From Methyloceanibacter methanicus (GTDB lineage: Bacteria > Pseudomonadota > Alphaproteobacteria > Rhizobiales > Methyloligellaceae): a DNA stretch of 64,000 nt. Under the pieces are notes generated by a model. That model was not told the DNA's origin and did no database searches. It saw nothing but the letters and a program-made list of their open reading frames with translations. This document shows, one piece after another, positions 1 to 64,000 of this stretch. The first letter of the stretch is position 1, and each line of letters begins with the position of its first letter. Where the stretch lies: contig NZ_LPWG01000002.1 in NCBI RefSeq assembly GCF_001723285.1, positions 62,001 to 126,000 on the forward strand, written 5' to 3'. The position numbers were made by a program, and so were the translations under genes.

Positions 1-123
1 ACCTTGCGCGTGGCACGGACCCTGGCCGACCTCGACGGGGCCGAAACCGTCTCCCGGATCCATATCGCCGAGGCGCTGAGCTATCGCGGCGAGGCCCTGC
101 GCCGGGCCAAAGTGGCCGCCTAG
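1..123 (+). CDS. comM: ComM/YifB-family Mg-chelatase-like AAA ATPase, C-terminal end (partial)
   Basis: This is the last 40 codons of a gene that begins before the window and ends at a TAG at 121-123. The visible peptide contains RVARTLADLDGAE followed by HIAEALSYRGE. This is the typical C-terminal helical segment of YifB/ComM Mg-chelatase-like AAA+ ATPases, which in transformable bacteria act as a branch-migration helicase on incoming DNA. No catalytic motif is in view, so the call rests on this tail alone. Confidence 0.75.
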   Translation, partial: TLRVARTLADLDGAETVSRIHIAEALSYRGEALRRAKVAA

Positions 124-236
124 CGCGCTTTTTGGCCGATTTCGGCCTCTCAAGAGTTTCTCAAACTTTCTCTGCCAAGCTCGGCGCCAATGAAAAGCCA
201 GGGCAAATGTCCGGCATATAAACAGGCGTCAAGACA

Positions 237-2039
237 GTGCAGTACACAATCTGGCAGAGCTTCGGCGCTGACAGCGCCGGGAGTGCGCGTGCACCCATAC
301 CCATCGCGTGTCTCGCGCTGGTGCTGATCGGGTTGTCCCTGATCGGCCCGGCCGGACCGGTGGTGCTCACGCTCGCGCCCTTGCTCCTCGGCATCGCCCT
401 CCTTGTCATGGCCGCGCGCTGGAACTCAGGACCCCGCCACGCACAGCTGGAATCCCTCGCTGCCCGCCTCGATTCAGGCCTCGAATCGATCAAAGACCTG
501 CAATGGGAAATCCGTGAGCGCGAGGCGCGCTACCGCGACCTGCTCGACCACCAGGATGACGTGATCGCCCGCCGCGACGCCGACGGGATGTTGTCTTTCG
601 TCAACGACGCCTTCTGCAAGACGTTCGGCGTCGAACGGCGCGACGTGCTGGGCCATCCCCTGTCGCTTCCGATCCTCGACAGCGAAGCGACTCAAGACAC
701 GGGACAACGCAATGGCGTGCGCGACACCCGTGTGGTCGAGCTTTCGACCACGTCGGGGCCGCGCTGGTTCGTCTGGGAGGATTCCCCCCTGCCAAGCGAG
801 CACGGCGGCCCTAGCGAAATCCAAAGCATCGGACGCGACGTCACCGAACAACGCGCGGCGGAACTTGCCCTGGCGCAGGCCCGCGACCAGGCGATGACCG
901 CAAGTCAGGCCAAGTCGCGATTCCTCGCCTCGATGAGCCATGAAATCCGTACACCGATGAACGGCATTCTCGGCATGACGGACCTGTTGCTCGACACCAA
1001 GCTCTCGCCGGAACAGATGACGTATGCGCGCGCCATCTCGACGTCCGCGACCACGCTGCTGAGCCTCATCGACGAAGTCCTCGATTTCTCGAAGATCGAA
1101 GCGGGCAAGACGGACTTGCGCCCGGCGCCGTTCGATCTCACCGAGACGGCCCAGGGCGTCGTCGAGCTTCTCGGCCCCCGCGCCCGCGACAAGGGGCTCG
1201 AGATCGGCTGGTTCGTCGCGCCCGATCTGCCGCAGACAGTTGTGGGCGACCAGGCGCGAATCCGGCAGGTTCTGATGAATCTCGTGGGCAACGCGATTAA
1301 ATTCACCGAGCAGGGCGGCGTCGCTCTGACCGCAAAACGCGCCGAAGACTCCTCCGATCCGGAGCGGACGGTCGTGCGCTTCGACGTGACCGATACGGGG
1401 CCCGGCGTCCCACCACAGGCCCTCGAACGCATCTTCGCCGAATTCGAGCAAGCCGATCAGGCCCCGGCGCGCCGCCACGGCGGGACGGGGCTTGGCCTTG
1501 CGATCTCCAAGGGGCTAGTGCGAGCCATGGGCGGCCAGATCCGGGTTGCCAGCGAGCCGGGGGCGGGCGCGACCTTCACCGTCGAGTTGCCGCTGGGAAC
1601 GCCGAAAGACACGCCGGCGCTGCGGGCCGCGTGGCCAACGCCGCGCGACGACGACAAGGTCTTGATCCTCCTCGACGGCGGCACCGAGGCCGCCGTGGTC
1701 AGCGACCTCATCACCTCCATGGGCGCCTCGGCGACCCGCGTCTCGGCGGACGAGGCCGTGCGCGTGGCGCAAGCCGCGGCCGACAAAGGCGCACCCTACA
1801 CCGCGCTGCTCACCGATACGGCCAACGCCGGCAAGAGCGGCCGCGCGATCCTCCCGTTCCTGGCCTGTGCCCCGGGGCAGCCGGCCCCGCGCGCTGTCGT
1901 CACCATCGACCCCGGGGAACGCAGCGCCTATGCCGCACTAGCCGCGCAAGGTTTCAACGCCTATCTCGTACGCCCGGTCCGGCCGGTCTCGGCGCTCACG
2001 CAACTCTTCGCGCGCAGCCAATGCCTGAGCAACCCGTGA
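237..2039 (+). CDS. Membrane-anchored PAS sensor histidine kinase (probably the front part of a hybrid kinase)
   Basis: Begins with GTG at 237. Residues about 22-60 form two hydrophobic segments, so it is membrane-anchored. A PAS-like sensor domain follows (about 95-205), then the HisKA dimerisation helix with H-box SMSHEIRTPMNG (phosphoacceptor about His235). The HATPase domain has the N-box NLVGNAIKFTE and the G boxes DTGPGVPP and GGTGLGLAISKG. Residues about 470-595 look like a degenerate receiver without a clear phospho-Asp. The frame ends at 2039, while a genuine receiver domain continues in another frame from 2021. Homologous hybrid kinases carry HisKA, HATPase, pseudo-receiver and receiver in one chain, so this protein was probably once about 750 residues. 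The signal sensed is unknown. Confidence 0.85.
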   Translation: MQYTIWQSFGADSAGSARAPIPIACLALVLIGLSLIGPAGPVVLTLAPLLLGIALLVMAARWNSGPRHAQLESLAARLDSGLESIKDLQWEIREREARYRDLLDHQDDVIARRDADGMLSFVNDAFCKTFGVERRDVLGHPLSLPILDSEATQDTGQRNGVRDTRVVELSTTSGPRWFVWEDSPLPSEHGGPSEIQSIGRDVTEQRAAELALAQARDQAMTASQAKSRFLASMSHEIRTPMNGILGMTDLLLDTKLSPEQMTYARAISTSATTLLSLIDEVLDFSKIEAGKTDLRPAPFDLTETAQGVVELLGPRARDKGLEIGWFVAPDLPQTVVGDQARIRQVLMNLVGNAIKFTEQGGVALTAKRAEDSSDPERTVVRFDVTDTGPGVPPQALERIFAEFEQADQAPARRHGGTGLGLAISKGLVRAMGGQIRVASEPGAGATFTVELPLGTPKDTPALRAAWPTPRDDDKVLILLDGGTEAAVVSDLITSMGASATRVSADEAVRVAQAAADKGAPYTALLTDTANAGKSGRAILPFLACAPGQPAPRAVVTIDPGERSAYAALAAQGFNAYLVRPVRPVSALTQLFARSQCLSNP

Positions 2040-2514
2040 CACGGCTCAAGGGCGCCCACCCCGCCGGCGGGCGGGCGCGTCCTGCGGCCGGTCTCGCAAT
2101 CCTGCTCGCCGAAGACAACGACATCAACGCTCTGCTCGCACGCACCGTCCTCGAGAAGGCGGGTGCCACCGTGAGCCACGCGCGGGACGGCGCCGACGCC
2201 ATCACCAAAGCCAAGAACGCGCTCGAAACCGGGCGCGGGTTCGATCTGGTCCTGATGGATATCCACATGCCGGATATGGACGGCATGGAGTCCGCTGCCC
2301 GTATTCGCGCGCTCTATGTCGCAGGGGCCGAACCGGGCGACGGGCGCCCGCCGATCGTGGCCTTGACGGCCAACGCCCTCGCCGAGGACCGGGCGGCCTA
2401 CCTCGCCGCAGGCTTGACGACTACCTCGCGAAACCGTTTGAAAAGAGGGACTTGGAGGGTCTCCTCGCGCGCTGGCTGGGCAACGGCCTCTCGACCGGGG
2501 CGGGGGCGGCATAG
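2021..2514 (+). pseudogene. Response-regulator receiver domain, frameshifted near its end
   Basis: An ATG at 2021 overlaps the kinase stop by 19 bases. The frame encodes a typical receiver: the acidic pair in LLAEDNDIN, the phosphoacceptor motif LVLMDIHMPDMDG, and the conserved Thr in IVALTANALAEDR. At about 2416 the frame is lost. Reading one base later gives DDYLAKPFEKRDLEGLLARW, with the conserved Lys-Pro pair, ending at TAG 2512-2514. Restoring a single G in the TTGAC at 2414-2418 repairs it. The unrepaired frame ends at 2521 with an Arg-rich tail. The domain probably belongs to the kinase just upstream. Whether it is a coupled separate gene or the tail of a broken hybrid kinase cannot be decided here. 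Confidence 0.75.
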
Positions 2515-2694
2515 GCGGTAGACGGCCTATCGTCCGTGGACCCGATTTCCACCGCCTGTCACATAGAGTTCGAATTGGTTTGCTAACCCGCTTCTGATGT
2601 GGCCGAATCGGGGTGGCCGGAGGGCCCTGCGATCCGTCGAGCGCTACTTGAGGCCTCGCGGCACGTTCCCCAAGATCGTCAGGTGGGCTGAACC

Positions 2695-3687
2695 ATGCCG
2701 ACAAAAATGATTCCGGGACGCTTTGCAGAAAAGTTTCTGGTTGGGGCCAAACTCCCCGGTTTGAACTTCCGGCCGGGCCCCCCCGGTGCGCTGCCCTTCA
2801 TGGGCCGGGGCCGGCCCTTCTCGGCAGGGTTTCGGGGACGGTTTCAGCCCGCGCAAGTCTACGGCCGGATGGGCTCGCTCGAGGTACGGCTCGCACGCAA
2901 GAAGAGCGAAATCCGCCGCGCGCAACGCCTCCGTTATAAAGTGTTCTACGAAGAGATGGCGGCCACGCCCAACGCGCTGGCCATGCTGTCGCGGCGCGAC
3001 GAAGACGCCTTCGACCCGATCTTCGATCATCTTCTCGTGGTGGACCATGGCGATGCCAACAAGAAGGGCTGGCGGCGCCCCAAAGTGGTGGGCACCTATC
3101 GCGTGCTCCGCCAGGACATCGCCGACGAGCACGACGGCTTCTACACCCAGGGCGAATACGACATCGCGCCGCTGATCCGGTCCAAGCCCGGATACAGCTT
3201 CATGGAGCTCGGCCGGTCCTGCGTGCTGAAGCCCTACCGCAACCGCCGGACGGTCGAGCTGCTCTGGCACGGCATCTGGTCCTATGTGCGCCAGCACGGC
3301 GTCGACGTCATGATCGGTTGCGCCAGCTTCCCCGGAGTCGATCCGGCGGAGCATGCGATGCCGCTCAGCTTTCTGCACCATACGGCCCAAGCGCCCGATG
3401 AGTGGCGCGTTTCAGCCCACGATCATCTGCGCGTCGACATGAACATGATGCCAAAGGAAGCGGTGAACATGCGCGCGGCGCTCAAGGCGATGCCGCCGCT
3501 GATCAAGGGCTATCTGCGGCTCGGCGCCTATATCGGCGACGGCGCCGTGATCGACCGGCAGTTCGGCACGACGGACGTCTTGATCATCCTGCCCGTCGAG
3601 CACATCAATTCCCGCTATTTCGCCCATTTCGGCGCGCCGGACGCGCTTTCGTCACCTATCTCCTCCGGTTTTGGCCCGTTGAACTGA
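2695..3687 (+). CDS. OlsB-like GNAT acyltransferase (hemolysin-like family)
   Basis: A 330-residue protein, ATG at 2695 with an AGGTGG about ten bases upstream. It carries the signature of the ornithine-acyl-ACP N-acyltransferase/hemolysin-like GNAT family: RYKVFYEEM near residue 80, then [20 protein letters not shown] and [16 protein letters not shown]. In OlsB this fold transfers a 3-hydroxyacyl chain from ACP to ornithine, the first step of ornithine-lipid synthesis. The first 60 or so residues are basic and Pro/Gly-rich and longer than usual, so translation may begin at a later codon. No olsA partner is adjacent, so the acceptor substrate is not established. Confidence 0.7.
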
Positions 3688-3754
3688 GCCCTTGAACGGG
3701 GCCCTTAAACCGGGCGGGCGAACCGAACCGCCCCGCGCGCTGTCGCAACTCCGT

Positions 3755-3783
3755 TTGACGCCGTGTGGCGCGCTTCCTAAATT
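3755..3783 (+). promoter_or_regulatory. Candidate sigma-70-type promoter for hrcA
   Basis: TTGACG at 3755-3760 and TAAATT at 3778-3783 are separated by 17 bases. The -10 ends only seven bases before the ATG at 3791, so a transcript starting at the usual distance would have almost no leader. No CIRCE element (TTAGCACTC-N9-GAGTGCTAA) is visible. Confidence 0.5.
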
Positions 3784-3790
3784 TCCGGTC

Positions 3791-4885
3791 ATGGGTCATC
3801 CAGACGTCAGAGGCACCAAAGCCGCGGCCGACGCCGCCGCGGGATTGCGTCAGCTCAACGAACGTTCACGCGAGATCTTCCGGCGGATCGTCGAAACCTA
3901 CTTGGAGACGGGCGAGCCCGTCGGCTCGCGCAATTTGAGCCGCGCGCTGCCGATGACGCTGTCGCCCGCGTCGGTCCGCAACGTCATGTCCGACCTTGAG
4001 GGGCTGGGCCTGATCTACGCGCCCCACACCAGCGCCGGCCGGTTGCCGACCCAGACGGGCCTGCGGCTTTTCGTCGACGGCCTGCTGGAGATCGGTGACG
4101 TTTCCGAGGCCGAACGCAGCGAAATCGAAGCCCGTATGGTCACCCGCGGCCGGCACCGGGGCGTCGAGGACTATCTCGCCGAGGCCGGCGAGATGCTCTC
4201 GGGCCTGTCGCGCTGCGCGGGCGTGGTCCTGGCTGAAAAACAGAGCAAGACGCTGCGTCATGTCGAATTCGTCAATCTCGGCCAGGGCCAGGCGCTGGCG
4301 GTTCTCGTGGGCGAAGATGGTGACGTCGAAAACCGCATCGTGACGCTCCCACAGGGCCTGTCGCCGTCCTCGCTGAGCGAAGCGACCAATTACATGAACG
4401 CGCGGATCGCGGGCATGACGCTGGAAGAGGCGCGCCGATGCGTCGAAACGGAAATCGAGGAACGCCGCGCCCAGCTCGACGCGCTCACGGCTCAAGTGGT
4501 CACCGATGGCCTGGCCACGTGGTCGGGCGAGGCGCACGACCGGCAAAGCCTGATCGTGTGCGGCCATGCCCATCTCCTCGAGGACATCAAGGCGATGGAG
4601 GATTTGGAGCGGGTTCGGCTCCTGTTCGAGGACCTGGATGCGAAGAAGGGGCTGATCCAGCTGCTCGGCCTGGCCGAACGCGCCGAGGGCGTGCGAATCT
4701 TCATCGGTTCGGAGAACAAATTGTTCTCGCTATCCGGATCGGCCCTCATCGTTTCGCCGTTCCAAGACACCGAGCAGAAGATCGTCGGCGTGCTCGGGGT
4801 GATCGGGCCTACGCGGCTCAACTATGCCCGTATCATTCCGATGGTCGACTATACCGCGCGGCTCTTGGGACGGCTCGTCCCGTAA
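3791..4885 (+). CDS. hrcA: Heat-inducible transcription repressor HrcA
   Basis: The protein is 364 residues when started at the ATG at 3791. The same frame is open back to 3692, but those 33 codons are not HrcA-like and overlap the promoter candidate. The N-terminal winged helix includes [20 protein letters not shown] and [18 protein letters not shown]. The central GAF-like domain and the C-terminal [14 protein letters not shown] are typical. HrcA represses chaperonin genes by binding CIRCE. The gene lies 131 bases upstream of grpE in the same direction, the usual alphaproteobacterial arrangement. Confidence 0.95.
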
Positions 4886-4947
4886 CGCGCGGGCCCCCGA
4901 CCCGTGCCGGCCGGCAAGAGTGCTGCGCCGGAGCCGTCGGGTTGTCC

Positions 4948-4976
4948 CTTGATTTTTGTTCCCGCCCGGTCGATAT
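4948..4976 (+). promoter_or_regulatory. Possible RpoH-type promoter upstream of grpE
   Basis: CTTG at 4948-4951, followed by ATTTTTG, stands about 18-19 bases before CGATAT (4971-4976). This resembles the alphaproteobacterial sigma-32 pattern CTTG-N17/18-CYTATNT, but the -10 half is imperfect. It lies 40-70 bases before grpE. Confidence 0.3.
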
Positions 4977-5016
4977 CCGGGGCTCTTCCGATCAATTCTG
5001 ACCCCCGAGAGCTTCG

Positions 5017-5685
5017 ATGCCGGACGAACCTTCCGATCCACGCCAAAAAAACGATCCGCAGGCCAACCAGGCCGCGCCGGAGACGGCGCCGAACGCCACC
5101 GCCGGCACCGACGTTGCGGGCGACCTCGAGGCCCTGTTGGCGGAGAATGCGGACATGCGCGACAAGCTGTTGCGCACCATGGCCGACATGGAGAATCTGC
5201 GCCGCCGGACCGAGCGCGAAAAGGAAGACACGTCGCGCTACGCTATTTCCAATTTCGCGCGCGACGTTCTGACCATCGGCGACAATCTGCATCGCGTCAT
5301 GGAGCATGTTCCGGGCGAAGCAGCCGCGAAGGATCCGGCGCTCAAGAGCTTTCTCGAAGGCGTTGAGCTGACGGAGCGGGAACTGATGAAGATGCTGGAG
5401 AAGCACGGCGTGACGAAGCTCGAGCCGCTGGGCCAGCGCTTCGACCCCAACCAGCAGCAGGCCATGTACGAGGTGCCGACCACCGAAGTGCCCGAAGGCA
5501 CCGTGGTGCAGGTCATGCAAGCGGGATTCACCATCGGCGACAGGGTCCTCCGGCCGGCGCTCGTCGCCGTGTCCAAAGGCGGTCCCAAACCGGCCCCGGC
5601 GCCCAAGCCCGCGCCACAGGAGCCGCAAAGCGACGGCTTCGGTCCGGGCCGCGCGGCCAACGACGACGCGCCGGGCAAAGGCTAG
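5017..5685 (+). CDS. grpE: GrpE nucleotide exchange factor
   Basis: 222 residues. A disordered, charged N-terminus (1-35) leads into the long dimer helix. The helix carries DKLLRTMADMENLRRRTERE and FARDVLTIGDNLHRVMEH. The C-terminal beta domain includes EKHGVTKLEPLGQRFDPNQQQAM and TVVQVMQAGFTIGDRVLRPA. GrpE drives ADP release from DnaK. The last 35 residues form a Pro/Ala/Lys tail longer than in the E. coli protein. It follows hrcA and precedes dnaK by 1.8 kb, with alkB and a methyltransferase between. Confidence 0.97.
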   Translation: MPDEPSDPRQKNDPQANQAAPETAPNATAGTDVAGDLEALLAENADMRDKLLRTMADMENLRRRTEREKEDTSRYAISNFARDVLTIGDNLHRVMEHVPGEAAAKDPALKSFLEGVELTERELMKMLEKHGVTKLEPLGQRFDPNQQQAMYEVPTTEVPEGTVVQVMQAGFTIGDRVLRPALVAVSKGGPKPAPAPKPAPQEPQSDGFGPGRAANDDAPGKG

Positions 5686-5697
5686 GCCGCAACGCGG

Positions 5698-6309
5698 CTA
5701 GGTGGAGACGGGGTTCGCCGGCTTGGTGACGCGGCGGAGCGTCAGATTGAAGCGCCCACCCTCATCGAGAAGACCGCTCGTTTTGGATAGCACGCGATCG
5801 ATGCCGTGATAGGCGAGCCGGTCCGCACCGCCCAAGACGACCACATCGCCGGACTGCAGCTCAAGCGTCCGCGACGGCGCCTTCCGCGTGGTACCGCCCA
5901 CGCGAAAGATCGCCGTATCGCCCAGCGACACGGACAGGACGGGCGCGGTGACGTCCTCCTCGTCGCGATCCTGATGCAGCCCCATCTTGGCCCCGCCACT
6001 GTAATAGTTGATGAGGCAGGCTTCCGGCGGGTGCGGGTAGTCCGCGAGCGCAGCCCAGAGCGCAAGAAGCCTTTGCGGTATCGCCGGCCACGGCGCGCCG
6101 GTTTCGGGATGCGTGGCCTGATAGCGGTAGCCGCGCGTCTTGTCCGTGACCCACCCCAACGAACCGGCATTGGTCATCCGGACCGACATGGGCGTGCCTG
6201 AGCGGGGCATGGTCGGAACGAACAAGGGCGCCTCGCCGACAATCGCGCGGACATCGCCGAGTAGCGCGGCCTGGGCCTGCGCGTTCAATTTCTTTGGGAA
6301 ATACAGCAT
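5698..6309 (-). CDS. alkB: AlkB-type Fe(II)/2-oxoglutarate dioxygenase (DNA/RNA alkylation repair)
   Basis: 203 residues on the minus strand. The metal-binding HxD is in LHQDRDEED, the distal His in YHGIDR, and the 2-oxoglutarate Arg motif in RFNLTLRRV. The substrate-lid region PMSVRMTNAGSLGWVTD matches E. coli AlkB-type demethylases, which oxidatively remove 1-methyladenine and 3-methylcytosine. It converges on grpE, with 12 bases between the stops. No ada gene is adjacent, so regulation by the adaptive response is not evident. Confidence 0.92.
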   Translation of the reverse strand: MLYFPKKLNAQAQAALLGDVRAIVGEAPLFVPTMPRSGTPMSVRMTNAGSLGWVTDKTRGYRYQATHPETGAPWPAIPQRLLALWAALADYPHPPEACLINYYSGGAKMGLHQDRDEEDVTAPVLSVSLGDTAIFRVGGTTRKAPSRTLELQSGDVVVLGGADRLAYHGIDRVLSKTSGLLDEGGRFNLTLRRVTKPANPVST

Positions 6310-6399
6310 GCGTCCTTTGCCGCCGGGGGCCCTCTCGCCTAGGGTCGCACTCTAGCGCTTACGCGCCCCGGCGGTAGAGCGTTTCCAGGGACGGATCTG

Positions 6400-7229
6400 A
6401 TGAGCGAAGCGACACCGGCCAATACCGACGGTTACATCCACAGCCGCGACGAGCAGGAATACGCGCGGTTGCGGAACCAGGCAGAGATGTGGCAGGGCGC
6501 GTCGGAGGCCCTGTTCGACGAAATCGGGCTCGCGCCCGGCATGTCCTGCCTCGACGTGGGCTCCGGACCGGGCTCGGTCATGCGGCTCATGGCGGACCGG
6601 GTCGGCGAGAAGGGCACCGTCACCGGACTGAGATCGACGGCAGTCTCGGGCGCCAGGCGCTCGCAGACCTGAAGACGGACGGCGGCGCTGACTTTCATCA
6701 GATTGAGGCGGATGTCCTGACAACCGAGGACCTGCCGGGGGCGCCCTTCGACCTGACCTATTGCCGGTTCTTTCTGATGCACATGCCCGACCCCGTCGCG
6801 ATTCTCGAGAAAATGCATCGCTGGACGAAGCCGGGCGGCGTGATCGCGGTGCAGGAGTTCGATTTCGGTGCCATGACCGTGGAGCCGATCTGCCCTGCCA
6901 TGACCGAGTTTTTCCGCCTGTTCGAGGGGGTTTTTCGCGGACATGGCCGCAACCTGCGGGCCGGGCGCCAACTGCCCGCCCAGTTCGAGGCCGCGGGCCT
7001 CGGCATCCCGGACGGAACGCGGGCCGAAGTGAAATTCCTCCCCATGAGTGGCATGGCGGCAATGTTAATCGGCGTTTACCAAGGACTTTTCGCCTCCGCC
7101 GTGGAACTTGGAATCGCCGACGACGCCCGCGCGGAAGCCTTCAAGAGGGAGATTGCGGAGGCCACCGCGGACGGCCGGTATTACTGCGTGACTCCAATCC
7201 TTATCGGGGCGTGGAGGCGCCTGGCGTGA
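6400..7229 (+). pseudogene. SAM-dependent class I methyltransferase, single frameshift
   Basis: The gene starts at ATG 6400. SAM motif I is CLDVGSGPGSVMRLMA. The frame breaks at about 6628: up to TGTVTG it is read in the first frame. From 6630 the reading continues one base off with EIDGSLGRQALADLK, FDLTYCRFFLMHMPDPV and KMHRWTKPGGVIAVQEFDF, ending at 7229. Restoring one base between 6627 and 6630 gives an intact protein of about 276 residues resembling UbiE/Methyltransf_11 enzymes. The substrate cannot be told from sequence. The conserved second half suggests a recent break or a base-calling error. It is divergent from alkB. Confidence 0.75.
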
Positions 7230-7266
7230 CAACCTGCGCCAACGATCGGATGCGACCCGTGTTCTC

Positions 7267-7295
7267 CTTGCGAGCCATAGGGCTGGCACCTATAT
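7267..7295 (+). promoter_or_regulatory. RpoH (sigma-32) type heat-shock promoter of dnaK
   Basis: CTTG at 7267-7270, an 18-base spacer, then CCTATAT at 7289-7295. This fits the alphaproteobacterial sigma-32 pattern CTTG-N17/18-CYTATNT closely. It lies 150 bases upstream of the dnaK ATG. Confidence 0.7.
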
Positions 7296-7445
7296 AACCG
7301 CGGAACCCCGCACGATTTTCCGCCGCGGGGCGCTGCGAAACAATTGGGAACCGGTTCGCGCCGCTTCGAGCGAAGCCAGGCGCGTCAGTCAATCCCGGGC
7401 GCCGCGTCAGGGCCCGGACGGTTTGCCAGAAAGAGAGGCTCGGAT

Positions 7446-9365
<1,920 letters not shown>

Positions 9366-9384
9366 CGCGAGTTCCAACAAGGCA

Positions 9385-9416
9385 GCGGAGTCCCCGATCC
9401 TCGAAGGGGACTCCGC
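9385..9416 (+). terminator. Strong hairpin between dnaK and dnaJ
   Basis: Perfect 11-base-pair stem: GCGGAGTCCCC at 9385-9395 and GGGGACTCCGC at 9406-9416, with a 10-base loop. There is no run of T afterwards. It may attenuate transcription or protect the dnaK 3' end, so that DnaK is made in excess over DnaJ. That role is inference. Confidence 0.5.
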
Positions 9417-9445
9417 CGAAAGCCCAATAAGAGGCCCGCATGCGG

Positions 9446-9465
9446 CCCGTTCGCCGGCGAACGGG
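9446..9465. repeat. 20-bp perfect palindrome just upstream of dnaJ
   Basis: CCCGTTCGCC followed directly by its reverse complement GGCGAACGGG. It ends 23 bases before the dnaJ ATG. It could form a cruciform or a leader hairpin near the dnaJ ribosome-binding site. Nothing in the sequence shows which protein, if any, binds it. Confidence 0.5.
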
Positions 9466-9488
9466 GCATGGAGGGTCCGGAGGGGTGG

Positions 9489-10646
9489 ATGGCGAAGCAG
9501 TGTTATTACGAGGTTCTGGGCATTGACCGCGGAGCCGGCGACAGCGAAATCAAGTCCGCGTTCCGGCGCCTTGCGAAGGAATGTCACCCGGACCGGCACG
9601 GCGGAGACCCCACCGCCGAAGACCGTTTCAAGATCGTCAACGAAGCCTATGAGGTGCTGAAGGATCCGCAGCGCCGCGCTGCCTATGACCGGTTCGGCCA
9701 TGCGGCTTTCGACGGCCGCTCGGGCTTTGGCGGGTTCGGCGGTGGCGCCAGCGCCCACGGGTTTGGCTCTGACTTCTCCGAGTCCATGTCGGCCATGTTC
9801 GACGATCTCTTCGGCGAGTTCATGGGCGCGCGGCGCCCCCGGCAGCGCTCGGGCCGCGCGCGCGGGGCGGACCTGCGCTACAACATGCAGATTTCGCTGG
9901 CGGAGGCCTATGAGGGTCGCAACGCGCAGATTCGCGTGCCGACCAGCGTGACATGCGAGGACTGCTCGGGTTCGGGCGCCAAGGCCGGGACGGCTCCCGT
10001 CACGTGCCGCACCTGCGGCGGCGCCGGCAAGGTGCGTGCGAGCCAGGGCTTTTTCACCATCGAGCGCCCGTGCCCCACATGCGAGGGCCGTGGCGAGATC
10101 ATCGAGGACCCGTGCCCCAGTTGCGACGGGGCCGGCCGCGTCACGCGGGAGCGGACTCTCTCCGTGACCATCCCCGTGGGCGTCGAGGACGGCACGCGCA
10201 TCCGGCTCGCCGGGGAAGGCGAGGCGGGGTTGCGCGGCGGACCGCCCGGCGATCTCTACATCTTCCTTGCGATCAAGCCCCACGAGTTTTTCCAGCGCGA
10301 CGGCGCCGATCTGTTTTGCCGGGTGCCGATCTCCATGACCACGGCCGCGCTCGGCGGACAGATCGAGGTGCCGACGATCGACGGCGGGCGCAGCCGCGTG
10401 AAGATCCCCGAGGGCAGCGAAAGCGGCCGGCAGTTCCGGCTCAAAGGCAAGGGCATGCCCGTGCTGCGCTCCAAGCAGCAGGGCGACCTCTATATCCAAG
10501 TCGAGGTCGAGACGCCGAAAAATCTCACGCGCAAGCAGCGCGATCTCCTGCGGGAGTTCGAGGCGGAGTCGAACGCGCAGACGAGCCCTGAGTCGGAAGG
10601 CTTCTTCGCTCGGGTGAAGGAATTCTTCGACGGCATCGGCGAATAG
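9489..10646 (+). CDS. dnaJ: Co-chaperone DnaJ (Hsp40)
   Basis: 385 residues from the ATG at 9489, with GGAGGGGT immediately upstream. The J domain has the HPD motif in [13 protein letters not shown] Gly/Phe-rich linker (about 75-105) follows. Then come four zinc-finger repeats: [24 protein letters not shown] and CPSCDGAG. The C-terminal substrate domain includes [20 protein letters not shown]. DnaJ stimulates the DnaK ATPase and delivers clients. It lies 123 bases after dnaK. Confidence 0.98.
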
Positions 10647-10825
10647 CGGACGGCGCTTTTCCTCGACGCAATTCGTTCGGGCGATTTCCACTTCTGCCTC
10701 TTTCGCCGCCGCGGAACGATCCCCACATGTGTTCTCGCGCGGACGACAGGAGAGCGGCACCGGCGCGCTTTGCCGGTTAGGCCACGGCGGGCACGCGCCA
10801 ATGCTCAACAAGGACGGAGACGCCA

Positions 10826-11389
10826 ATGCGGTTGTTGTTTTTCGCAGGGAGCGCTCGAGAGGGATCACACAACAAAAAGCTTGCCCGTCTGGGGCAGAAG
10901 GTCGCGGAGGCAAACGGCATCGAGGCTGTTTTTGCCGATCTCTGCGACTATTCCATGCCGATCTATCACGGTGACCTCGAGGACGCGGAGGGCGTGCCGG
11001 AACGCGCGCAGGCCCTCAAGGCGCTGCTTGCCGAGTACGATGGCGTGATGATCGTGACGCCCGAGTACAATGCGGGCATCCCTGCCTTATTGAAGAACAC
11101 GCTCGATTGGGTGAGCCGGGTCCGAACCGAGCCCGACGTGTTTCGCACCCGTGTCTTCGCCGTGTCCGGTGCCTCTCCCGGTTATTACGGCGCCATGCGC
11201 TCTTTGTTGCAGCTCCGTGAGATTCTCGCGGTAGGACTTGGCGCAACGGTCATTCCGCAGCAGATGGCGCTGCCTGGAGCCATGAAGGCGTTCGCGGAGG
11301 ATGGGAGCCTGGTCGACGACACGCGGCAGAAGATGTTCGCCGATGTGGTCGAGGCTTTGGCCGTGGCGGCGCGAAAGTTCGCCGCGTAA
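10826..11389 (+). CDS. NADPH-dependent FMN reductase family protein
   Basis: 187 residues, flavodoxin-like fold. The FMN phosphate loop is GSAREGSHNKKLA at the N-terminus. A second conserved segment is TPEYNAGIPALLKNTLDWVSR, typical of the ChrR/YieF-type quinone, chromate and azo reductase group. It probably reduces FMN or quinones with NADPH; the physiological acceptor is not visible. It precedes pyrF by 26 bases and may be cotranscribed. The 179 bases before it (10647-10825) hold no gene that I can see. Confidence 0.88.
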   Translation: MRLLFFAGSAREGSHNKKLARLGQKVAEANGIEAVFADLCDYSMPIYHGDLEDAEGVPERAQALKALLAEYDGVMIVTPEYNAGIPALLKNTLDWVSRVRTEPDVFRTRVFAVSGASPGYYGAMRSLLQLREILAVGLGATVIPQQMALPGAMKAFAEDGSLVDDTRQKMFADVVEALAVAARKFAA

Positions 11390-11415
11390 AGCACGAACGT
11401 TTTGGGGGGATAGAC

Positions 11416-12126
11416 ATGACAGCGGACACCTTGGCACCAAAAGACCGAATCGTGGTGGCGCTGGACGTCGCCGATCTCGATGAGGCGCGCAAGCTCGTGA
11501 CCGCGCTCGACGACAGTGTCGGCGTCTACAAGATCGGGCTCGAGCTGATCTATCGCGGCGGGCTCGGCTTCGCCGAGGACCTTGCGAAGGAGGGCCGGCG
11601 CGTGTTTCTGGACGCCAAGCTTCTCGATATCGAAACGACAGTGGAACGGGCCACCGCGGCGATTGCCGAAACCGGGGCGCAGTTCCTCACCGTTCACGCG
11701 ACCGACCGCAAGACGCTGGATGCTGCCGTGCGCGGACGCGGGGACAGCGCGCTCAAACTTCTCGGCGTCACCGTGCTCACCAATCTCGACAGGTCCGATC
11801 TTTCGGAGCAAGGCATCGACATGCCGCCTCTGGCGCTCGTGCAGGAGCGGGCCCGGCTGGCGCAGGATGCGGGCTTCGACGGCATCGTGGCCTCCGGCAA
11901 GGAAGCGGCGGCGCTGCATGAGCGGTTGCGCAATTTTGTGATTGTCACGCCGGGCATCAGACCGGCTGGCGCGGCCGCGCAAGATCAGACTCGCGTCGTA
12001 ACACCGGGCGACGCGATCGGGGCCGGCGCGGACTATCTGGTGATCGGACGCCCCATTACCCGCGCCGACGACCCGCGCGCGGCCGCCGAAGCCATCGCCG
12101 CGGAGATTGCAACTGTCGGCGCCTAG
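11416..12126 (+). CDS. pyrF: Orotidine 5'-phosphate decarboxylase
   Basis: 236 residues of the group I OMP decarboxylase barrel. It has IVVALDVADLDEA at strand 1 and the catalytic Asp/Lys array FLDAKLLDIETTV. TVHATDR and VTPGIRP are also present, and the phosphate-binding end is YLVIGRPITRADDP. It makes UMP from OMP in the last step of de novo pyrimidine synthesis. Its TAG overlaps, on the other strand, the stop codon of the DUF167 gene. Confidence 0.96.
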   Translation: MTADTLAPKDRIVVALDVADLDEARKLVTALDDSVGVYKIGLELIYRGGLGFAEDLAKEGRRVFLDAKLLDIETTVERATAAIAETGAQFLTVHATDRKTLDAAVRGRGDSALKLLGVTVLTNLDRSDLSEQGIDMPPLALVQERARLAQDAGFDGIVASGKEAAALHERLRNFVIVTPGIRPAGAAAQDQTRVVTPGDAIGAGADYLVIGRPITRADDPRAAAEAIAAEIATVGA

Positions 12127-12482
12127 GCATCGGTGTCGCGGAAGGCGGTGAGGCGCGTGGCGATCAAGGCCGAAAGGCCGATGGCGCTGCCGTCGACCGC
12201 CACGATCTTGATGCGCGCCTTGGCACCTTGGATGACCGAAACGGTCGAGCGCGGCACGTCGAGCCAATCGGCGATCAGCTTTTCGAGCGCGGTATTGGCC
12301 CGCCCGTTCTCAGGGACCGCGCGAACGCGGGCTTTCAGGACCGGATCTCCGCCGAACTCTTCGACCCCTTCAACCGCATCGCGCGCGGCTTTCGGCGTGA
12401 GCCTCACGGCGAGCGCAACGCCGGTCTCCGTCTGACGGATCTTCAATTGGGGCGGGGCACGGCCCTGGCGAGGGTCGGCCAT
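12123..12482 (-). CDS. DUF167 (YggU) family protein
   Basis: The ATG at 12482, with GAGG seven bases upstream, is preferred; a GTG at 12497 is also in frame. About 119 residues with the family core LAVRLTPKAARDAVEG, KARVRAVPENGRANTAL and SVIQGAKARIKIVAV. The function of YggU proteins is unknown. It lies directly downstream of yggT on the same strand, the pairing usual in proteobacteria. Confidence 0.9.
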   Translation of the reverse strand: MADPRQGRAPPQLKIRQTETGVALAVRLTPKAARDAVEGVEEFGGDPVLKARVRAVPENGRANTALEKLIADWLDVPRSTVSVIQGAKARIKIVAVDGSAIGLSALIATRLTAFRDTDA

Positions 12483-12504
12483 TGGAGGCCTCGCCACGGC
12501 GCAC

Positions 12505-12798
12505 CTATACGAACGCCGGCAGCAGCCAGCCCAGCAGCACCACGTCGCGAATGAACAACAGGATGAGGATCAAGATCACCGGCGAGATATCGATCCCGCC
12601 GAGATTGGGCATGAAGCTCCGGATCGGGGCCAGCGCGGGTTCGGTGATCCGGTAGAGGGCGTCCGCGATCGAGTAGACGAAGCGATTGTTCGTATTGACC
12701 ACGTTGAAGGCGATCAGCCAGCTCAGAATTGCGCTCGCAATCACGACCCAGATGAAGAGGTCGATCACAAGAGCAATGAATCCGATCAATGGCACCAT
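12505..12798 (-). CDS. YggT family inner-membrane protein
   Basis: 97 residues with two hydrophobic blocks. The first begins VPLIGFIALVIDLFIWVVIA and the second is about residues 70-95. The conserved ALYRITEPALAPIRSFMP lies between them. Members are small membrane proteins implicated in osmotic or cell-division-site functions in some bacteria; the role here is not known. It is followed by the DUF167 gene. The 211 bases between this gene and tRNA-Ala hold only the tRNA promoter. Confidence 0.92.
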   Translation of the reverse strand: MVPLIGFIALVIDLFIWVVIASAILSWLIAFNVVNTNNRFVYSIADALYRITEPALAPIRSFMPNLGGIDISPVILILILLFIRDVVLLGWLLPAFV

Positions 12799-12967
12799 GA
12801 AACGGCCCCTCCTCGCGCGGCCTCGGACCCCATGTAGCGGACGGGCACGCCAAAGGGCAAGCCCTCAGACGCAATGGCGAAAATCGCGCCCGGAACCGCG
12901 GTCTGGGGTTCGCGCCGGCACGTGACCCAAGCCAGCGCGAGAATCTCACCCTCGATGCGCGCCTTGC

Positions 12968-12997
12968 TTGACAGACCCCCGGACCGCTCCCTAAATG
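12968..12997 (+). promoter_or_regulatory. Promoter of tRNA-Ala
   Basis: TTGACA at 12968-12973 and CTAAAT/TAAATG at 12991-12997, with a 17-18 base spacer. It ends 12 bases before the tRNA 5' end. Confidence 0.65.
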
Positions 12998-13009
12998 CGG
13001 GGCTCTGAA

Positions 13010-13085
13010 GGGGCCGTAGCTCAGTTGGGAGAGCGCAGCAATCGCACTGCTGAGGTCAGGGGTTCGACTCCCCTCGGCTCCACCA
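13010..13085 (+). tRNA. tRNA-Ala (CGC)
   Basis: 76 bases with encoded CCA. The acceptor arm GGGGCCG pairs with CGGCTCC. D-arm TAGCTC...GAGC and T-arm GGGGTTCGACTCCCC are canonical. The anticodon stem CAGCA/TGCTG encloses the loop ATCGCAC, giving anticodon CGC, which reads GCG (Ala). Confidence 0.97.
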
Positions 13086-13096
13086 CTTCCCCGATT

Positions 13097-13987
13097 TCAG
13101 GTCTTGTCGCGCTCGGTGTCACCGGCGCACGCATCCGGATGCGGAAGCGGCTTGGGTTCGACCGGCTTGCCCTCTTCGTCGCGCACCTGGAAGAACCAGC
13201 CCGACGAGGGAATCAGGAAATAGCCGGGCACGAAGCGGGCCAGCGCCACGAACGCCCGGTTGAGCCAGCCTTCTATGATCACCCAATTCCCGTGCTTGAA
13301 ACGCCGGTACGTGGCCTCGGCCAGGCGGCCGGGCGTCATCTTCGGCAGGTAGAGGGCATAGCGCGAGTTCTCGGCGCCGCCGGCGGCGTGGATATCCGTT
13401 TCGATGACTCCCGGCGCCACCATGCAGATGCGCACGCCCGTCCCCATCACCTCATAGGCCAGAGCGCGGCTCCAGGAGATCATGGCCGCCTTCGTCGCCG
13501 CGTAGGTCGCGTGATAGGGCACCGGCATGAAACCTTCCACGGAGGAGACGTTCAACACGCCGCCGCTCCCCCGGGCGACCATGTCGGGCAGAAAGCGCCG
13601 CGTCAGGTCCATCACCGCGCGCAGATTGAGGTCGACGGTCTTGAGCAGCGCGTCCCGATCCTGATCCTGGAAGAAGCCGGCCGTCATCATGGCCGCGTTG
13701 TTGACAAGCGATTCGCAATAGAGCCCGTGGGTACACAGGGCCTCTTCGATCTTGTCGCAGCCTTCCGGCGTGGCGAGATCGCACGGCACGGCGTAGGCGC
13801 CCACACCGTGTGCTGCGGCCAAGGCCTTCGCAAGCTCGGCCAAGCCCGCCTCGTTGCGTCCGGCGAGCAGCACCGTGTGGCCGTTCTTGGCGAACTCTTC
13901 GGCCAGGGCGCGGCCGATCCCGCGCGTGGCACCCGTGATGACAGCCGCGGGCCTCAACGCCCCTCGCATTCCTTTCGCCGAGTCCAT
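13097..13987 (-). CDS. Short-chain dehydrogenase/reductase
   Basis: Classical SDR of about 296 residues from the ATG at 13987; ATGs at 14020 and 13969 are alternatives. The Rossmann nucleotide loop is VITGATRGIGRALAEEF, the NNAA motif is SLVNNAAMM, and the catalytic pair is YAATK preceded by the Ser in NVSSVEG. A hydrophobic C-terminal segment (near FVALARFVPGYFLIPSSG) suggests membrane association. The substrate is not identifiable. It is divergent from the LigD-type polymerase gene and converges on tRNA-Ala. Confidence 0.88.
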   Translation of the reverse strand: MDSAKGMRGALRPAAVITGATRGIGRALAEEFAKNGHTVLLAGRNEAGLAELAKALAAAHGVGAYAVPCDLATPEGCDKIEEALCTHGLYCESLVNNAAMMTAGFFQDQDRDALLKTVDLNLRAVMDLTRRFLPDMVARGSGGVLNVSSVEGFMPVPYHATYAATKAAMISWSRALAYEVMGTGVRICMVAPGVIETDIHAAGGAENSRYALYLPKMTPGRLAEATYRRFKHGNWVIIEGWLNRAFVALARFVPGYFLIPSSGWFFQVRDEEGKPVEPKPLPHPDACAGDTERDKT

Positions 13988-14168
13988 ACCTGCCAAGTGC
14001 CGTCCTGTGTTCACAGTCATGCCGCCGATCGAGCGGCAAGCAAGCACCGAACGCCCGCAGGTGCAAGCCATCGGTCATGCCAATTGGTACAAGCGCCCTT
14101 CGGAACCGGCCGCTCCCGTGGCATCTTCGGCCCTGGACAGAAAACACGTTGCGGCCGAGGACGCGACA

Positions 14169-15089
14169 ATGGCGGCTGAAAGCAGGACAGCGCACGCTGA
14201 AACATTCGGCACCGTTACGCTGACGAGCCCCGACAAGGTGCTCTATCCCGAGGTCGGCCTGACCAAGCACGACCTCGCCCAATACGACGCCCGAATCGCC
14301 GCGTCCATGCTGCCTTACGTGGCGCGGCGGCCCATCAGCCTTGTGCGCTGTCCCGAAGGGCTCGGCGGCCCGCGGTTCTTCCAACGGCACGCGACGAAGG
14401 GTATGGCCGATGCGATCAAGCAAGTCCGGGTACCGGGCGGCGAGACGGACAGGCCGTATCTGTATATCGAGGATGCGGACGGGCTCTTTGCGCTGACGCA
14501 AATCGGGACGCTGGAGATTCACGACTGGGGCGTGTCCGTCGACAAGCTCGAATCTCCGGACCGGCTGGTGCTCGATCTCGACCCGGACGAAGCATTGGAT
14601 TTCGGCATGCTCCGTAGCGCCGCGCGCGAAGTCCGCGATCTCCTCGCAGAACTGGGCTTGACCGGTTTTCTCAAGGCCACCGGAGGCAAGGGCGTGCATG
14701 TGGTGGCACCGCTCACGCCTCGGGCCGGCTGGCCCGAGATCAGGGCCTTCGCCCGGGCCCTCGCCGATACGCTCGTGGAACGGGCGCCCGATCGATACAC
14801 GGCCAATCCGCTCAAGCGCACCAGGACCGGCAAGATCTTCATCGACTACCTGCGCAACGGCCGGGGCAGTTCGGCCATCTGCAACTATTCGCCTCGGGCA
14901 AAAGCCGGGGCGCCCGTCGCCACCCCGCTGCGCTGGACGGAATTGGCCCGGCTCCAGAGCGGGGCGCCCTACACGGTGGAAACTCTGCCTCGGCGGCTTG
15001 CAGGCCTCAAGGACGACCCCTGGGAGGGCTTCTTCGACACGGCGCAGACGATCACGGCCCGCGCGAGAAAAGCGCTCGGACTCGTCTAG
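14169..15089 (+). CDS. Stand-alone LigD-type polymerase/primase domain (PolDom, archaeo-eukaryotic primase family)
   Basis: 306 residues from the ATG at 14169, starting exactly where the polymerase module starts in LigD (VTLTSPDKVLYPEVGLTKHDLA). The catalytic acidic motif is VLDLDPDEALDF. The primer/phosphate motif is LKATGGKGVHVVAPL, with FIDYLRNGRGSSAICNYSPR further on. In bacterial non-homologous end joining this domain fills gaps, with a preference for ribonucleotides. No ligase or nuclease domain is attached and no ku gene lies in the window, so partners would have to be elsewhere. It is divergent from the SDR gene. Confidence 0.9.
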   Translation: MAAESRTAHAETFGTVTLTSPDKVLYPEVGLTKHDLAQYDARIAASMLPYVARRPISLVRCPEGLGGPRFFQRHATKGMADAIKQVRVPGGETDRPYLYIEDADGLFALTQIGTLEIHDWGVSVDKLESPDRLVLDLDPDEALDFGMLRSAAREVRDLLAELGLTGFLKATGGKGVHVVAPLTPRAGWPEIRAFARALADTLVERAPDRYTANPLKRTRTGKIFIDYLRNGRGSSAICNYSPRAKAGAPVATPLRWTELARLQSGAPYTVETLPRRLAGLKDDPWEGFFDTAQTITARARKALGLV

Positions 15090-15185
15090 CGGCGCGAAAC
15101 CGAGACCCCCCCGCCGCGCGCCGCGGAGCTCTGGTCGTACCGGCATTGAAGAATTGTTCAGAACCTTTGGCACAATGTCTTGCCC

Positions 15186-16001
15186 ATGTTGGGGGCTCGT
15201 ATTGCGTATCCGGCCGCGGCTCTGGCGGCGGCGGTTTTTCTCAGTTCGTGCGGCGGCGGCGGCGTACCGCACGACAGCCGGGCGGAATGGCGCGACCGCG
15301 CCGAGGCGAAGTGCATGGCCTCGGGCCATGTGCGCGCCTCGTCCTATGTGACGCAGGTCTCCTCGATCCGCGGCCGCAGCGCGTGCGGCATTTTGGCGCC
15401 GCTGCGGGTCTCGGCCGCGCTCGGAGGCCGGGTTCAGATCTCCCCGCCCGCGACGATCGGCTGCCCCATGACGGCGGCGCTGGACCGCTGGATCCACAAC
15501 TCGGTGCAACGGGCGGCCATGCGCCAGTTCCGTCAGCCCGTGGTGGAGATCAAACAGATCTCGTCCTATAGCTGCCGGGGCCGGAACGGCAGGACCACGG
15601 GAAAACTGTCCGAACATTCCTTCGGCAATGCCCTGGACATCGCCGGATTCACCTTGGCGGACGGACGGACCATCACCGTCGTCAAAGGCTGGTGGCGCGG
15701 CTCGCAGCGAGAAAAGGCTTTTCTGCGCGAGGCGTTCGCGGGGGCCTGTCGGGAGTTCTACACGGTCCTCGGACCGGGCAGCGACCGGGCTCACTACAAC
15801 CATTTCCACGTGGACCTTCTGGTCACCAACGTGTCGAAGGGTGGCGGCCACTACTGCCGCCCCCAGCCCAAGAGCGGCCTGTTCGCGGCGGTGGAGGACG
15901 ACGATCCCGTCTCGACGGCCTCGGTCAAACCCATCCCCTTCACCGGGCCACGCGAATCGACACCGCAGGTGCCCGCGTTCACGCTGGGACCGAGCGATTA
16001 G
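15186..16001 (+). CDS. Extensin-like C-terminal domain lipoprotein
   Basis: About 271 residues from the ATG at 15186 (a TTG lies two codons earlier). A lipobox, AAVFLSSCGGG, predicts lipid attachment at about Cys24. The extensin-like domain follows, with CPMTAALDRWIHNSVQ, SYSCRGRNG, EHSFGNALDIAGF, and HYNHFHVDL near the end. The His/Asp pattern (EHSFGNALDIAGF...HFHVD) resembles LAS-type peptidoglycan peptidases. A cell-wall hydrolase role is likely by fold but unproven. Confidence 0.82.
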   Translation: MLGARIAYPAAALAAAVFLSSCGGGGVPHDSRAEWRDRAEAKCMASGHVRASSYVTQVSSIRGRSACGILAPLRVSAALGGRVQISPPATIGCPMTAALDRWIHNSVQRAAMRQFRQPVVEIKQISSYSCRGRNGRTTGKLSEHSFGNALDIAGFTLADGRTITVVKGWWRGSQREKAFLREAFAGACREFYTVLGPGSDRAHYNHFHVDLLVTNVSKGGGHYCRPQPKSGLFAAVEDDDPVSTASVKPIPFTGPRESTPQVPAFTLGPSD

Positions 16002-16148
16002 GGAGAAAACAGCCGACTGTGGCCCTAGAGCAACTTCGCAGCCGCACCATTGGGGTATGATCGTCACGGGGAAGAATCGCACCAGGAACGCTTAAACCCA
16101 GCCGCAAGCCCTTGTTCTTCCTTGGGCTTCGTTCGATTGGAGGACGCG

Positions 16149-16370
16149 ATGGCAGCCGAATCGTTGGTGCAGATGCTCGAGGAAATCGCCGTAGGGCTGA
16201 AATCGGGCGATGAAGAAGTCTATGGCTGGCTTCGGGATCAACTCAAAGAGTGCGGCGGGAGCGAAGTGTCCGTCGAACTCGCCATGGGGGTGATCGCACG
16301 GCTCCTGCCCGAAGAAGCGCAGGGCAGTATCGAACTGGCCGAGCACTATAGCCGCCGCTGGGCCCACTAA
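16149..16370 (+). CDS. Small conserved-looking acidic protein, function unknown
   Basis: 73 residues from the ATG at 16149, with TTGGAGG eight bases upstream. It is helical and acidic: MAAESLVQMLEEIAVGLKSG, then DEEVYGWLRDQLKECGGSE and a short Arg/Trp/His end. It has no signal peptide and no membrane segment. It lies between the extensin-like lipoprotein and the convergent cobC. I do not recognise the family. Confidence 0.6.
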   Translation: MAAESLVQMLEEIAVGLKSGDEEVYGWLRDQLKECGGSEVSVELAMGVIARLLPEEAQGSIELAEHYSRRWAH

Positions 16371-16393
16371 CCGGCTCTGTCGGGCGTTCCCCG

Positions 16394-17455
16394 CTAAGAC
16401 GGGGTTGCAAGCGCGTCTCTCAGGCGCCGCCATTCCGTTTCCGTTCCCGGAAGACCAAACCGCAAGAGCTGCTCATTCCCGTCGAAACGCCGCACGAAGA
16501 CGCCTGCCTCGCCGAGCCTTTTGAACATTTCCTGAGCATGCCGGCTGCGAACCAGACAGAAGAGATCGGTCTTGCCGACCGGCTCCAGATTCGCCTTGCG
16601 AAGCAGGGCCTCGAGCCGCTTGGAGGCCGCCCTCAGATCGATCCGTGTACTGTCTATCCAGGCCCGGTCGGCAAGCGCGGCCGCGCCGATCGCAAGCGCG
16701 GGACCCGAGACCGGCCAAGGGCCGAGGCGTGCTCGCAAGTGGCACGCCAATTCGCGGCCAGTCACCGCGAAGCTGAGGCGCATACCGGCGAGACCGAAGA
16801 ACTTGCCGAAGGACCGCAACACCGCAACGGGGACCTCTTCGACGCTATCGGACATGGTTTCGCCGTAAGGCCCCACGTCCATGAAGGCCTCGTCCACTAC
16901 CAAGACGCCGCCTTGCGCCTTTTGATGCGCGGCGAGGCTCAACAGATCGTCTTTGGCTGCAAGCCGTCCATCGGGATTGTTGGGATTGACGACAACGGCC
17001 AGAGAGGCGCCGCAGAGCTCGGCGAGCGTCCAGACCGTCTCCACCTCATGACCGGCAAACGCCGCCACACGCGCATGCTCGGCGTAAGTCGGACGGAGGA
17101 TCGCGGCGCGTCCCCGCGGAATCCGGTCGGCGATCAACGCCATCAGGACCTGGCTTCCCGGCGCCGCCACCACGTTGTCCGCGGAGGGCGCGCCATAGTA
17201 GGCGGCTGCCAGCTGCGTCAGGCGTTCGAGCGCGGCGGGTTCCGGCAGATGCGCGAAGTCTTCCCGGACAAGATCCGCGATAGGATAGGGATGGGGGTTG
17301 ACGCCCGTCGACAGATCGACAAATGGCTCGGGCGCATGGGGAAAGAGCGCCCGCGCGGCACCGAGATCGCCGCCATGACTCAATGGCGCGTCGGTCAACG
17401 GTCCCGCGATCGAAATGGCGGAGCGTCTGGATGGGATTGGATCGTGTGACGTCAT
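16394..17455 (-). CDS. cobC: Threonine-phosphate decarboxylase-type aminotransferase CobC
   Basis: 353 residues, fold-type I PLP enzyme. The family start is SHGGDLGAARALFPHAPEPF, followed by DLSTGVNPHPYP. The PLP-contact region is NPNNPDGR, the Asp motif VVDEAFMDVGPYG, and the PLP lysine lies in LRSFGKFFGLAGMRLSF. CobC supplies (R)-1-amino-2-propanol or its phosphate for the nucleotide loop. The ATG at 17455 overlaps the start of the divergent cobD by two bases. A TTG start a few codons in (before TDAPLSHGG) would relieve this. Confidence 0.95.
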   Translation of the reverse strand: MTSHDPIPSRRSAISIAGPLTDAPLSHGGDLGAARALFPHAPEPFVDLSTGVNPHPYPIADLVREDFAHLPEPAALERLTQLAAAYYGAPSADNVVAAPGSQVLMALIADRIPRGRAAILRPTYAEHARVAAFAGHEVETVWTLAELCGASLAVVVNPNNPDGRLAAKDDLLSLAAHQKAQGGVLVVDEAFMDVGPYGETMSDSVEEVPVAVLRSFGKFFGLAGMRLSFAVTGRELACHLRARLGPWPVSGPALAIGAAALADRAWIDSTRIDLRAASKRLEALLRKANLEPVGKTDLFCLVRSRHAQEMFKRLGEAGVFVRRFDGNEQLLRFGLPGTETEWRRLRDALATPS

Positions 17456-18422
17456 GGCAGCACCGCTAGCGCTTCTTGCGATGCTCGTCGAGCTTGCCGT
17501 CGGCTATCCGGCACGGCTCGTGAAGCGCGTCGGCCATCCGGTCACCTGGATGGGAGATGTCATCTCCTGGCTGGACCACCGTCTCAACGATGCGGCAAAA
17601 GACGCGGCCGCGCGGCGCCGGGCGGGCCGCATCGCCCTCACGCTCGTGTTGCTCGTCGTCGGTGCGAGCGCCTTCATCCTCGAGACGGCCCTCCTGCTGT
17701 TGCCTTTTGGGCTGCTCTTCGTTGCGCTGGCCGCAAGCACGCTGATCGCGCAGCGCAGCCTCTACAGCCACGTGGCCGCCGTCGCCGATGCGCTTGAGAC
17801 CGGTACGCTCCAGGAGGCCCGCGCCGCGGCGTCGCAGATCGTGGGACGCGACACCGCGCCGCTCGACGAGGCGGGCGTCGCGCGCGCCGCCATCGAAAGT
17901 CTCGCGGAGAACTTCTCCGACGGTGTGGTCTCGCCCGTGTTCTGGCTCGGGCTGGCGGGCCTGACCGGCGGGGCGATCTACAAGGCGATCAACACGGCCG
18001 ACAGCATGATCGGCCATCGTTCGCCGCGCTATGCGGATTTCGGGCGGGCGGCGGCCGGGCTCGACGATGCCGTCAATCTGCCTGGGTCCCGTCTGTCGGG
18101 GCTGTTGCTCATCGGCGCGGCAAGCCTCATGCAGGACGCTTCGGCCAGGCGGGCCTGGGCGGTCATGCGGCGCGATGCGGCCAAGCATGCTTCGCCCAAC
18201 GCAGGTTATCCGGAAGCGGCCATGGCGGGCGCCCTCGACGTGGCGCTCGGCGGTCCCCGCGCCTATGCCGGATCGCTCACCGACGGCCCGTGGCTCGGCG
18301 ACGGCCGGCGTACGGCGACGGCGGCCGACCTTCGTGCGGCGCTCCGCCTTTATGTCCGCGCCGACGGCCTGTTGATCGCGCTCGTGGCGCGGCGGCGGCT
18401 CTCAGCATGGCCTTCACCGTGA
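17454..18422 (+). CDS. cobD: Adenosylcobinamide-phosphate synthase CobD (CbiB)
   Basis: 322 residues from the ATG at 17454, a multi-pass membrane protein. It begins with [20 protein letters not shown] and has [16 protein letters not shown] conserved signature is [20 protein letters not shown], and [19 protein letters not shown] is also typical. It joins aminopropanol to adenosylcobyric acid. It shares its start region with the divergent cobC and overlaps the convergent cobQ by 9 bases at the 3' end. Confidence 0.96.
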
Positions 18423-19868
18423 CAGGGTGAGCAGTCGATCCACATCGACATGAGCCTCCAGATGGGTGGCGAACTCGTCCAGGATGGCATCGATCTGATC
18501 ATCGTAGCCGATTTGCAGCGGTCCCGCGGCAAACCGCTCGAGCCATGCGGCGCGCTGCCGGTCGTCCGTGAACAGACCATGCACATAGGTGCCGAACACC
18601 TTGCCGTTCGCCGAGACCGCACCATCCGTCGCCCCGTCCTCCAGCACCGCGAAGGAACGCGCACAATCGGGCCCTTCCGTGCGGCCCATATGCATCTCGT
18701 ATCCCTCGAACCGCACCTGATCGAACGTGACCCCGTGCGCGGGCTCGAGGCGCTTCTCCGCCGACAAGGTCGTGTTCACATCGAGCAGACCGAGCCCCTC
18801 TGCTTCGCCTGGCGCCCCTTCGATGCCGTCCGGGTCTCGAAGCACCCGCCCCAGCATTTGATAGCCGCCGCAAAGCCCCAGCACCGCGCCACCGCGGCGC
18901 ACATGCGCGGCGATATCGATATCGAAACCGGCCTCTCGCAAAGCCTGCAAATCCGACAGCGTCGCCTTGGACCCAGGCACGATGACGAACTGCGCATCGC
19001 CAGGCAGCGCCTGACCGGGCCGTATACGGACAAGGTCGACGGCAGGCTCGGCGGCCAGCGGATCGAGATCGTCGAAATTGGCGATATGGGGCAGCACCGG
19101 CACGGCGATCTTAAGTTTGGCTCCGGTCTTGCCGGTTTGGGCCTCGTCGAGCGCCAAGGCGTCCTCGGCCGGAAGGCCGGCCCGCGCGAAGAACGGGATC
19201 AGCCCAAGCGCCTCCCAGCCGGTCGCGGCGGCAATGCGCGCCATCCCTTCGGCAAACAGGGCCGGATCGCCCCGGAACTTGTTGACCAGGAACCCTTCGA
19301 TCATCGCCGCATCGGCGGGATCGAGCACGGCCTTCGTCCCGGCGAGACTGGCGATGACGCCGCCTCGGTCGATATCGCCGATCAGGATGACCGGCACGCC
19401 GGCCGCGCGGGCAAAGCCCATATTGGCGATGTCGCCCACGCGCAGATTGACTTCCGAGGCGCTGCCCGCGCCTTCCACGAGCACGATGTCGGCCTCGGCC
19501 TTGAGGTGGGCAAAACTGTCTTGGACGGCGCCCATCAGTTGCGGTTTCAGCGCCTGATAGTCGGCCTTGGCCTTGCCGTGGACGCGGCCGCGCACGACGA
19601 TCTGCGCACCGACCTCGCTTTGCGGCTTGAGCAGGACGGGGTTCATGTGAACGCTCGGAGCCACGCGTGCGGCCCGCGCCTGAAGCGCCTGGGCGCGGCC
19701 GATTTCCCCGCCGTCGCTGGTGACGGCTGCGTTGTTCGACATGTTCTGCGGCTTGAAGGGCACGACCTTCAGCCCACGGCGCACAAGCGCGCGGGCGAGC
19801 CCGGCCACGATCAGGGATTTGCCCACGTCGGAGCCCGTGCCCTGAAACATGAGCGCGCGGGCGGTCAT
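18414..19868 (-). CDS. cobQ: Cobyric acid synthase CobQ
   Basis: 484 residues. The N-terminal dethiobiotin-synthetase-like P-loop domain starts [20 protein letters not shown] and has the family signature [13 protein letters not shown]. It also carries [13 protein letters not shown] and the [13 protein letters not shown] region. The C-terminal class I glutaminase domain has the nucleophile elbow [11 protein letters not shown] and a catalytic His in the ...[14 protein letters not shown] region. It amidates four side chains of adenosylcobyrinic acid a,c-diamide. It is followed upstream on the same strand by cobO (stop to start two bases). Confidence 0.96.
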
Positions 19869-19870
19869 CC

Positions 19871-20488
19871 CTAGTACTCGATGCCGGCTTGCGCCTTCAC
19901 GCCGGCGGCGAAGTGGTGCTTCACCAGTGTCATGTCGGTGACGAGGTCGGCCGCCTCGATCAGACCCGGCTTGGCATTCCGTCCGGTGACGATCACATGC
20001 AGGTCCGGACGCCGCGCCTTCAGCGTGGCGATGACCTCGTCGACAGGCAGATAGTCGTAGCGCAGGGCGATGTTCAGCTCATCGAGAATGACCAGGCTGA
20101 AGCTGGGATCGTCCATGAGTTCCACCGCCTTGGCCCAAGCTCGTTCCGCCGCGGCGATATCGCGGGAGAGATCCTGGGTTTCCCACGTGAAGCCTTCGCC
20201 CATGGAATACCAGGCCACCTGATCGCCGAACTTCTCCAGAGCGTCGCGCTCGGCCGTGTGCCAAGCCCCCTTGACGAACTGGACGATCCCGACGCGCTTG
20301 CCGCGCCCGATCATGCGCAAGGCGAGGCCGAACGCGGCCGTGGACTTGCCTTTGCCGGTACCGGTGTGAACGATCAGAAGCCCTTTTTCGACGGTCTTCC
20401 CGGCGACCTGGGCGTCCTGCAATTCCTTGCGCTTGGCCATCTTGGCCCGATGACGCTCGAGGTCCTTGTCTTCGACCGACTTCGTCAT
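19871..20488 (-). CDS. cobO: Corrinoid adenosyltransferase CobO (CobA/BtuR type)
   Basis: 205 residues. The ATG at 20488 overlaps the cobP stop (ATGA). The P-loop is [39 protein letters not shown] and the Walker [18 protein letters not shown] are also present, and the C-terminal [15 protein letters not shown] is canonical. It adenosylates the reduced cobalt of corrin intermediates with ATP. Confidence 0.97.
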
Positions 20489-21019
20489 GTGTTTCCCTTC
20501 ACAATGAGAGGCTGCCCGGCGACCACCAAGACGACCCGGCTGGCGAGAGCCGCGATCTGCTGGTTGAGACGGCCTTGCGCGTCGCGAAACGCACGGCCAA
20601 GCGGCGTCTCCGGCACGAGCCCCAGCCCCACCTCGTTGGAGACCAGCACGGTGGCGTTTTCGCGCGTCTGCAGCGCGTGTTCGAGTTGCGCCATGGCGCG
20701 GTCGATATCGAACGGGCCATGCATGATATTCGAGAGCCACAAGGTCAAACAGTCCGCGAGCACGACGGCCCCTTTCGGCGCCTCGCGGATCGCATCCGCC
20801 AGGTCGTGGGGCGCTCGATCGTCTGCCAACCGGCTTCGCGACGGGCCTGATGTTCGGCAATGCGGGCGGCCATCTCGTCGTCATGCGCCTCGGCCGTGGC
20901 GATATAGATCCACGGCGGGGGAGAGACTTGACGAAACTCTCGGCAAACCGGCTCTTGCCGGATCGGGCCCCGCCGAGGACCAAGGTGATTCCTTCGTCCT
21001 CGGGGCTGGCACTTGCCAT
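20485..21019 (-). pseudogene. cobP: Adenosylcobinamide kinase/guanylyltransferase CobP (CobU), two frame breaks
   Basis: The gene starts at ATG 21019 with the P-loop LVLGGARSGKSRFAE. The frame is lost in the G5 run at 20917-20921. Reading one base off gives PWIYIATAEAHDDEMAARIA and GWQTIERP. A second slip in the G4 run at 20808-20811 returns to a frame reading HDLADAIREAPKG, DCLTLWLSNI and VSNEVGLGLVP, ending at 20485. Adding one G to each run restores a normal protein of about 178 residues. The enzyme phosphorylates adenosylcobinamide and transfers GMP. Both breaks being in G runs points to base-calling errors rather than decay. Confidence 0.85.
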
Positions 21020-21025
21020 TATTGG

Positions 21026-21655
21026 CTACGCGTCTGGAATGATTTGCCCGAGAAGCGCGGCAATCCCGATGCCGACCACCACGGCGCCGGCTAGACGCGG
21101 GGCGATGGCCGAGACGGACGGGGTCCGCACGCGGAAGAGCAGGGCGACACCGACGCTGAGGACACTCTGTATGATCACGAGACCGAGCAGATAGGCCGCG
21201 AGGGGTGTCGGCTCCGCGCCGAAGATCGACTCGCCGTAGGCATAGCCATGCGCAAGGCCCGCGGCACCGAACAGTGCGGCCCAGGCGGCAAGCGGAAGCG
21301 CGCGGCCACTAGCGACGAGGGCGCCGACGATCACCACGGAGGACGCCACGATCAGTTCGGCGCCAGGCAGATCGAACCCGCCCACGTGGATACCGACACC
21401 GATGGCCGACGCCGCGACGAAGAGAACAGGGAGGCCGAGATTGAGACCGCCGACGCCGACTGCTACGCCGACGGCGATGAGAAAGGCCAGATGGTCGAGC
21501 CCGATCACCGGATGGCCGAGACCGGAAAGCAGGCCCTGAGAGAAGGTCGAGGGCATTTCGCCGCCCATCATGTGATGCGCCGACGCCGGCGCAGCGGTGA
21601 GCACAAGCGCGGCGAGCGCCAAAAACACGATGCGATGCAGTGAAGACGTGGTCAT
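21026..21655 (-). CDS. HupE/UreJ family membrane protein, probable cobalt transporter
   Basis: 209 residues. A signal-like N-terminus (FLALAALVLTAAPASAHH) is followed by about six hydrophobic segments. The His-containing family motif is GLGHPVIGLDHLAFLIAVGV, and a second is AGLAHGYAYGE. HupE/UreJ proteins carry nickel or cobalt. A cobalamin riboswitch immediately upstream and the cob genes around it favour cobalt. A good Shine-Dalgarno, AAGGGGGA, precedes the ATG. It lies 6 bases upstream of cobP, so it heads a hupE-cobP-cobO-cobQ operon. Confidence 0.88.
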   Translation of the reverse strand: MTTSSLHRIVFLALAALVLTAAPASAHHMMGGEMPSTFSQGLLSGLGHPVIGLDHLAFLIAVGVAVGVGGLNLGLPVLFVAASAIGVGIHVGGFDLPGAELIVASSVVIVGALVASGRALPLAAWAALFGAAGLAHGYAYGESIFGAEPTPLAAYLLGLVIIQSVLSVGVALLFRVRTPSVSAIAPRLAGAVVVGIGIAALLGQIIPDA

Positions 21656-21700
21656 GTGATCCCCCTTGCGCCCTCCGCCCGAGCGCGCGGTTCAAGGTTG

Positions 21701-21881
21701 GCGCCGCGGCAGGTCTCCTGACTTTGCGGCTCCATCCATCCTCTCGGTCGTCTGGAGCCCTCGTTCCAGTGACCAAGAGAGGGATGTGCGCCGCTTACAG
21801 TTGCGGGGGCAGTCACGGAATTGGGAAATCCCTCACCGTGTTCCCTTCATTTATCCCGCGGAGCGCGGGAACCATCGGCGC
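21701..21881 (-). ncRNA. Cobalamin riboswitch controlling hupE
   Basis: Read on the minus strand: ATGAAGGGAACACGGTG, then the core CTGCCCCCGCAACTGTAAGC, and AGTCAGGAGACCTGCC near the 3' end. These are the conserved blocks of the AdoCbl riboswitch. A short closing helix is possible between GCGCCG (5') and CGGCGC (3'). It ends about 45 bases before the hupE ATG, so translation of hupE is probably shut off when cobalamin is plentiful. Confidence 0.93.
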
Positions 21882-21885
21882 TCCG

Positions 21886-21913
21886 ACTATAGTCGGCAAA
21901 GGGCAAGCCGCAA
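21886..21913 (-). promoter_or_regulatory. Promoter of the hupE riboswitch transcript, with embedded palindrome
   Basis: On the minus strand, TTGCGG (21913-21908), a 16-base spacer, then TATAGT (21891-21886). Transcription would begin near 21880, matching the 5' end of the riboswitch. The -10 lies inside a perfect 14-base palindrome, CCGACTATAGTCGG (21883-21896), a possible operator. Confidence 0.5.
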
Positions 21914-21957
21914 GGGGAATCCCGGGGCGCCGCGCCGGCGCCGGCGCCTGCAACGCA

Positions 21958-21987
21958 TTGACAAACGCGGCTGAGGGGCCCTTATGT
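21958..21987 (+). promoter_or_regulatory. Promoter of the cobW-cobN operon leader
   Basis: TTGACA at 21958-21963, an 18-base spacer and TTATGT at 21982-21987. The predicted transcript start coincides with the 5' end of the plus-strand riboswitch. Confidence 0.55.
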
Positions 21988-21992
21988 GCCGT

Positions 21993-22190
21993 ATCGACGG
22001 TTGCTCATTTCGAGCGAACAGGGAACGCGGTAAGGAAAGTTCCAAATCCGCGGCTGCCCCCGCAACTGTAAGCGGTGTGCCCAGGCAAGAGCTGGAAAGC
22101 GGTCTTGGGCGCCTAAGCCAACGCCACTGGGTTCGACCCGGGAAGGCGGCGAAGGTTGATACCCGCGAAGCCAGGAGACCTGCCGTCGAT
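21993..22190 (+). ncRNA. Cobalamin riboswitch controlling the DUF1636-cobW-cobN operon
   Basis: A closing helix of eight perfect pairs joins ATCGACGG (21993-22000) and CCGTCGAT (22183-22190). Inside are AGGGAACGCGGT, the core CTGCCCCCGCAACTGTAAGC, and GAAGCCAGGAGACCTGCC just before the 3' strand of the helix. These are the hallmark blocks of the AdoCbl riboswitch. It is back to back with the hupE riboswitch, about 110 bases apart. Confidence 0.95.
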
Positions 22191-22216
22191 CGAGTCGTCC
22201 GCCGGGCGGGGTGCCT

Positions 22217-22253
22217 CCGCGACGCTGGGTTCTTGGCCCGACACGCGTCGCGG
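22217..22253 (+). promoter_or_regulatory. Hairpin in the riboswitch expression platform
   Basis: CCGCGACGC (22217-22225) pairs perfectly with GCGTCGCGG (22245-22253). It lies between the aptamer and the first gene and may be the switching terminator or anti-terminator. There is no T run. Confidence 0.35.
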
Positions 22254-22311
22254 CCGTCGTGCACCCTTCTTGCCGCGGGGTCTCGTTCGAGACCGCCAGA
22301 GGATCTCAAGG

Positions 22312-22736
22312 GTGACACTTCCCGAAGGCAGCAACGACCCGACCCCGGAGGCCCAAAACGGGCCGATCGTTTATGTCTGCGTGACCTGCCGCAGGGCGGG
22401 CGAGACCGAGGAAGGCCCGCGCCCGGGCTCCCTGCTTGCGGCGGCGACGGCCGAAGCCGCCCGCGGAACAGGCGTCACCGTCACGGGCGTGGAATGCTTG
22501 GTAATTGCAGCCGCTCGCTCAGCGCCGCGATGCGCGCGCCCGATAGCTGGACCTATGTGTTCGGCGGTCTCGATGCCGCCAACGATGCGCCGGCGTTGAT
22601 CGCGGGGGCGCAACTTCTCGTCGATGCGGCCGATGGCATCCTGCCCTGGGGCGGGCGGCCCGATGTCTTGAAGCGCGGCCTGATCGCGCGCATACCACCG
22701 CTCCACTTCACACCGACCTCGGAGGACCTTGAATGA
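22312..22736 (+). pseudogene. DUF1636 family protein, one frameshift
   Basis: The gene starts at GTG 22312. The first part reads PIVYVCVTCRRAGE, with a Cys pair. At about 22500 one G appears to be missing in TTGGTAAT. Reading on in the shifted frame gives CLGNCSRSLSAAMRAPDSW, YVFGGLDAANDAPALIAGAQ and a stop at 22736. The four Cys residues (CVTC and ECLGNC) suggest a thioredoxin-like metal or Fe-S protein. DUF1636 genes commonly sit beside cobW; the role is unknown. The repaired protein is about 141 residues. Its stop overlaps the cobW ATG (ATGA). Confidence 0.75.
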
Positions 22737-23767
22737 CGTCCGTTGCCCGCGTTCCCTGCACGATCGTGACCGGCTTTCTCGGCTCCGGCAAGACAACGCT
22801 CATCCGCCATGTTCTCGCCAACGCCAACGGGCGGCGCCTCGCCGTGATCGTCAACGAGTTCGGCGATGTGGGCATCGACGGCGAGATCCTCAAAGGCTGT
22901 GGCGACGAAAACTGCTCCGAGGAGAATATCGTCGAACTTGCCAATGGCTGCCTGTGCTGCACGGTTGCCGACGAGTTCGTGCCCGCGCTCGACGCGATTC
23001 TGGCGCGCCACCCCCAAGTCGATCACATCGTCATCGAGACCTCCGGGCTCGCGCTGCCGAAGCCGCTCGTGCAGGCCTTCCATTGGCCCGCGATCAAGAA
23101 CCGTGTCACGGTCGACGGTGTGGTGGCGGTGGTCGACGGCGCCGCGCTGTCCGAAGGACAAGTGTCCGCGGATCTCGAAGCCTTGTCGGCGCAGCGGGCG
23201 GCGGACGATGCCCTCGATCACGACGACCCCATCGAAGAGGTGTTCGAGGACCAAATCGCCTGCGCGGACCTGATCGTCTTGAACAAGCGCGATCTGCTCG
23301 ACACGGAGGGGCTCGAGCGTGCGATGACGACGGTCACCGGCGCGCTCCCGCGCGGGATCGGCGTCGTCACGGTCGCGGAAGGCAAGGTCGACGCCACCGC
23401 ACTCCTCGGTCTCGGCATCGGCGCGGAGGACGATATCGAAAACCGCATGACCCACCACGACAGCGAGGCGGATCACGACCACGACGACTTCGACACGTTC
23501 GTGGTCCCGATCGCCGAGGTGGCCGACCCCGCGTCCATCGCCCAGCGCATCGCCGATCTGGCCGGGGCCCACGATGTCTTGCGCGTCAAGGGTTTCGCCG
23601 CGGTGGCAGGCAAGCCCATGCGGCTTCTGATCCAGGCCGTGGGACCGCGCGTGAATCATTATTTCGACCGCCCCTGGGGGCAGGCCGAGGACCGCCAGGG
23701 CAAGGTTGTCGTTATCGGCCTGAAGGGTCTGGACCGCGACGCCGTGGTCAAGTCCCTGGCCGGATAG
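22733..23767 (+). CDS. cobW: CobW G3E-family GTPase (metallochaperone)
   Basis: 344 residues. The P-loop is VTGFLGSGKTTLIRHVL, the metal-binding CxCC motif lies in NGCLCCTVADEF, and the guanine-specificity motif is LNKRDLLD. A His/Asp stretch, HHDSEADHDHDDFD (about residue 238), is a likely metal-gathering loop. CobW is thought to deliver cobalt to the CobNST chelatase, and cobN follows by 16 bases. Expression is expected to follow the upstream cobalamin riboswitch. Confidence 0.95.
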   Translation: MTSVARVPCTIVTGFLGSGKTTLIRHVLANANGRRLAVIVNEFGDVGIDGEILKGCGDENCSEENIVELANGCLCCTVADEFVPALDAILARHPQVDHIVIETSGLALPKPLVQAFHWPAIKNRVTVDGVVAVVDGAALSEGQVSADLEALSAQRAADDALDHDDPIEEVFEDQIACADLIVLNKRDLLDTEGLERAMTTVTGALPRGIGVVTVAEGKVDATALLGLGIGAEDDIENRMTHHDSEADHDHDDFDTFVVPIAEVADPASIAQRIADLAGAHDVLRVKGFAAVAGKPMRLLIQAVGPRVNHYFDRPWGQAEDRQGKVVVIGLKGLDRDAVVKSLAG

Positions 23768-23783
23768 CCCGCAGGCAGCGACC

Positions 23784-26700
23784 ATGCACCTCCTACAGAC
23801 AAGCAGCGCGACGCTCGACGACATCGCCGAGCCGATCGACCTGGGTCAAACCCCAGGCGATATCGTGATCTTGTCGTTCACCGACAGCGACCTTGCCGGG
23901 CTCGTGGCGGCCTACGCAGAAGAGCGGGACTGTCTGCCGTCGGTACGGCTCGCGCGCTTGCGCGACCTGCGCCATCCGATGTCCACCGATCTTTGGATCG
24001 TGACGGTCGCGCAACACGCCAAGGTCATCGTGGTGCGTCTCCTGGGCGGACTCGACTGGTGGCGCTACGGCGTCGAGCGTCTGGCGGCGGTGGCCCGCGA
24101 GCGCGGCATCGCCTTGGCGGTGCTGCCGGGCGAGGACCGGGACGATACGCGCCTGTTCGAGCAGTCGACCTTGGACGAACCGGAACTCAAGACGCTGTTG
24201 GCCTATTTCCGCGAAGGCGGACCGGCCAATCTGCGCGCGCTTCTGCGGCGTTTGGCCCGTCTCGGAGGGACGGAGCTGCACGCGCCGGCGCCGCAAGCCT
24301 TCCCGCGCATGGGCGTCTACTGCCCCGGCGAGGGCGTTGTCGCGCTCGAGGCTTTCTTGGCCGGAGACCACACGGACGCGGATGACGCCCGAGACCTGGC
24401 GACGGTGCCGATCCTGTTCTATCGCGCCGCCCTTCTCGCCGCCGACACCGGTCCGATCGATGTTCTGTATACGGCGCTTTCCAGGCGCGGGCTTCGCCCC
24501 GTCCCGCTCTTCGTGCCCAGCCTGAAGGCTCCCGACGCCATTGCGTTCGTGCGTGGCGCGTTCGAACGGTTCGGACCGTCCGCGATTGTCACGACCACCG
24601 CCTTTGCCGCTGGCGACGGCGTCTTCGAGGGATGCGATGCGCCTGTCGTGCAAGCGGTCATCGCCAATACGAGACGCGAGGCTTGGGCGTCCAACCCGCG
24701 CGGTCTTGGACCTGCGGATCTGTCCATGCATGTGGTGCTCCCCGAGCTCGACGGGCGCGTGCTGGCGGGGACGCTGGGGTTCAAGGACACGCAGGACAAG
24801 GACGAGGCTTTGGGCTTCGCCGGCTTCGTCAGCCGACCTGAACGGGATCGCATCGAGGCCGTCGCGGACAAGGTCGCCGCGCTCGTCCGTCTGCGGCATC
24901 TGCCGCGCACCGAACGCAAGATCGCGATCGTTCTGCCTGACTACCCTGGCGCGGGCGGCCGGGCCGCCTACGCGGTGGGGCTCGACGTACCCGCAAGCGT
25001 GCTCGGCGCGATGACGGACCTCGATGCCGCGGGCTACACGGTGGACGACATCCCGCCGGGCACGCATTCTTTGCTCGCCCGCCTGACCGGCCAAGACAAT
25101 GGTCTAAGCCTGGGGCTCGAAGACTATGAGGCGCATCTGGCGGCCCTTCCCGAGGCGGTTGGCGCGGCCATGTGCGAAGCCTGGGGCGACCCTGAGAACG
25201 ATCCGGATTTTCGCGACGGCGCCTTTCGCTTTCAGGCCGCAACGTTCGGAAATGTGACCGTCGCGCTCCCGCCGGATCGCGGCAAGACGACGGACCGGCG
25301 CGCGGACTACCACGATCCCGATCTGCCGCCGCGCCATGCGCTGCTCGCCTTCGGCCTGTGGCTTCAGCACGAGGTGTGCGCCGATGCCATGCTGCATCTC
25401 GGCGCGCACGGCACGCTGGAATGGCTGCCGGGCAATGCGGTCGCGCTCACCGCCTCGTGCTTCCCCGAAGCCGTGCTGGGCGCGTTGCCGGTGTTCTATC
25501 CCTTCATCGTGTCGAACCCTGGCGAGGCCGCGCAGGCCAAACGCCGCGTGGCGGCGGTGACCATCGGCCATCTGCCGCCACCGATCACGGGCACGGAAAT
25601 GACCGGCGCGGCTTTGGAGCTGGAGCAACTCGTCGACGAATATGCGATCGCCGACGGACTCGATACCCGGCGGCGCGACCGGCTGGCGGCGCTGATCGTC
25701 GACAAGGCGAAGGAGACGGGGCTCGCCGACGAGGCGGGGCTTTCGCGCGACGAATGCGGGCAAGAGGCGCTGCGCAAGATCGACACTTGGCTATGCGATC
25801 TCAAGGACCTCGCGGTCAAGGACGGTCTTCACGTCTTTGGGCGCGACCCGCATACGGACGATGCCGACTGGATCGCCTGCGCGGCGGCGGAGCGGGCCGC
25901 GCTTCTCGCGGCGCTGGACGCCAAGCGGGTGCGCCCGGGACCGGCCGGAGCGCCGTCTCGGGGGCGGCGCGACGTGCTGCCCACCGGGCGCAACCTCTAC
26001 ACCGCCGATCCGCGCGTCCTTCCGACCCAGACTGCCATGGAGTTGGGCATGCGTGCGGCCGACGAGGTCGTTCGCGGCTATATGCAACAACATGGGGAGA
26101 TGCCCCGGTCGCTCGTAATCGACCTCTGGGGCAGCGCGACCTTGCGGACCGGTGGCGAGGAAATCGCCCAAGGGCTCGCCCTGATGGGCTGCCGGCCCGT
26201 CTGGGACCCGGCGACCGGGCGCGTCACCGGTGTCGAAGTGTTGCCGCCCGCTTCCATGGGGCGGCCCCGCGTCGATGTGACGTTCCGGATCTCGGGACTT
26301 TTCCGCGACCTCTTTCCGGCTCAAATCGCGCTGTTGGATGCGGCGGTCAAGCTCGTGGCGGCGCGCGACGAGGACCCGCACGACAATCCGCTGGCCGCGG
26401 CGGTCAAGGGAACCGGGAATGCCGTTCCCGAGCGCATTTTCGGCAATGCGCCGGGTGCCTATGGCGCAGGCATCGAGGATTTTCTGGGCGCACGGGCCAC
26501 TGATGACGGATTCAAGGACGCCTCCGACGAGATTTTAGGGGCGGCGTACCTGGCGGCCACCTCGTATGTCTATGGCGGCGCGGAGGGCGAGGGCACGGCA
26601 CGGCACGGCGCCTTTGCCGACCGCGTGGCCGAAGCTGATCTTCTCGTTCACCTGAGCGACGACCCCACCCGCGACATTCTCGAAGGCGCCGAGGACGTGG

Positions 26701-27152
26701 CCCATATCGGCGGCTTCGCCGCGGCCGCCCGCACGCTCGGTGCCAAGCCCGACCTGATCGTGCTCGATACCACCAATCCATCCGCCCCGAAGGCGCGGCC
26801 GCTTCCCCAAGCGCTGGCCCGCATCGTCCGGGCCCGCGCGATCAGCCCCGCCTTCATCGCCGGCATGATGCGCCACCGCGCGCGCGGCGCTGCGGAGCTC
26901 GCCGAGACCGTCGACCGGCTCGCGGACTTCGCGGACGTGACCGATGCGGTCTCCGGCGCGCTGTTCGATGCGATCCATGACGCCTATCTTGGCGATGCAA
27001 CTGTACGGAATTTCTTGGTGCGCGAGAATCCGCAAGCAGCATGCGCGATCGCCGAGCGCCTTGAGACGGCGCGGCGCAAGGGCCTGTGGCATCCGAAGCG
27101 CAACGATCTTGGGATGGACGACCTTCTGGGCCTCGCGGAGGCGGCACAATGA
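23784..27152 (+). CDS. cobN: Cobaltochelatase subunit CobN
   Basis: 1122 residues, somewhat shorter than the roughly 1270 of Pseudomonas denitrificans CobN. Typical blocks include FAGFVSRPERDRIEAV, IAIVLPDYPGAGGRAAYAVG and DAMLHLGAHGTLEWLPGN, in which the HxGAHG His is a chelatase signature. PTGRNLYTADPRVLPTQTA and ERIFGNAPGAYGAGIEDFL are also typical. It inserts Co(II) into hydrogenobyrinic acid a,c-diamide with CobS and CobT, which are not in this window. Its stop overlaps the cobG ATG. Confidence 0.97.
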   Translation: MHLLQTSSATLDDIAEPIDLGQTPGDIVILSFTDSDLAGLVAAYAEERDCLPSVRLARLRDLRHPMSTDLWIVTVAQHAKVIVVRLLGGLDWWRYGVERLAAVARERGIALAVLPGEDRDDTRLFEQSTLDEPELKTLLAYFREGGPANLRALLRRLARLGGTELHAPAPQAFPRMGVYCPGEGVVALEAFLAGDHTDADDARDLATVPILFYRAALLAADTGPIDVLYTALSRRGLRPVPLFVPSLKAPDAIAFVRGAFERFGPSAIVTTTAFAAGDGVFEGCDAPVVQAVIANTRREAWASNPRGLGPADLSMHVVLPELDGRVLAGTLGFKDTQDKDEALGFAGFVSRPERDRIEAVADKVAALVRLRHLPRTERKIAIVLPDYPGAGGRAAYAVGLDVPASVLGAMTDLDAAGYTVDDIPPGTHSLLARLTGQDNGLSLGLEDYEAHLAALPEAVGAAMCEAWGDPENDPDFRDGAFRFQAATFGNVTVALPPDRGKTTDRRADYHDPDLPPRHALLAFGLWLQHEVCADAMLHLGAHGTLEWLPGNAVALTASCFPEAVLGALPVFYPFIVSNPGEAAQAKRRVAAVTIGHLPPPITGTEMTGAALELEQLVDEYAIADGLDTRRRDRLAALIVDKAKETGLADEAGLSRDECGQEALRKIDTWLCDLKDLAVKDGLHVFGRDPHTDDADWIACAAAERAALLAALDAKRVRPGPAGAPSRGRRDVLPTGRNLYTADPRVLPTQTAMELGMRAADEVVRGYMQQHGEMPRSLVIDLWGSATLRTGGEEIAQGLALMGCRPVWDPATGRVTGVEVLPPASMGRPRVDVTFRISGLFRDLFPAQIALLDAAVKLVAARDEDPHDNPLAAAVKGTGNAVPERIFGNAPGAYGAGIEDFLGARATDDGFKDASDEILGAAYLAATSYVYGGAEGEGTARHGAFADRVAEADLLVHLSDDPTRDILEGAEDVAHIGGFAAAARTLGAKPDLIVLDTTNPSAPKARPLPQALARIVRARAISPAFIAGMMRHRARGAAELAETVDRLADFADVTDAVSGALFDAIHDAYLGDATVRNFLVRENPQAACAIAERLETARRKGLWHPKRNDLGMDDLLGLAEAAQ

Positions 27153-28425
27153 GGACGCGATCCGTTCGGAACCTCCACGCTGGCGCCGCCAATGCACGAG
27201 GCGCTTGTCCGTGCCTCTCGGCCCCCATGGAAACGGGAGACGGCCTGCTGGCGCGTATCGTTTCATCTGGCTGATCGCCATCGACGACTTTGCCGCACTA
27301 TGCGCGGCCGCCCGCACCCATGGCAACGGGCTGATGGAGGTCACCGCGCGCGGCAGCTTGCAGATCAGAGGCCTGACGGCGACATCCGCGCCGCAATTCG
27401 CAAGCGCGGTCGCGGCGCTCGACGTCCCCGTCGACAATCATGTTCCGGTCCTGGTCTCGCCGCTGCCCGCGCATCCGACGGCGCGGTTCGACGCGCGCGG
27501 CCTCGCCGTCGAAACGCGCCGGGCCATCGACGCGCGCGGGCTGGATCTCGCGCCGAAGGTCTCGGTCGCAATCGACGACGGCGGCCCGATCTCTCTCGAT
27601 AGCCTCGCCGCCGATATCCGTCTGCGTGCCGTTGGTGCTGACACAGCACCGCAGCTTCTCCTAAGCGTTGGCGGCGACCACGAAACCGCGGCCCCGCTTG
27701 GACTTGCGCGGTTCGAGGATGCGGCGCGCCTGGTCGTGGATCTCCTGGCGGTGCTGGCCGAGAGCGGCACGCATGCACGCGCCCGCGACGTGGCGGCGCG
27801 CGAGGGGCCGCACCCATTCGCGCGCGCCGGTGGCAGCCGGATCGAGGCAACGTTCGTTCGCCCGGCCATGCGAATCACCGAGACGATTGGCTTGCATCGC
27901 CTGCATGGCGGGGCGTGCGCGATCGGGGTCGCGCTGCCGTTCGGCCAGACCCATGCGCTCGATCTCATCGCACTTGCCCGCGTTGCGGGTGCCAACGGCG
28001 CGGACTGGGCGGCGCTCGCGCCGCAGCGCACGCTGCTGCTCGGTCCCATCGACGAGATGACCGCGTTCGCGCTCGGAACGGCTGCCGATACGCTCGGCTT
28101 CATCGTGGACGCGCGCGATGCAAGACGGCGCATTGCTGCCTGCGCCGGCGCACCGGCCTGCGCCTCGGGATACATCCGCTCGCGCGAACTGGCCGCGCGA
28201 ATCGCCGAGCGCCTGCCCCAAGGCGGCTTCGCGCTTCACATTTCCGGATGCAGCAAGGGTTGCGCCTATCCGCGGCCGGCGCCTGTGACGATCTTGGGCA
28301 CGGCGCAAGGACCCCGTATCATCGAAGGAGAGTCCGTCGCTCAACTGCCATACGGCGATCCGTATACCGATGATATCGTTGCCGAGACGGTGCGCAGGAT
28401 TGCCGCGGAGAATGAGGATGCTTGA
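27149..28425 (+). pseudogene. cobG: Precorrin-3B synthase CobG, one frameshift
   Basis: The gene starts at ATG 27149 with RGACPCLSAPMETGDGLLAR. A stop appears at 27272 because one C seems to be missing after 27271 (GGCTGATC for GGCCTGATC). The following frame continues smoothly with IAIDDFAALCAAARTHGNGL and MEVTARGSLQIRG. It then has the 4Fe-4S cysteines in CAGAPACASGYIRSREL and HISGCSKGCAYPRPAPV. The repaired protein is about 425 residues. CobG is the oxygen-dependent mono-oxygenase that makes precorrin-3B and marks the aerobic route. The intact remainder makes a base-calling error more likely than true loss. Confidence 0.85.
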
Positions 28426-29050
28426 GAACGACTATATTCGAGACGGCGCGGCGATCTACGCGCAGTCGTTTGCGATCATTCGCGAAGAATCGGACCTGTC
28501 TCGGTTCACGCCCGAGCAAGCGGACATCGCCGTGCGCATGATCCATGCCTGCGGCCGGGTCGACGCGGCGGATTTCATCGATTTTGCCGAGGACTTCGTG
28601 CCGGCGGCGACGCGTGCCTTGCAACAGGGCGCTCCGATCTTCTGCGATGCGCAGATGGTGGCGCACGGGGTCACGCGCGCGCGGCTTCCGGCGAACAATG
28701 ACGTGATCTGCACCCTGCGCGACGAACGCACGCCCAAGCTCGCCGAGGAGCTCGGCACGACGCGCTCGGCCGCGGCGCTGGAACTGTGGCGCGACCGTCT
28801 CGAGGGCGCGGTTGTTGCCATCGGCAACGCCCCCACCGCCTTGTTTCATCTCCTGGAGATGTTGAGCGCGGGCGCACCGAAGCCCGCCGCCATTCTCGGC
28901 GTGCCCGTCGGCTTTGTGGGCGCGGCCGAATCCAAGGACGCGCTTGCGGCACGCTCCTGCGGCGTTCCCTGGCTTGTCGTGCGCGGCCGCATGGGCGGCA
29001 GTGCCATGACCGCGGCGGCGCTGAACGCGCTCGCCAAGAAGGGTATATGA
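28418..29050 (+). CDS. cobH: Precorrin-8X methylmutase CobH
   Basis: 210 residues from the ATG at 28418 (another lies two codons upstream). The family start is DYIRDGAAIYAQSFAIIREE. The catalytic His region is VRMIHACGRVDAADFI, and APIFCDAQMVAHGVTRARLP and VGFVGAAESKDAL follow. It shifts a methyl group from C-11 to C-12, giving hydrogenobyrinic acid. It overlaps the cobG stop by 8 bases. Confidence 0.96.
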   Translation: MLENDYIRDGAAIYAQSFAIIREESDLSRFTPEQADIAVRMIHACGRVDAADFIDFAEDFVPAATRALQQGAPIFCDAQMVAHGVTRARLPANNDVICTLRDERTPKLAEELGTTRSAAALELWRDRLEGAVVAIGNAPTALFHLLEMLSAGAPKPAAILGVPVGFVGAAESKDALAARSCGVPWLVVRGRMGGSAMTAAALNALAKKGI

Positions 29051-29060
29051 GGATGAGCCT

Positions 29061-29789
29061 ATGAGCCGCATGACCGGCCGTCTGATCGGCGTCGGCGTTG
29101 GACCCGGCGACCCCGAGCTTCTCACGGTGAAGGCGCTGAACGCGCTCAAGTCGGCGGATGTCATCGCCTATTTCGCGAGGCCGGCAATGTCAGCAATGCG
29201 CGCAGGATCGTCGAGGGCCATCAACGGCGCCGAGGAACTCCCGCTGCTCTATCCCGTCACCACGGAGATCCCCAAGGCGCGGGACGCCTATCGCGACGCG
29301 ATCGCCGATTTCTACGACGTGTCGGCGGCGGCGGTCTCCTCCTATCTCGACGACGGGCGCGACGTGGCGGTGCTGTCCGAAGGCGATCCGCTGTTCTACG
29401 GGTCCTACATGCATATTCACGTGCGCCTCAGCCGCCGCTATCCGACCGAGGTCATTCCCGGCGTCACCGGCATGTCCGGCTGCTGGTCGGCCGCGGCCGC
29501 GCCGATCACGCAAGGCGATGACGTCTTCACCGTGTTGCCGGGGACTTTGCCGGAAGTCGAGCTGGAGCGGCGCCTGGCCGATAGCGATGCCGCCGTGGTC
29601 ATGAAGGTCGGCCGGCATCTGCCGAAGATTCGCCGCGCCTGCGAGCGGGCCGGGTGCCTCGACCGGGCGATCTATGTGGAGCGCGGGACGATGACGAACG
29701 CGGCGGTGATGAAGCTCACCGACAAGCTCGATATGACGGCGCCCTATTTCGCCATCGTGCTCGTGCCCGGATGGGAGGAGCGACGATGA
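29061..29789 (+). CDS. cobI: Precorrin-2 C20-methyltransferase CobI (internal double frame slip)
   Basis: 242 residues of the tetrapyrrole (corrin/porphyrin) methylase fold. It has LIGVGVGPGDPELLTVKAL, LLYPVTTEIPKARDAY and VLSEGDPLFYGSYMHI, with VIPGVTGMSGCWSAAAAPI further on. Residues about 40-54 (PAMSAMRAGSSRA) are not family-like. Read one base off from 29179 to 29221, the DNA gives AGNVSNARRIVEGH, which fits CobI. The frame therefore slips near 29178 and returns near 29222 (one base missing, one extra). It uses SAM to methylate C-20. Confidence 0.88.
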   Translation: MSRMTGRLIGVGVGPGDPELLTVKALNALKSADVIAYFARPAMSAMRAGSSRAINGAEELPLLYPVTTEIPKARDAYRDAIADFYDVSAAAVSSYLDDGRDVAVLSEGDPLFYGSYMHIHVRLSRRYPTEVIPGVTGMSGCWSAAAAPITQGDDVFTVLPGTLPEVELERRLADSDAAVVMKVGRHLPKIRRACERAGCLDRAIYVERGTMTNAAVMKLTDKLDMTAPYFAIVLVPGWEERR

Positions 29790-30550
29790 GCGGCCGTTTG
29801 ACCGTTGTCGGGCTGGGTCCCGGCGACGATCGCTTCCTGCGCCCGAGGCGCGCGAAGCGCTTGCGAGCGCAGAGGCCCTCTATGGCTACGGGCCCTATCC
29901 TCGACCGCGTGCCGGTACGCGAGGGCCAAGCGCGCAATCCGTCCGGCAACCGTGTCGAGGGCAACAGAGCGCGGGCCGCGCTCGCCCATGCGGCGCAAGG
30001 CGCGCATGTCGCAATGGTCTCGGGCGGCGATCCCGGCGTGTTCGCCATGGCGGCTGCCGTGTGCGGAGAGATCGAAGACGGTCCGGAGGCGTGGCGGGCC
30101 CTGGACCTGCACATCGTTCCGGGGATTACCGCCATGCTCGCCGTCGCGGCCAAAGCCGGCGCGCCGCTCGGTCACGATTTCTGTGCGATTTCGCTGTCGG
30201 ACAATCTCAAGCCCTGGGAGCTGATCGAACGGCGCCTCGATGCCGCCGCCACGGGCGGTTTCGTGATCGCGTTCTACAATCCGATCTCGACGGCGCGGCC
30301 GTGGCAGCTCGGCCAGGCCTTTGCGCGACTAGGACGGCACCTGTCGCCCACCACGCCCGTGATCTTCGGGCGCGCGGTCGGGCGCGACGACGAGGCGGTC
30401 ACGGTCACGACCTTGGACAAGGCCGCCGAGACGCCGGCGGACATGGCAACCCTCGTCATTGTCGGCGCGCCCGAAACCCGGGTCATCCCGCGCGAGGGCA
30501 AGGCGCCGCTGGTCTACACCCCGCGCATGGCCGCGACGGTGAGCGCATGA
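29786..30550 (+). CDS. cobJ: Precorrin-3B C17-methyltransferase CobJ (internal double frame slip)
   Basis: 254 residues; the ATG overlaps the cobI stop. The N-terminus is VVGLGPGDDRFL. RVPVREGQARNPSGNRVE, HVAMVSGGDPGVFAMAAAV and VPGITAMLAVAAKAGAPLGH are typical, followed by FVIAFYNPISTARPWQLGQA. Residues about 19-38 are unlike the family. Reading one base off between 29842 and 29898 gives PEAREALASAEALYGYGPY, the expected sequence. It appears to have lost one base near 29841 and gained one at 29899. It carries out ring contraction and C-17 methylation. Confidence 0.88.
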   Translation: MSGRLTVVGLGPGDDRFLRPRRAKRLRAQRPSMATGPILDRVPVREGQARNPSGNRVEGNRARAALAHAAQGAHVAMVSGGDPGVFAMAAAVCGEIEDGPEAWRALDLHIVPGITAMLAVAAKAGAPLGHDFCAISLSDNLKPWELIERRLDAAATGGFVIAFYNPISTARPWQLGQAFARLGRHLSPTTPVIFGRAVGRDDEAVTVTTLDKAAETPADMATLVIVGAPETRVIPREGKAPLVYTPRMAATVSA

Positions 30551-31275
30551 TCGCACCAGGCCAGGGCCTCTTCGACCGTCTCGGCGGACGGTGCCTCCGG
30601 CAGGAGCGGCCGCCGTACCATGACGACGGGAATGCCCAGCGCCCGCGCCGCGGCGATCTTGCCGTAGGTGGCCTCGCCGCCGCTGTTCTTGGAGACGACG
30701 ATCTCGATGCGATGCCGTTCCAGCAACGCACGGTCGTCCGCCTCGCCGAAGGGACCCCGCGCCGTCACGTAGGTTGCGTTGGGAACCGCCAGAGGCGGAT
30801 CGATGGGGTCGACACTGCGCACGAGATACGCATGCTGGGGCGCTGTCTCGAATGGCGCGATGTCTTTGCGGCCGACGGCCAGAAAGACGCGCACCGGCTT
30901 GGCGCCCAACGCTTTGGCCGCCTCTGCGATCGTGCCGACCTCGGTCCAATCGTCGCCCGGACGCTTGGTCCAGGGGGCACGGCGCAGGGCGAGGAACCGG
31001 ACCCCGGTCTCGCCGGCCGCCCGGAACGCATTTGCCGAAATCGTGTCGGCGTAAGGATGCGTCGCATCGATCAACAGGCCGATATTTTCGTCGCGGATGT
31101 GCCGGGCAAGTCCTTCGGCCCCGCCAAAGCCACCGATGCGCGTCTGCACGCCTTGGGCGCGCGGGCTGGCGGTCCGGCCGGCGAGCGACAGCGTGACCGC
31201 GAGATCGTCGCGTGCGGCCAGCGCCCCTGCGAGCTGCCTTGCTTCCGTGGTGCCTCCGAGAATGAGGATGTTCAT
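30514..31275 (-). CDS. cobK: Precorrin-6A reductase CobK
   Basis: 253 residues on the opposite strand to its neighbours. It begins NILILGGTTEARQLAGALA and has RIGGFGGAEGLARHI, IDATHPYADTISANAF and RALLERHRIEIVVSKNSGG. It reduces precorrin-6A with NADPH. Its ATG (31275-31273) overlaps that of cobL, and its 3' end overlaps cobJ by 37 bases. It must be transcribed against the operon, from a promoter inside cobL. Confidence 0.95.
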   Translation of the reverse strand: MNILILGGTTEARQLAGALAARDDLAVTLSLAGRTASPRAQGVQTRIGGFGGAEGLARHIRDENIGLLIDATHPYADTISANAFRAAGETGVRFLALRRAPWTKRPGDDWTEVGTIAEAAKALGAKPVRVFLAVGRKDIAPFETAPQHAYLVRSVDPIDPPLAVPNATYVTARGPFGEADDRALLERHRIEIVVSKNSGGEATYGKIAAARALGIPVVMVRRPLLPEAPSAETVEEALAWCDHALTVAAMRGV

Positions 31276-32521
31276 GAACGGTCCTAATCCGATTGCGGCG
31301 GAGCCTGCCCCATTGCAGCGGTGGCTGTCCATCGTAGGCCTTGGCGAGGACGGCGTTGAGGGCCTTGGACGCGAGGCGCGCGACCTCATCGAGAATGCCG
31401 AATTCGTCTTCGGAGGGGTGCGCCATCTCGCGCTCGCCGCGCCGCTGATCCGGGGCGAGGCCAAGCCCTGGCCGTCGCCGTTCTCATCCGCGCCGGGCGA
31501 GGTGGCGGCCCTACGTGGCCGGCGGGTTTGCGTCCTTGCATCGGGCGACCCCTATTTCTACGGCGTCGGCGCAACGCTTGCGGGCCATGTTCCGGCCGAG
31601 GAGACGCGGGTCGTCCCCGCGCCGTCCGCCTTCAGCCTGGCGGCGGCGCGGCTGGGATGGCCCCTTGCCGAAACCGTGTGCGTGTCGCTGCACGGGCGCG
31701 CGCTGGACCGGATCCGGCCGCACCTGCACCCGGGCGCGCGGATCCTCGCCTTGACGTCGGATGCCGAAGGCCCGCGCGCCTTGGCGGCACTGCTCTCAGA
31801 GACTGGTTTCGGCCCATCGCAAATGACCGTGCTGGAGGCCTTGGGAGGCGCCCGCGAGCGCATACGCATGGCCGAGGCGCGCGGCTTCGGCTTGACGGAT
31901 ATTGCGCCCCTGAACACGGTCGCGATCGAGGTTGCCGCCGAACCGGGCGCACGCATTCTCGCCTATGCGCCGGGGCTCGACGACGATCTGTTCGACCATG
32001 ACGGCCAGATCACCAAACGCGAAATCCGGGCCCTCACGCTCTCCGCGCTCCGGCCCCGGCAAGGCGAGCTCCTCTGGGATGTGGGCGCCGGGTCCGGCTC
32101 CGTCGGGATCGAATGGCTGCTGGCCCACGCGTCCTTGCGCGCCATCGCCGTCGAAGCGGATACGGACCGCGCCGCACGTGCGGCCCGCAATGCCACTGCC
32201 TTCGGCGTGCCACATCTCGATGTGATTCAGGGCCGCGCGCCCGAGGCGCTCGCCGGTTTGCCGCAGCCCGACGCGATCTTTGTCGGCGGCGGAGGCAGCG
32301 GAGACGGCGTGTTCGAGACGTGTCTCGGGAGGCTGAAGCCCGGCGGCCGCCTGGTGGCCAACGCGGTGACGCTCGAGACGGAATCGGAACTGATCAAGCG
32401 GCATGCTGCGCATGGCGGCACGCTCGTCCGCATAGAGGTCTCGCGCGCGAACGCCGTCGGCGGCAAAACCGGCTGGCGTCCCGCGATGCCCGTAACCCAA
32501 TGGAGCTGGGAGAAGACATGA
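31274..32521 (+). CDS. cobL: Precorrin-6Y C5,15-methyltransferase (decarboxylating) CobL
   Basis: 415 residues with two domains. The N-terminal CbiE-like methylase has LSIVGLGEDGVEGLGREARD, VCVLASGDPYFYGVG and VPAPSAFSLAAARLGWP. The C-terminal CbiT-like Rossmann methyltransferase has LLWDVGAGSGSVGIEWLL and PDAIFVGGGGSG. It methylates C-5 and C-15 and decarboxylates the acetate chain. Its ATG overlaps the divergent cobK start, and its stop overlaps the cobE start (ATGA). Confidence 0.96.
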   Translation: MNGPNPIAAEPAPLQRWLSIVGLGEDGVEGLGREARDLIENAEFVFGGVRHLALAAPLIRGEAKPWPSPFSSAPGEVAALRGRRVCVLASGDPYFYGVGATLAGHVPAEETRVVPAPSAFSLAAARLGWPLAETVCVSLHGRALDRIRPHLHPGARILALTSDAEGPRALAALLSETGFGPSQMTVLEALGGARERIRMAEARGFGLTDIAPLNTVAIEVAAEPGARILAYAPGLDDDLFDHDGQITKREIRALTLSALRPRQGELLWDVGAGSGSVGIEWLLAHASLRAIAVEADTDRAARAARNATAFGVPHLDVIQGRAPEALAGLPQPDAIFVGGGGSGDGVFETCLGRLKPGGRLVANAVTLETESELIKRHAAHGGTLVRIEVSRANAVGGKTGWRPAMPVTQWSWEKT

Positions 32522-32904
32522 TCGTTGCTGGGATCGGCTGCCGCAAAGGCGTGACCGCCACGGAAATCGACGCCGCGATTGACGCCGCCTTGCGCGAAAC
32601 GGGGCTGACGCGCGATGCGCTGACCTTGCTGGCGACGTCCGACGGCAAAGGCAGCGAGCCCGGACTGGTCGACGCCGCCGCCGCGCGCGGACTCGAACTC
32701 ACGCTCGTCAAGCCCGCGGCGCTGGAGAGCGCCGGTCCGCGCACGCAATCGTTTTCGCCGAGGGTCAACGAGATGTTCGGCGTTCCGTCCGTGGCCGAGG
32801 CGGCGGCGCTCGCCGCCGCGGGTCCCGATTCCGCGCTGCTCGCGCCGCGCACCATCCTCGGCCCCGTCACCTGCGCCCTCGCGAGCGCCGCGCGGGAGAC
32901 GTGA
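32518..32904 (+). CDS. cobE: CobE/CbiG C-terminal domain protein
   Basis: 128 residues. The family motif is [20 protein letters not shown], then [17 protein letters not shown] and [20 protein letters not shown]. CobE corresponds to the C-terminal domain of CbiG. Its exact step in the aerobic pathway is not settled; a carrier or chaperone role for intermediates has been proposed. It is tightly packed between cobL and cobM, with four-base overlaps at both ends. Confidence 0.93.
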
Positions 32905-33662
32905 CCGTCCACTTCATAGGCGCAGGCCCGGGCGCGGCGGACCTGATCACCGTCCGCGGACGCGATCTCATCGCGCGCTGTGCGGTCTGTCTTTACGCGG
33001 GATCGATCGTCTCCGAAGATCTGCTCGCCTATTGCCCGGCGGGGGCCCGCATCGTGAACACCGCTCCGATGGCCCTCGACGAGATCGAGGCGGAATATGT
33101 AGCCGCGCACGCGCAAGGGCACGACGTGGCGCGACTTCATTCCGGCGATCTGTCCGTCTATAGCGCCGTGGCCGAGCAGATGCGCCGGCTCGATACACGC
33201 GGCATCCCCTACACGCTGACGCCGGGCGTCCCGGCATTCGCCGCCGCCGCCGCGGCGCTGGGCCGTGAACTGACCGTTCCGGAAGTCGCGCAAAGCGTGG
33301 TGCTGACCCGCGTGCCCGGCCGGGCCTCGAAGATGCCGGACGGCGAAACCCTCGAAGCCTTCGCCGCGACCGGCACCACGCTCGCCATTCATCTTGCGAT
33401 CCACGCGCTTCCAAGAGTCGTCGAGAGCCTGCTGCCGTTCTATGGCGCGGACTGCCCGGCCGCCATCGTCGCCCATGCAAGCCACCCTCAAGAGCGCATC
33501 TTGCGTGGAACGCTCGGCACGTTGGTCGCACAGCACGAGACGAACCCGATCGAACGGACCGCGCTGATCCTGGTTGGGCCCGCGCTCCTCAGCGGCGATT
33601 TCAGGGAGAGCGCGCTCTACGACGCGGACTATCGCCGCCGCTATCGGGGAGGTCCCGCATGA
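32901..33662 (+). CDS. cobM: Precorrin-4 C11-methyltransferase CobM
   Basis: 253 residues from a GTG at 32901 overlapping the cobE stop (GTGA). Methylase motifs are [54 protein letters not shown] and [18 protein letters not shown]. It methylates C-11 of precorrin-4 to give precorrin-5. Confidence 0.97.
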
Positions 33663-33723
33663 GCGCATGCCCCGGCGACGGCATGGGCCCCTTGGATAGA
33701 CGCCGTCACGGGAGGTCCGCGCC

Positions 33724-35037
33724 GTGAGCGCTCCAGGCATCATCGTCGCCGCGCATAAGTCCGGGGCCGGCAAGACCACCGTGACCCTCGCCCTGCTCGC
33801 GGCCTTGAAGCGCCGGGGACGTCGAGTTCATCCGGCCAAGACGGGGCCGGACTATATCGACCCCGTCTTTCACGAGCGGGCGGCCGGCCGGGGCAGCATC
33901 AACCTGGACAGTTGGGCCATGCCGCCGGGCCTTCTGGACGCGTTGATGGCGGACGTCTCCGCCGACGCGGACATTGCCGTCATCGAGGCGTCATGGGGCT
34001 GTTCGACGGGATTGCCGGTGCGCCCGGGCCGCTCAGGCGCCACCGCCGATCTCGCGGCGCGCTTCGGGCTTCCCGTGATTCTGGTGATCGACGTCACGTC
34101 GCAGGCCCAGTCCGCCGCTGCGCTTCTGCGCGGCTTTGCAACCCACGACCCGGCCGTGCAGATTGCCGGCGTGATCCTCAACCGCGTGGCGAGCGAGCGC
34201 CACGCCCGGCTGATCGCGCCCGCCATCGAGGCTCTGCGCATTCCCGTTCTTGGAATGCTGCCCCGCGACAAGACCGTCGCGCTGCCCAAACGCCATCTCG
34301 GTCTCGTTCAGGCGGGTGAGCACGACGACCTCGAGGCCAGGTTCGACGCGCTTGCGGACCTCGCCGAGACGCATCTCGATCTGGAGGCGATCAGCGCTCT
34401 GGCACGGCCGCCGCTTCTGCAGGGCGAGCCTGTCTCTGGGCGCCTGCCGCCGCCGGGCCTGCGTATCGCGGTCGCCGAGGATGCGGCCTTCACCTTCCTC
34501 TACCCTCATCTCGTCCAGGGCTGGCGGGCGCAAGGCGCCACGCTCGTCCCGTTCTCGCCGCTCGCGGACGAAGGGCCGGCCTCGGATTGCGATGCGTGCT
34601 GGCTGCCGGGCGGCTATCCGGAGCTCCATGCGGGCCGGCTGGCCGCCGCGACGCGCTCAAAGACGACGTTGGCGGCGTTCGCGCAGACCCGGCCGGTCCA
34701 CGGCGAATGCGGCGGCTACATGGTTCTAGGGCAGGGCCTCGTGGATGGCGACGGCACGCGCCACGCCATGACCGGCCTCCTCGGCCACGCGACGAGCTTC
34801 GCCGACCGCAAGCTTCATCTCGGCTACCGCGAGGCGCGGCTCCTGGAACCGTGCGCGCTGGGCGGCGCGGGCGCGTCCGTGCGCGGTCACGAATTCCACT
34901 ATGCGCGGGTGATCGAGGAGGGCAACGATGCGCCCCTCGCCACTCTTGCCGACGGCGAAGGAAATACTCTTGGGCACGCCGGGGCGCGCCGGGGCCCTGT
35001 GACCGGCACGTTCTTCCACGCGATCGCCGCAGCTTGA
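33724..35037 (+). CDS. cobB: Cobyrinic (hydrogenobyrinic) acid a,c-diamide synthase CobB
   Basis: 437 residues from a GTG at 33724, with GGAGG about ten bases upstream. The P-loop domain has IIVAAHKSGAGKTTVTLALL and KTGPDYIDPVFH. The C-terminal glutaminase domain has the Cys elbow HGECGGYMVLGQGLVD and the late motif VRGHEFHYARV. It amidates the a and c side chains using glutamine. It follows cobM by 61 bases and converges on cobU. Confidence 0.96.
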   Translation: MSAPGIIVAAHKSGAGKTTVTLALLAALKRRGRRVHPAKTGPDYIDPVFHERAAGRGSINLDSWAMPPGLLDALMADVSADADIAVIEASWGCSTGLPVRPGRSGATADLAARFGLPVILVIDVTSQAQSAAALLRGFATHDPAVQIAGVILNRVASERHARLIAPAIEALRIPVLGMLPRDKTVALPKRHLGLVQAGEHDDLEARFDALADLAETHLDLEAISALARPPLLQGEPVSGRLPPPGLRIAVAEDAAFTFLYPHLVQGWRAQGATLVPFSPLADEGPASDCDACWLPGGYPELHAGRLAAATRSKTTLAAFAQTRPVHGECGGYMVLGQGLVDGDGTRHAMTGLLGHATSFADRKLHLGYREARLLEPCALGGAGASVRGHEFHYARVIEEGNDAPLATLADGEGNTLGHAGARRGPVTGTFFHAIAAA

Positions 35038-35047
35038 GCGGCAATCC

Positions 35048-36067
35048 CTAGGACGTGGATTTCCCCGAGACGTGCGCTTCCTCGAAGGTGGCCATGCCCG
35101 TGTGGCAGACGAGCGCCGCACGCAGCACGAGGAGCGCCACGGAGGCGCCGGTCCCCTCGCCGAGCCGCATGCCGAGATCCAGCAGCGGCCGCATGCCAAG
35201 TTCCTGGAGGAGGGACTCATGTCCGGCATCGGCCGATTTGTGGCCAACGCGGGCATGGTCCAGCGCATCGTCCCGCAGCGCCTTCAACGGCGCGACGGCC
35301 GTGGAGGACACCATGCCGTCGATCAGCACGGGCGTCCGCTTGTGACGGGCCGCGAGGCACGCGCCCATCATGGCGGCCAATTCGCGCCCGCCGACGGCGG
35401 CCGCGGCCCGCAACGGATCGCCGAGCACGTCGGAATGGTACAGCAGCGCCTGTTGGATCACGGCGCGCTTGCGGCCGAAGCCGTCCCTGCCGACGCCCGT
35501 CCCGGTGCTGGCAAAACGTGCCCCGCCCCCGAACAGCGCGCCGGAGAGCGCCGCCGCCGCCGTGGTGTTGCCGATGCCCATTTCACCCAAAACGATCAGG
35601 TCCGCGTCGTCGGACACTTGGTCGTAGCCGGTGCCGACAGCCTCCAGGAATTCCGCCTCGTCCATCGCCGGGGCTTCGGTGAAATCGGCGGTGGGCCGGT
35701 CGAGATCGAGCGGCGTCACGCGCAGCCTCGCGCCATTCGCGCGGGCAAGCTGGTTGATCGCGGCCCCGCCTGCGGTGAAATTCGCCACCATCTGCCCGGT
35801 GACCTCGGGCGGGTAGGCGGAGACGCCCTGGCCGGCCACGCCGTGATTGCCCGCGAAGATCAGGATTTCGCAGTTGTCGAGGGTGGGCGGGTTGCGCCCC
35901 TGCCAGGCCGCCAGCCAGGCCGTGAGCTCTTCCAGCCGGCCGAGCGAACCGGGGGGCTTGGTCAGTTGGGCCTCGCGCGCGGCGGCCGCGTCGGCGGCGG
36001 ATTGGTCCGGCGCGGGCAGGTCGAGACACGCCGCGCGCAACTGTTTGAAGGAGGAAAAGCGGGACAT
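35048..36067 (-). CDS. cobU: Nicotinate-nucleotide:dimethylbenzimidazole phosphoribosyltransferase
   Basis: 339 residues from the ATG at 36067. The family blocks are REAQLTKPPGSLGRLEEL, FAGNHGVAGQGVSAYPPEVT, EMGIGNTTAAAAL and HKRTPVLIDGMVSSTAVAPL. The catalytic Glu region is MRLGEGTGASVALLVLRAA. It makes alpha-ribazole phosphate for the lower ligand. The name is cobU in the Pseudomonas denitrificans scheme and cobT in Salmonella. It is divergent from cobV (53 bases). Confidence 0.96.
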   Translation of the reverse strand: MSRFSSFKQLRAACLDLPAPDQSAADAAAAREAQLTKPPGSLGRLEELTAWLAAWQGRNPPTLDNCEILIFAGNHGVAGQGVSAYPPEVTGQMVANFTAGGAAINQLARANGARLRVTPLDLDRPTADFTEAPAMDEAEFLEAVGTGYDQVSDDADLIVLGEMGIGNTTAAAALSGALFGGGARFASTGTGVGRDGFGRKRAVIQQALLYHSDVLGDPLRAAAAVGGRELAAMMGACLAARHKRTPVLIDGMVSSTAVAPLKALRDDALDHARVGHKSADAGHESLLQELGMRPLLDLGMRLGEGTGASVALLVLRAALVCHTGMATFEEAHVSGKSTS

Positions 36068-36120
36068 TTCAGCGTAGTGTCGCAAGAAGGCGGCTGGAGA
36101 GAGACGAGGATTCCAATTTC

Positions 36121-36870
36121 ATGGGCGGCATTAGCACGGACCTCAGGGCGGGCCTAGCCTTTTGCACGCGGCTGCCTGTCACGGCCGCTGACGGTACCCG
36201 GCTTGCCGATGCCGCGTGGACACTTCCGGTCGCGGGCGCCCTCATCGGGCTGATCGGCGGCGTCTGTCTGTATGTGGGCATGGCGGTGGGCCTGCCGCCT
36301 TTCGCGGCGGCAACGCTCGCCGTCGCCGCCACGGCCCTGGCGACGGGCTGTCTGCACGAGGACGGGCTGGCCGACACGGCCGACGGCTTCGGCGGAGGAC
36401 GGGACCGGGCGCGCGTGCTCGAGATCATGCGCGACAGCCGCATCGGCACGTACGGCGTAATCGCCCTGATCGTCAGCTTTCTCTTGCGAATCGGGGCCCT
36501 TTCGAGCCTTGCCGCAGGGGGCGCGGGCTTGCCGGTGCTGGCGCTCATCGCCGCGCATACGGGGGCCCGGAGCGTCCTGCCGCTTTTCATGCGGGCGGTT
36601 CCCCGCGCCCGCGCCGACGGTCTATCGGCGAACGCGGGCCAGCCAAGCCCCGGCATGGCCGCCATTGCCATCGCCATTGCCGTCGTCGTCGCGATCGTCT
36701 GTCTTGGGCTCGGCCCGACCCTGGTCTCGGCACTCCTGGCCGCCGCCGCGCTCGCCCTACTCGCCCGCATGAGTATCCATAAGATCGGCGGCCAGACCGG
36801 GGACGTCCTGGGTGCCGCCGAACAGACCGGCGAAATCTCGATCCTGCTCACGGCAGCCGCGCTGCTCTAG
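36121..36870 (+). CDS. cobV: Adenosylcobinamide-GDP ribazoletransferase (cobalamin synthase)
   Basis: 249 residues, multi-pass membrane protein. The family motifs are LAFCTRLPV near the start and CLHEDGLADTADGFGGG with acidic metal-binding residues. RVLEIMRDSRIGTYGVIAL and the end GGQTGDVLGAAEQTGEI are also typical. It joins adenosylcobinamide-GDP and alpha-ribazole, the last step. It is called cobS in Salmonella. Confidence 0.96.
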   Translation: MGGISTDLRAGLAFCTRLPVTAADGTRLADAAWTLPVAGALIGLIGGVCLYVGMAVGLPPFAAATLAVAATALATGCLHEDGLADTADGFGGGRDRARVLEIMRDSRIGTYGVIALIVSFLLRIGALSSLAAGGAGLPVLALIAAHTGARSVLPLFMRAVPRARADGLSANAGQPSPGMAAIAIAIAVVVAIVCLGLGPTLVSALLAAAALALLARMSIHKIGGQTGDVLGAAEQTGEISILLTAAALL

Positions 36871-37013
36871 GGTATCAAGTGGGGCCACGGCCTGCCTGAG
36901 TCACGCAATCGCGAGGAGCGGGGCAGCGCGAAGAACCGCGTTGCATGCTAGGATCGGGATACAGTGGCCCGCAGCGGCCTCAAGAAGGTCGGGGCCATGA
37001 GGAGTTCCGTCCC

Positions 37014-37295
37014 ATGCGTATTGCGATCGCCATTATCGTCTGTCTCGGCGTGTCGTGGGCCGCAGCCTCCCGCGCGAGCGCCGCACCCGTTCCCCTGACC
37101 GGAAACGCGGCGCATTCCATCGCCGAACACAGCGGCTCAATGGTCGCGACCGCCGCCAAGCGATCGCGCAACACCGTGAGGCGCAGCACCCGCAAATGCG
37201 GCTGGCAGTGCAAGCGCTATTGGCGGCCCTACCAGTATCGCTACTGGAAATTCTACTACCCCTATGGCGGCCCGCTCTTCTCGGCGGGGCGTTAG
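37014..37295 (+). CDS. Small secreted basic, Tyr-rich protein
   Basis: 93 residues from the ATG at 37014, with AGGAG nine bases upstream. A clear signal peptide (IAIAIIVCLGVSWAAASRASAA) is followed by a basic central part. The C-terminus is aromatic: KCGWQCKRYWRPYQYRYW, with two Cys that could form a disulfide. Short secreted Arg/Tyr-rich proteins of this type are common in Hyphomicrobiales; I know no function. Confidence 0.7.
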   Translation: MRIAIAIIVCLGVSWAAASRASAAPVPLTGNAAHSIAEHSGSMVATAAKRSRNTVRRSTRKCGWQCKRYWRPYQYRYWKFYYPYGGPLFSAGR

Positions 37296-37351
37296 GCTGG
37301 TTCATCTCGCTGCAATAAAAGGGTGACACCGCGGCACTGGCTTGTGGCAGA

Positions 37352-39316
37352 GTGCGCCGCGTGACGCCCCCGACCCCCGCAATAACCGCCCGCGCGATCG
37401 CGCTTTTCGAGGCTGCCCGTGAGCGGCCGGGCGCGCCCCAGCCCATTCCCGAACGTCTCTTCCTCATCGATGTGGAACGGCAGATCGCGACCCTGATCGA
37501 GAACGGCGCGGTCGTGGCATCGTGGCCCGTCTCGACGGCGCGCAACGGCATTGGCGGCGCGAACAACTCCCTCAAGACGCCGCCAGGCTGGCACCGCATC
37601 GATGCGAAGATCGGGACGGGCGCAGGCGCGGGCACGGTGTTTTCCTCGCGCGAGCCCACCGGCGAAGTCTGGCAGGGCGAGCCTTGCGAGGCCGATCTCA
37701 TTCTCACGCGCATTCTGACGCTGGACGGCCTCGAAGAGGGCGTCAATCGGGGACCGGGCTGCGACTCGCGAGAGCGCTACATCTATATCCACGGCTCGAA
37801 TCACGAGGTGCTGATCGGACGGCCCGTGTCGTGCGGCTGCGTTCGCATGTCCAACGCCGACGTGACGGCGCTGTTCGACCGGGCCCGCGAGGGGGACTTC
37901 GTCCTGATCGTGCCCTCCGAGACGCGCGCGATCCCGGACCTTGCGTCGGGACGCTTTCACTATGCGGGCCTTGGCGGCTCGGGCATGAGCGCCATCGCCC
38001 AGTTCCAGGCCATGAAGGGCGGACGCGTCAGCGGCAGCGACCGGGCCTTCGACCAGGGCGAGCGAGCGGCCGTGCGGGCCCGGTTCGAAGCGCTTGGAAT
38101 CTCCGTGTTCCCGCAGGACGGCAGCGGGGTCGGCGAGGACTGCGCCGCTCTCGTCGTGTCCACAGCGGTGGAAGAAACGGTGCCCGACTTCGCCACGGCC
38201 CAAGCGCGCGGGGTGCCGGTTGTACATCGCTCCGAGATGCTGGCCCATTTCGTCGGCACCTACCGGTCGATCGCGGTGACGGGCACGAGCGGGAAGTCGA
38301 CCGTCACCGGCATGATTTTCGAGATCCTGCGCGGTATCGGCGCCGATCCCTCCGTAATCACGGGCGGGGACCTGCCCGCGCTGCAGGCACAAGGGCTGAT
38401 CGGCAACGCCTATGCGGGCGAGTCCGACCTGCTCGTGGTGGAAGCGGACGAAAGCGACGGCTCCCTGGTGCGCTACGCGCCCTCTATCGGCGTCGTGCTC
38501 AATCTCCAGCGCGACCACAAGGAGATGGACGAGGTCGCCGCCATGTTCGCCACGCTGCGAGCGCGGACGCGCGAATCGCTGGTCGTCGGCGATGATGCGA
38601 ATCTCGATGCGTTCGCGGGCGGCGCCATCCGCTTCGGTCTCAGCGAACGTGCCGATGTTCGCGCGACGGACGTGCAACACCATCCGAACGGTGCGAGGTT
38701 CCGCGTCGAAGGCGTCGGGTTCGAGATTCCCGTCCCGGGCCTCCACAACGTGACCAACGCGCTGGCAGCGATCGCCGCGTGCCGGGCCGCCGGTTTCCCG
38801 CTGGAGAGCATGGCTGCGCCACTCGCCGGATTCTCCGGCATCGGACGGCGGTTCCAGACCGTCGGCCGCGCCCGGGGCATCGAGGTCGTGGACGACTTCG
38901 CGCACAATGCGGAGAAGATCGCCGCGGCGATCCGAACGGCAAAGCTGCGGGGGCAGCGTGTGCTGGCGATCTACCAGCCGCACGGCTACGGCCCGACACG
39001 CTTCCTCTGGCAGGATTTCGTGCGGACGTTCTCGAGCGAGCTCTCCGCGCAGGACCGTCTGCTCATGCTTGAAGTCTTCTACGCGGGCGGCACGGCCACG
39101 CGGGATTTCTCCGCCGCCGATATCGTGCGCGAGATTGCCACGAAGGGCACCAACGCCTCCTTCGCGCCGTCGCGGGAATGGCTTATCGCCAGAATCGCAG
39201 ACGAAGCGCGTGAGGGTGATGTGGTGCTGGTCATGGGTGCGCGCGACCCGTCGCTCACGGGCTTTGCGCGCGACATTCTCGGCGCGCTCGAGGGCGGCGC
39301 AGCACGGCGCGCCTAG
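37352..39316 (+). CDS. Fusion of YkuD L,D-transpeptidase domain and Mur ligase (MurC/Mpl-like)
   Basis: 654 residues from a GTG at 37352 (a second GTG at 37361 is possible). Residues about 35-180 form a YkuD domain with IYIHGSNHEV (His147) and the catalytic motif SCGCVRMSN (Cys163). Residues about 200-645 form a Mur ligase. Its N-terminal part is HYAGLGGSGMSAIAQFQAMK, the P-loop VTGTSGKSTVTGMIFE (Lys315), then VVEADESDGSL and DDFAHNAEKIAAAI. No signal peptide is visible, so both domains should be cytosolic. The ligase resembles MurC and Mpl, which add Ala or recycled tripeptide to UDP-MurNAc. The transpeptidase could edit the donor or product peptide; that is inference. Confidence 0.85.
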   Translation: MRRVTPPTPAITARAIALFEAARERPGAPQPIPERLFLIDVERQIATLIENGAVVASWPVSTARNGIGGANNSLKTPPGWHRIDAKIGTGAGAGTVFSSREPTGEVWQGEPCEADLILTRILTLDGLEEGVNRGPGCDSRERYIYIHGSNHEVLIGRPVSCGCVRMSNADVTALFDRAREGDFVLIVPSETRAIPDLASGRFHYAGLGGSGMSAIAQFQAMKGGRVSGSDRAFDQGERAAVRARFEALGISVFPQDGSGVGEDCAALVVSTAVEETVPDFATAQARGVPVVHRSEMLAHFVGTYRSIAVTGTSGKSTVTGMIFEILRGIGADPSVITGGDLPALQAQGLIGNAYAGESDLLVVEADESDGSLVRYAPSIGVVLNLQRDHKEMDEVAAMFATLRARTRESLVVGDDANLDAFAGGAIRFGLSERADVRATDVQHHPNGARFRVEGVGFEIPVPGLHNVTNALAAIAACRAAGFPLESMAAPLAGFSGIGRRFQTVGRARGIEVVDDFAHNAEKIAAAIRTAKLRGQRVLAIYQPHGYGPTRFLWQDFVRTFSSELSAQDRLLMLEVFYAGGTATRDFSAADIVREIATKGTNASFAPSREWLIARIADEAREGDVVLVMGARDPSLTGFARDILGALEGGAARRA

Positions 39317-39325
39317 CCCGGCCGG

Positions 39326-42300
39326 CTAGTTGCCGAGAATCCCTGAGATGAAGTCGTCGACGCTATTGGCGGAGCGGCGGCGGCGCGGACGGGGCTCCGA
39401 GTAGCGCGGCGCGGGACTCGTCTCCGCAACGTCCGCCGAATACGGCACATTGAAGTACGCGGGGTTCTTGAAGAGTTTCGCCGCCATCTGGTTGTCAATG
39501 CCGTAGACGTCGCCGAATTCCTGAATCGACCCATAGCTGTCGGCAACGGCCGTATTGTAGGTGAGGTGGACCGGAATATTGCGGTTGAGCGCGATGACCT
39601 TGGTCTGGCCTTGCGCCCGCGCGAGCACGTCCTGGACCGTCCCCATGGACCAGCCCTTGTCCTCGCCGAGCAGCAAGGCGGCAAAGCGTGCCGGCTGATT
39701 GACGCGGATGCAGCCGTGACTCAGTGTCCGCGTCTGGCGCGAGAACAGCTCCTTCTGGGTCGTGTCGTGCATGTAGATGGCGTGACTGTTGGGGAAATTG
39801 AACTTGAACTGGCCCAGCACGTTGTGGGGCCCGGGATCCTGCGTGAACGTGTAGGTGTGAACGTTCGCGGTCTGCCAGTCCACCGCGTCGGCATCGACTG
39901 GCTTGCCCCCCTTGCTGACCGTGAGCCCATAGCGGCTCAACATCCTGTTTCTGGACTCTGGACCGCTGAACAGCCCGCCTGAGCGCCGGGGCCCTTTCAA
40001 TTTCGGAGCGATATCCTCTTTGACGATGGTCGGCGGAACCGTCCAATTGGGATTGAACACGATGTTCCGCATGGGCGCGGAGAAGAACGGCGTGGCGTAT
40101 TTGACCTGCCCGACGATCGATTTCTCCCGGTAGATTTCGCGGCCGCCCTTGAAGACCCGGAACTGGAACTCGGGAATGTTGTTCCAAACGTGGAAGCTAC
40201 CGAGATCCGACGGAAGCCAGCGCCAGCGCTCCATGTTGATGACGATGCGCTGGACGTTCCGGTCGTTGTCGGGATTGCGGCCAAGGCCCTGCGCCGTGTC
40301 GCGGGCATGCACGAGCGCGGCATGCAGCCGTTGGTATTGCTCCGATTGCGGATGAAGCGCGAGGAGCGCCTTGTCCGGCGTCTCGGACGCCGCCAGCCCG
40401 GTCAGCACGGTCTTCGGGTCGCGCGCCTTTGGATTGTAGTCGAACAGCTTGTGGGCTCGCGACGGAGTGAGCCGCCCGGTCTGGGCGTGGCGCGCGTATT
40501 TCAGAGCGGCGGCGGACAATGCGAGCTCGGCGTCCGCCCGCGCCTCGTCGGTTGCAAGGGCGGCGTTGGGGTCCGGCACCGCGTAAGCGCCGGCATCGAG
40601 CCCCCAATCGTCCGCGTCCTGGATCGTCGCGATGAGCACTTTGGCGCCGGACGTCAGGCCGTCCTCGGTGACCCAGAACGGTTCGTCGTCACGCTCGCCA
40701 TAGAGCGTCTTGAGGGCTTCCAAATCGGCGGCGGCGACCTTGGGCGCCGCGGGGCCCTCGAGCTTGGACCGGACCGACGCAATCACCGGGTCGACGGGCG
40801 GAGGCGGGGGCGGCCCAACATCGACCGCGTTGTCCGCCGGGGGCTCGTCTTCGGCGGCGGTACCGTCGTCCGGGACGAGCGCCGAGCCCGGACTGAGAGC
40901 GGCGACTTGGGTCTCCTCGACGTCAGGTTCTTCGCTGCCCGGCGGCGGCGACACATCCAGAACGACCGTCGCATTGTAGGCGCGTGGATCGGGCTTGGGC
41001 GCCGCTGCCGCAGGGGCATCGGCTGCGCGCGCGACGTCGGTCACATCCGCGGGCACCGCTGATTGAGCGGTGCTGCTCGGCGCCGAGGCCGGCGCGATCG
41101 AGGCCGTCGCCACAGGATCGGCTTCGGGCTCCGACACCACGTCGGACGCGGTCTTCGTGTCGGTCTCTGTGTCGGCTTCGGCTTTCGTCTCGGCTTCGGC
41201 CCCGTCCTTGACCCCAGATTCGTCCTTGGCGTCAACGCCGGTCTTGTTGGCCAGGCGGACCGCCTCCGGCTTCGGTTGCGGAGCGGGCGGTACTGGCCCG
41301 GCGTCGGCCGCCACTTCTGCGCTGTCGGCGTCAGCTTCAGCGCTTTCGGCCTCAGACGTGTCGGCGGCCTCCGTGGAGCCATCGGCTTCGGCCTTCGCCG
41401 CAAGCGCCGCCGCCGTGACCGCTGCAGCCGTGGCCGCGGCGGCCGTCCCGACGTCGGACGGGGAGGTCACGGCGATCTCGTCGGTCTTGTCCGCCAACGT
41501 CGCTTCGGCGGCATCGGACTCGTCCGACGCGGCTGCGGCGGACTTAGCATCCGCGGTTTTTTCGTCAGCTGTCTTCTCATCGGCGGTTTTGGCCCCGCCG
41601 GCGTCGCTTACGTCCGTCGCGGCCTCTTTGTCTGCGTCCTTGTTGTCAGCGCTCTCGCCGGTGCCCGCATCGGCCGCCTTGGTCTCGGTCGGCTCAGTCT
41701 CATTAGACTTTGCATCACCAGAACTGGCATCGCCAGAATTGGCATCGCTCGTCTCGGTCGCTTTTGCGTCGTCGCCGGTCGTTGCGTCGTCGCCCGTTTC
41801 GGCGTCAGCGGTCTTGGTCTCGCTCGCCTTGACATCACCAGACTTGGCATCGTCGGCTCTAGTGTCGGCGTTCGGCGCGGCATCCGAAGCCGCCGCCGTA
41901 TCGGCCCCATCGGTCGCGCTCGCGGTTTCGTCCGGCTTTGAATCCGACGAAGCCGTCTTGCTGTCGCCATCCGTCTCGGTGTCAGCTTCTGAATCGGCCG
42001 TCTTGGACCCGGACGACGTCTTGGATTCAGACGACGGCTCGGAGTCCATGTCCGCCACGGACTGGGACTCATCTTCGGAGTCAGCCGCGAGCTCCGTCTT
42101 GGACTCGGCTTTGGGATCCGCCTCGCCTGCGACCTCAGTCTCCGTTTCGGCCCGTGCCGTGCCGGTGTCCGCCGCCGAGGCAACTTCGTCGGCCGAAGAC
42201 GCATCGTCCTGCGCGTCGGCTGTCTTGGTATCGGCCAGTTCGGAATCGGGTGTTTCGGAGTCCGCCGTCTCGGTATCGGCCGTCTCGGTCTCCGCGGATT

Positions 42301-42784
42301 TGGTGTCTTGAGATGCCGTCTCTGCCGTGTCGGACTCGTCCGTCTTCGCCTCGTCAGCCTTGGACTCGTCAGCCTTGGACTCGTCAGCCTTGGACTCGTC
42401 AGCCTTGGCCTCATCAGCGTTCGCCTCGGCGGCCACGGACGGCGCCGGGTCCTCGTCCTTCGCCGCCGTGCGCCTGGGCGCCGGCAAGGCCAAGGCAACG
42501 CTTGCGGCCGACGTGGTGCCAACCCCGAGAACGGCATCGCTGTTCTTGGCGACCTCCGGCGAGACGGCCTTGGCGGAGACGGTCGCGAATACGCGATCCG
42601 GATTGCGGCTCGGTTGCACGGGCCGGGGCGCGCGATAGCGCTTGCGCTTAACTGCCGGCTTGCCGCCGAAAAGACCGGGCACGCGGAATTCGGCCGTCGC
42701 CTTGGACGGGGCCAAACCGGCGCCAGCCCCAAAAACCAAGAACGCCAGCGCCGTCAGCCCGACAATGGCGAATCGTCCACTCAT
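39326..42784 (-). CDS. YcbB/LdtD-like L,D-transpeptidase with very long acidic low-complexity region
   Basis: About 1152 residues from the ATG at 42784. The N-terminus FAIVGLTALAFLVFGAGAG is a signal peptide or membrane anchor. Residues about 100-600 are almost entirely Ala, Asp, Glu, Ser, Thr and Lys (KADES and TADSE-like repeats), probably an extended periplasmic linker. The scaffold and YkuD domains follow, with INMERWRWLP, the lid region, FPNSHAIYMHDT, and the active site LSHGCIRVNQPARFA (about Cys1025). LdtD-type enzymes make 3-3 crosslinks in peptidoglycan. The linker makes it about twice normal length. It converges on the YkuD-Mur ligase gene, 9 bases apart. Confidence 0.88.
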   Translation of the reverse strand: MSGRFAIVGLTALAFLVFGAGAGLAPSKATAEFRVPGLFGGKPAVKRKRYRAPRPVQPSRNPDRVFATVSAKAVSPEVAKNSDAVLGVGTTSAASVALALPAPRRTAAKDEDPAPSVAAEANADEAKADESKADESKADESKADEAKTDESDTAETASQDTKSAETETADTETADSETPDSELADTKTADAQDDASSADEVASAADTGTARAETETEVAGEADPKAESKTELAADSEDESQSVADMDSEPSSESKTSSGSKTADSEADTETDGDSKTASSDSKPDETASATDGADTAAASDAAPNADTRADDAKSGDVKASETKTADAETGDDATTGDDAKATETSDANSGDASSGDAKSNETEPTETKAADAGTGESADNKDADKEAATDVSDAGGAKTADEKTADEKTADAKSAAAASDESDAAEATLADKTDEIAVTSPSDVGTAAAATAAAVTAAALAAKAEADGSTEAADTSEAESAEADADSAEVAADAGPVPPAPQPKPEAVRLANKTGVDAKDESGVKDGAEAETKAEADTETDTKTASDVVSEPEADPVATASIAPASAPSSTAQSAVPADVTDVARAADAPAAAAPKPDPRAYNATVVLDVSPPPGSEEPDVEETQVAALSPGSALVPDDGTAAEDEPPADNAVDVGPPPPPPVDPVIASVRSKLEGPAAPKVAAADLEALKTLYGERDDEPFWVTEDGLTSGAKVLIATIQDADDWGLDAGAYAVPDPNAALATDEARADAELALSAAALKYARHAQTGRLTPSRAHKLFDYNPKARDPKTVLTGLAASETPDKALLALHPQSEQYQRLHAALVHARDTAQGLGRNPDNDRNVQRIVINMERWRWLPSDLGSFHVWNNIPEFQFRVFKGGREIYREKSIVGQVKYATPFFSAPMRNIVFNPNWTVPPTIVKEDIAPKLKGPRRSGGLFSGPESRNRMLSRYGLTVSKGGKPVDADAVDWQTANVHTYTFTQDPGPHNVLGQFKFNFPNSHAIYMHDTTQKELFSRQTRTLSHGCIRVNQPARFAALLLGEDKGWSMGTVQDVLARAQGQTKVIALNRNIPVHLTYNTAVADSYGSIQEFGDVYGIDNQMAAKLFKNPAYFNVPYSADVAETSPAPRYSEPRPRRRRSANSVDDFISGILGN
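42346..42421. repeat. 15-bp tandem repeat coding KADES units
   Basis: About four to five direct copies of GGACTCGTCAGCCTT (plus strand), with one or two changes in the outer copies. On the minus strand they code for Lys-Ala-Asp-Glu-Ser in the L,D-transpeptidase linker. This is a likely site of copy-number change by slippage. Confidence 0.8.
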
Positions 42785-43241
42785 TCGTCGCCCCTCAAAC
42801 CCGCCGCACATCATCCCTTGGTGTAGACTTTCCCATCGTGATTTTGGAGAGGATCGCGCAAGAGCCTAAACATAATGGCAAAACAGGGCAGTTCCTTGGC
42901 CTCGGGAAACACAACCCATCACAAGGACGCCAGCGTCGCATCTTTTTGACGGTTTCGCGACCATGATTGTGGCTGCTCCGATAGTCGAGCTAAGGACTTC
43001 ACGGCCAACCTGCCTGAAAAATGGGCATCTGCGCCGATTTGACCCGGTCTTTCTGCCGGCCTTGATTTGATCGATGCAGGCCTTGATGCAATAATTCCGG
43101 CTATCACAGCACTTCTGACGTCTTGAGAGCGCTGCCGCCGCGGCGCGCTGAGCCTAGAAAAGTCGGCCCCATTCTTGCTTACATCTTGGACCAGGCGCTG
43201 TCGTCAGACTGAAACCTTCATTCCAACTGAGGCGATAACAC
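42785..43241. other. 457-bp intergenic region before asnO
   Basis: Divergent spacer, less G+C-rich than the rest of the window. I find no gene in it. It holds a promoter candidate for asnO (listed separately) and short repeats of TTGAT around 43062-43087. Being upstream of both a cell-wall enzyme and an osmolyte operon, it is a plausible target for osmotic control. Confidence 0.6.
43067..43095 (+). promoter_or_regulatory. Candidate promoter of the NAGGN operon
   Basis: TTGATC at 43067-43072, a 17-base spacer and AATAAT at 43090-43095, about 146 bases before the asnO ATG. The match is moderate and the sigma factor is uncertain. Confidence 0.35.
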
Positions 43242-45017
43242 ATGTGCGGATTGTGCGGCGAGATCACGTTTGACGGCTCGCCCGCGTCGGTCGAAGCCAT
43301 GGACGCCATGACCTGCTCGATGGTTCCGCGGGGGCCCGACGGGGGCGGAATCGTGTCCCGCGGCACGTTCGCCTTCGGCCATCGGCGCCTCAAGATCATC
43401 GATCTGTCGGAGCGCGGCCAGCAGCCCATGGTCGATTCCGAACTCGGTCTCACGCTCGTCTTCAATGGCTGCATCTACAATCACAAGGATCTGCGGACCG
43501 AGCTCGAAGCACAGGGCTACCGGTTCTTTTCGACAAGCGACACGGAAGTCGTCCTAAAAGCCTGGCACGCCTGGGGTCCCGAGGCGCCGAAGCGCTTCAA
43601 CGGCATGTTCGCCTTCGTGGTCTACGAGCGCGACACGGGCCGCGTGGCCATGGGCCGCGACCGGCTCGGCATCAAGCCGCTCTACTACACGCTGAACGAC
43701 AAGCGCCTCCGTTTCGCGTCGACGCTTCCTGCGCTCGTCGCCGCGGGCGACGTGGACACGGCCCTCGATCCGGTGGGCCTCGCCCACTACATGACGTTTC
43801 ATGCGGTCGTACCGCCGCCGCACACGATCCTGCGCGGGGTGCGCAAGCTGCCGCCCGCGACGCTGCGTCTGATCGAGCCCGACGGCAGCTTCAAGGACAT
43901 CCAATACTGGGACCTCCGGTTCGAGCGCTCGGCCGAGGATCTGGCGATCAGCCATGCCGAATGGAAGGATCGCGTCGGTGCAGCGCTGCGCCGGGCGGTC
44001 GACAGGCGGATGATCGCCGACGTTCCGGTGGGCGTGCTGCTTTCGGGCGGCGTCGATTCCAGCCTGATCGTGGGCCTTTTGGCCGAGGCCGGCCAGCAGC
44101 ACCTCAAGACCTTCTCGATCGGCTTCGAAGCCGCGCATGGCGAAGCGGGCGACGAGTTTCAATATTCGGACATCATCGCAGAGCATTTCGGCACCGACCA
44201 CACCAAGATCATGATCCCGACGGAGCACATGCTCGAGGCCCTGCCGGACACGATCGGTGCCATGTCCGAGCCCATGGTGTCCTACGATAATGTGGGCTTT
44301 TACCTTCTCTCCCGCGAAGTGGCGAAGCATGTGAAGGTCGTGCAGAGCGGCCAAGGCGCCGACGAGGTGTTCGCCGGCTACCACTGGTATCCGAAGCTTG
44401 CCACCTCGAACGACGTGCTGACCGATTACAGGGCGCTGTTCTTCGACCGGGGACGCGAAAAGCTCGCCACCCATCTCAGCGAGGTCTGGATGGCCGAGGA
44501 GGACGAGCCGGCGCGCCTGGTCGAAGCCCACCTCATGAAAGAGGGCGCCGAAACGCCGCTGGACCGCGCCTTGCGCATCGATACCACGGTGATGCTCGTC
44601 GACGATCCGGTGAAGCGCGTCGACAACATGACGATGGCCTGGGGGCTCGAGGCCCGGGTGCCGTTCCTGGATCATGAGCTCGTGGAACTTGCCGCGCGCG
44701 TGCCGCCGGAAATGAAGCTCAAGGACGAAGGCAAGGGCGTGCTCAAAGATGTGGCGCGGGATGTCATTCCCTCGTCGGTGATCGACCGGCCGAAGGGGTA
44801 TTTCCCCGTGCCGGCGCTGAAATATATCGACGGCCCCGTGCTGGACATGACGCGCGACGCGCTGTCCTCCCGGGCGCAAAACGAGCGGGGCCTGTTCCGG
44901 TCCGAATATCTCGGCCGTCTGTTTGCCGACCCGAAAGCGCACATTACCCCCTTACGCGGATCGGAACTTTGGCAGTGTGCGTTGTTGGAGCTCTGGCTTC
45001 AGACCCACAACCTCTAG
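43242..45017 (+). CDS. asnO: N-acetylglutaminylglutamine amidotransferase (asparagine-synthase-like)
   Basis: 591 residues. The class II glutaminase domain starts MCGLCGEITFDG (nucleophile Cys2) and has RGPDGGG and LVFNGCIYNHKDLR. The synthetase domain has the PP-loop LLSGGVDSSLIVGLLAEAG and QGADEVFAGYHWYP. This group amidates the C-terminus of N-acetylglutaminylglutamine, giving the osmoprotectant NAGGN. The ngg gene and an M42 peptidase directly downstream make the assignment firm against ordinary asparagine synthase. Confidence 0.92.
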   Translation: MCGLCGEITFDGSPASVEAMDAMTCSMVPRGPDGGGIVSRGTFAFGHRRLKIIDLSERGQQPMVDSELGLTLVFNGCIYNHKDLRTELEAQGYRFFSTSDTEVVLKAWHAWGPEAPKRFNGMFAFVVYERDTGRVAMGRDRLGIKPLYYTLNDKRLRFASTLPALVAAGDVDTALDPVGLAHYMTFHAVVPPPHTILRGVRKLPPATLRLIEPDGSFKDIQYWDLRFERSAEDLAISHAEWKDRVGAALRRAVDRRMIADVPVGVLLSGGVDSSLIVGLLAEAGQQHLKTFSIGFEAAHGEAGDEFQYSDIIAEHFGTDHTKIMIPTEHMLEALPDTIGAMSEPMVSYDNVGFYLLSREVAKHVKVVQSGQGADEVFAGYHWYPKLATSNDVLTDYRALFFDRGREKLATHLSEVWMAEEDEPARLVEAHLMKEGAETPLDRALRIDTTVMLVDDPVKRVDNMTMAWGLEARVPFLDHELVELAARVPPEMKLKDEGKGVLKDVARDVIPSSVIDRPKGYFPVPALKYIDGPVLDMTRDALSSRAQNERGLFRSEYLGRLFADPKAHITPLRGSELWQCALLELWLQTHNL

Positions 45018-45025
45018 GCACCGGC

Positions 45026-46789
45026 ATGAGTACGGAAAAGAACAGCCCCGAAAGCGCTAGTCAGGACAGCGCTCCGCGCGGCACGACGCCGCGCGCGAAC
45101 CTGTCTCCGAAAGGTGCGCTCCAGAGCGACGTTGCGTTCGATTGCGGCTGGGGACGGCTCTTGTTTGGCCAGACGTTCACGAAAGCATCGGACGTGGCCA
45201 ATTGCCTGCGCGCGGAGGGACCGGGGCGGCGCGATATCGCGTTTTACATTCTCGATCCCCATGTGGTGCTGGCCGCGGCGCCCCAGGAACTGTTCTTGGA
45301 CCCGTCTCATACCTATCGGCTCGATCTCAAGAAGTACCAGCCCGCGCGACCGCGCCGCACCGCTTTCATAATCAGGCGGCTGAACTCGCTCCAGGACGCC
45401 GAAGAGATCAATCGCATCTATGCGGCGCGTCGCATGGTGACGATTGCACCGAACTTCTTCTGGGAGCATCGCGACAGCGAGGCCATCACCTATCTCGTGG
45501 CCGTGGACGATCAGACCAAGGCGATCGTCGGCACCGTCACGGGCGTGCATCACAACGCAGCCTTCGGCGACATCGAGAACGGCTCCTCGCTTTGGTGCCT
45601 CGCCGTGGACACCCAGTCCACGCTGCCCGGCATCGGCGAGGCGCTCGTGCGTGCTCTGGCGGAGCACTTCAAGGACCGTGGCTGCGCCTATATGGACCTG
45701 TCGGTCCTGCACGACAACAAGATGGCGATCGCGCTCTACGAGAAGCTGGGGTTCATCCGCTGGGCCACCTTTACGGTCAAGCGCAAGAACGTCATCAACG
45801 AGCAGCTCTTTACCGAAAGCTCCGACGAATACGACGCGCTCAATCCTTACGCTCGCATCATCGTGGACGAAGCGCATCGGCGCGGCATCGGAGTCGAGAT
45901 CATCGACGCCGAAGGTGGATTCTTCCGGCTGACCCATGGGGGACGCTCTGTGGCCTGCCGCGAGAGCTTGACCGCGCTGACCACCGCCATCGCCATGAGC
46001 ATCTGTGACGACAAGCGGGTCACGCGGCGCATCGTCAGGGCCGCAGGCGTGCGCGTGCCGGAGCAGATCACGGTGGACGACGACGACACCGCACGGGCCT
46101 TCCTGGGGCACTACGGGTCGGTCGTGGTGAAACCCGCCCGTGGCGAGCAGGGAAAAGGCATCGCGGTCGGCCTGACGAACTGGGACGATACGAAGGCGGC
46201 CATCGACTATGCGAAGACGCTGTGCAACGAGGTCGTCCTGGAGGAGTTCGTCGCGGGCGTGGACCTTCGGATCATCGTCATCAACTACCGCGTGGTCGCG
46301 GCGGCGATCCGCAAGCCGGCGACGATTATCGGCAACGGCAAATCGACCGTGCGCGAGCTCATCGAGCGTCAGACGCGCCGGCGGCTGGCGGCAACGGGTG
46401 GAGAGTCCGCCATTCCCATGGACGCGGAGACCGAACGCTGCCTCGCCGCGGCCGGCTACACCTACGACGACGTTCCCGAGGTCGATGCCTCGATCGCGGT
46501 GCGCAAGACCGCCAACCTGCACACGGGCGGCACGATCCACGACGTGACCGGGATTCTCCACCGGACGCTGATCGAGGCGGCTGTGTCGGCGGCGCGGGCT
46601 ATCGAAATTCCGGTGACCGGTATCGATTTCATGGTGAAAACGCCCACGGAGCCGGATTACTGGTTCATCGAGGCCAACGAACGCCCGGGCCTCGCCAATC
46701 ACGAGCCGCAGCCGACCGCGGCCCGTTTCGTCGACCTTCTCTTCCCCCAGACCGTACCGGCGACGGTGCGCAAAGCGCTTCAAATGTAA
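45026..46789 (+). CDS. ngg: N-acetylglutaminylglutamine synthetase (GNAT plus ATP-grasp)
   Basis: 587 residues from the ATG at 45026. Residues about 110-270 are a GNAT acetyltransferase (GIGEALVRALAEHFKDRG, then ALYEKLGFIRW). Residues about 300-585 are an ATP-grasp ligase with VVKPARGEQGKGIAVGL, FVAGVDLRIIVINYRVVAAA and FIEANERPGLANHEPQP. The two halves acetylate Gln and join it to a second Gln. It follows asnO by 8 bases. Confidence 0.93.
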   Translation: MSTEKNSPESASQDSAPRGTTPRANLSPKGALQSDVAFDCGWGRLLFGQTFTKASDVANCLRAEGPGRRDIAFYILDPHVVLAAAPQELFLDPSHTYRLDLKKYQPARPRRTAFIIRRLNSLQDAEEINRIYAARRMVTIAPNFFWEHRDSEAITYLVAVDDQTKAIVGTVTGVHHNAAFGDIENGSSLWCLAVDTQSTLPGIGEALVRALAEHFKDRGCAYMDLSVLHDNKMAIALYEKLGFIRWATFTVKRKNVINEQLFTESSDEYDALNPYARIIVDEAHRRGIGVEIIDAEGGFFRLTHGGRSVACRESLTALTTAIAMSICDDKRVTRRIVRAAGVRVPEQITVDDDDTARAFLGHYGSVVVKPARGEQGKGIAVGLTNWDDTKAAIDYAKTLCNEVVLEEFVAGVDLRIIVINYRVVAAAIRKPATIIGNGKSTVRELIERQTRRRLAATGGESAIPMDAETERCLAAAGYTYDDVPEVDASIAVRKTANLHTGGTIHDVTGILHRTLIEAAVSAARAIEIPVTGIDFMVKTPTEPDYWFIEANERPGLANHEPQPTAARFVDLLFPQTVPATVRKALQM

Positions 46790-46869
46790 GCGACCTCGTA
46801 CTAAACCGATAACCAATCCATAAGGGGCGCCCCGCCACGGCAAGCGCTCCAAGCAACGGGGCTTGCGTG

Positions 46870-48048
46870 ATGACTATTCTTCATATCGATCTCGACTACC
46901 TTGCCGCCACGCTCGAAACCTTCCTCAGCATTCCGAGCCCCACGAGCTATACCGACAACGCCGTGCAGTGGTGCGGCCAGGAACTGGACCGGCTCGGGAT
47001 CCCGTTCGAGGTGACGCGCCGCGGCGCCATCCGCGCCGTGCTGCGAGGCAAGGAGCGACGCCCCGCCCGCGCCATCGCCGCCCATCTCGACACGCTCGGC
47101 GCACAAGTGAAGGCGCTCAAGAGCAACGGCCGGCTGGCGGTCGTCCCCATCGGCTATTGGAGCGCGCGTTTTGCCGAAGGGGCCCGCTGCACGATCTTCA
47201 CCGAGCGCGGCAGCTACCGGGGAACCATCCTGCCGCTCATGGCCTCCGGGCACACCTATGGCGACAAGGTGGACGAACAGCCGATCGGCTGGGCCCAAGT
47301 GGAAATTCGCGTGGATGCGCGCTGCTCGAACGCCGAAGAGGCTCTCAGGCTCGGGATCGATGTCGGCGACATCGTCTCCATCGATCCGCAGCCAGAGTTC
47401 CTGGAGAACGGGTTCATTTGCTCGCGCCATCTTGACGACAAGGCCGGCGTGGCGGTGATGTTCGCCGCCCTGAAGGCCCTGATCGATGTGAAGGATCAGC
47501 TTCCAGTCGACGTCTATTTTCTCTTCACCATCGAGGAAGAAGTCGGCATCGGCGCCGCCAATATTCTGACCGAGGACATCGCCTCGCTCATCGCGGTCGA
47601 CAACGGCACGTCGGCGGCCGACCAGAACAGCTCCGAGTTCGGCGTGACGCTGGCCATGGCCGACCAAAACGGTCCGTTCGATTATCACCTCACGCGGAAG
47701 CTCGCGCGCCTATGCCGCGAGGACGACATCTACTACCAGAAGGACGTCTTCCGGCATTACCGGTCCGACGTGGCCTCGGCCGTCGAGGCCGGTCACGACG
47801 TCCGCACCGCCCTGATCTGTTTTGGCGTCGACGCCTCCCACGGGTGGGAGCGCATTCACGTTCACGCCCTGCGGTCCCTGGCCGAACTCATCACGGCGTA
47901 TCTGCTGAGCCCGATTGCCTTCTGGCGCGATGCCGAAGAGGTGGGGACCCTGGAGGACTTCACCAGCCAGCCGACCGAGAAAGCACGGCAGAAACTGTCC
48001 TCGGACGTGCGCATGGACGAAATCGAAGACGAGGCCCTCGAGGACTAG
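46870..48048 (+). CDS. NAGGN-system M42 family metallopeptidase
   Basis: 392 residues from the ATG at 46870 (a GTG lies one codon earlier). Metal ligands are recognisable in IAAHLDTLGAQ, SRHLDDKAGVAVM and FTIEEEVGIGAANIL, followed by AVDNGTSA. M42 enzymes are dinuclear-metal aminopeptidases. Next to asnO and ngg it probably hydrolyses NAGGN when osmotic stress is relieved, or trims a precursor. The C-terminal 40 residues are acidic and charged. Confidence 0.88.
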   Translation: MTILHIDLDYLAATLETFLSIPSPTSYTDNAVQWCGQELDRLGIPFEVTRRGAIRAVLRGKERRPARAIAAHLDTLGAQVKALKSNGRLAVVPIGYWSARFAEGARCTIFTERGSYRGTILPLMASGHTYGDKVDEQPIGWAQVEIRVDARCSNAEEALRLGIDVGDIVSIDPQPEFLENGFICSRHLDDKAGVAVMFAALKALIDVKDQLPVDVYFLFTIEEEVGIGAANILTEDIASLIAVDNGTSAADQNSSEFGVTLAMADQNGPFDYHLTRKLARLCREDDIYYQKDVFRHYRSDVASAVEAGHDVRTALICFGVDASHGWERIHVHALRSLAELITAYLLSPIAFWRDAEEVGTLEDFTSQPTEKARQKLSSDVRMDEIEDEALED

Positions 48049-48065
48049 GCGGCGACCCTGTCGGG

Positions 48066-48105
48066 GACGCCCGGGACGCCGGACCGCGCCGGTCTGCCGG
48101 GCGTC
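48066..48105 (+). terminator. Hairpin after the NAGGN operon
   Basis: GACGCCCGG (48066-48074) pairs perfectly with CCGGGCGTC (48097-48105), with a further GC-rich inner stem. It begins 17 bases after the peptidase stop. There is no T run, so termination is only probable. The rest of the 197-base spacer before fabI shows no gene. Confidence 0.5.
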
Positions 48106-48245
48106 GCCGTCCGCTCTATGGATTTGGAGCCCTGCGCCGGGCCAGCCGCCCCGCGACCATAACGCGCAACGGGCGCGCCTCACTGAATCCGAAGTGTCAT
48201 GTTGCACCGGTAGTTTCCAGCGTCACAAGCATATCGAGCCATTTC

Positions 48246-49010
48246 ATGTTTTCACTTGCAGGAAAAAAGGCCCTCGTCCTTGGGGTCGCAAACGAGGACT
48301 CCATCGCCTTTGGCTGCGCGAAGGCGTTTCGCGACCAGGGCGCGGATCTCGCAATCACCTATCAGAACGAACGCGCCGAGCAATTTGTGCGGCCGCTGGC
48401 GGAGAAGCTCGGTACGGAGATTCTGCTGCCTCTCGACGTTCGGGAGGACGGCCAGTATGGCCAGCTCTTCGACCGGATTCGTCAGATCTGGGGCCATATC
48501 GATATTTGCCTGCATTCCATCGCGTTTTGCCCGCGCGAAGATCTCCACGGCCGCGTGGTGGACTGCTCGCGCAACGGGTTCATCACGGCGATGGACATCT
48601 CGGTCTACTCCTTCATCCGGATGGTCCGCCGCGCCGAGCCGCTGATGCGCCATGGCGGCAGCTGTATGACGGTGTCCTTCTTCGGGGCTGAAAAAGTTGT
48701 TGAGAACTACAACATCATGGGGCCGGCAAAGGCCGCGCTCGAGTCCGTCACGCGCTACATGGCTGCCGAACTGGGGCCCAAGGGCATCAGCGTCAACGCC
48801 CTCTCTCCCGGGCCCTTGAAGACCCGGGCCGCATCGGGAATTTCGCGCTTCGACGAATTGATGAACGAGGCAGCCTCGCGCGCTCCGACCACTCATCTCG
48901 CCTCGATCGAGGATGTCGGTGCGTATGCGGCCTTCCTTGCCAGCCGCGAGGCGGAGAACGTCACCGGCGGCGTCCACTACATCGATGGCGGATACCACAT
49001 TGTCGGATGA
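48246..49010 (+). CDS. fabI: Enoyl-[acyl-carrier-protein] reductase FabI
   Basis: 254 residues. The N-terminal nucleotide motif is KALVLGVANEDSIAFGCAKA. HSIAFCPREDLHGRVVD and the catalytic Tyr-x6-Lys in ENYNIMGPAKAALE are present. The end is SREAENVTGGVHYIDGGYHI. It performs the last reduction of fatty-acid elongation with NAD(P)H. The end of the gene overlaps the start of the DUF3141 gene by 26 bases, so the two are probably coupled. It may be a second, specialised FabI; another copy elsewhere cannot be checked here. Confidence 0.93.
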   Translation: MFSLAGKKALVLGVANEDSIAFGCAKAFRDQGADLAITYQNERAEQFVRPLAEKLGTEILLPLDVREDGQYGQLFDRIRQIWGHIDICLHSIAFCPREDLHGRVVDCSRNGFITAMDISVYSFIRMVRRAEPLMRHGGSCMTVSFFGAEKVVENYNIMGPAKAALESVTRYMAAELGPKGISVNALSPGPLKTRAASGISRFDELMNEAASRAPTTHLASIEDVGAYAAFLASREAENVTGGVHYIDGGYHIVG

Positions 49011-51354
49011 CGCCACGAACGGAGCGAACGGATATTCAAACAGCCGCGACGCTTATGCCCGTCACGCGGCGGAAGACCTGAATCGGGCACAGGAGCAGGC
49101 GAAGCTCCTCGGCGACCTCGCCGTGCAACATGGCTCGGAGCTTTCGGAAAAGGCGCGGACGGTTTGGAGCGAGCTGACCACGGACTGGGTCGCGGTGAGC
49201 ACCGGCCTCGCGGGTCCACAGGCCGCCGCCGCCCTTGCCGCCTATTGGAAAGACGCCGCCCAGCGTTGGGTGCTGACCCTCGACACGCTGCGCCGCCGCG
49301 GCGATGCGTGCGCCGCCCGCGAGGCGGAGGGTTTCACGCCCGTGCTCGCGTTCGACTACGAGATCGTCGTCGACGGGCGCTTGCTGGAACGGCCGGCCAA
49401 CTATGCGCTGGTCCGCATCGTTCCGCCCGAGGGTACGCCCCCGCCACGGGACGACCGCCGCCCTTGGGTGATCATCGACCCGCGCGCCGGTCAGGGCAGC
49501 GGGATCGGCGGCTTCAAGAGCGAATCCGAAGTGGGCGAGGCGCTGCGCGACGGTCACCCCGTCTACTTCGTGATCTTCTTCCGCGACCCGGAGCCCCGGC
49601 AGACCCTGGCTGAAGTGTGCGCTGCGGAGGCGGAGTTCCTGAAAGCGGTGCGCGAGCGGCACCCCAAGAGTTCCAAGCCTCTCGTCACGGGCAATTGTCA
49701 GGGCGGCTGGGCGGCCATGATCCTCGCCGCGACTCATCCGGACCTGATGGGCCCGGTCGTGATCGCGGGCACGCCCCTGTCCTATTGGGCTGGCAAAGTC
49801 GGGCGAAATCCCTTTCGCTATCTGGCCGGCATCGAGGGTGGTGCGGTCCCGGCGCTACTGACCTCGGATCTCGGTGCGGGCAAGTTCGACGGCGCGACGC
49901 TCATCCACAATTTCGAGCAGCTCAATCCCGGCAAGACCATCTGGCGCAAGAACTACGACATCTTCTCCAAGATCGATTGGGACTCCGAGCGTTATCTGGA
50001 TTTCGAGCGCTGGTGGTCCGGCTTCTATTTCATGAACGCGGCGGAGATCCGTTGGATCGTGGAAAACCTCTTCGTCGGCAACAAGCTGGTGCGCGGCGAG
50101 GCCATGCTTGACGACGGCACGCCGGTGGACTTGACCCGCATCGAGTCGCCGGTCGTCGTGTTCGCCTCCCACGGCGACAACATCACGCCGCCGCAGCAAG
50201 CCTTGTTCTGGATCGCCGATCTATACGAGTCGGTCCAGGAGTTGCGCGCGCGCGGTCATGTCATCGTCTACACGCTGCATGACAGTATCGGCCATCTCGG
50301 CATCTTCGTGTCCGCGCAGGTGGCGAACAAGCAGCACAAGGAGATCGCATCGGTCGTCAAGACGATCGAGTCCCTCGCGCCGGGTCTTTACGAGATGTTG
50401 ATCCACGAGGGGGATGGGCCGCCGACAGTGTCGTTCGAGGCCCGCACCATCGACGATATCCTCGCGCTTGGCGGCGACCGGAAAGAGGAGCCCGCGTTCG
50501 CCGCTGTCGCGCGCCTATCGGAATGGGCGGTCAAGTCCTACGAGCTGACGGTGCAGCCGATCCTTCAGGCGCTCGTCACGCCGGAAGTGGCGGAGACCTT
50601 GCGGCGCCTTCATCCGATGCGTCAGCAGTACACCTTCTTCTCGAGCGACAACCCCCTGCTCAGCGACATCGCCTCGCTCGCCGAGACGACGCGCGAGACG
50701 CGAGCGAAAGCCGACGAGGACAACCCATTCCTGCAGTTGGAGCGCTTTGCGGCGACCGCCGTTGAACAAAGCCTCAACCTTGCTCGCGACATGCGTGACG
50801 CTTGGATGGAACTCGCCTTCCTCGGTCTTTACGGCAACCCTTGGATGATGCGGCTTGGAGCCACATATCAGTCGCGCCCGCAGGAGCATAACATTCGAAA
50901 ACTGCCTCAAGTTCGAGATGCCGTACAAAGAGCCGAGGCGGGAGGCTATAAGGAAGCAATCGTTCGTATGCTCATCCTTTTGGCACGTGCGCGCGGCTCC
51001 GTCCGGCGCGACCGGCTGGAGCGGACAAATCGCCTGCTGCATTCGCGCGCGCCCTTCGATACGATGACGCCGGATCAGCGCGCTCGCCTCATTAGTGAGC
51101 AGAACATGATTGTCGAATTCGCGGGCGAGGGCGCAGTGTCGTCTCTCCCGGTTCTCCTGCGCGACGATGTCGATCGTGTCCGCGCGGTCAACCTCGTGTT
51201 CGATATTGTCGGTCCCATCGAGGAAATGGACGGCCGGACGATCGCCATGTTCAAGCAACTGCAATCAACTTTGTACACCATGGCCCGGGGCTGGAAAGAA
51301 CCGGCCGCAGGAAAGAGCAACGGTGTGGCGCCTGACGTTCGGGTCGGCGCCTAA
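48985..51354 (+). CDS. DUF3141 protein, PHA-synthase-like alpha/beta hydrolase (copy A)
   Basis: 789 residues from the ATG at 48985, inside the fabI 3' end. Residues about 1-130 are helical. The alpha/beta-hydrolase core (about 130-470) has the box GNCQGGWAAMI (Cys238), an Asp in VVFASHGDNITPPQQ (Asp398) and a His in HDSIGHLGIFVS (His437). This is the Cys-Asp-His triad and context of PhaC-type PHA synthases. The C-terminal helices (EAIVRMLILLARARGSVRRD onward) recall TerB-like domains. The biochemical function is unknown. Its neighbours fabI, MaoC-Pta and ackA suggest acyl-CoA or hydroxyacyl chemistry. There is no signal peptide. Confidence 0.85.
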   Translation: MADTTLSDDATNGANGYSNSRDAYARHAAEDLNRAQEQAKLLGDLAVQHGSELSEKARTVWSELTTDWVAVSTGLAGPQAAAALAAYWKDAAQRWVLTLDTLRRRGDACAAREAEGFTPVLAFDYEIVVDGRLLERPANYALVRIVPPEGTPPPRDDRRPWVIIDPRAGQGSGIGGFKSESEVGEALRDGHPVYFVIFFRDPEPRQTLAEVCAAEAEFLKAVRERHPKSSKPLVTGNCQGGWAAMILAATHPDLMGPVVIAGTPLSYWAGKVGRNPFRYLAGIEGGAVPALLTSDLGAGKFDGATLIHNFEQLNPGKTIWRKNYDIFSKIDWDSERYLDFERWWSGFYFMNAAEIRWIVENLFVGNKLVRGEAMLDDGTPVDLTRIESPVVVFASHGDNITPPQQALFWIADLYESVQELRARGHVIVYTLHDSIGHLGIFVSAQVANKQHKEIASVVKTIESLAPGLYEMLIHEGDGPPTVSFEARTIDDILALGGDRKEEPAFAAVARLSEWAVKSYELTVQPILQALVTPEVAETLRRLHPMRQQYTFFSSDNPLLSDIASLAETTRETRAKADEDNPFLQLERFAATAVEQSLNLARDMRDAWMELAFLGLYGNPWMMRLGATYQSRPQEHNIRKLPQVRDAVQRAEAGGYKEAIVRMLILLARARGSVRRDRLERTNRLLHSRAPFDTMTPDQRARLISEQNMIVEFAGEGAVSSLPVLLRDDVDRVRAVNLVFDIVGPIEEMDGRTIAMFKQLQSTLYTMARGWKEPAAGKSNGVAPDVRVGA

Positions 51355-51424
51355 GACGGCGGGAGCCTTGCCGGAGCAAGCGAGCGATTAGGCAGCGGAA
51401 TGCAGTAGACCCCAGGAGGCATAC

Positions 51425-52831
51425 ATGATCCGCGAGAACAAGCTCTACGACGAACTCAATGTTGGCGACACCGCGCAGGTCAAACGGGTGTGTACCGCCA
51501 ACGACCTCTACGTATTTGCCCATGCATCCGGAAACCTCAACCCGCTTCACATGCCGGATCCGGACGACGACCAGACGGAGGCCGTGGCGCCGTCCATGTG
51601 GGTGGGCGCGCTGATCTCATCGGTTCTGGGCAATGTGCTGCCGGGACCGGGGACACTCTACCGCTCTCAAAGCCTCAGGTTTCTCGACCGCGCCCATGTA
51701 GGCGATGAATTGACGGTTTCCGTCACGGTGAAGGAAAAACTGCCTGACTCCATCGTTGCGATGGAGACCGTCGTCACCGGCCGGGGCGGCGAGACAGTCG
51801 CCGAGGGTGTCGCCGAGGTGTTGGCGCCGGAGCGAAAAGTCAGCGTCGACATGGAGGACCTGCCCGAGATCGTCGTGCAGCGGCATCAGCATTTCGACGA
51901 GTACATCCGCGCCTGCGAGGGGCTCGATCCGCTCGTGACGGCGGTCGTGGCGCCCGAGGAAAAAGAGTCCCTGGGCGGCGCACTGCTCGCGGCGGAACAC
52001 GGCCTCATCCGGCCGATCCTGATCGGCTCCGAAACGCTCATTCGCCAGGCCGCCAAGGAGGCCGGCGAGAACCTTGGGCCGTACGAGATCATCGACATCC
52101 CCGATCATGTTGCCGCGGCCGGCAAAGCCGTCGAGCTTGTCCATGAAGGGCAGGCAGGCGCCCTGATGAAAGGCCATCTGCACACGAGCGATCTGCTGCG
52201 TGAGATCCTGAAGAGTAAGGGCGGGCTGCGCACGAGCCGCCGCATGAGCCACGCCTTCGTGATGGATGTCCCGGGTCTCGACCACCCGCTGATCATTTCA
52301 GATGCAGCCATCAACATCTCGCCGGATCTCACCACCAAAGTGGACATCACGCAGAGCGCAATCGACGTCGCGCGGGCGCTCGGCATCGAGACCCCCAAAG
52401 TTGGCGTGTTGTCCGCGGTGGAGACGGTGAACCCGCAGATCCCCTCGACGCTCGACGCGGCCGCTCTATCGAAAATGTCGGATCGCGGACAGATCAAGGG
52501 CGGCGTCGTCGACGGCCCGCTTGCCATGGACAATGCCATGGACGCGGAAGCCGCGAAGACCAAGGGCGTGACGGGGCTCGTGGCCGGTCATGCCGAGGTC
52601 CTGATCGTTCCCAATCTCGAAGCCGGTAACATGCTGGCCAAGGAACTGGCCTTCGTGGCCGGCGCCGAGGCGGCCGGTATCGCGCTCGGCGCATCCTGCC
52701 CCGTCATCCTGACCAGCCGGGCGGACGGCGAGAAGGCCCGGCTCGCATCCTGCGCCATCGCGGTGCTGTACCGGTACTGGCAGGAGCACGGCCAGCCCAT
52801 CGGGGTCCGTCTCGCGGAGGCCGCGGAGTAA
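51425..52831 (+). CDS. Bifunctional MaoC enoyl-CoA hydratase / phosphate acyltransferase
   Basis: 468 residues. Residues about 1-140 form a MaoC hot-dog domain; FAHASGNLNPLHMPDP holds the hydratase-2 Asp/His motif in modified form. Residues about 155-465 form a phosphotransacetylase/phosphotransbutyrylase domain. It has LVTAVVAPEEKESLGGALLA, GALMKGHLHTSDLL and LIISDAAINISPDL, with AEVLIVPNLEAGNMLAKEL further on. It could hydrate short enoyl-CoA and convert acyl-CoA to acyl phosphate. ackA overlaps its stop by one base. A clear Shine-Dalgarno, AGGAGG, precedes it. Confidence 0.92.
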   Translation: MIRENKLYDELNVGDTAQVKRVCTANDLYVFAHASGNLNPLHMPDPDDDQTEAVAPSMWVGALISSVLGNVLPGPGTLYRSQSLRFLDRAHVGDELTVSVTVKEKLPDSIVAMETVVTGRGGETVAEGVAEVLAPERKVSVDMEDLPEIVVQRHQHFDEYIRACEGLDPLVTAVVAPEEKESLGGALLAAEHGLIRPILIGSETLIRQAAKEAGENLGPYEIIDIPDHVAAAGKAVELVHEGQAGALMKGHLHTSDLLREILKSKGGLRTSRRMSHAFVMDVPGLDHPLIISDAAINISPDLTTKVDITQSAIDVARALGIETPKVGVLSAVETVNPQIPSTLDAAALSKMSDRGQIKGGVVDGPLAMDNAMDAEAAKTKGVTGLVAGHAEVLIVPNLEAGNMLAKELAFVAGAEAAGIALGASCPVILTSRADGEKARLASCAIAVLYRYWQEHGQPIGVRLAEAAE

Positions 52832-54024
52832 TGACGCATATTCTCACGCTCAACGCAGGGTCCTCGTCCATCAAGTTCGCGCTGTTCGAGGCCGACACCC
52901 TCGAAGAGCGCGTCCGCGGGCAGGTCGAAGGCCTTGGAACCAGCCCTCGCCTGAGCGCCCGCGTTGCCGACGCGGAAAAGACCGAGAGCGATCTCGATGG
53001 GAACGCAGTCGGCGATCACGCCTCCGCGCTGGCGGCGATTCTCGCGCTGATCGAATCTCGGTTCTCGGGTGCCCGGATCAAAGCCGTCGGACACCGCATC
53101 GTCCATGGCGGGCCGGACTATAGTGCGCCCGTCGTCATCGACGAGCAGCGTTTCGCGGATCTGGAGAGGCTGATTCCGCTGGCCCCGCTGCACCAGCCCC
53201 ACAATCTGTCAGGCGTCCGGGCCGCGCAGGCTGCCTTTCCGGAGGCCGTGCAGGTCGCGTGTTTCGATACGGCCTTCCACCGGCAGCATCCGTGGGTGAG
53301 CGATACCTACGCTCTACCGTTGGAACTCTACGACGAAGGCGTTAGGCGTTACGGCTTTCACGGCCTCTCCTACGAATACGTCACGCGCGCTCTAAAGCAG
53401 CTGGCGCCGATGCATGCGGCGGGGCGCGTGATCGTCTCCCACCTTGGCAACGGCGCCTCCATGTGCGCGATCCAGGGCGGGCAGAGCGTCGGCTCCACGA
53501 TGGGATTCACGGCGCTGGACGGCCTTCCCATGGGCACGCGCTGCGGCCAGCTCGATCCGGGCGTGGTCCTTTATTTGATGGCGGAAAAGGGCCTCTCGGC
53601 AGCCGAGATCGAGAACCTCCTCTACAAGCAGTCCGGTCTCAAGGGACTGTCGGGGCTGTCGAACGACATGCGTGTGCTGGAAGAGGCCGGGACGGTCGAG
53701 GCGCGGCGCGCGATCGACTATTTCGTGTACCGCATCCGCCGGGAGCTGGGCGGCATGGTGGCGGTTCTTTCGGGTCTCGATGCGCTCGTCTTCTGCGGCG
53801 GCATCGGCGAGAACGCCTGGCGCATCCGCGAACGGGTCTGCCAGGACCTGGGCTGGCTTGGTCTTGAGCTCGACGAGACGCAGAACCGCGAGGGCGAGAC
53901 GGTCATCTCGTCCTACCGTTCCCGTGTGCGGGTCTTCATCATCCGGACGAACGAAGAGCTCATGATCGCCGATCATGCCGCGAAGAAGGCCCGCAAAGCC
54001 GACGAGTCCGTTGCCGCCGCGTAG
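52831..54024 (+). CDS. ackA: Acetate (acyl) kinase
   Basis: 397 residues of the ASKHA fold. LTLNAGSSSIKFALFE opens the protein. GHRIVHGGPDYSAPV, ACFDTAFHRQHPWVSD, YGFHGLSYEYV and VSHLGNGASMCAI follow, with GFTALDGLPMGTRCGQLDPG and FCGGIGENAWRIRE later. It converts acyl phosphate and ADP to carboxylate and ATP. With the Pta domain upstream it forms an acyl-CoA to acid plus ATP route; acetate or propionate are both possible. Confidence 0.95.
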   Translation: MTHILTLNAGSSSIKFALFEADTLEERVRGQVEGLGTSPRLSARVADAEKTESDLDGNAVGDHASALAAILALIESRFSGARIKAVGHRIVHGGPDYSAPVVIDEQRFADLERLIPLAPLHQPHNLSGVRAAQAAFPEAVQVACFDTAFHRQHPWVSDTYALPLELYDEGVRRYGFHGLSYEYVTRALKQLAPMHAAGRVIVSHLGNGASMCAIQGGQSVGSTMGFTALDGLPMGTRCGQLDPGVVLYLMAEKGLSAAEIENLLYKQSGLKGLSGLSNDMRVLEEAGTVEARRAIDYFVYRIRRELGGMVAVLSGLDALVFCGGIGENAWRIRERVCQDLGWLGLELDETQNREGETVISSYRSRVRVFIIRTNEELMIADHAAKKARKADESVAAA

Positions 54025-54140
54025 CGTTCTTCAGATTGCGGACGATGCGGCACAAGCACCACGCCCGCGCTTGAAAGCACCGGGTTGTATCGCCGGCTCC
54101 TATCACGATCGGACGGGCGCCGGCGGCATCTCGATTACCT

Positions 54141-54165
54141 CCTTTTAACATTCCATGCTAAAAGG
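54141..54165. repeat. Inverted repeat upstream of the MipA/OmpV gene
   Basis: CCTTTTAACAT, TCC, ATGCTAAAAGG: outer arms of 7 perfect pairs and an inner CAT/ATG, one mismatch. It lies 28 bases upstream of the ATG at 54193 and could be an operator. Its AT-rich arms stand out from the surrounding sequence. Confidence 0.45.
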
Positions 54166-54192
54166 ATCGACGATTCAACGGGGATTCCACGG

Positions 54193-55134
54193 ATGCGGTT
54201 TGGGTTCGGGTCAGTACGGCGCCAAGGTTCCGCCAAGCGCCAAGGTTCTGCCAAGTGCCATGGTTCCGCCAAGGGAGTCATGGCGTCTGTCGCCATCGGC
54301 GCCTTCCTGACGGGCGGCTTGGTCGCGTCCGGCGCGCAGGCGCAAGGCGTCCTGGTCGGGAGCCCGACGGGCGGGGAAACCACGGTCACGAAGAGCACGC
54401 TCGGCATCGGCGCTGCGGCCGTCGTCCAGCCGAAATACGAGGGCTCGAACGAAGTCGAAGTCATCCCCATCCCGGTGATCCTGCCGCAGTTCGTGGTGCG
54501 CGAAGAAGATCAGAACACGGTCCTGACCGAGGTGCGCAATCGCGTCGCCTTTCGGGGGCTCGACGACATCCGCATTCGCGTGCTTGGGGGCGACGTCTTT
54601 CAGGTCGGCGCGGTCACGGGCTACATCACGGATCGAGAGCAGAGCGACGGCGACTTGCTGCGGGGCCTCGGTGACGTCACGGGTGGACTGGTCCTGGGCG
54701 CCTATTCCGCCTTCACGTTCGGCGCGTTCACGTTCGACGCCGCCTATCTCGACAAGCTCACGGGCGATTCGGCCGGGCCGCAATATCGTCTTGGCATCGA
54801 GACGCAGCGGCGGTTGACGGACCGCGCCAGTGTCGGGATCCGCGTCGGCACCACGTTCGCGAGCGCCGAGTTCATGCAGACCTATTTCGGCGTGACGAAG
54901 AACCAGAGCCGCAAGTCCAAAGCGGGCCTTCCCGTCTACACCACCGATGGCGGCATCAAGGATGTCTTCATTGCCGTTGGCGGCACCTACGACATCAGCG
55001 ACCGCTGGGTGCTCAAGGGCGGGGTGCGCTATGGCCGGCTTCTGGACGAAGCGGCCGACAGCCCCGTCGTCGAAACGGCCGATCAGGTTTCGGGAACGGT
55101 CGGGCTCGCCTACCGCTTCGACTGGAACCGCTAA
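54193..55134 (+). CDS. MipA/OmpV family outer-membrane protein
   Basis: 313 residues from the ATG at 54193. Before the signal peptide (ASVAIGAFLTGGLVASGAQA) there are three QGSAKR-like units. A start at the ATG at 54280 would remove them and give a normal signal peptide. The mature part alternates like a beta barrel: GIGAAAVVQPKYEGSNE, YSAFTFGAFTFDAAYLDK and a C-terminal GTVGLAYRFDWNR ending near the aromatic residue usual in porin-like barrels. Members scaffold murein enzymes or act as porins. It is not clearly linked to its neighbours. Confidence 0.82.
   Translation: MRFGFGSVRRQGSAKRQGSAKCHGSAKGVMASVAIGAFLTGGLVASGAQAQGVLVGSPTGGETTVTKSTLGIGAAAVVQPKYEGSNEVEVIPIPVILPQFVVREEDQNTVLTEVRNRVAFRGLDDIRIRVLGGDVFQVGAVTGYITDREQSDGDLLRGLGDVTGGLVLGAYSAFTFGAFTFDAAYLDKLTGDSAGPQYRLGIETQRRLTDRASVGIRVGTTFASAEFMQTYFGVTKNQSRKSKAGLPVYTTDGGIKDVFIAVGGTYDISDRWVLKGGVRYGRLLDEAADSPVVETADQVSGTVGLAYRFDWNR
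54220..54273 (+). repeat. Three 18-bp tandem repeats at the MipA N-terminus
   Basis: Units CGCCAAGGTTCCGCCAAG (54220), a copy with one change (54238) and one with two (54256). In frame they code for QGSAKR, QGSAKC and HGSAKG before the signal sequence. A copy change would keep the frame. Confidence 0.75.
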
Positions 55135-55173
55135 CCCTTCCGTCCCAGCGCGGCTGCACAAGTTCCGGACGTG

Positions 55174-57639
55174 CTACTCCGCAGCCGAGGGTACCTGGTT
55201 GGCCCCACGCAAGGGACCAAAGCCGCGGCCGGCCAGCGGATCCTTGGTGATGTCGCCGGAGATCGGCGGCAGTTTCAGGACATGCCGGAACCGTTGCAGC
55301 ATCTCCAAGGTGCTCGGTGACATTTCGTCGATCGACCCGGGCACGTATTGCGCGACTTCGGCCGCGAGCTTCCGGTCCTCCGACGACTTCAGCAGGTCCG
55401 GCAGGGTCTGGATCGCCAGCTCGCGCTCGAACTGAACCACGAGCGTCTGTTCGTCGATGATCTGGCGCCGGCGGTCTGTGTTCAGCGACCGGAAGGGCTC
55501 GTCCTCGGTGAGCACCGCACCGGCCCGCTCGAGCCGGTCGCGCCGCACTTCGCCGCGCGAGTCCGCGAGCAGGATCAGCATACGGATGACCGCCTCCGTG
55601 AAGCCGCCCTCCGAGATATGCAGCAGCGCCGACTGAACCTCGGGCAGCGCACGAAGCTCCGCCTCGTTCTTGAGCGTCCGCCCCGGGAGGTTGGGCCGGC
55701 CGAACGCCGCGGCCCAGGGCGTCGCCCACATCGAGAAGAACATGTTCTCGTACATGGCATCGCGCATGTCGCGGACGAAGTCGATGGACTGTTCGAACAG
55801 CGCGGCGAACACGTTCTCGGCCTGTACGAACGGATTGTCGGGGGCGGCAGGCTCCCGTTCTTCCTTCGCTTTCTCGGCAAGACCCGTGACACCGGCCATC
55901 ACGGGGTTGCGCCCCGACACCAGGCCCCGCTGCAGCCGCAAGGGATGCAGCATCCGGGCGAGCTCGGCGACGCCGGGATTGACCATGGCCTTCACGAAGG
56001 GCCGCAGGTAGAGATCGTAGAGTTGCGCCTGAATCTCCGACATGCGCGCCACCGCCGCGAACGGCTTCTCGTCTTCCCGGTTGTCGTCGAGCGCGCGCAG
56101 TTGATCGAGCGAGCGCTCATGGAAGCTGACTGTGAACTCGCGTCCCTCGCCATGACCGTGATAGTCGTCGATCTTCATTTCATAGAGGCCCGGCGCGAGC
56201 GACTCGATCGCTTCCATGGTGCCTGTCATTTCCGAATGCTCGCGCTTGGCGATCTTCGAGGACACGAAGATGCCGAGATGTCCGACCTGATCGTGGACCA
56301 TGTAGATGATGCGCTGTCCCCGGACCCTGATCTCCGAGGAGTCCGCATAGCTGTCCACGATCCAGTTCAAGGCTTGCTGCGGCGGGGTGATGTTGTCGCC
56401 ACGGCTCGCAAACACGATGATCGGCGAGCGGATATTCTTGACGTCGATATGGCGCCCGGGTTCGAGCGCGGCTTCGTTCTTGGCCAGCCGGTTGCCGACG
56501 AAGAGCTGCTCCACGATCCAGTGGATTTCAGCCTCGTTCAGCAGGAAGAAGCCGCCCCACCATTTCTCGAACTCCAGGAAGCGCTCGCGTCCCGTATCGA
56601 CGCCACGATACAGGTCGAAATACTTGCCGAAGTAATTGCGGCTCGGGTTGAGCAGCTCGAAGTTCAGAACCAGATGGGCGCCGTCGAACACGCCGTCGCC
56701 CAAGTCGGACCAGAACATCGGCTGCCAGGTGCCGCCCAGAACGCCGCCATTGTAGCGCATCGGGTATTTGCCGACCTCGCCGCCCCAGGTCGAGACGGGC
56801 GATCCGTTCAGGACGATGGGCCCGGTGAGGTCGTGGTTCGTGGCCGCGAGAAGAAGCGTCGCCCAGCCGCCTTGGCAATTGCCCGTGATGACAGGCTTCG
56901 GAGACTGCGGATGGCGCCGGGCGACCTCGCGCACGAATTCGGACTCGGCGCGGGTGACGGCGGCGAGCGTCTGCCCCGGAACCGGCTCGCGCCGGAAGGC
57001 GACGAAATAGACCGGATGTCCCCGCGTCAGGGCGACGCCGACTTGACTGTCGGACTTGAAGCCGCCGATGCCGGCGCCGTGGCCGGCGCGCGGATCGATG
57101 ATGACATAGGGCCGCGCCGTATCGTCGACCGTGACGCCCTCGGGCGGCAGGATCTTGAGCAGCATGTAGTTGCACGGGTGGGGCAGGTCCGCACCGTCGA
57201 GAACGACCTCGTAGTCATAGGTCAGGACGGGCGGGCATCCGGCCGCTTCGTGCTCCAGGAAGATGTCGCCGCGCTCGCGCAGGGTATCCAATGTGAGGAC
57301 CGCGCGCTGGGAGCTGTCCTTGAGATAGGCCTGCCAAGCCTCGTTGAGCCCGTCCATGTCGGGGTTCGCCGAGAAGCCCTTGGCGATGTTCGACAGCGTG
57401 GCGAGCGAGTCTTTCAGGCGCTGCTGATGTTCGCGCGAGATGCGCTCCGCATGGGTCATCGCACTGCGCATCAGGAAGGTCTGCGTCGACTGCAGGCCAT
57501 CGGAGAGTTTGGTGGCCGCCTCGACCCGCCGATTGAACATCACTCCCGGCGACTCCGAGACCGCCTTCGCGACGGAGTCGAACATGGATTCGATAACGTG
57601 ATCGGATGTCGTGCCGGCTTCGGCAACAGGGTCGGTCAT
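55174..57639 (-). CDS. DUF3141 protein, PHA-synthase-like alpha/beta hydrolase (copy B)
   Basis: 821 residues from the ATG at 57639. It is a paralogue of the gene at 48985-51354 along its whole length. The same triad is visible: GNCQGGWATLLLA (Cys255), VFASRGDNITPPQQA (Asp415) and HDQVGHLGIFVSS (His454). The N-terminal extension is different, with a coiled region around MTHAERISREHQQRLKDSL. The C-terminal EAVIRMLILLADSRGEVRRD matches copy A. It points toward the MipA gene and copy A, and is divergent from the hydroxyacyl-CoA dehydrogenase. Function unknown, as for copy A. Confidence 0.87.
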   Translation of the reverse strand: MTDPVAEAGTTSDHVIESMFDSVAKAVSESPGVMFNRRVEAATKLSDGLQSTQTFLMRSAMTHAERISREHQQRLKDSLATLSNIAKGFSANPDMDGLNEAWQAYLKDSSQRAVLTLDTLRERGDIFLEHEAAGCPPVLTYDYEVVLDGADLPHPCNYMLLKILPPEGVTVDDTARPYVIIDPRAGHGAGIGGFKSDSQVGVALTRGHPVYFVAFRREPVPGQTLAAVTRAESEFVREVARRHPQSPKPVITGNCQGGWATLLLAATNHDLTGPIVLNGSPVSTWGGEVGKYPMRYNGGVLGGTWQPMFWSDLGDGVFDGAHLVLNFELLNPSRNYFGKYFDLYRGVDTGRERFLEFEKWWGGFFLLNEAEIHWIVEQLFVGNRLAKNEAALEPGRHIDVKNIRSPIIVFASRGDNITPPQQALNWIVDSYADSSEIRVRGQRIIYMVHDQVGHLGIFVSSKIAKREHSEMTGTMEAIESLAPGLYEMKIDDYHGHGEGREFTVSFHERSLDQLRALDDNREDEKPFAAVARMSEIQAQLYDLYLRPFVKAMVNPGVAELARMLHPLRLQRGLVSGRNPVMAGVTGLAEKAKEEREPAAPDNPFVQAENVFAALFEQSIDFVRDMRDAMYENMFFSMWATPWAAAFGRPNLPGRTLKNEAELRALPEVQSALLHISEGGFTEAVIRMLILLADSRGEVRRDRLERAGAVLTEDEPFRSLNTDRRRQIIDEQTLVVQFERELAIQTLPDLLKSSEDRKLAAEVAQYVPGSIDEMSPSTLEMLQRFRHVLKLPPISGDITKDPLAGRGFGPLRGANQVPSAAE

Positions 57640-57796
57640 GGGACAGTGGGCCTTTGAGCTGCAAGTCTTTGCGACGCGAGGTAGACCGGACGATGCGTTG
57701 GTAGTGCCGTCGAGAGGAAAACCTACGCGTGTTGAATGACAACCCGTTGAAGCGCGTCCACCCAGACCAAGAAGGCCGCTGTTATTGTTGCCAAAC

Positions 57797-57824
57797 ATTC
57801 TAGGCTTTTCTGTCGCACCTGCAA
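57797..57824 (-). promoter_or_regulatory. Candidate promoter of DUF3141-B
   Basis: On the minus strand: TTGCAG (57824-57819), 16 bases, TAGAAT (57802-57797). Confidence 0.5.
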
Positions 57825-57871
57825 GAAAAAGCCCGGCGACACAGAGTCACTGTGCAACCGCGCCCTTGGAG

Positions 57872-57887
57872 TGTCACCCTAGTGACA
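57872..57887. promoter_or_regulatory. Operator-like palindrome TGTCAC-CCTA-GTGACA
   Basis: A perfect 6-base inverted repeat with a 4-base spacer. It lies in the divergent region, about 50 bases upstream of the DUF3141-B -35 and 130 bases before the dehydrogenase ATG. It has the form of a dimeric regulator site; the regulator is unknown. Confidence 0.45.
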
Positions 57888-58016
57888 ACGCAAGATGGTT
57901 AAGCCTTTCGGGGAGACGAGTCCTGCGGTCCGGACAGCGCGCAGGCGCCGGCCTCGACGGGCCTCTGGGCTTGGCCAGCGGCCGTCTCGTATTGCGTCTG
58001 AACAAAGGGGGCCTCA

Positions 58017-58877
58017 ATGGCGATCGAAATTCGCAAGATCGGCGTGATCGGCGCAGGCACGATGGGGAACGGGATCGCGCAGACTTTCGCCGCGGCCGGC
58101 TTTCCCGTCGTGATGCGCGACCTGAAACCGGAGTTTGTGGAACGGGGCGTGGCGACCGTCACCAAGAGTTTGGACCGCCTCGTCTCCAAGGAGAAAATGA
58201 GCGCGGACGACCGCGACGCGACGCTGGCGCGGATCACGGGCACGACCGAACTGTCCGCGCTTGCCGATTGCGACTTGGTGGTCGAGGCCATTCTCGAGGT
58301 GTTCGACCTGAAGGCAGCTCTGATCGCCGAACTCGACGAGGTCTGCCGGCCCGACGCCATTCTGGCCACCAACACCTCGTCCATCTCCGTGACGCGGATC
58401 GCGGCGGTGTCGAAGGACCCCTCGCGGGTCATCGGCATGCACTTCTTCAATCCCGTGCCGCTGATGCAGCTGGTCGAGATCATCCGCGCGCTCCAGACGA
58501 GCGATGCGGTTTGCGACGCGGTGACGGCCATGGTGGGAGCCGTCGGCAAGGAGGCGAAAGTCTCCAAGGACAGCTACGGCTTCGTGGTGAACCGCGTCCT
58601 GATCCCCATGATCAACGAGGCCGTCAATTGCGTGGCCGAGGGTGTCGCCACGCCCGAGGATGTGGACGACATGATGAAGCTCGGCGCCAACCACCCCATG
58701 GGGCCGCTGGCGCTCGCCGACCTGATCGGCCTCGATGTGTGTCTCAACATCATGGAAACGCTCTACAACGGCTTCGACGATCCGAAATACCGGCCGAGCC
58801 CGCTGCTGAAACAGATGTGCGCCGCCGGCTATCTCGGCCGCAAGACCGGCAAGGGCTTCTTCGACTACGGGAGCTAG
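58017..58877 (+). CDS. 3-hydroxyacyl-CoA (3-hydroxybutyryl-CoA) dehydrogenase
   Basis: 286 residues, the usual length of single-domain Hbd enzymes. The Rossmann loop is IGVIGAGTMGNGIAQTFA. ILATNTSSISVTRIA, VIGMHFFNPVPLMQLVEII with the catalytic His, and YGFVVNRVLIPMINEAV follow. LGANHPMGPLALADLIGLDV is also typical. It interconverts 3-hydroxybutyryl-CoA and acetoacetyl-CoA, with the (S) isomer expected for this family. The divergent DUF3141-B gene suggests a related acyl-CoA role. Confidence 0.95.
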   Translation: MAIEIRKIGVIGAGTMGNGIAQTFAAAGFPVVMRDLKPEFVERGVATVTKSLDRLVSKEKMSADDRDATLARITGTTELSALADCDLVVEAILEVFDLKAALIAELDEVCRPDAILATNTSSISVTRIAAVSKDPSRVIGMHFFNPVPLMQLVEIIRALQTSDAVCDAVTAMVGAVGKEAKVSKDSYGFVVNRVLIPMINEAVNCVAEGVATPEDVDDMMKLGANHPMGPLALADLIGLDVCLNIMETLYNGFDDPKYRPSPLLKQMCAAGYLGRKTGKGFFDYGS

Positions 58878-58891
58878 GGGCTGTTCGGCGC

Positions 58892-58930
58892 GTCCGGGAA
58901 GACGTCCGCCCGGGCGCGCGGGTCCCGGAC
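58892..58930 (+). terminator. GC-rich hairpin after the dehydrogenase
   Basis: GTCCGGGA (58892-58899) pairs with TCCCGGAC (58923-58930); an inner CGCCCGGGCG is itself a palindrome. There is no T run. It separates the gene from the opposing tRNA-Thr. Confidence 0.4.
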
Positions 58931-58936
58931 GGGAAG

Positions 58937-59012
58937 TGGTGCCGCAAGAGGGATTCGAACCCCCGACCTACGCATTACGAATGCGCCGCTCTACCGACTG
59001 AGCTATTGCGGC
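58937..59012 (-). tRNA. tRNA-Thr (CGT)
   Basis: 76 bases with encoded CCA, read on the minus strand. The acceptor GCCGCAA pairs with TTGCGGC. The D arm is TAGCTCAGTCGGTAGAGC and the T arm GGGGGTTCGAATCCC. The anticodon stem GCGCA/TGCGT encloses TTCGTAA, giving anticodon CGT, which reads ACG (Thr). Confidence 0.96.
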
Positions 59013-59137
59013 CCTTCTTGTGGGCCATTGGGTGTGGCCAATGTGGGCCCAGTGCTTAATGCCATTGGCGGCGCGGCGCAAGCGGGCCGCACGTGAAGAT
59101 TGACCGGCCGCTTGCCGGTCTGCCCTCGCACCAAGAC

Positions 59138-59178
59138 GCCGCCCAAGACTAGCCGCCCAAGACTAGCCGCCCACAACT
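59138..59178. repeat. 14-bp tandem repeat beside tRNA-Thr
   Basis: GCCGCCCAAGACTA at 59138-59151 and 59152-59165, then an imperfect third copy to 59178. Just before it a 7-base-pair hairpin, GACCGGC/GCCGGTC, lies at 59102-59120. The repeat lies between tRNA-Thr and the hemY stop; the spacer holds no gene. Confidence 0.7.
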
Positions 59179-59192
59179 CGTCGCTCTAGAGC

Positions 59193-61011
59193 CTAGCGGA
59201 TATGGGCGGCCCGGAGCCGTTCGAGCGAGATCTCCGTCTCGTCCACGTCCTCAGGGGCGACGCCAGGATCGTCCGGCGCCCGGTCCGGAACCAGAATCGC
59301 CGCACGGGGCTTGCCATCCGCTGGCGCGGCCGGTTCGGCGACAGACGGCGACACCCCGGCCGACGCGCCGTCCGGGGCCTCCTTGGACGGCTCGGCGTCC
59401 CCTTGGGTCTGACGAGTCGGCCCCGGCGTCTTTTCGTCGAGCGGCTTCTCGTCGGACGGCTTCTCGTCGGGGGCCGTCTCTGCGACAGGCGGGACCGGCT
59501 CGGTCTGCTCGGCTTTGGCGGGCTCCGCCTCGGAGACGGCCACTTCCTCGGCGGTGCCCTCGATCACCTGATCGTCGAGCAACGGGGTGGCCTCTCCGGT
59601 CCGGTCCGCGGCCTCGTCGCCGGCCGTGGGAGCATGCACGGGCGCAGGCGAAGGGTGCGCCTCGCGCCGCATGGCGCTGGCATCGCGCGGCGGGCCGGTC
59701 CATTCCTCGATTTGGAGGGTCTCGTCAGGGCGGCCAATCGCGTCCGCCGGCGCCTTCCATTCGAACGCGTCCACGGCGCCGGTGACCGGGGACACCGGAA
59801 GCCAGCGATCCGAAATGTAGCCGTCGGCGATCCAGGCCCGGTCGCGCGGGGCGCGCAAGGCCCGGGCAAGCCATTCGCGCTCCCGTCCCTTGTCGCCGCT
59901 GCCCCCCTCGATCCGGGCCATGAGCGTGCAGATGCGCGCTGACGGGGCGTCTTGGAGATACGGCGCGAGCGCGTCGCGAGCCCGCTGCCACTCCTGCGCC
60001 TCGACGGCCGCCTGGGCCACGGCAACGGCGCCTTCCACGTCGTCCGGCGTCTGCTTGGCGAGATGTTCGACGCGCTTGAGCCGGTCCTTGGGCGACAGGC
60101 CGGGCTTGGCAAAGGCATAGGCCACGGCAAGATCAGGATGGGGCGACAACGACCAGGTCCGCAGGAGCTGCCGCGACGCGGCCCGCACTTCGCCCTTCGA
60201 GGCGAGCAGGCGGCCTGCGAGCTCCGCGGCCGGAACGAGCGAAGGCGCCAGCCGCAAGGCTTCGTTTGCGAGAATCAGCGCCTTGTTGGGATCGAACGTT
60301 TCGGTTTCGCGCGCCTCGGCGGTCAGCAAGACCGCGCGGCGCCGGTTGGCGGCCGCCGAATCCACATGGCCATTCTGCCGGGCGATGGCGAGCGTATTCA
60401 GCGCATGGTCCCAGTCGCCGGACCGGGCCTGGAGGTCGAACAAGGCATTGACGCCCAAGCGAGCTTGGGGTCGCGGTCGACCGCCTGCTGCGCGAGCACA
60501 AGGGCGGCGCTCTCGTCGCCGCGCGCTTGGCTTCCAGGAAGAGGCGCGCACGCCGAGCAACTCCGTCTCGTGGGTGTCGAGCATGCCTTCGAGCGCGCCG
60601 CGCCGCGGCGTTGTCACCCTTCAGTTGCGCGGCCTGGGCCCGCAGCAACGCCGTCAGCGGCTCGCGCGGCAGGTTGCGCTGCGCGATCCCCGCATAGCGC
60701 TGCGCCTGGGCCCGGTCGCCGACGCCGATCGCCACGAGGCCGCGCGAGAGAGCGTCGAATCCCTGCTTCTGCTTGCGTTGCCGCATATGCGCGGCGACGG
60801 CGGACGGCCGTGTCCAGATGTAGCGCAGGACGGCCCAGACCAGAATCAAGGCCAAGACGAAGATCGCGACGGTCAGAACGCCGACAAAGGCGCTCGTCTC
60901 GATCTGATAGCCGAGCCACTCCACGGTGACGGAGCCGGGCCGGTCGGCAAGCCAGGCCAAGCCCAGCGCCGCCGCGATGACGAAGAGGATGAAAAAGAGG
61001 ATGCGTGTCAT
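59193..61011 (-). pseudogene. hemY: HemY-like heme-region TPR membrane protein, several frame breaks
   Basis: The N-terminus (ATG 61011) has two membrane segments, ILFFILFVIAAALGLAWLAD and VGVLTVAIFVLALILVWAVL. It then carries the HemY motif HMRQRKQKQGFDALSRGLVA and TPR-like repeats. Frame changes occur at about 60594 (two bases lost), 60545, 60522 and 60454 (one each). The segments between read ALEGMLDTHETELLGVR, LFLEAKR, GDESAALVLAQQAVDRDP and VNALFDLQARSGDWDHAL. Restoring five bases gives 607 residues ending in an acidic Pro-rich tail. HemY-type proteins are found with heme genes; this is not the protoporphyrinogen oxidase of the same name. The breaks cluster within 150 bases. Confidence 0.82.
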
Positions 61012-61031
61012 CGGCTATTCTGTCTCTGCGG

Positions 61032-62621
61032 CTATTCCGTCTCTGCGTCTGGCGTTCTGGGATTCGGCTTCGGATCGCCGCCGCCCCCGACGAGGGAGAC
61101 AAGCAGGGCGTCCTGCAACCGCTGCAAGGCGGATTCGGCATCGAGGCGCGCAAGCGCACCGTCGATCCATGGAGCGAAGATTGCCGCTGGCGGACCGTCG
61201 AGATTTTCGAGCTCCATGACCGCATCCTGGAGCTTTCCGTCCTCGAGCCGTGCGGCGGCCCGCGCCAGGATCGCATCGGGCCCATCGCCTTCGGCCTCTT
61301 CGCCGATGCGCCGGACCTTGACGAGAGATTGCGCGCCCCCCAGCAACCGGCCGAGCAAGCCCGACTCCGACTCGGACAATGCGACGAGCGCCTTGTCCCG
61401 CAAGGGGCCGAACTGCTCGGTGAGCATGGACACGGTCGGAATGCCGGTGTCCTCGTATTCGATCAGGTCTGCAAGTTCCTCCGAGTCGGGCGAGAGGGCT
61501 GTCATCGTCGTAAGCTCGGTCGCGTAGGGGCGTCCTGCGACGACCGCGTCGCGCAGGCCGGAAAAGGCAATGGCAAGGTTGGCCCGCTTGGTCTGTGCGT
61601 TTTCCGCGTCGATTTCTTCGGCCAAGGACGGAAGCGTCGTCTCGATCGCGCTCAGCCGCCGCTCCAAGGCGGAGAGCTCGGGCTTCAAGTTTGACCCGTC
61701 ATCGGCGCTGAGTGCGGCCTCGGTCAGAGCCTTGAGCTTGGCGTCCAGGTCGGCGACCTCGGTCTTGAGGGCCTCGACGGATTTCGCGTCGGCCGAAGGG
61801 GCCGCACCGCTTGCCAGTGCCGACCTGACCTCCGACTCGACCTTGCTCTGGATCTGGCTGTCGAGACGTTGTTCGGCCTCGGCGACCTGCCGGCTGATGG
61901 CCGCGGCATCGCTGACCGAACCGCCGTCCTTCGCGGCCTCGGCCATGGATTTGAGGCTGGCCTCCATTTGCGCCACCTGCTCCGACAGCACCTTGATCTC
62001 GGCCGGGTCGACCGCGGGCTGCGCGGGCTCGGCGGTCTTGGACTCCAGCGTCGCCAGCCGGGACTTCAGCGCCTCGAGCGCGGCCGTATTGTCCGGAGTC
62101 TGCGGCGCCGACTCCAGGGCGGCGATCCGGCTCGCGATGACATCGGCCCCGGCCGTATCTTGCGGGAGGCTGACGGGCAAATAGCCCCAGGATAGCGCCG
62201 CGAGGACAGCAAGTCCGCCGGCAAGGCCCGCGAGGGCATGGGTGAAGAGCGCGGCGATCCAGGCGAACAGCCTCGCGCCGAACGAACGCCCTTTGGGCTT
62301 AGGTTGGGGCTGCGCCATAGACGCAGCCGGGGCGTCATCCGCCTCGTGATCGGTGTCGTCGCTATCGGACTCGTCGCCGTCGGAGGCCTCATCCTCCTCG
62401 CCCGGCTCTTCGCTGGGCGTTTTCGCAGCGTCTCCGTCGTCCATCCCGGAGGACGCGGCTTCGAGCGCCGGCGCCGCGGTCTCGTCGGTCTCGCCGGCGT
62501 CCTTGTCCGCATCGTCGACAGGTTGCACCTCGACCTCCGTCGCCGTGCCCTCGATGGTCGGCGCAGGGCGTTTGCCCGGGAGCTCGGATCCTGTGCCCCT
62601 CTCGTCGAAGGTCCCACTCAT
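61032..62621 (-). CDS. Mitofilin/Mic60-like inner-membrane protein
   Basis: 529 residues. Residues 1-100 are acidic and disordered. One membrane segment, ALAGLAGGLAVLAALSWGYL, lies near residues 118-138. A long coiled coil (about 155-330) follows, and the C-terminal mitofilin signature region includes LRDKALVALSESESGLLGRL. Alphaproteobacterial Mic60 homologues sit in this same hem cluster and shape intracytoplasmic membranes or envelope contact sites. The gene lies 20 bases upstream of hemY and 56 downstream of hemD. Confidence 0.88.
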   Translation of the reverse strand: MSGTFDERGTGSELPGKRPAPTIEGTATEVEVQPVDDADKDAGETDETAAPALEAASSGMDDGDAAKTPSEEPGEEDEASDGDESDSDDTDHEADDAPAASMAQPQPKPKGRSFGARLFAWIAALFTHALAGLAGGLAVLAALSWGYLPVSLPQDTAGADVIASRIAALESAPQTPDNTAALEALKSRLATLESKTAEPAQPAVDPAEIKVLSEQVAQMEASLKSMAEAAKDGGSVSDAAAISRQVAEAEQRLDSQIQSKVESEVRSALASGAAPSADAKSVEALKTEVADLDAKLKALTEAALSADDGSNLKPELSALERRLSAIETTLPSLAEEIDAENAQTKRANLAIAFSGLRDAVVAGRPYATELTTMTALSPDSEELADLIEYEDTGIPTVSMLTEQFGPLRDKALVALSESESGLLGRLLGGAQSLVKVRRIGEEAEGDGPDAILARAAARLEDGKLQDAVMELENLDGPPAAIFAPWIDGALARLDAESALQRLQDALLVSLVGGGGDPKPNPRTPDAETE

Positions 62622-62677
62622 CGCATCATGACCTCTGCGCTATCGCCAATGTGCCCACGACCCCACCGAAAGACCCA

Positions 62678-63394
62678 TCACGCGCCGGACTCCAGAAGCG
62701 CGATGAGATCCTCCTCGCGCGCATATTGGGGAACGCGGGCGGCAAACCCCAAAGGCACGACGGCCTCTGCTATCGCCTTCGACAAGCAATAGCAAACAAG
62801 TCCCTTAGCTTGTGTGACGAGGCCGTAGCGTTGCACCAGGCGCGCAAAGGCACGCGCGGTCCGCGGCGACAAGAGCATGACGCCCGCGATGTCCCCGTGT
62901 TTGAGATCGTCGACAACCGCCTCGTTCAGACTCTCGACCGCATGAGAGCGGTAGAGAATCACCCGGCGCAATTCGAAGCCGCTGTCCTCCAACGCGCTTT
63001 TGAGGTCGAAGGCAACCTTCTCCGCGCCGATATGGACAAGCGGACCGTTGTCGGGATGGACCTCCCGGCAGATGAGTGGAGGGAGCCCGGCTCCCGTCCC
63101 CGGCCCGATCGTCACCTCGGTGAAGCCAAGTTGCCGTGCGGCCCAGGCCGTCGCCTCGCCCACGGCGAAGAGAGGGAGCGCCACGACGCGCTCCCGTTCC
63201 GGATGGGTCCCGAGCGCGCGCAAGGCGTTCCGGCTGGTGATGACGATCGCCTGCGCGCCATCGAGGTTCAGAGGAACGTCCTCCAAGAACTCGATCTCGA
63301 GCAGCGGGGCGCGCACGGGTTCATGGCCCAGGGCCAACAACGTGTCGGCTTCGCGTGTCGCGTCCGGCTCAGGTCTCGTTACAAGTAAGCGCAT
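62678..63394 (-). CDS. hemD: Uroporphyrinogen-III synthase
   Basis: 238 residues. The start RLLVTRPEPDATREADTL is typical, with AIVITSRNALRAL and HIGAEKVAFDLKSALEDSGF. ILYRSHAVESLNE and VMLLSPRTARAFARLV follow. It closes the tetrapyrrole ring with inversion of ring D. Uroporphyrinogen III also feeds the cobalamin block in this window. It follows hemC by 9 bases. Confidence 0.93.
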   Translation of the reverse strand: MRLLVTRPEPDATREADTLLALGHEPVRAPLLEIEFLEDVPLNLDGAQAIVITSRNALRALGTHPERERVVALPLFAVGEATAWAARQLGFTEVTIGPGTGAGLPPLICREVHPDNGPLVHIGAEKVAFDLKSALEDSGFELRRVILYRSHAVESLNEAVVDDLKHGDIAGVMLLSPRTARAFARLVQRYGLVTQAKGLVCYCLSKAIAEAVVPLGFAARVPQYAREEDLIALLESGA

Positions 63395-63403
63395 CCAGTC
63401 ACA

Positions 63404-64000
63404 TCACATCAGCTTTTCGAGGAAAGTGGGGCCGGCCCGGCCGCGCACGTCCTCGCCGGCCTGCCGGCCGATGGCGTCCGCCTCGGCAACGGGACCGGTC
63501 ATTTCGACTTCGTGCCACTCTGCGCCGTCCGGGGAGAGAATCAACCCGCGAAACCGGATGGCGCCGTCCTCGATCGCGGCAAGACCCGCGATCGGCGTCC
63601 GGCACGACCCGTCGAGCTCCGCAAGAAACGCACGTTCGCACCGGACGGCAAATTGCGTCGTCGCATCGTTCAGCGGTTCGAGGAGCGCGCGCGTTTGCAC
63701 ATCGTTCGTGCGCGCCACGACCCCGATCGCGCCTTGCGCAACGGCCGGCAGCATGTCCTCGACCGACAGGACCGACGTGGCCGCCTCGGCAAGGCCGAGC
63801 CGGTCGAGGCCTGCCTTGGCCAGGAGCGTGGCATCCGCAACGCCCTCGGCGAGCTTTCTCAACCGGGTCTGGACGTTGCCGCGGAAGTCGATGACGCGCA
63901 GGTCCGGACGGGCGCGCTTGACCTGCGCCGCGCGGCGCAAGGACGACGTGCCGACCACGGCACCGGCGGGCAGCGCGGCCAAGGACGGCGCAACCGGACT
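63404..64000 (-). CDS. hemC: Hydroxymethylbilane synthase (partial, N-terminus beyond the window)
   Basis: The last 198 codons of the gene. GTSSLRRAAQVKRARPDLRV and DFRGNVQTRLRKLAEG belong to the active-site region. LLAKAGLDRLGL and MLPAVAQGAIGVVAR are typical, and the dipyrromethane-attachment Cys lies in LDGSCRTPIAGLA. It polymerises four porphobilinogens. The reading frame is open to the edge at 64000. It is the first gene of the hemC-hemD-Mic60-hemY run. Confidence 0.97.
   Translation of the reverse strand, partial: SPVAPSLAALPAGAVVGTSSLRRAAQVKRARPDLRVIDFRGNVQTRLRKLAEGVADATLLAKAGLDRLGLAEAATSVLSVEDMLPAVAQGAIGVVARTNDVQTRALLEPLNDATTQFAVRCERAFLAELDGSCRTPIAGLAAIEDGAIRFRGLILSPDGAEWHEVEMTGPVAEADAIGRQAGEDVRGRAGPTFLEKLM

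Follow-up and report, generated by a model that had tools for sequence, protein, structure and literature searches.

A putative YkuD L,D-carboxypeptidase joined to a MurC-like ligase in Methyloceanibacter is a candidate enzyme of peptidoglycan recycling

Introduction

The closest described systems to the gene considered here are those of Escherichia coli and Acinetobacter baumannii. In E. coli, LdcA, a serine peptidase of family S66, and Mpl act in two steps, in which the tetrapeptide is taken to the tripeptide and the tripeptide is placed onto UDP-MurNAc. ElsL (LdtK) of A. baumannii is, according to the available portions of the reports on it, a cytosolic, Cys138-dependent L,D-carboxypeptidase, which is selective as a carboxypeptidase and, when purified, cleaves disaccharide tetrapeptide (PMC8649774), and which these reports set apart from the canonical transpeptidases (PMC8649774, PMC8630537). 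ElsL works with a separate Mpl, and its loss leads to reuse of tetrapeptides (PMC8649774, PMC8630537); without ElsL, the tetrapeptides reused by Mpl give rise to precursors that the PBPs cannot use as donors (PMC8649774, in the text available). As for alphaproteobacteria, the accessible parts of work on Agrobacterium and Caulobacter report that homologues of LdcA and Mpl are missing, in part together with an accumulation of tetrapeptides, and conclude that there is no direct peptide reuse; these models are stated or suggested to degrade the peptide instead (PMC9790009, PMC13046382). Mpl homologues have been noted elsewhere in Caulobacteraceae (PMC11980594, in part).

We focus here on a gene of Methyloceanibacter methanicus, whose genus comprises marine methylotrophs, located in a window of 64,000 nucleotides of contig NZ_LPWG01000002.1, whose product combines an ElsL-like YkuD domain with a MurC-like ligase. 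First of all, the YkuD half shares with Acinetobacter ElsL the subfamily (by model and by tree), the predicted cytosolic location, the catalytic Cys and presumably the reaction; unlike that ElsL, it is fused to a ligase, the partner ligase is not a canonical Mpl, and the host genus is alphaproteobacterial. Second, the two presumed steps are the same as those of LdcA and Mpl in E. coli, whereas a YkuD cysteine domain would replace LdcA, the ligase belongs to a third clade, and both would act in one polypeptide. Third, free ligases of that third clade lie beside LdcA in other alphaproteobacteria and presumably serve the same partner reaction; unlike the fusion, they are paired with LdcA, in most cases encoded by a gene of its own next to theirs, and we found no published function for them. 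Finally, a MurC-Ddl fusion is known from Chlamydia. It also joins a Mur-type ligase to a pathway neighbour (models NF011171 and PRK14573), with another partner and at another step.

Neither the reactions nor the ElsL class nor the Mur ligase fold is new. In the open-access literature, we found no report of a fusion of YkuD with a Mur ligase, of an LdcA-linked MurC-like clade in alphaproteobacteria, or of peptidoglycan in Methyloceanibacter.

The fusion gene

The gene is a single open frame that encodes YkuD followed by a complete Mur ligase, as the original prediction from the DNA had it, with His147, Cys163 and Lys315 at the residues it had named (Table 1). Pfam assigns YkuD (36-186), Mur_ligase (202-304), Mur_ligase_M (309-477) and Mur_ligase_C (499-631) to the 654-residue protein, all above their gathering scores. 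The prediction had named a start further upstream, adding a signal peptide, as a reason to abandon it. None was found, judging by an in-frame stop 11 codons 5' of the GTG start and by N-terminal hydropathy, whose 15-residue mean peaks at 1.03 within the first 60 residues, compared with 2.4-2.5 in two neighbours of the secreted type. The first 60 residues are also non-hydrophobic in ten relatives. The protein is thus predicted to be cytosolic, and it has neither the signal peptide nor the membrane anchor of a periplasmic L,D-transpeptidase. It had also been argued that L,D-transpeptidases work outside the membrane, which is true, but the YkuD family includes a known class of cytosolic carboxypeptidases, and the cytosolic location is therefore not surprising in itself. 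The full-length structure model (pLDDT 73.9, pTM 0.59) is of too low a confidence for the relative position of the two active sites to be read from it, and it has no bearing on channelling.

Table 1. The fusion gene, its domains and presumed active-site residues, and two flanking genes (window coordinates)
Feature	Position	Strand	Evidence or remark
cobS (cobalamin synthase), upstream neighbour, outside the function	36121..36870	+	upstream in 12/13 genomes with the fusion locus
Fusion gene: ElsL-like YkuD L,D-carboxypeptidase domain (putative) and MurC-like UDP-MurNAc:peptide ligase (putative)	37352..39316	+	GTG start, 654 aa
YkuD / ElsL-like domain, residues 36-186	37457..37909	+	PF03734 E 8.8e-19; NF040925 ElsL E 5.3e-39 over residues 38-186
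His147, presumed catalytic His of the YkuD site	37790..37792	+	sequence; invariant in 19-row alignment
Cys163, presumed catalytic Cys, counterpart of ElsL Cys138	37838..37840	+	sequence; invariant in 19-row alignment
Mur ligase half, three domains, residues 202-632	37955..39247	+	PF01225, PF08245, PF02875
P-loop GTSGKS with Lys315 (codon 38294-38296)	38282..38299	+	sequence
YcbB/LdtD-type periplasmic L,D-transpeptidase (Scaffold and YkuD), convergent neighbour, not part of the fusion	39326..42814	-	

Proposed function

We consider it likely that the fusion serves peptidoglycan recycling as a bifunctional cytosolic enzyme, which would take D-Ala off recycled tetrapeptide and join the resulting tripeptide to UDP-MurNAc; the two enzymatic activities, the ligase substrate and possible channelling between the sites are our inferences. 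Muropeptides would be imported via AmpG, and an amidase of the AmpD type would free the peptide. The ElsL-like domain, acting as an L,D-carboxypeptidase through His147 and Cys163, would then strip the terminal D-Ala from the tetrapeptide, and the ligase half would attach the tripeptide to UDP-MurNAc. The fusion would in this way stand in for both LdcA and Mpl, the ElsL domain for the former and the third-clade MurC-like ligase for the latter, and the joining of the two may ensure that trimming precedes ligation, at a fixed ratio, and that dead-end UDP-MurNAc-tetrapeptide is avoided. AmpG exceeds its model cut-off in all seven Methyloceanibacter genomes searched and in none of five sister-genus genomes that carry LdcA and the ligase, while Amidase_2 (the AmpD family) occurs in 17 of the 17 genomes tested. 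The original prediction placed the YkuD half on recycled muropeptides or UDP-linked precursors, where it would exchange or trim D-amino acids. Trimming of D-Ala before ligation is in line with the ElsL family match, the tree and the replacement of LdcA; exchange of D-amino acids is unsupported, ElsL having acted as a selective carboxypeptidase (PMC8649774, in the text available).

A more ambitious version of this proposal, which we put forward tentatively and would not yet favour, has two parts taken together. The protein would couple trimming to ligation, either by handing the tripeptide from the YkuD site on to that of the ligase or by editing any misligated UDP-MurNAc-tetrapeptide in situ, and the ligase would represent a third, independently evolved family of murein-peptide ligases, hidden as a second MurC, that gives many alphaproteobacteria direct peptide recycling. 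The fusion offers a simple system in which to ask whether trimming and ligation are physically coupled.

The order of the two steps could also be reversed, with the YkuD domain mainly proofreading after ligation by cutting D-Ala from UDP-MurNAc-tetrapeptide in the manner of an editing domain. Mpl enzymes take tetrapeptides at a low rate (PMC3060825, in the part available), and the UDP-MurNAc-tetrapeptide product is described as toxic in the accessible text of PMC8649774, an outcome that a fused editing site would prevent. Against this, the activity of purified ElsL on disaccharide tetrapeptide in the same text makes a UDP-linked substrate unnecessary, and the relatives have LdcA as a protein of its own. 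We therefore regard proofreading as the main role as unlikely, and trimming before ligation remains the reading that we prefer.

The ligase half and its clade

The ligase half scores 310.4 bits with the MurC model TIGR01082, below its cut-off of 335.1, and 100.5 bits with the Mpl model TIGR01081, far below its cut-off of 388.7; the source genome's own MurC reaches 482 bits, above the cut-off. By fold, MurC (4hv4, Z 34.5) ranks ahead of Mpl (3hn7, Z 28.6), and identity to E. coli Mpl is about 28%. In a tree of 78 ligases, the 11 that are fused fall together with 28 free ones and the 5 from sister genera on one side of a branch with support 99, apart from 18 MurC and 14 Mpl sequences, and support for this clade is 100 after omission of the long branches L206 and L021; the tree includes L202 and uses corrected reading frames for L191, L192, L199 and L204. 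The description of this half as MurC/Mpl-like thus stands for the fold, but the tree sets the clade apart from both families.

Residues of the presumed peptide pocket carry the comparison further. Arg377 and Arg380 of Haemophilus influenzae MurC are given as L-Ala-binding (PMC3060825, in the part available); at these positions, the fusion has Gly and Pro, and Arg is found in none of the 44 clade members and in all 18 MurC sequences. The position of MurC Tyr346 is Phe in 43 of the 44, as it is in 14/14 Mpl. With Mpl (TIGR01081; 3hn7, 3eag), the fusion ligase shares the Mur ligase fold and a Phe-Ala-His in the C-domain (DDFAH). Unlike Mpl, it lies on a separate branch and lacks both the (S/T)AFFDKRSK motif and the Tyr of EADEY, which are absent from 44/44 clade members and present in 14/14 Mpl. 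The P-loop Lys is invariant in all 44. Lys390, Lys522, Arg631 and Asp632 are specific to the clade and are candidate peptide-binding residues. The clade thus appears to be neither MurC, by its predicted pocket, nor Mpl, by descent; likeness of the peptide pocket to that of Mpl draws no support from the scores, which favour MurC, or from the missing Mpl motif and Tyr.

The relation of the fused ligases to those of the sister genera bears on the origin of the gene. A tree that unites these two groups in a single clade is rejected (p-AU 0.004). A plain in-place exchange, in which ElsL took the place of LdcA next to the ligase native to the family, is therefore not supported. The gene may have been acquired whole, already fused, or fast change on its stem may account for its position.

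Coupling of the ligase with LdcA or ElsL

Free ligases of the clade, called at E values of 6.6e-78 or below (the next match being at 1.7e-64), were found in 27 of 240 alphaproteobacterial genomes, the source genome not being counted. We compared them within a set of 80 genomes, which consists of the 27 with a free ligase, 7 of Methyloceanibacter, 7 from elsewhere in the order and 39 from elsewhere in the class; these last 46 were selected by hand at intervals along the genome lists, at a completeness of at least 90%, and were chosen before the LdcA search. LdcA-family S66 peptidases (PF02016) occur in 27/27 of the genomes with a free ligase versus 2/46 of the others (0/7 in the order, 2/39 in the class; Fisher p 5e-18). 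The two exceptions (G037 and G141), which are still counted in the 2/46, scored nothing and 49 bits, respectively, with E. coli LdcA and seem to belong to a different S66 subfamily. LdcA adjoins the free ligase in 20 of the 27, on the same contig and within 712 bases (11 divergent, 9 on the same strand), and lies on another contig in the other 7. In the family of the source genome, five genomes of two other genera have a free ligase, and in all five, an LdcA frame stands head-to-head with it, its start 7-81 bases away.

In Methyloceanibacter, on the other hand, PF02016 was found in none of the seven genomes, all of which carry the ElsL fusion. The ElsL family is confined to these seven within the set (0/73 others), and canonical Mpl exceeds its cut-off in none of the 80, the source genome included. 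The free ligase thus goes with LdcA, and the genus that lacks LdcA has a fused ElsL, so that the partner of the ligase is LdcA or else ElsL. The fusion acts here as a 'Rosetta stone', linking a ligase of unassigned substrate to a carboxypeptidase of known type, and together with the LdcA neighbourhoods, it indicates the probable role of the ligase; from this gene coupling, the substrate is probably the tripeptide, ligated onto UDP-MurNAc. It also presents a case in which one class of L,D-carboxypeptidase would be replaced by an unrelated one.

The relatives probably point to an overlooked and misnamed third murein-peptide ligase in other alphaproteobacteria. One free clade member (L004, 1498-2865) scores 336.9 bits, above the NCBIfam MurC cut-off of 335.1, and some free members are therefore probably misnamed as a second MurC. 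If the proposal is true, a working peptide loop exists in part of the class (27/240 sampled) and has been masked by automatic names.

The top curated model, the first-ranked fold and the score of L004 all speak for a literal second MurC, adding L-Ala, with the YkuD domain as a passenger or regulator. This reading is nonetheless very unlikely, given that the genome already has its own MurC, that both L-Ala-binding arginines are missing from the whole clade, that coupling with LdcA is complete among the 27 genomes, and that both halves are under purifying selection with their catalytic residues kept.

Outside this set, canonical Mpl is above its cut-off in 10 of 11 other Pseudomonadota genomes with a free ElsL, and no ligase was found beside a free ElsL in the flanks examined at nine Verrucomicrobia loci. 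Three Verrucomicrobia with a free ElsL (L201-L203) have an Mpl-like ligase just below the Mpl cut-off (359-377 bits), branching beside canonical Mpl. In a MAG labelled Planctomycetota (NORP49, L072), a ligase of the clade and LdcA are neighbours on the same strand, at 5977-7356 and 7392-8276; the clade is otherwise alphaproteobacterial in our sample, and the pair reflects transfer or misbinning.

The YkuD half

The ElsL model NF040925 gives the YkuD half 133.6 bits (E 5e-39), compared with 24.5 bits for the best L,D-transpeptidase model, although this is half of the 270 bits that NF040925 sets as its cut-off. That model is of the 'exception' type, and none of 80 Pseudomonadota genomes with an ElsL-type match exceeds its cut-off; we therefore name the domain ElsL-like rather than a member of NF040925. 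What it has in common with ElsL is a YkuD domain with catalytic His and Cys, a predicted cytosolic location and its grouping in the tree, while its score falls short of the model. In a cleaned tree of 51 YkuD domains, rooted on E. coli LdtB and LdtE, the fused halves form one clade (100/99), to which the nearest group is ElsL of Verrucomicrobia (96/82). L077, which is not ElsL, and a poorly trimmed segment of LdtD from the window were removed from this tree, and L175 has no row; an earlier drawing, which contained two bad rows, had set LdtB and LdtE apart on a 100/100 branch. Identity between the fused domain and the free ElsL domains compared is 37-58%.

Modelled alone (pLDDT 72.5), the YkuD half takes the YkuD fold, matching Bacillus subtilis YkuD (4a1i) with Z 9.6 and an rmsd of 2.8 over 102 aligned residues; Helicobacter pylori Csd6 (Z 9.1) and Campylobacter jejuni Pgp2 (Z 8.7) stand in the same list of matches. 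A profile search of the PDB matched seven sequences, none of them a solved structure named as an ElsL.

The domain thus appears not to be an ordinary L,D-transpeptidase, and it groups with ElsL. That it could be a true L,D-transpeptidase or an exchanger of D-amino acids, working in the cytosol on UDP-linked precursors, is highly improbable: the fold is common to L,D-transpeptidases, and the catalytic His and Cys are kept, but the transpeptidase models reach at most 24.5 bits, the tree places the domain with ElsL and away from LdtB and LdtE, and ElsL itself is not a canonical transpeptidase in the available text of PMC8649774 and PMC8630537. An L,D-carboxypeptidase of the ElsL kind is the reading that we retain.

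Conservation of the fusion and its neighbourhood

The 654-residue frame is a real fusion. The original prediction had suggested a search for the same domain order elsewhere, and this finds the fusion in all 17 Methyloceanibacter genomes, in a single frame in 16 of them, and, in a survey of 30 genomes of the family, in that genus only. Among 61 genomes of the order, a full-length match was seen in the source genome and in one more of the same genus only. The Methyloceanibacter-type loci in GTDB contigs are all full length (10/10); these ten relatives, at 70-85% identity, come from Methyloceanibacter species and from MAGs of Hyphomicrobiaceae or unnamed Alphaproteobacteria, and include two named strains, M. 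marginalis R-67177 and M. superfactus R-67175. Against the ten, dN/dS ranges from 0.13 to 0.28 in the YkuD half and from 0.08 to 0.18 in the ligase half, and purifying selection acts on both halves. A 661-residue open frame at L025 was considered as a second fusion and rejected, its first part not being YkuD.

The fear that two adjacent genes had been joined by a sequence error, as the prediction had itself raised, or by one of assembly, for which the one genus genome with its halves in different frames (G312) could be cited, has next to no chance of being right, given the single frame in 16/17 genomes and 10/10 loci, the two named strains among them, and a G312 ligase half that, read alone, would begin at residue 212, without its first nucleotide-binding segment. 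The two frame changes of G312 (locus L146, at about 6700-6840) lie in the linker and are a sequencing error or a recent split.

Around the fusion, the YcbB-type L,D-transpeptidase gene faces it in 14/14 loci from 13 genomes; the copy in the window has several hundred acidic, repetitive residues rich in Lys, Ser, Thr, Asp and Glu before its scaffold domain. Between cobS and the fusion lies a small open reading frame (37014-37295, +) with a hydrophobic N-terminus (hydropathy 2.5), found in 10 of the 13 genomes with the fusion locus. Further downstream, at 43242-45017 (+), is an osmolyte gene, that of N-acetylglutaminylglutamine amidotransferase (TIGR03104, 987 bits).

Follow-up and report, generated by a model that had tools for sequence, protein, structure and literature searches.

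What does a DUF3141 protein, from a family that Pfam still labels as of 'unknown function', do when its gene is set between a fabI gene and genes for a phosphotransacylase and an acetate kinase? The question is raised by a locus of Methyloceanibacter methanicus that lies in the window analyzed here, a stretch of 64,000 nucleotides (contig NZ_LPWG01000002.1, positions 62,001 to 126,000) to which all coordinates below refer. On the + strand, a FabI paralog of the NCBIfam NF005717/PRK07533 subfamily that retains Tyr155 and Lys162 (48246-49010) is followed by a 789-residue DUF3141 protein (PF11339; 48985-51354), an alpha/beta hydrolase of the PhaC superfamily with residues Cys238, Asp398, and His437. 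Next come a degenerate MaoC-like domain fused to a phosphotransacylase (NF006045; 51425-52831) and an AckA of the acetate/propionate kinase family (TIGR00016; 52831-54024). The fabI and DUF3141 genes overlap by 26 bases (48985-49010), and those for the MaoC-Pta fusion and AckA by a single base (52831). Gene coordinates and Pfam/NCBIfam assignments bear out the order, strands, and 26-base overlap given in a preliminary description of this DNA.

A second DUF3141 protein, ~45% identical, is encoded on the - strand (55174-57639), convergent with the four-gene module and divergent from an adjoining gene for a 3-hydroxyacyl-CoA dehydrogenase (58017-58877, + strand); a dehydrogenase of the same type neighbors DUF3141 in five other loci. 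This second gene is without a Pta, AckA, or FabI of its own. A MipA/OmpV-like outer membrane protein (54253-55134) is encoded between the two DUF3141 genes. Directly 5' of fabI, positions 43242-48048 read as an N-acetylglutaminylglutamine amide (NAGGN) osmoprotectant cluster, with asparagine-synthase-like, GNAT/ATP-grasp, and M42 peptidase (TIGR03106) genes, the last ending at 48048. Past the dehydrogenase gene, the - strand (59193-64000) carries genes reading like those for HemY, HemD, and HemC of heme synthesis, with one for a mitofilin-like protein after HemY.

Published Relatives of the Cluster

The preliminary description had offered the cluster as undescribed. It is already described in rhizobia and Burkholderia. 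As relayed by two later papers (PMC8231600, PMC5789663), an ORF-pta-ackA-fabI operon under phoB was reported in Sinorhizobium meliloti (Summers 1999, doi 10.1128/JB.181.7.2217-2224.1999), and the sequenced pSymA has the order DUF3141-pta-ackA-fabI. The cluster in the window has the same gene types, content, and linkage but differs in having fabI at the front and a MaoC domain joined to Pta, and PhoB control has no evident counterpart at its promoter. In Burkholderia sensu lato, clusters of phaC groups D1/D2 combine a phaC-like gene with ackA and a phaJ-pta fusion, and some of them include fabI; the authors assign genes of these clusters to phaC group D and take PhaJ to be an active hydratase and the phaC product to be a PHA synthase (PMC8231600). 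The likeness to the window is one of clusters rather than gene by gene, and the MaoC domain and DUF3141 protein encoded here differ from that reading in lacking the hydratase Asp and in failing PHA-synthase cut-offs, respectively. Further, the Bradyrhizobium diazoefficiens operon blr3456-blr3459 (pta, blr3457; ackA, blr3458), in which we infer blr3456 to be the DUF3141 gene from gene order, was up 7.2-fold in a phaR mutant (PMC10888616). In Herbaspirillum seropedicae, phaC2 is in an operon with pta-ackA and is down 100-fold without Fnr (PMC8222739, PMC5862806). This operon resembles that of the window in joining a phaC-like gene to pta-ackA, with the Fnr dependence being that of Herbaspirillum; its phaC2 may belong to another PhaC branch than DUF3141, since the paper places it alongside Bradyrhizobium PhaC2 (bll6073).

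Despite the Pfam label, DUF3141 genes have been counted as phaC or phaZ in papers: the family has been entered by classification as poly-beta-hydroxybutyrate polymerase, mentioned as a domain within a PHA cluster, and called phaZ in a genome paper. No enzyme assay of any DUF3141 member was found in the literature.

Family, Predicted Fold, and Catalytic Residues of DUF3141

The match of the protein to PF11339 is near complete (757 bits against a cut-off of 29.7, covering profile positions 1-568 of 582). It has both the GxCxGG box and the Cys-Asp-His triad of PHA synthases: Cys238, Asp398, and His437 stand in GNCQGGW, GDNIT, and GHLGIFVS, the PhaC-like contexts of the three residues having been noted in the preliminary description, and in a profile alignment they fall on Cys364, Asp519, and His547 of the canonical PhaC of the same genome. 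The triad is invariant in 75 of 75 aligned DUF3141 relatives. It should be noted that this set was gathered in part by the GNCQ motif; for that reason the triad was rechecked in full-length relatives retrieved by HMM or tblastn, where it is likewise invariant (23/23). The position after the catalytic Asp, a His invariant in 17 PhaC proteins, is Asn399 here and Asn in 67 of 75 DUF3141 proteins.

An AlphaFold2 (AF2) model built from 75 sequences (the window protein and relatives) had a pLDDT of 86.9 and a pTM of 0.84. Predicted parts are an N-terminal helical hairpin (10-114), a core (~107-463), and a helical region (~500-616). Cys238 is placed in a strand-turn-helix elbow (E233-237, H239-250), and the model has an alpha/beta-hydrolase core with a PhaC-like cap. 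The seven best VIA-align matches were all PhaC (Z 23.7-25.3, rmsd 3.3-4.5, 293-324 residues aligned) and the next was a gastric lipase (Z 21.8); in agreement, PhaC structures were the best Foldseek matches. The comparison with PhaC that had been proposed as a check thus comes out in favor of the earlier reading of fold and triad, with an alpha/beta-hydrolase core predicted and the three residues in register with the PhaC triad.

On sequence evidence, DUF3141 is assigned to a divergent branch of the PhaC/PhaZ family that is, by profile, closest to class III PhaC (E 8.5e-18, followed by class I at 3e-7 and PhaZ at 7e-6). Class III PhaC also shares with it a GxCQGG box and a GHIGIFTS-type histidine loop. 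Unlike class III PhaC, DUF3141 has about twice the length, extra N- and C-terminal helical domains, no visible PhaE partner, and Asn rather than His after the catalytic Asp.

One explanation would be a genuine PHA synthase role for DUF3141, with bulk PHB or short/medium-chain PHA made from the substrates of the operon, and both the PhaC-like fold and triad and the assignment of such clusters' genes to phaC group D (PMC8231600) speak for it. The protein nevertheless scores far below every curated PHA-synthase cut-off (TIGR01836, 28.3 against 365 bits; TIGR01838, 23.7 against 623 bits) and has no Pfam match to PhaC_N (PF07167). Moreover, a canonical PhaC and a canonical PhaZ are encoded in the same genome, which means that PHB could be metabolized without DUF3141. 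In B. diazoefficiens, PhaC1 is the sole enzyme needed for PHB even though blr3456 is intact (PMC10888616), and deletion of phaC1 alone abolishes PHB in H. seropedicae (PMC8222739, PMC5862806). By analogy, these published mutants argue against DUF3141 as a main PHB polymerase, and a true PHA synthase is considered improbable.

Alternatively, DUF3141 could mobilize PHB by PhaZ-like hydrolysis or CoA thiolysis, feeding 3-hydroxyacyl-CoA to FabI, Pta, and AckA in a low-oxygen PHB fermentation. The GDNIT and GHLGIFVS contexts resemble KDDIT and GHYGVF of PhaZ, the gene was called phaZ in one genome paper, FNR/FixK boxes lie upstream in relatives (see below), and a tree of DUF3141, PhaC, and PhaZ places DUF3141 as its own clade beside PhaZ. 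Stems in that tree exceed three changes per site, making the placement unreliable, and the tree was dropped as a means of deciding between PhaC and PhaZ. Against mobilization stand the much stronger profile match to class III PhaC, which itself reads GHIGIFTSG, and the canonical PhaZ of the genome. PHB_depo_C (PF06850) had no match in the window protein at E 0.01, but a weak similarity to the PhaZ profile is seen (the E of 7e-6 given above). A mobilizing role is viewed as rather unlikely, and acyl transfer is most likely the reaction of DUF3141.

The C-terminal region (~652-766) matched 2h5n, which we take to be a TerB-like structure, in VIA-align (Z 9.5 with 104 residues aligned, against 4.8 for the next match), while Foldseek alone gave an E of 0.39 and neither a Pfam TerB match nor a PDB sequence match was obtained for this region. 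From the model, the C-terminal domain is predicted to be TerB-like, a prediction that is new here. A short DUF3141 subfamily (loci L056, L057, L058, and L143; 593-619 aa; box YGNCQAGW) lacks Pta/AckA genes nearby, and its proteins are too short to hold this domain. Two other DUF3141 genes appear broken by in-frame stops or split frames (L059, G253:C41; L026, G187:C5).

The Accompanying Enzymes

The preliminary description found the coupling of a housekeeping FabI to DUF3141 unexpected, and that identity was rejected: the FabI encoded in the window scores 420 bits with PRK07533 as against 277 and 261 with the housekeeping models PRK08159 and PRK06505. These two models are matched by two further FabIs of the genome, of which the PRK06505 one adjoins a 3-oxoacyl-ACP synthase gene, and both module FabIs of the genome match PRK07533. 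Among 47 FabIs neighboring DUF3141, the catalytic Tyr and Lys are invariant, and 43 match PRK07533, and no other model, at 1e-108. Calling PRK07533 FabIs at 366 bits or more, above a score gap to housekeeping FabIs, they occur in 15 of 20 genomes with DUF3141 versus 11 of 279 without (p ~1e-14, an optimistic value given the relatedness among loci). From these model scores, the module FabI is classed as a dedicated paralog subfamily linked to DUF3141.

Asp and His of the D-x-N-P-x-H motif are catalytic in MaoC/PhaJ hydratases. In the fusion protein (NF006045, 634 bits) the motif reads SGNLNPLH, with Asn for Asp and His kept. Across 40 aligned sequences, the window included, the catalytic position is Asn in 31 and Asp in 7, and His is lost in 12. 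The domain is therefore probably not a hydratase, the catalytic Asp having been lost here and in most relatives, and the formation of (R)-3-hydroxyacyl-CoA by MaoC, on which the preliminary description drew, is not supported. An active MaoC hydratase is deemed unlikely and, judging from the motif, PhaJ-like hydration should not be assumed for this fusion or in the published reading of such fusions. The phosphotransacylase part is nearer to phosphate butyryltransferase than to classical Pta (TIGR02706, 318 bits; TIGR00651, 64 bits). AckA (TIGR00016, 398 bits; cut-off 293) is of the acetate/propionate type, not a butyrate kinase, and is a poor fit to a C4 route.

Recurrence of the Module

DUF3141 genes occur in ~7% of sampled Pseudomonadota genomes and on many rhizobial plasmids. 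For 20 DUF3141 loci drawn evenly across the phylum by HMM, with neighbors counted within 6 kb, Pta, AckA, and FabI were each found at 13 and all three at 12. The module was found at 0 of 31 canonical PhaC loci of the same genomes, one of which has AckA some 6-7 kb away (Fisher p 1.6e-7, optimistic for the same reason of relatedness). At least one module gene was present at 50 of 80 further DUF3141 loci. The neighborhood of DUF3141 is thus non-random, as the preliminary description would have it. The module recurs in alpha-, beta-, and gammaproteobacteria in varying arrangements (FabI first, FabI last, divergent), with CoA-transferase and 3-hydroxyacyl-CoA dehydrogenase genes as recurrent extra neighbors, and a Methylorubrum plasmid has the minimal pairing of fabI with DUF3141. 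Of the three DUF3141 genes of M. methanicus, two lie in the window; the third is on contig C4, within a complete operon that has the order DUF3141-Pta-AckA-FabI, as seen on pSymA. Recurrence in other genomes and this second copy elsewhere in the same genome indicate that the arrangement is not due to chance.

That the genes are mere neighbors, DUF3141 being an unrelated esterase carried with acetate genes, might be argued from the seven of 20 loci without Pta and from DUF3141 genes that stand alone, such as that on Rhizobium etli p42d. However, the spread of the module across three proteobacterial classes in different gene orders, the co-occurrence of PRK07533 FabI with DUF3141, and the Methylorubrum pair make such an accident of location very improbable. 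The loci without Pta indicate that the enzyme also works without it.

Motifs Upstream of the Operons

FNR/FixK-type boxes are enriched upstream of the operons of relatives, an observation that is new here. Perfect TTGAY-N4-RTCAA boxes were found in 6 of 106 upstream regions against 0.05 expected, and boxes with one mismatch at most in 30 of 106 against 4.8 expected. Expectations were taken from dinucleotide shuffles and the counts rest on relatives of the window locus. A single genus supplies five of the six perfect boxes, which lowers the number of independent events below the count, and p-values for the boxes, like those for co-occurrence, are optimistic because related loci are not independent. 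Three control palindromes in the 106-locus scan were flat, and the palindrome controls as a whole, CRP and sigma54 among them, stayed flat too. In two close relatives (L060, L062), fabI is preceded by both a Pho-like and an FNR/FixK-like box. The DNA upstream of fabI in the window has no FNR/FixK box (best, 4 mismatches) and no Pho box (best, 5 mismatches); the open frame of FabI extends well into this upstream DNA.

A Proposed Role for the Operon

The reading put forward, with a probability of about 0.5, is that the four genes make up an accessory operon of acyl metabolism, inducible by stress, that combines PhaC-like acyl transfer with acyl-phosphate exchange. Substrate, direction, acceptor, the role of the MaoC domain, and regulation in this organism are what we infer as follows. 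The Cys238-Asp398-His437 triad would probably accept a short (hydroxy)acyl group from a thioester, forming an acyl-enzyme, and would then hand it to a hydroxyl or thiol acceptor, with the outcome being either extension of a short oligomer or CoA thiolysis of a polymer or oligomer. The dedicated FabI paralog would reduce the matching 2-enoyl thioester, consuming NADH, and the phosphotransacylase and AckA together would trade acyl-CoA for acyl phosphate and ATP, an outlet for redox and energy suited to low oxygen or phosphate stress. In the lineage of the window, the MaoC domain probably has an acyl-CoA-binding or structural role and has lost hydration. Counting against this reading of the operon are the seven of 20 loci without Pta, the absence of both kinds of box upstream of fabI in the window, an AckA type that suits a C4 route poorly, and the Asn that follows the catalytic Asp. 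More tentatively, DUF3141 could represent a fifth, biochemically distinct class of the PhaC family. It would be a single-chain acyltransferase with a TerB domain, building short 3-hydroxyacyl oligomers or cleaving them by thiolysis, and its coupling to an enoyl reductase of its own and to acyl-phosphate/ATP exchange would serve as a low-oxygen valve for electrons and energy.

Taken with the FNR/FixK-type boxes, the FabI subfamily and the broken MaoC site suggest a concrete picture of a low-oxygen outlet for acyl thioesters, which would replace the assumption that DUF3141 proteins are surplus PHA synthases supplied by a PhaJ hydratase. Such an outlet would also account in part for the failure of additional 'phaC' genes to substitute for PhaC1 in mutants.

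Two features of the contig C4 copy may be added. Its FabI gene (L006 11819-12598, G000:C4) has an apparent frameshift near the start that may be an assembly error. A few kb 5' of this module (L006 273-3976), a PPK2-type polyphosphate kinase, a cation exchanger, and a SulP-like transporter are encoded; a link between polyphosphate and PHB through this kinase was considered and dropped, PPK2 being present at a handful of ~100 DUF3141 loci.
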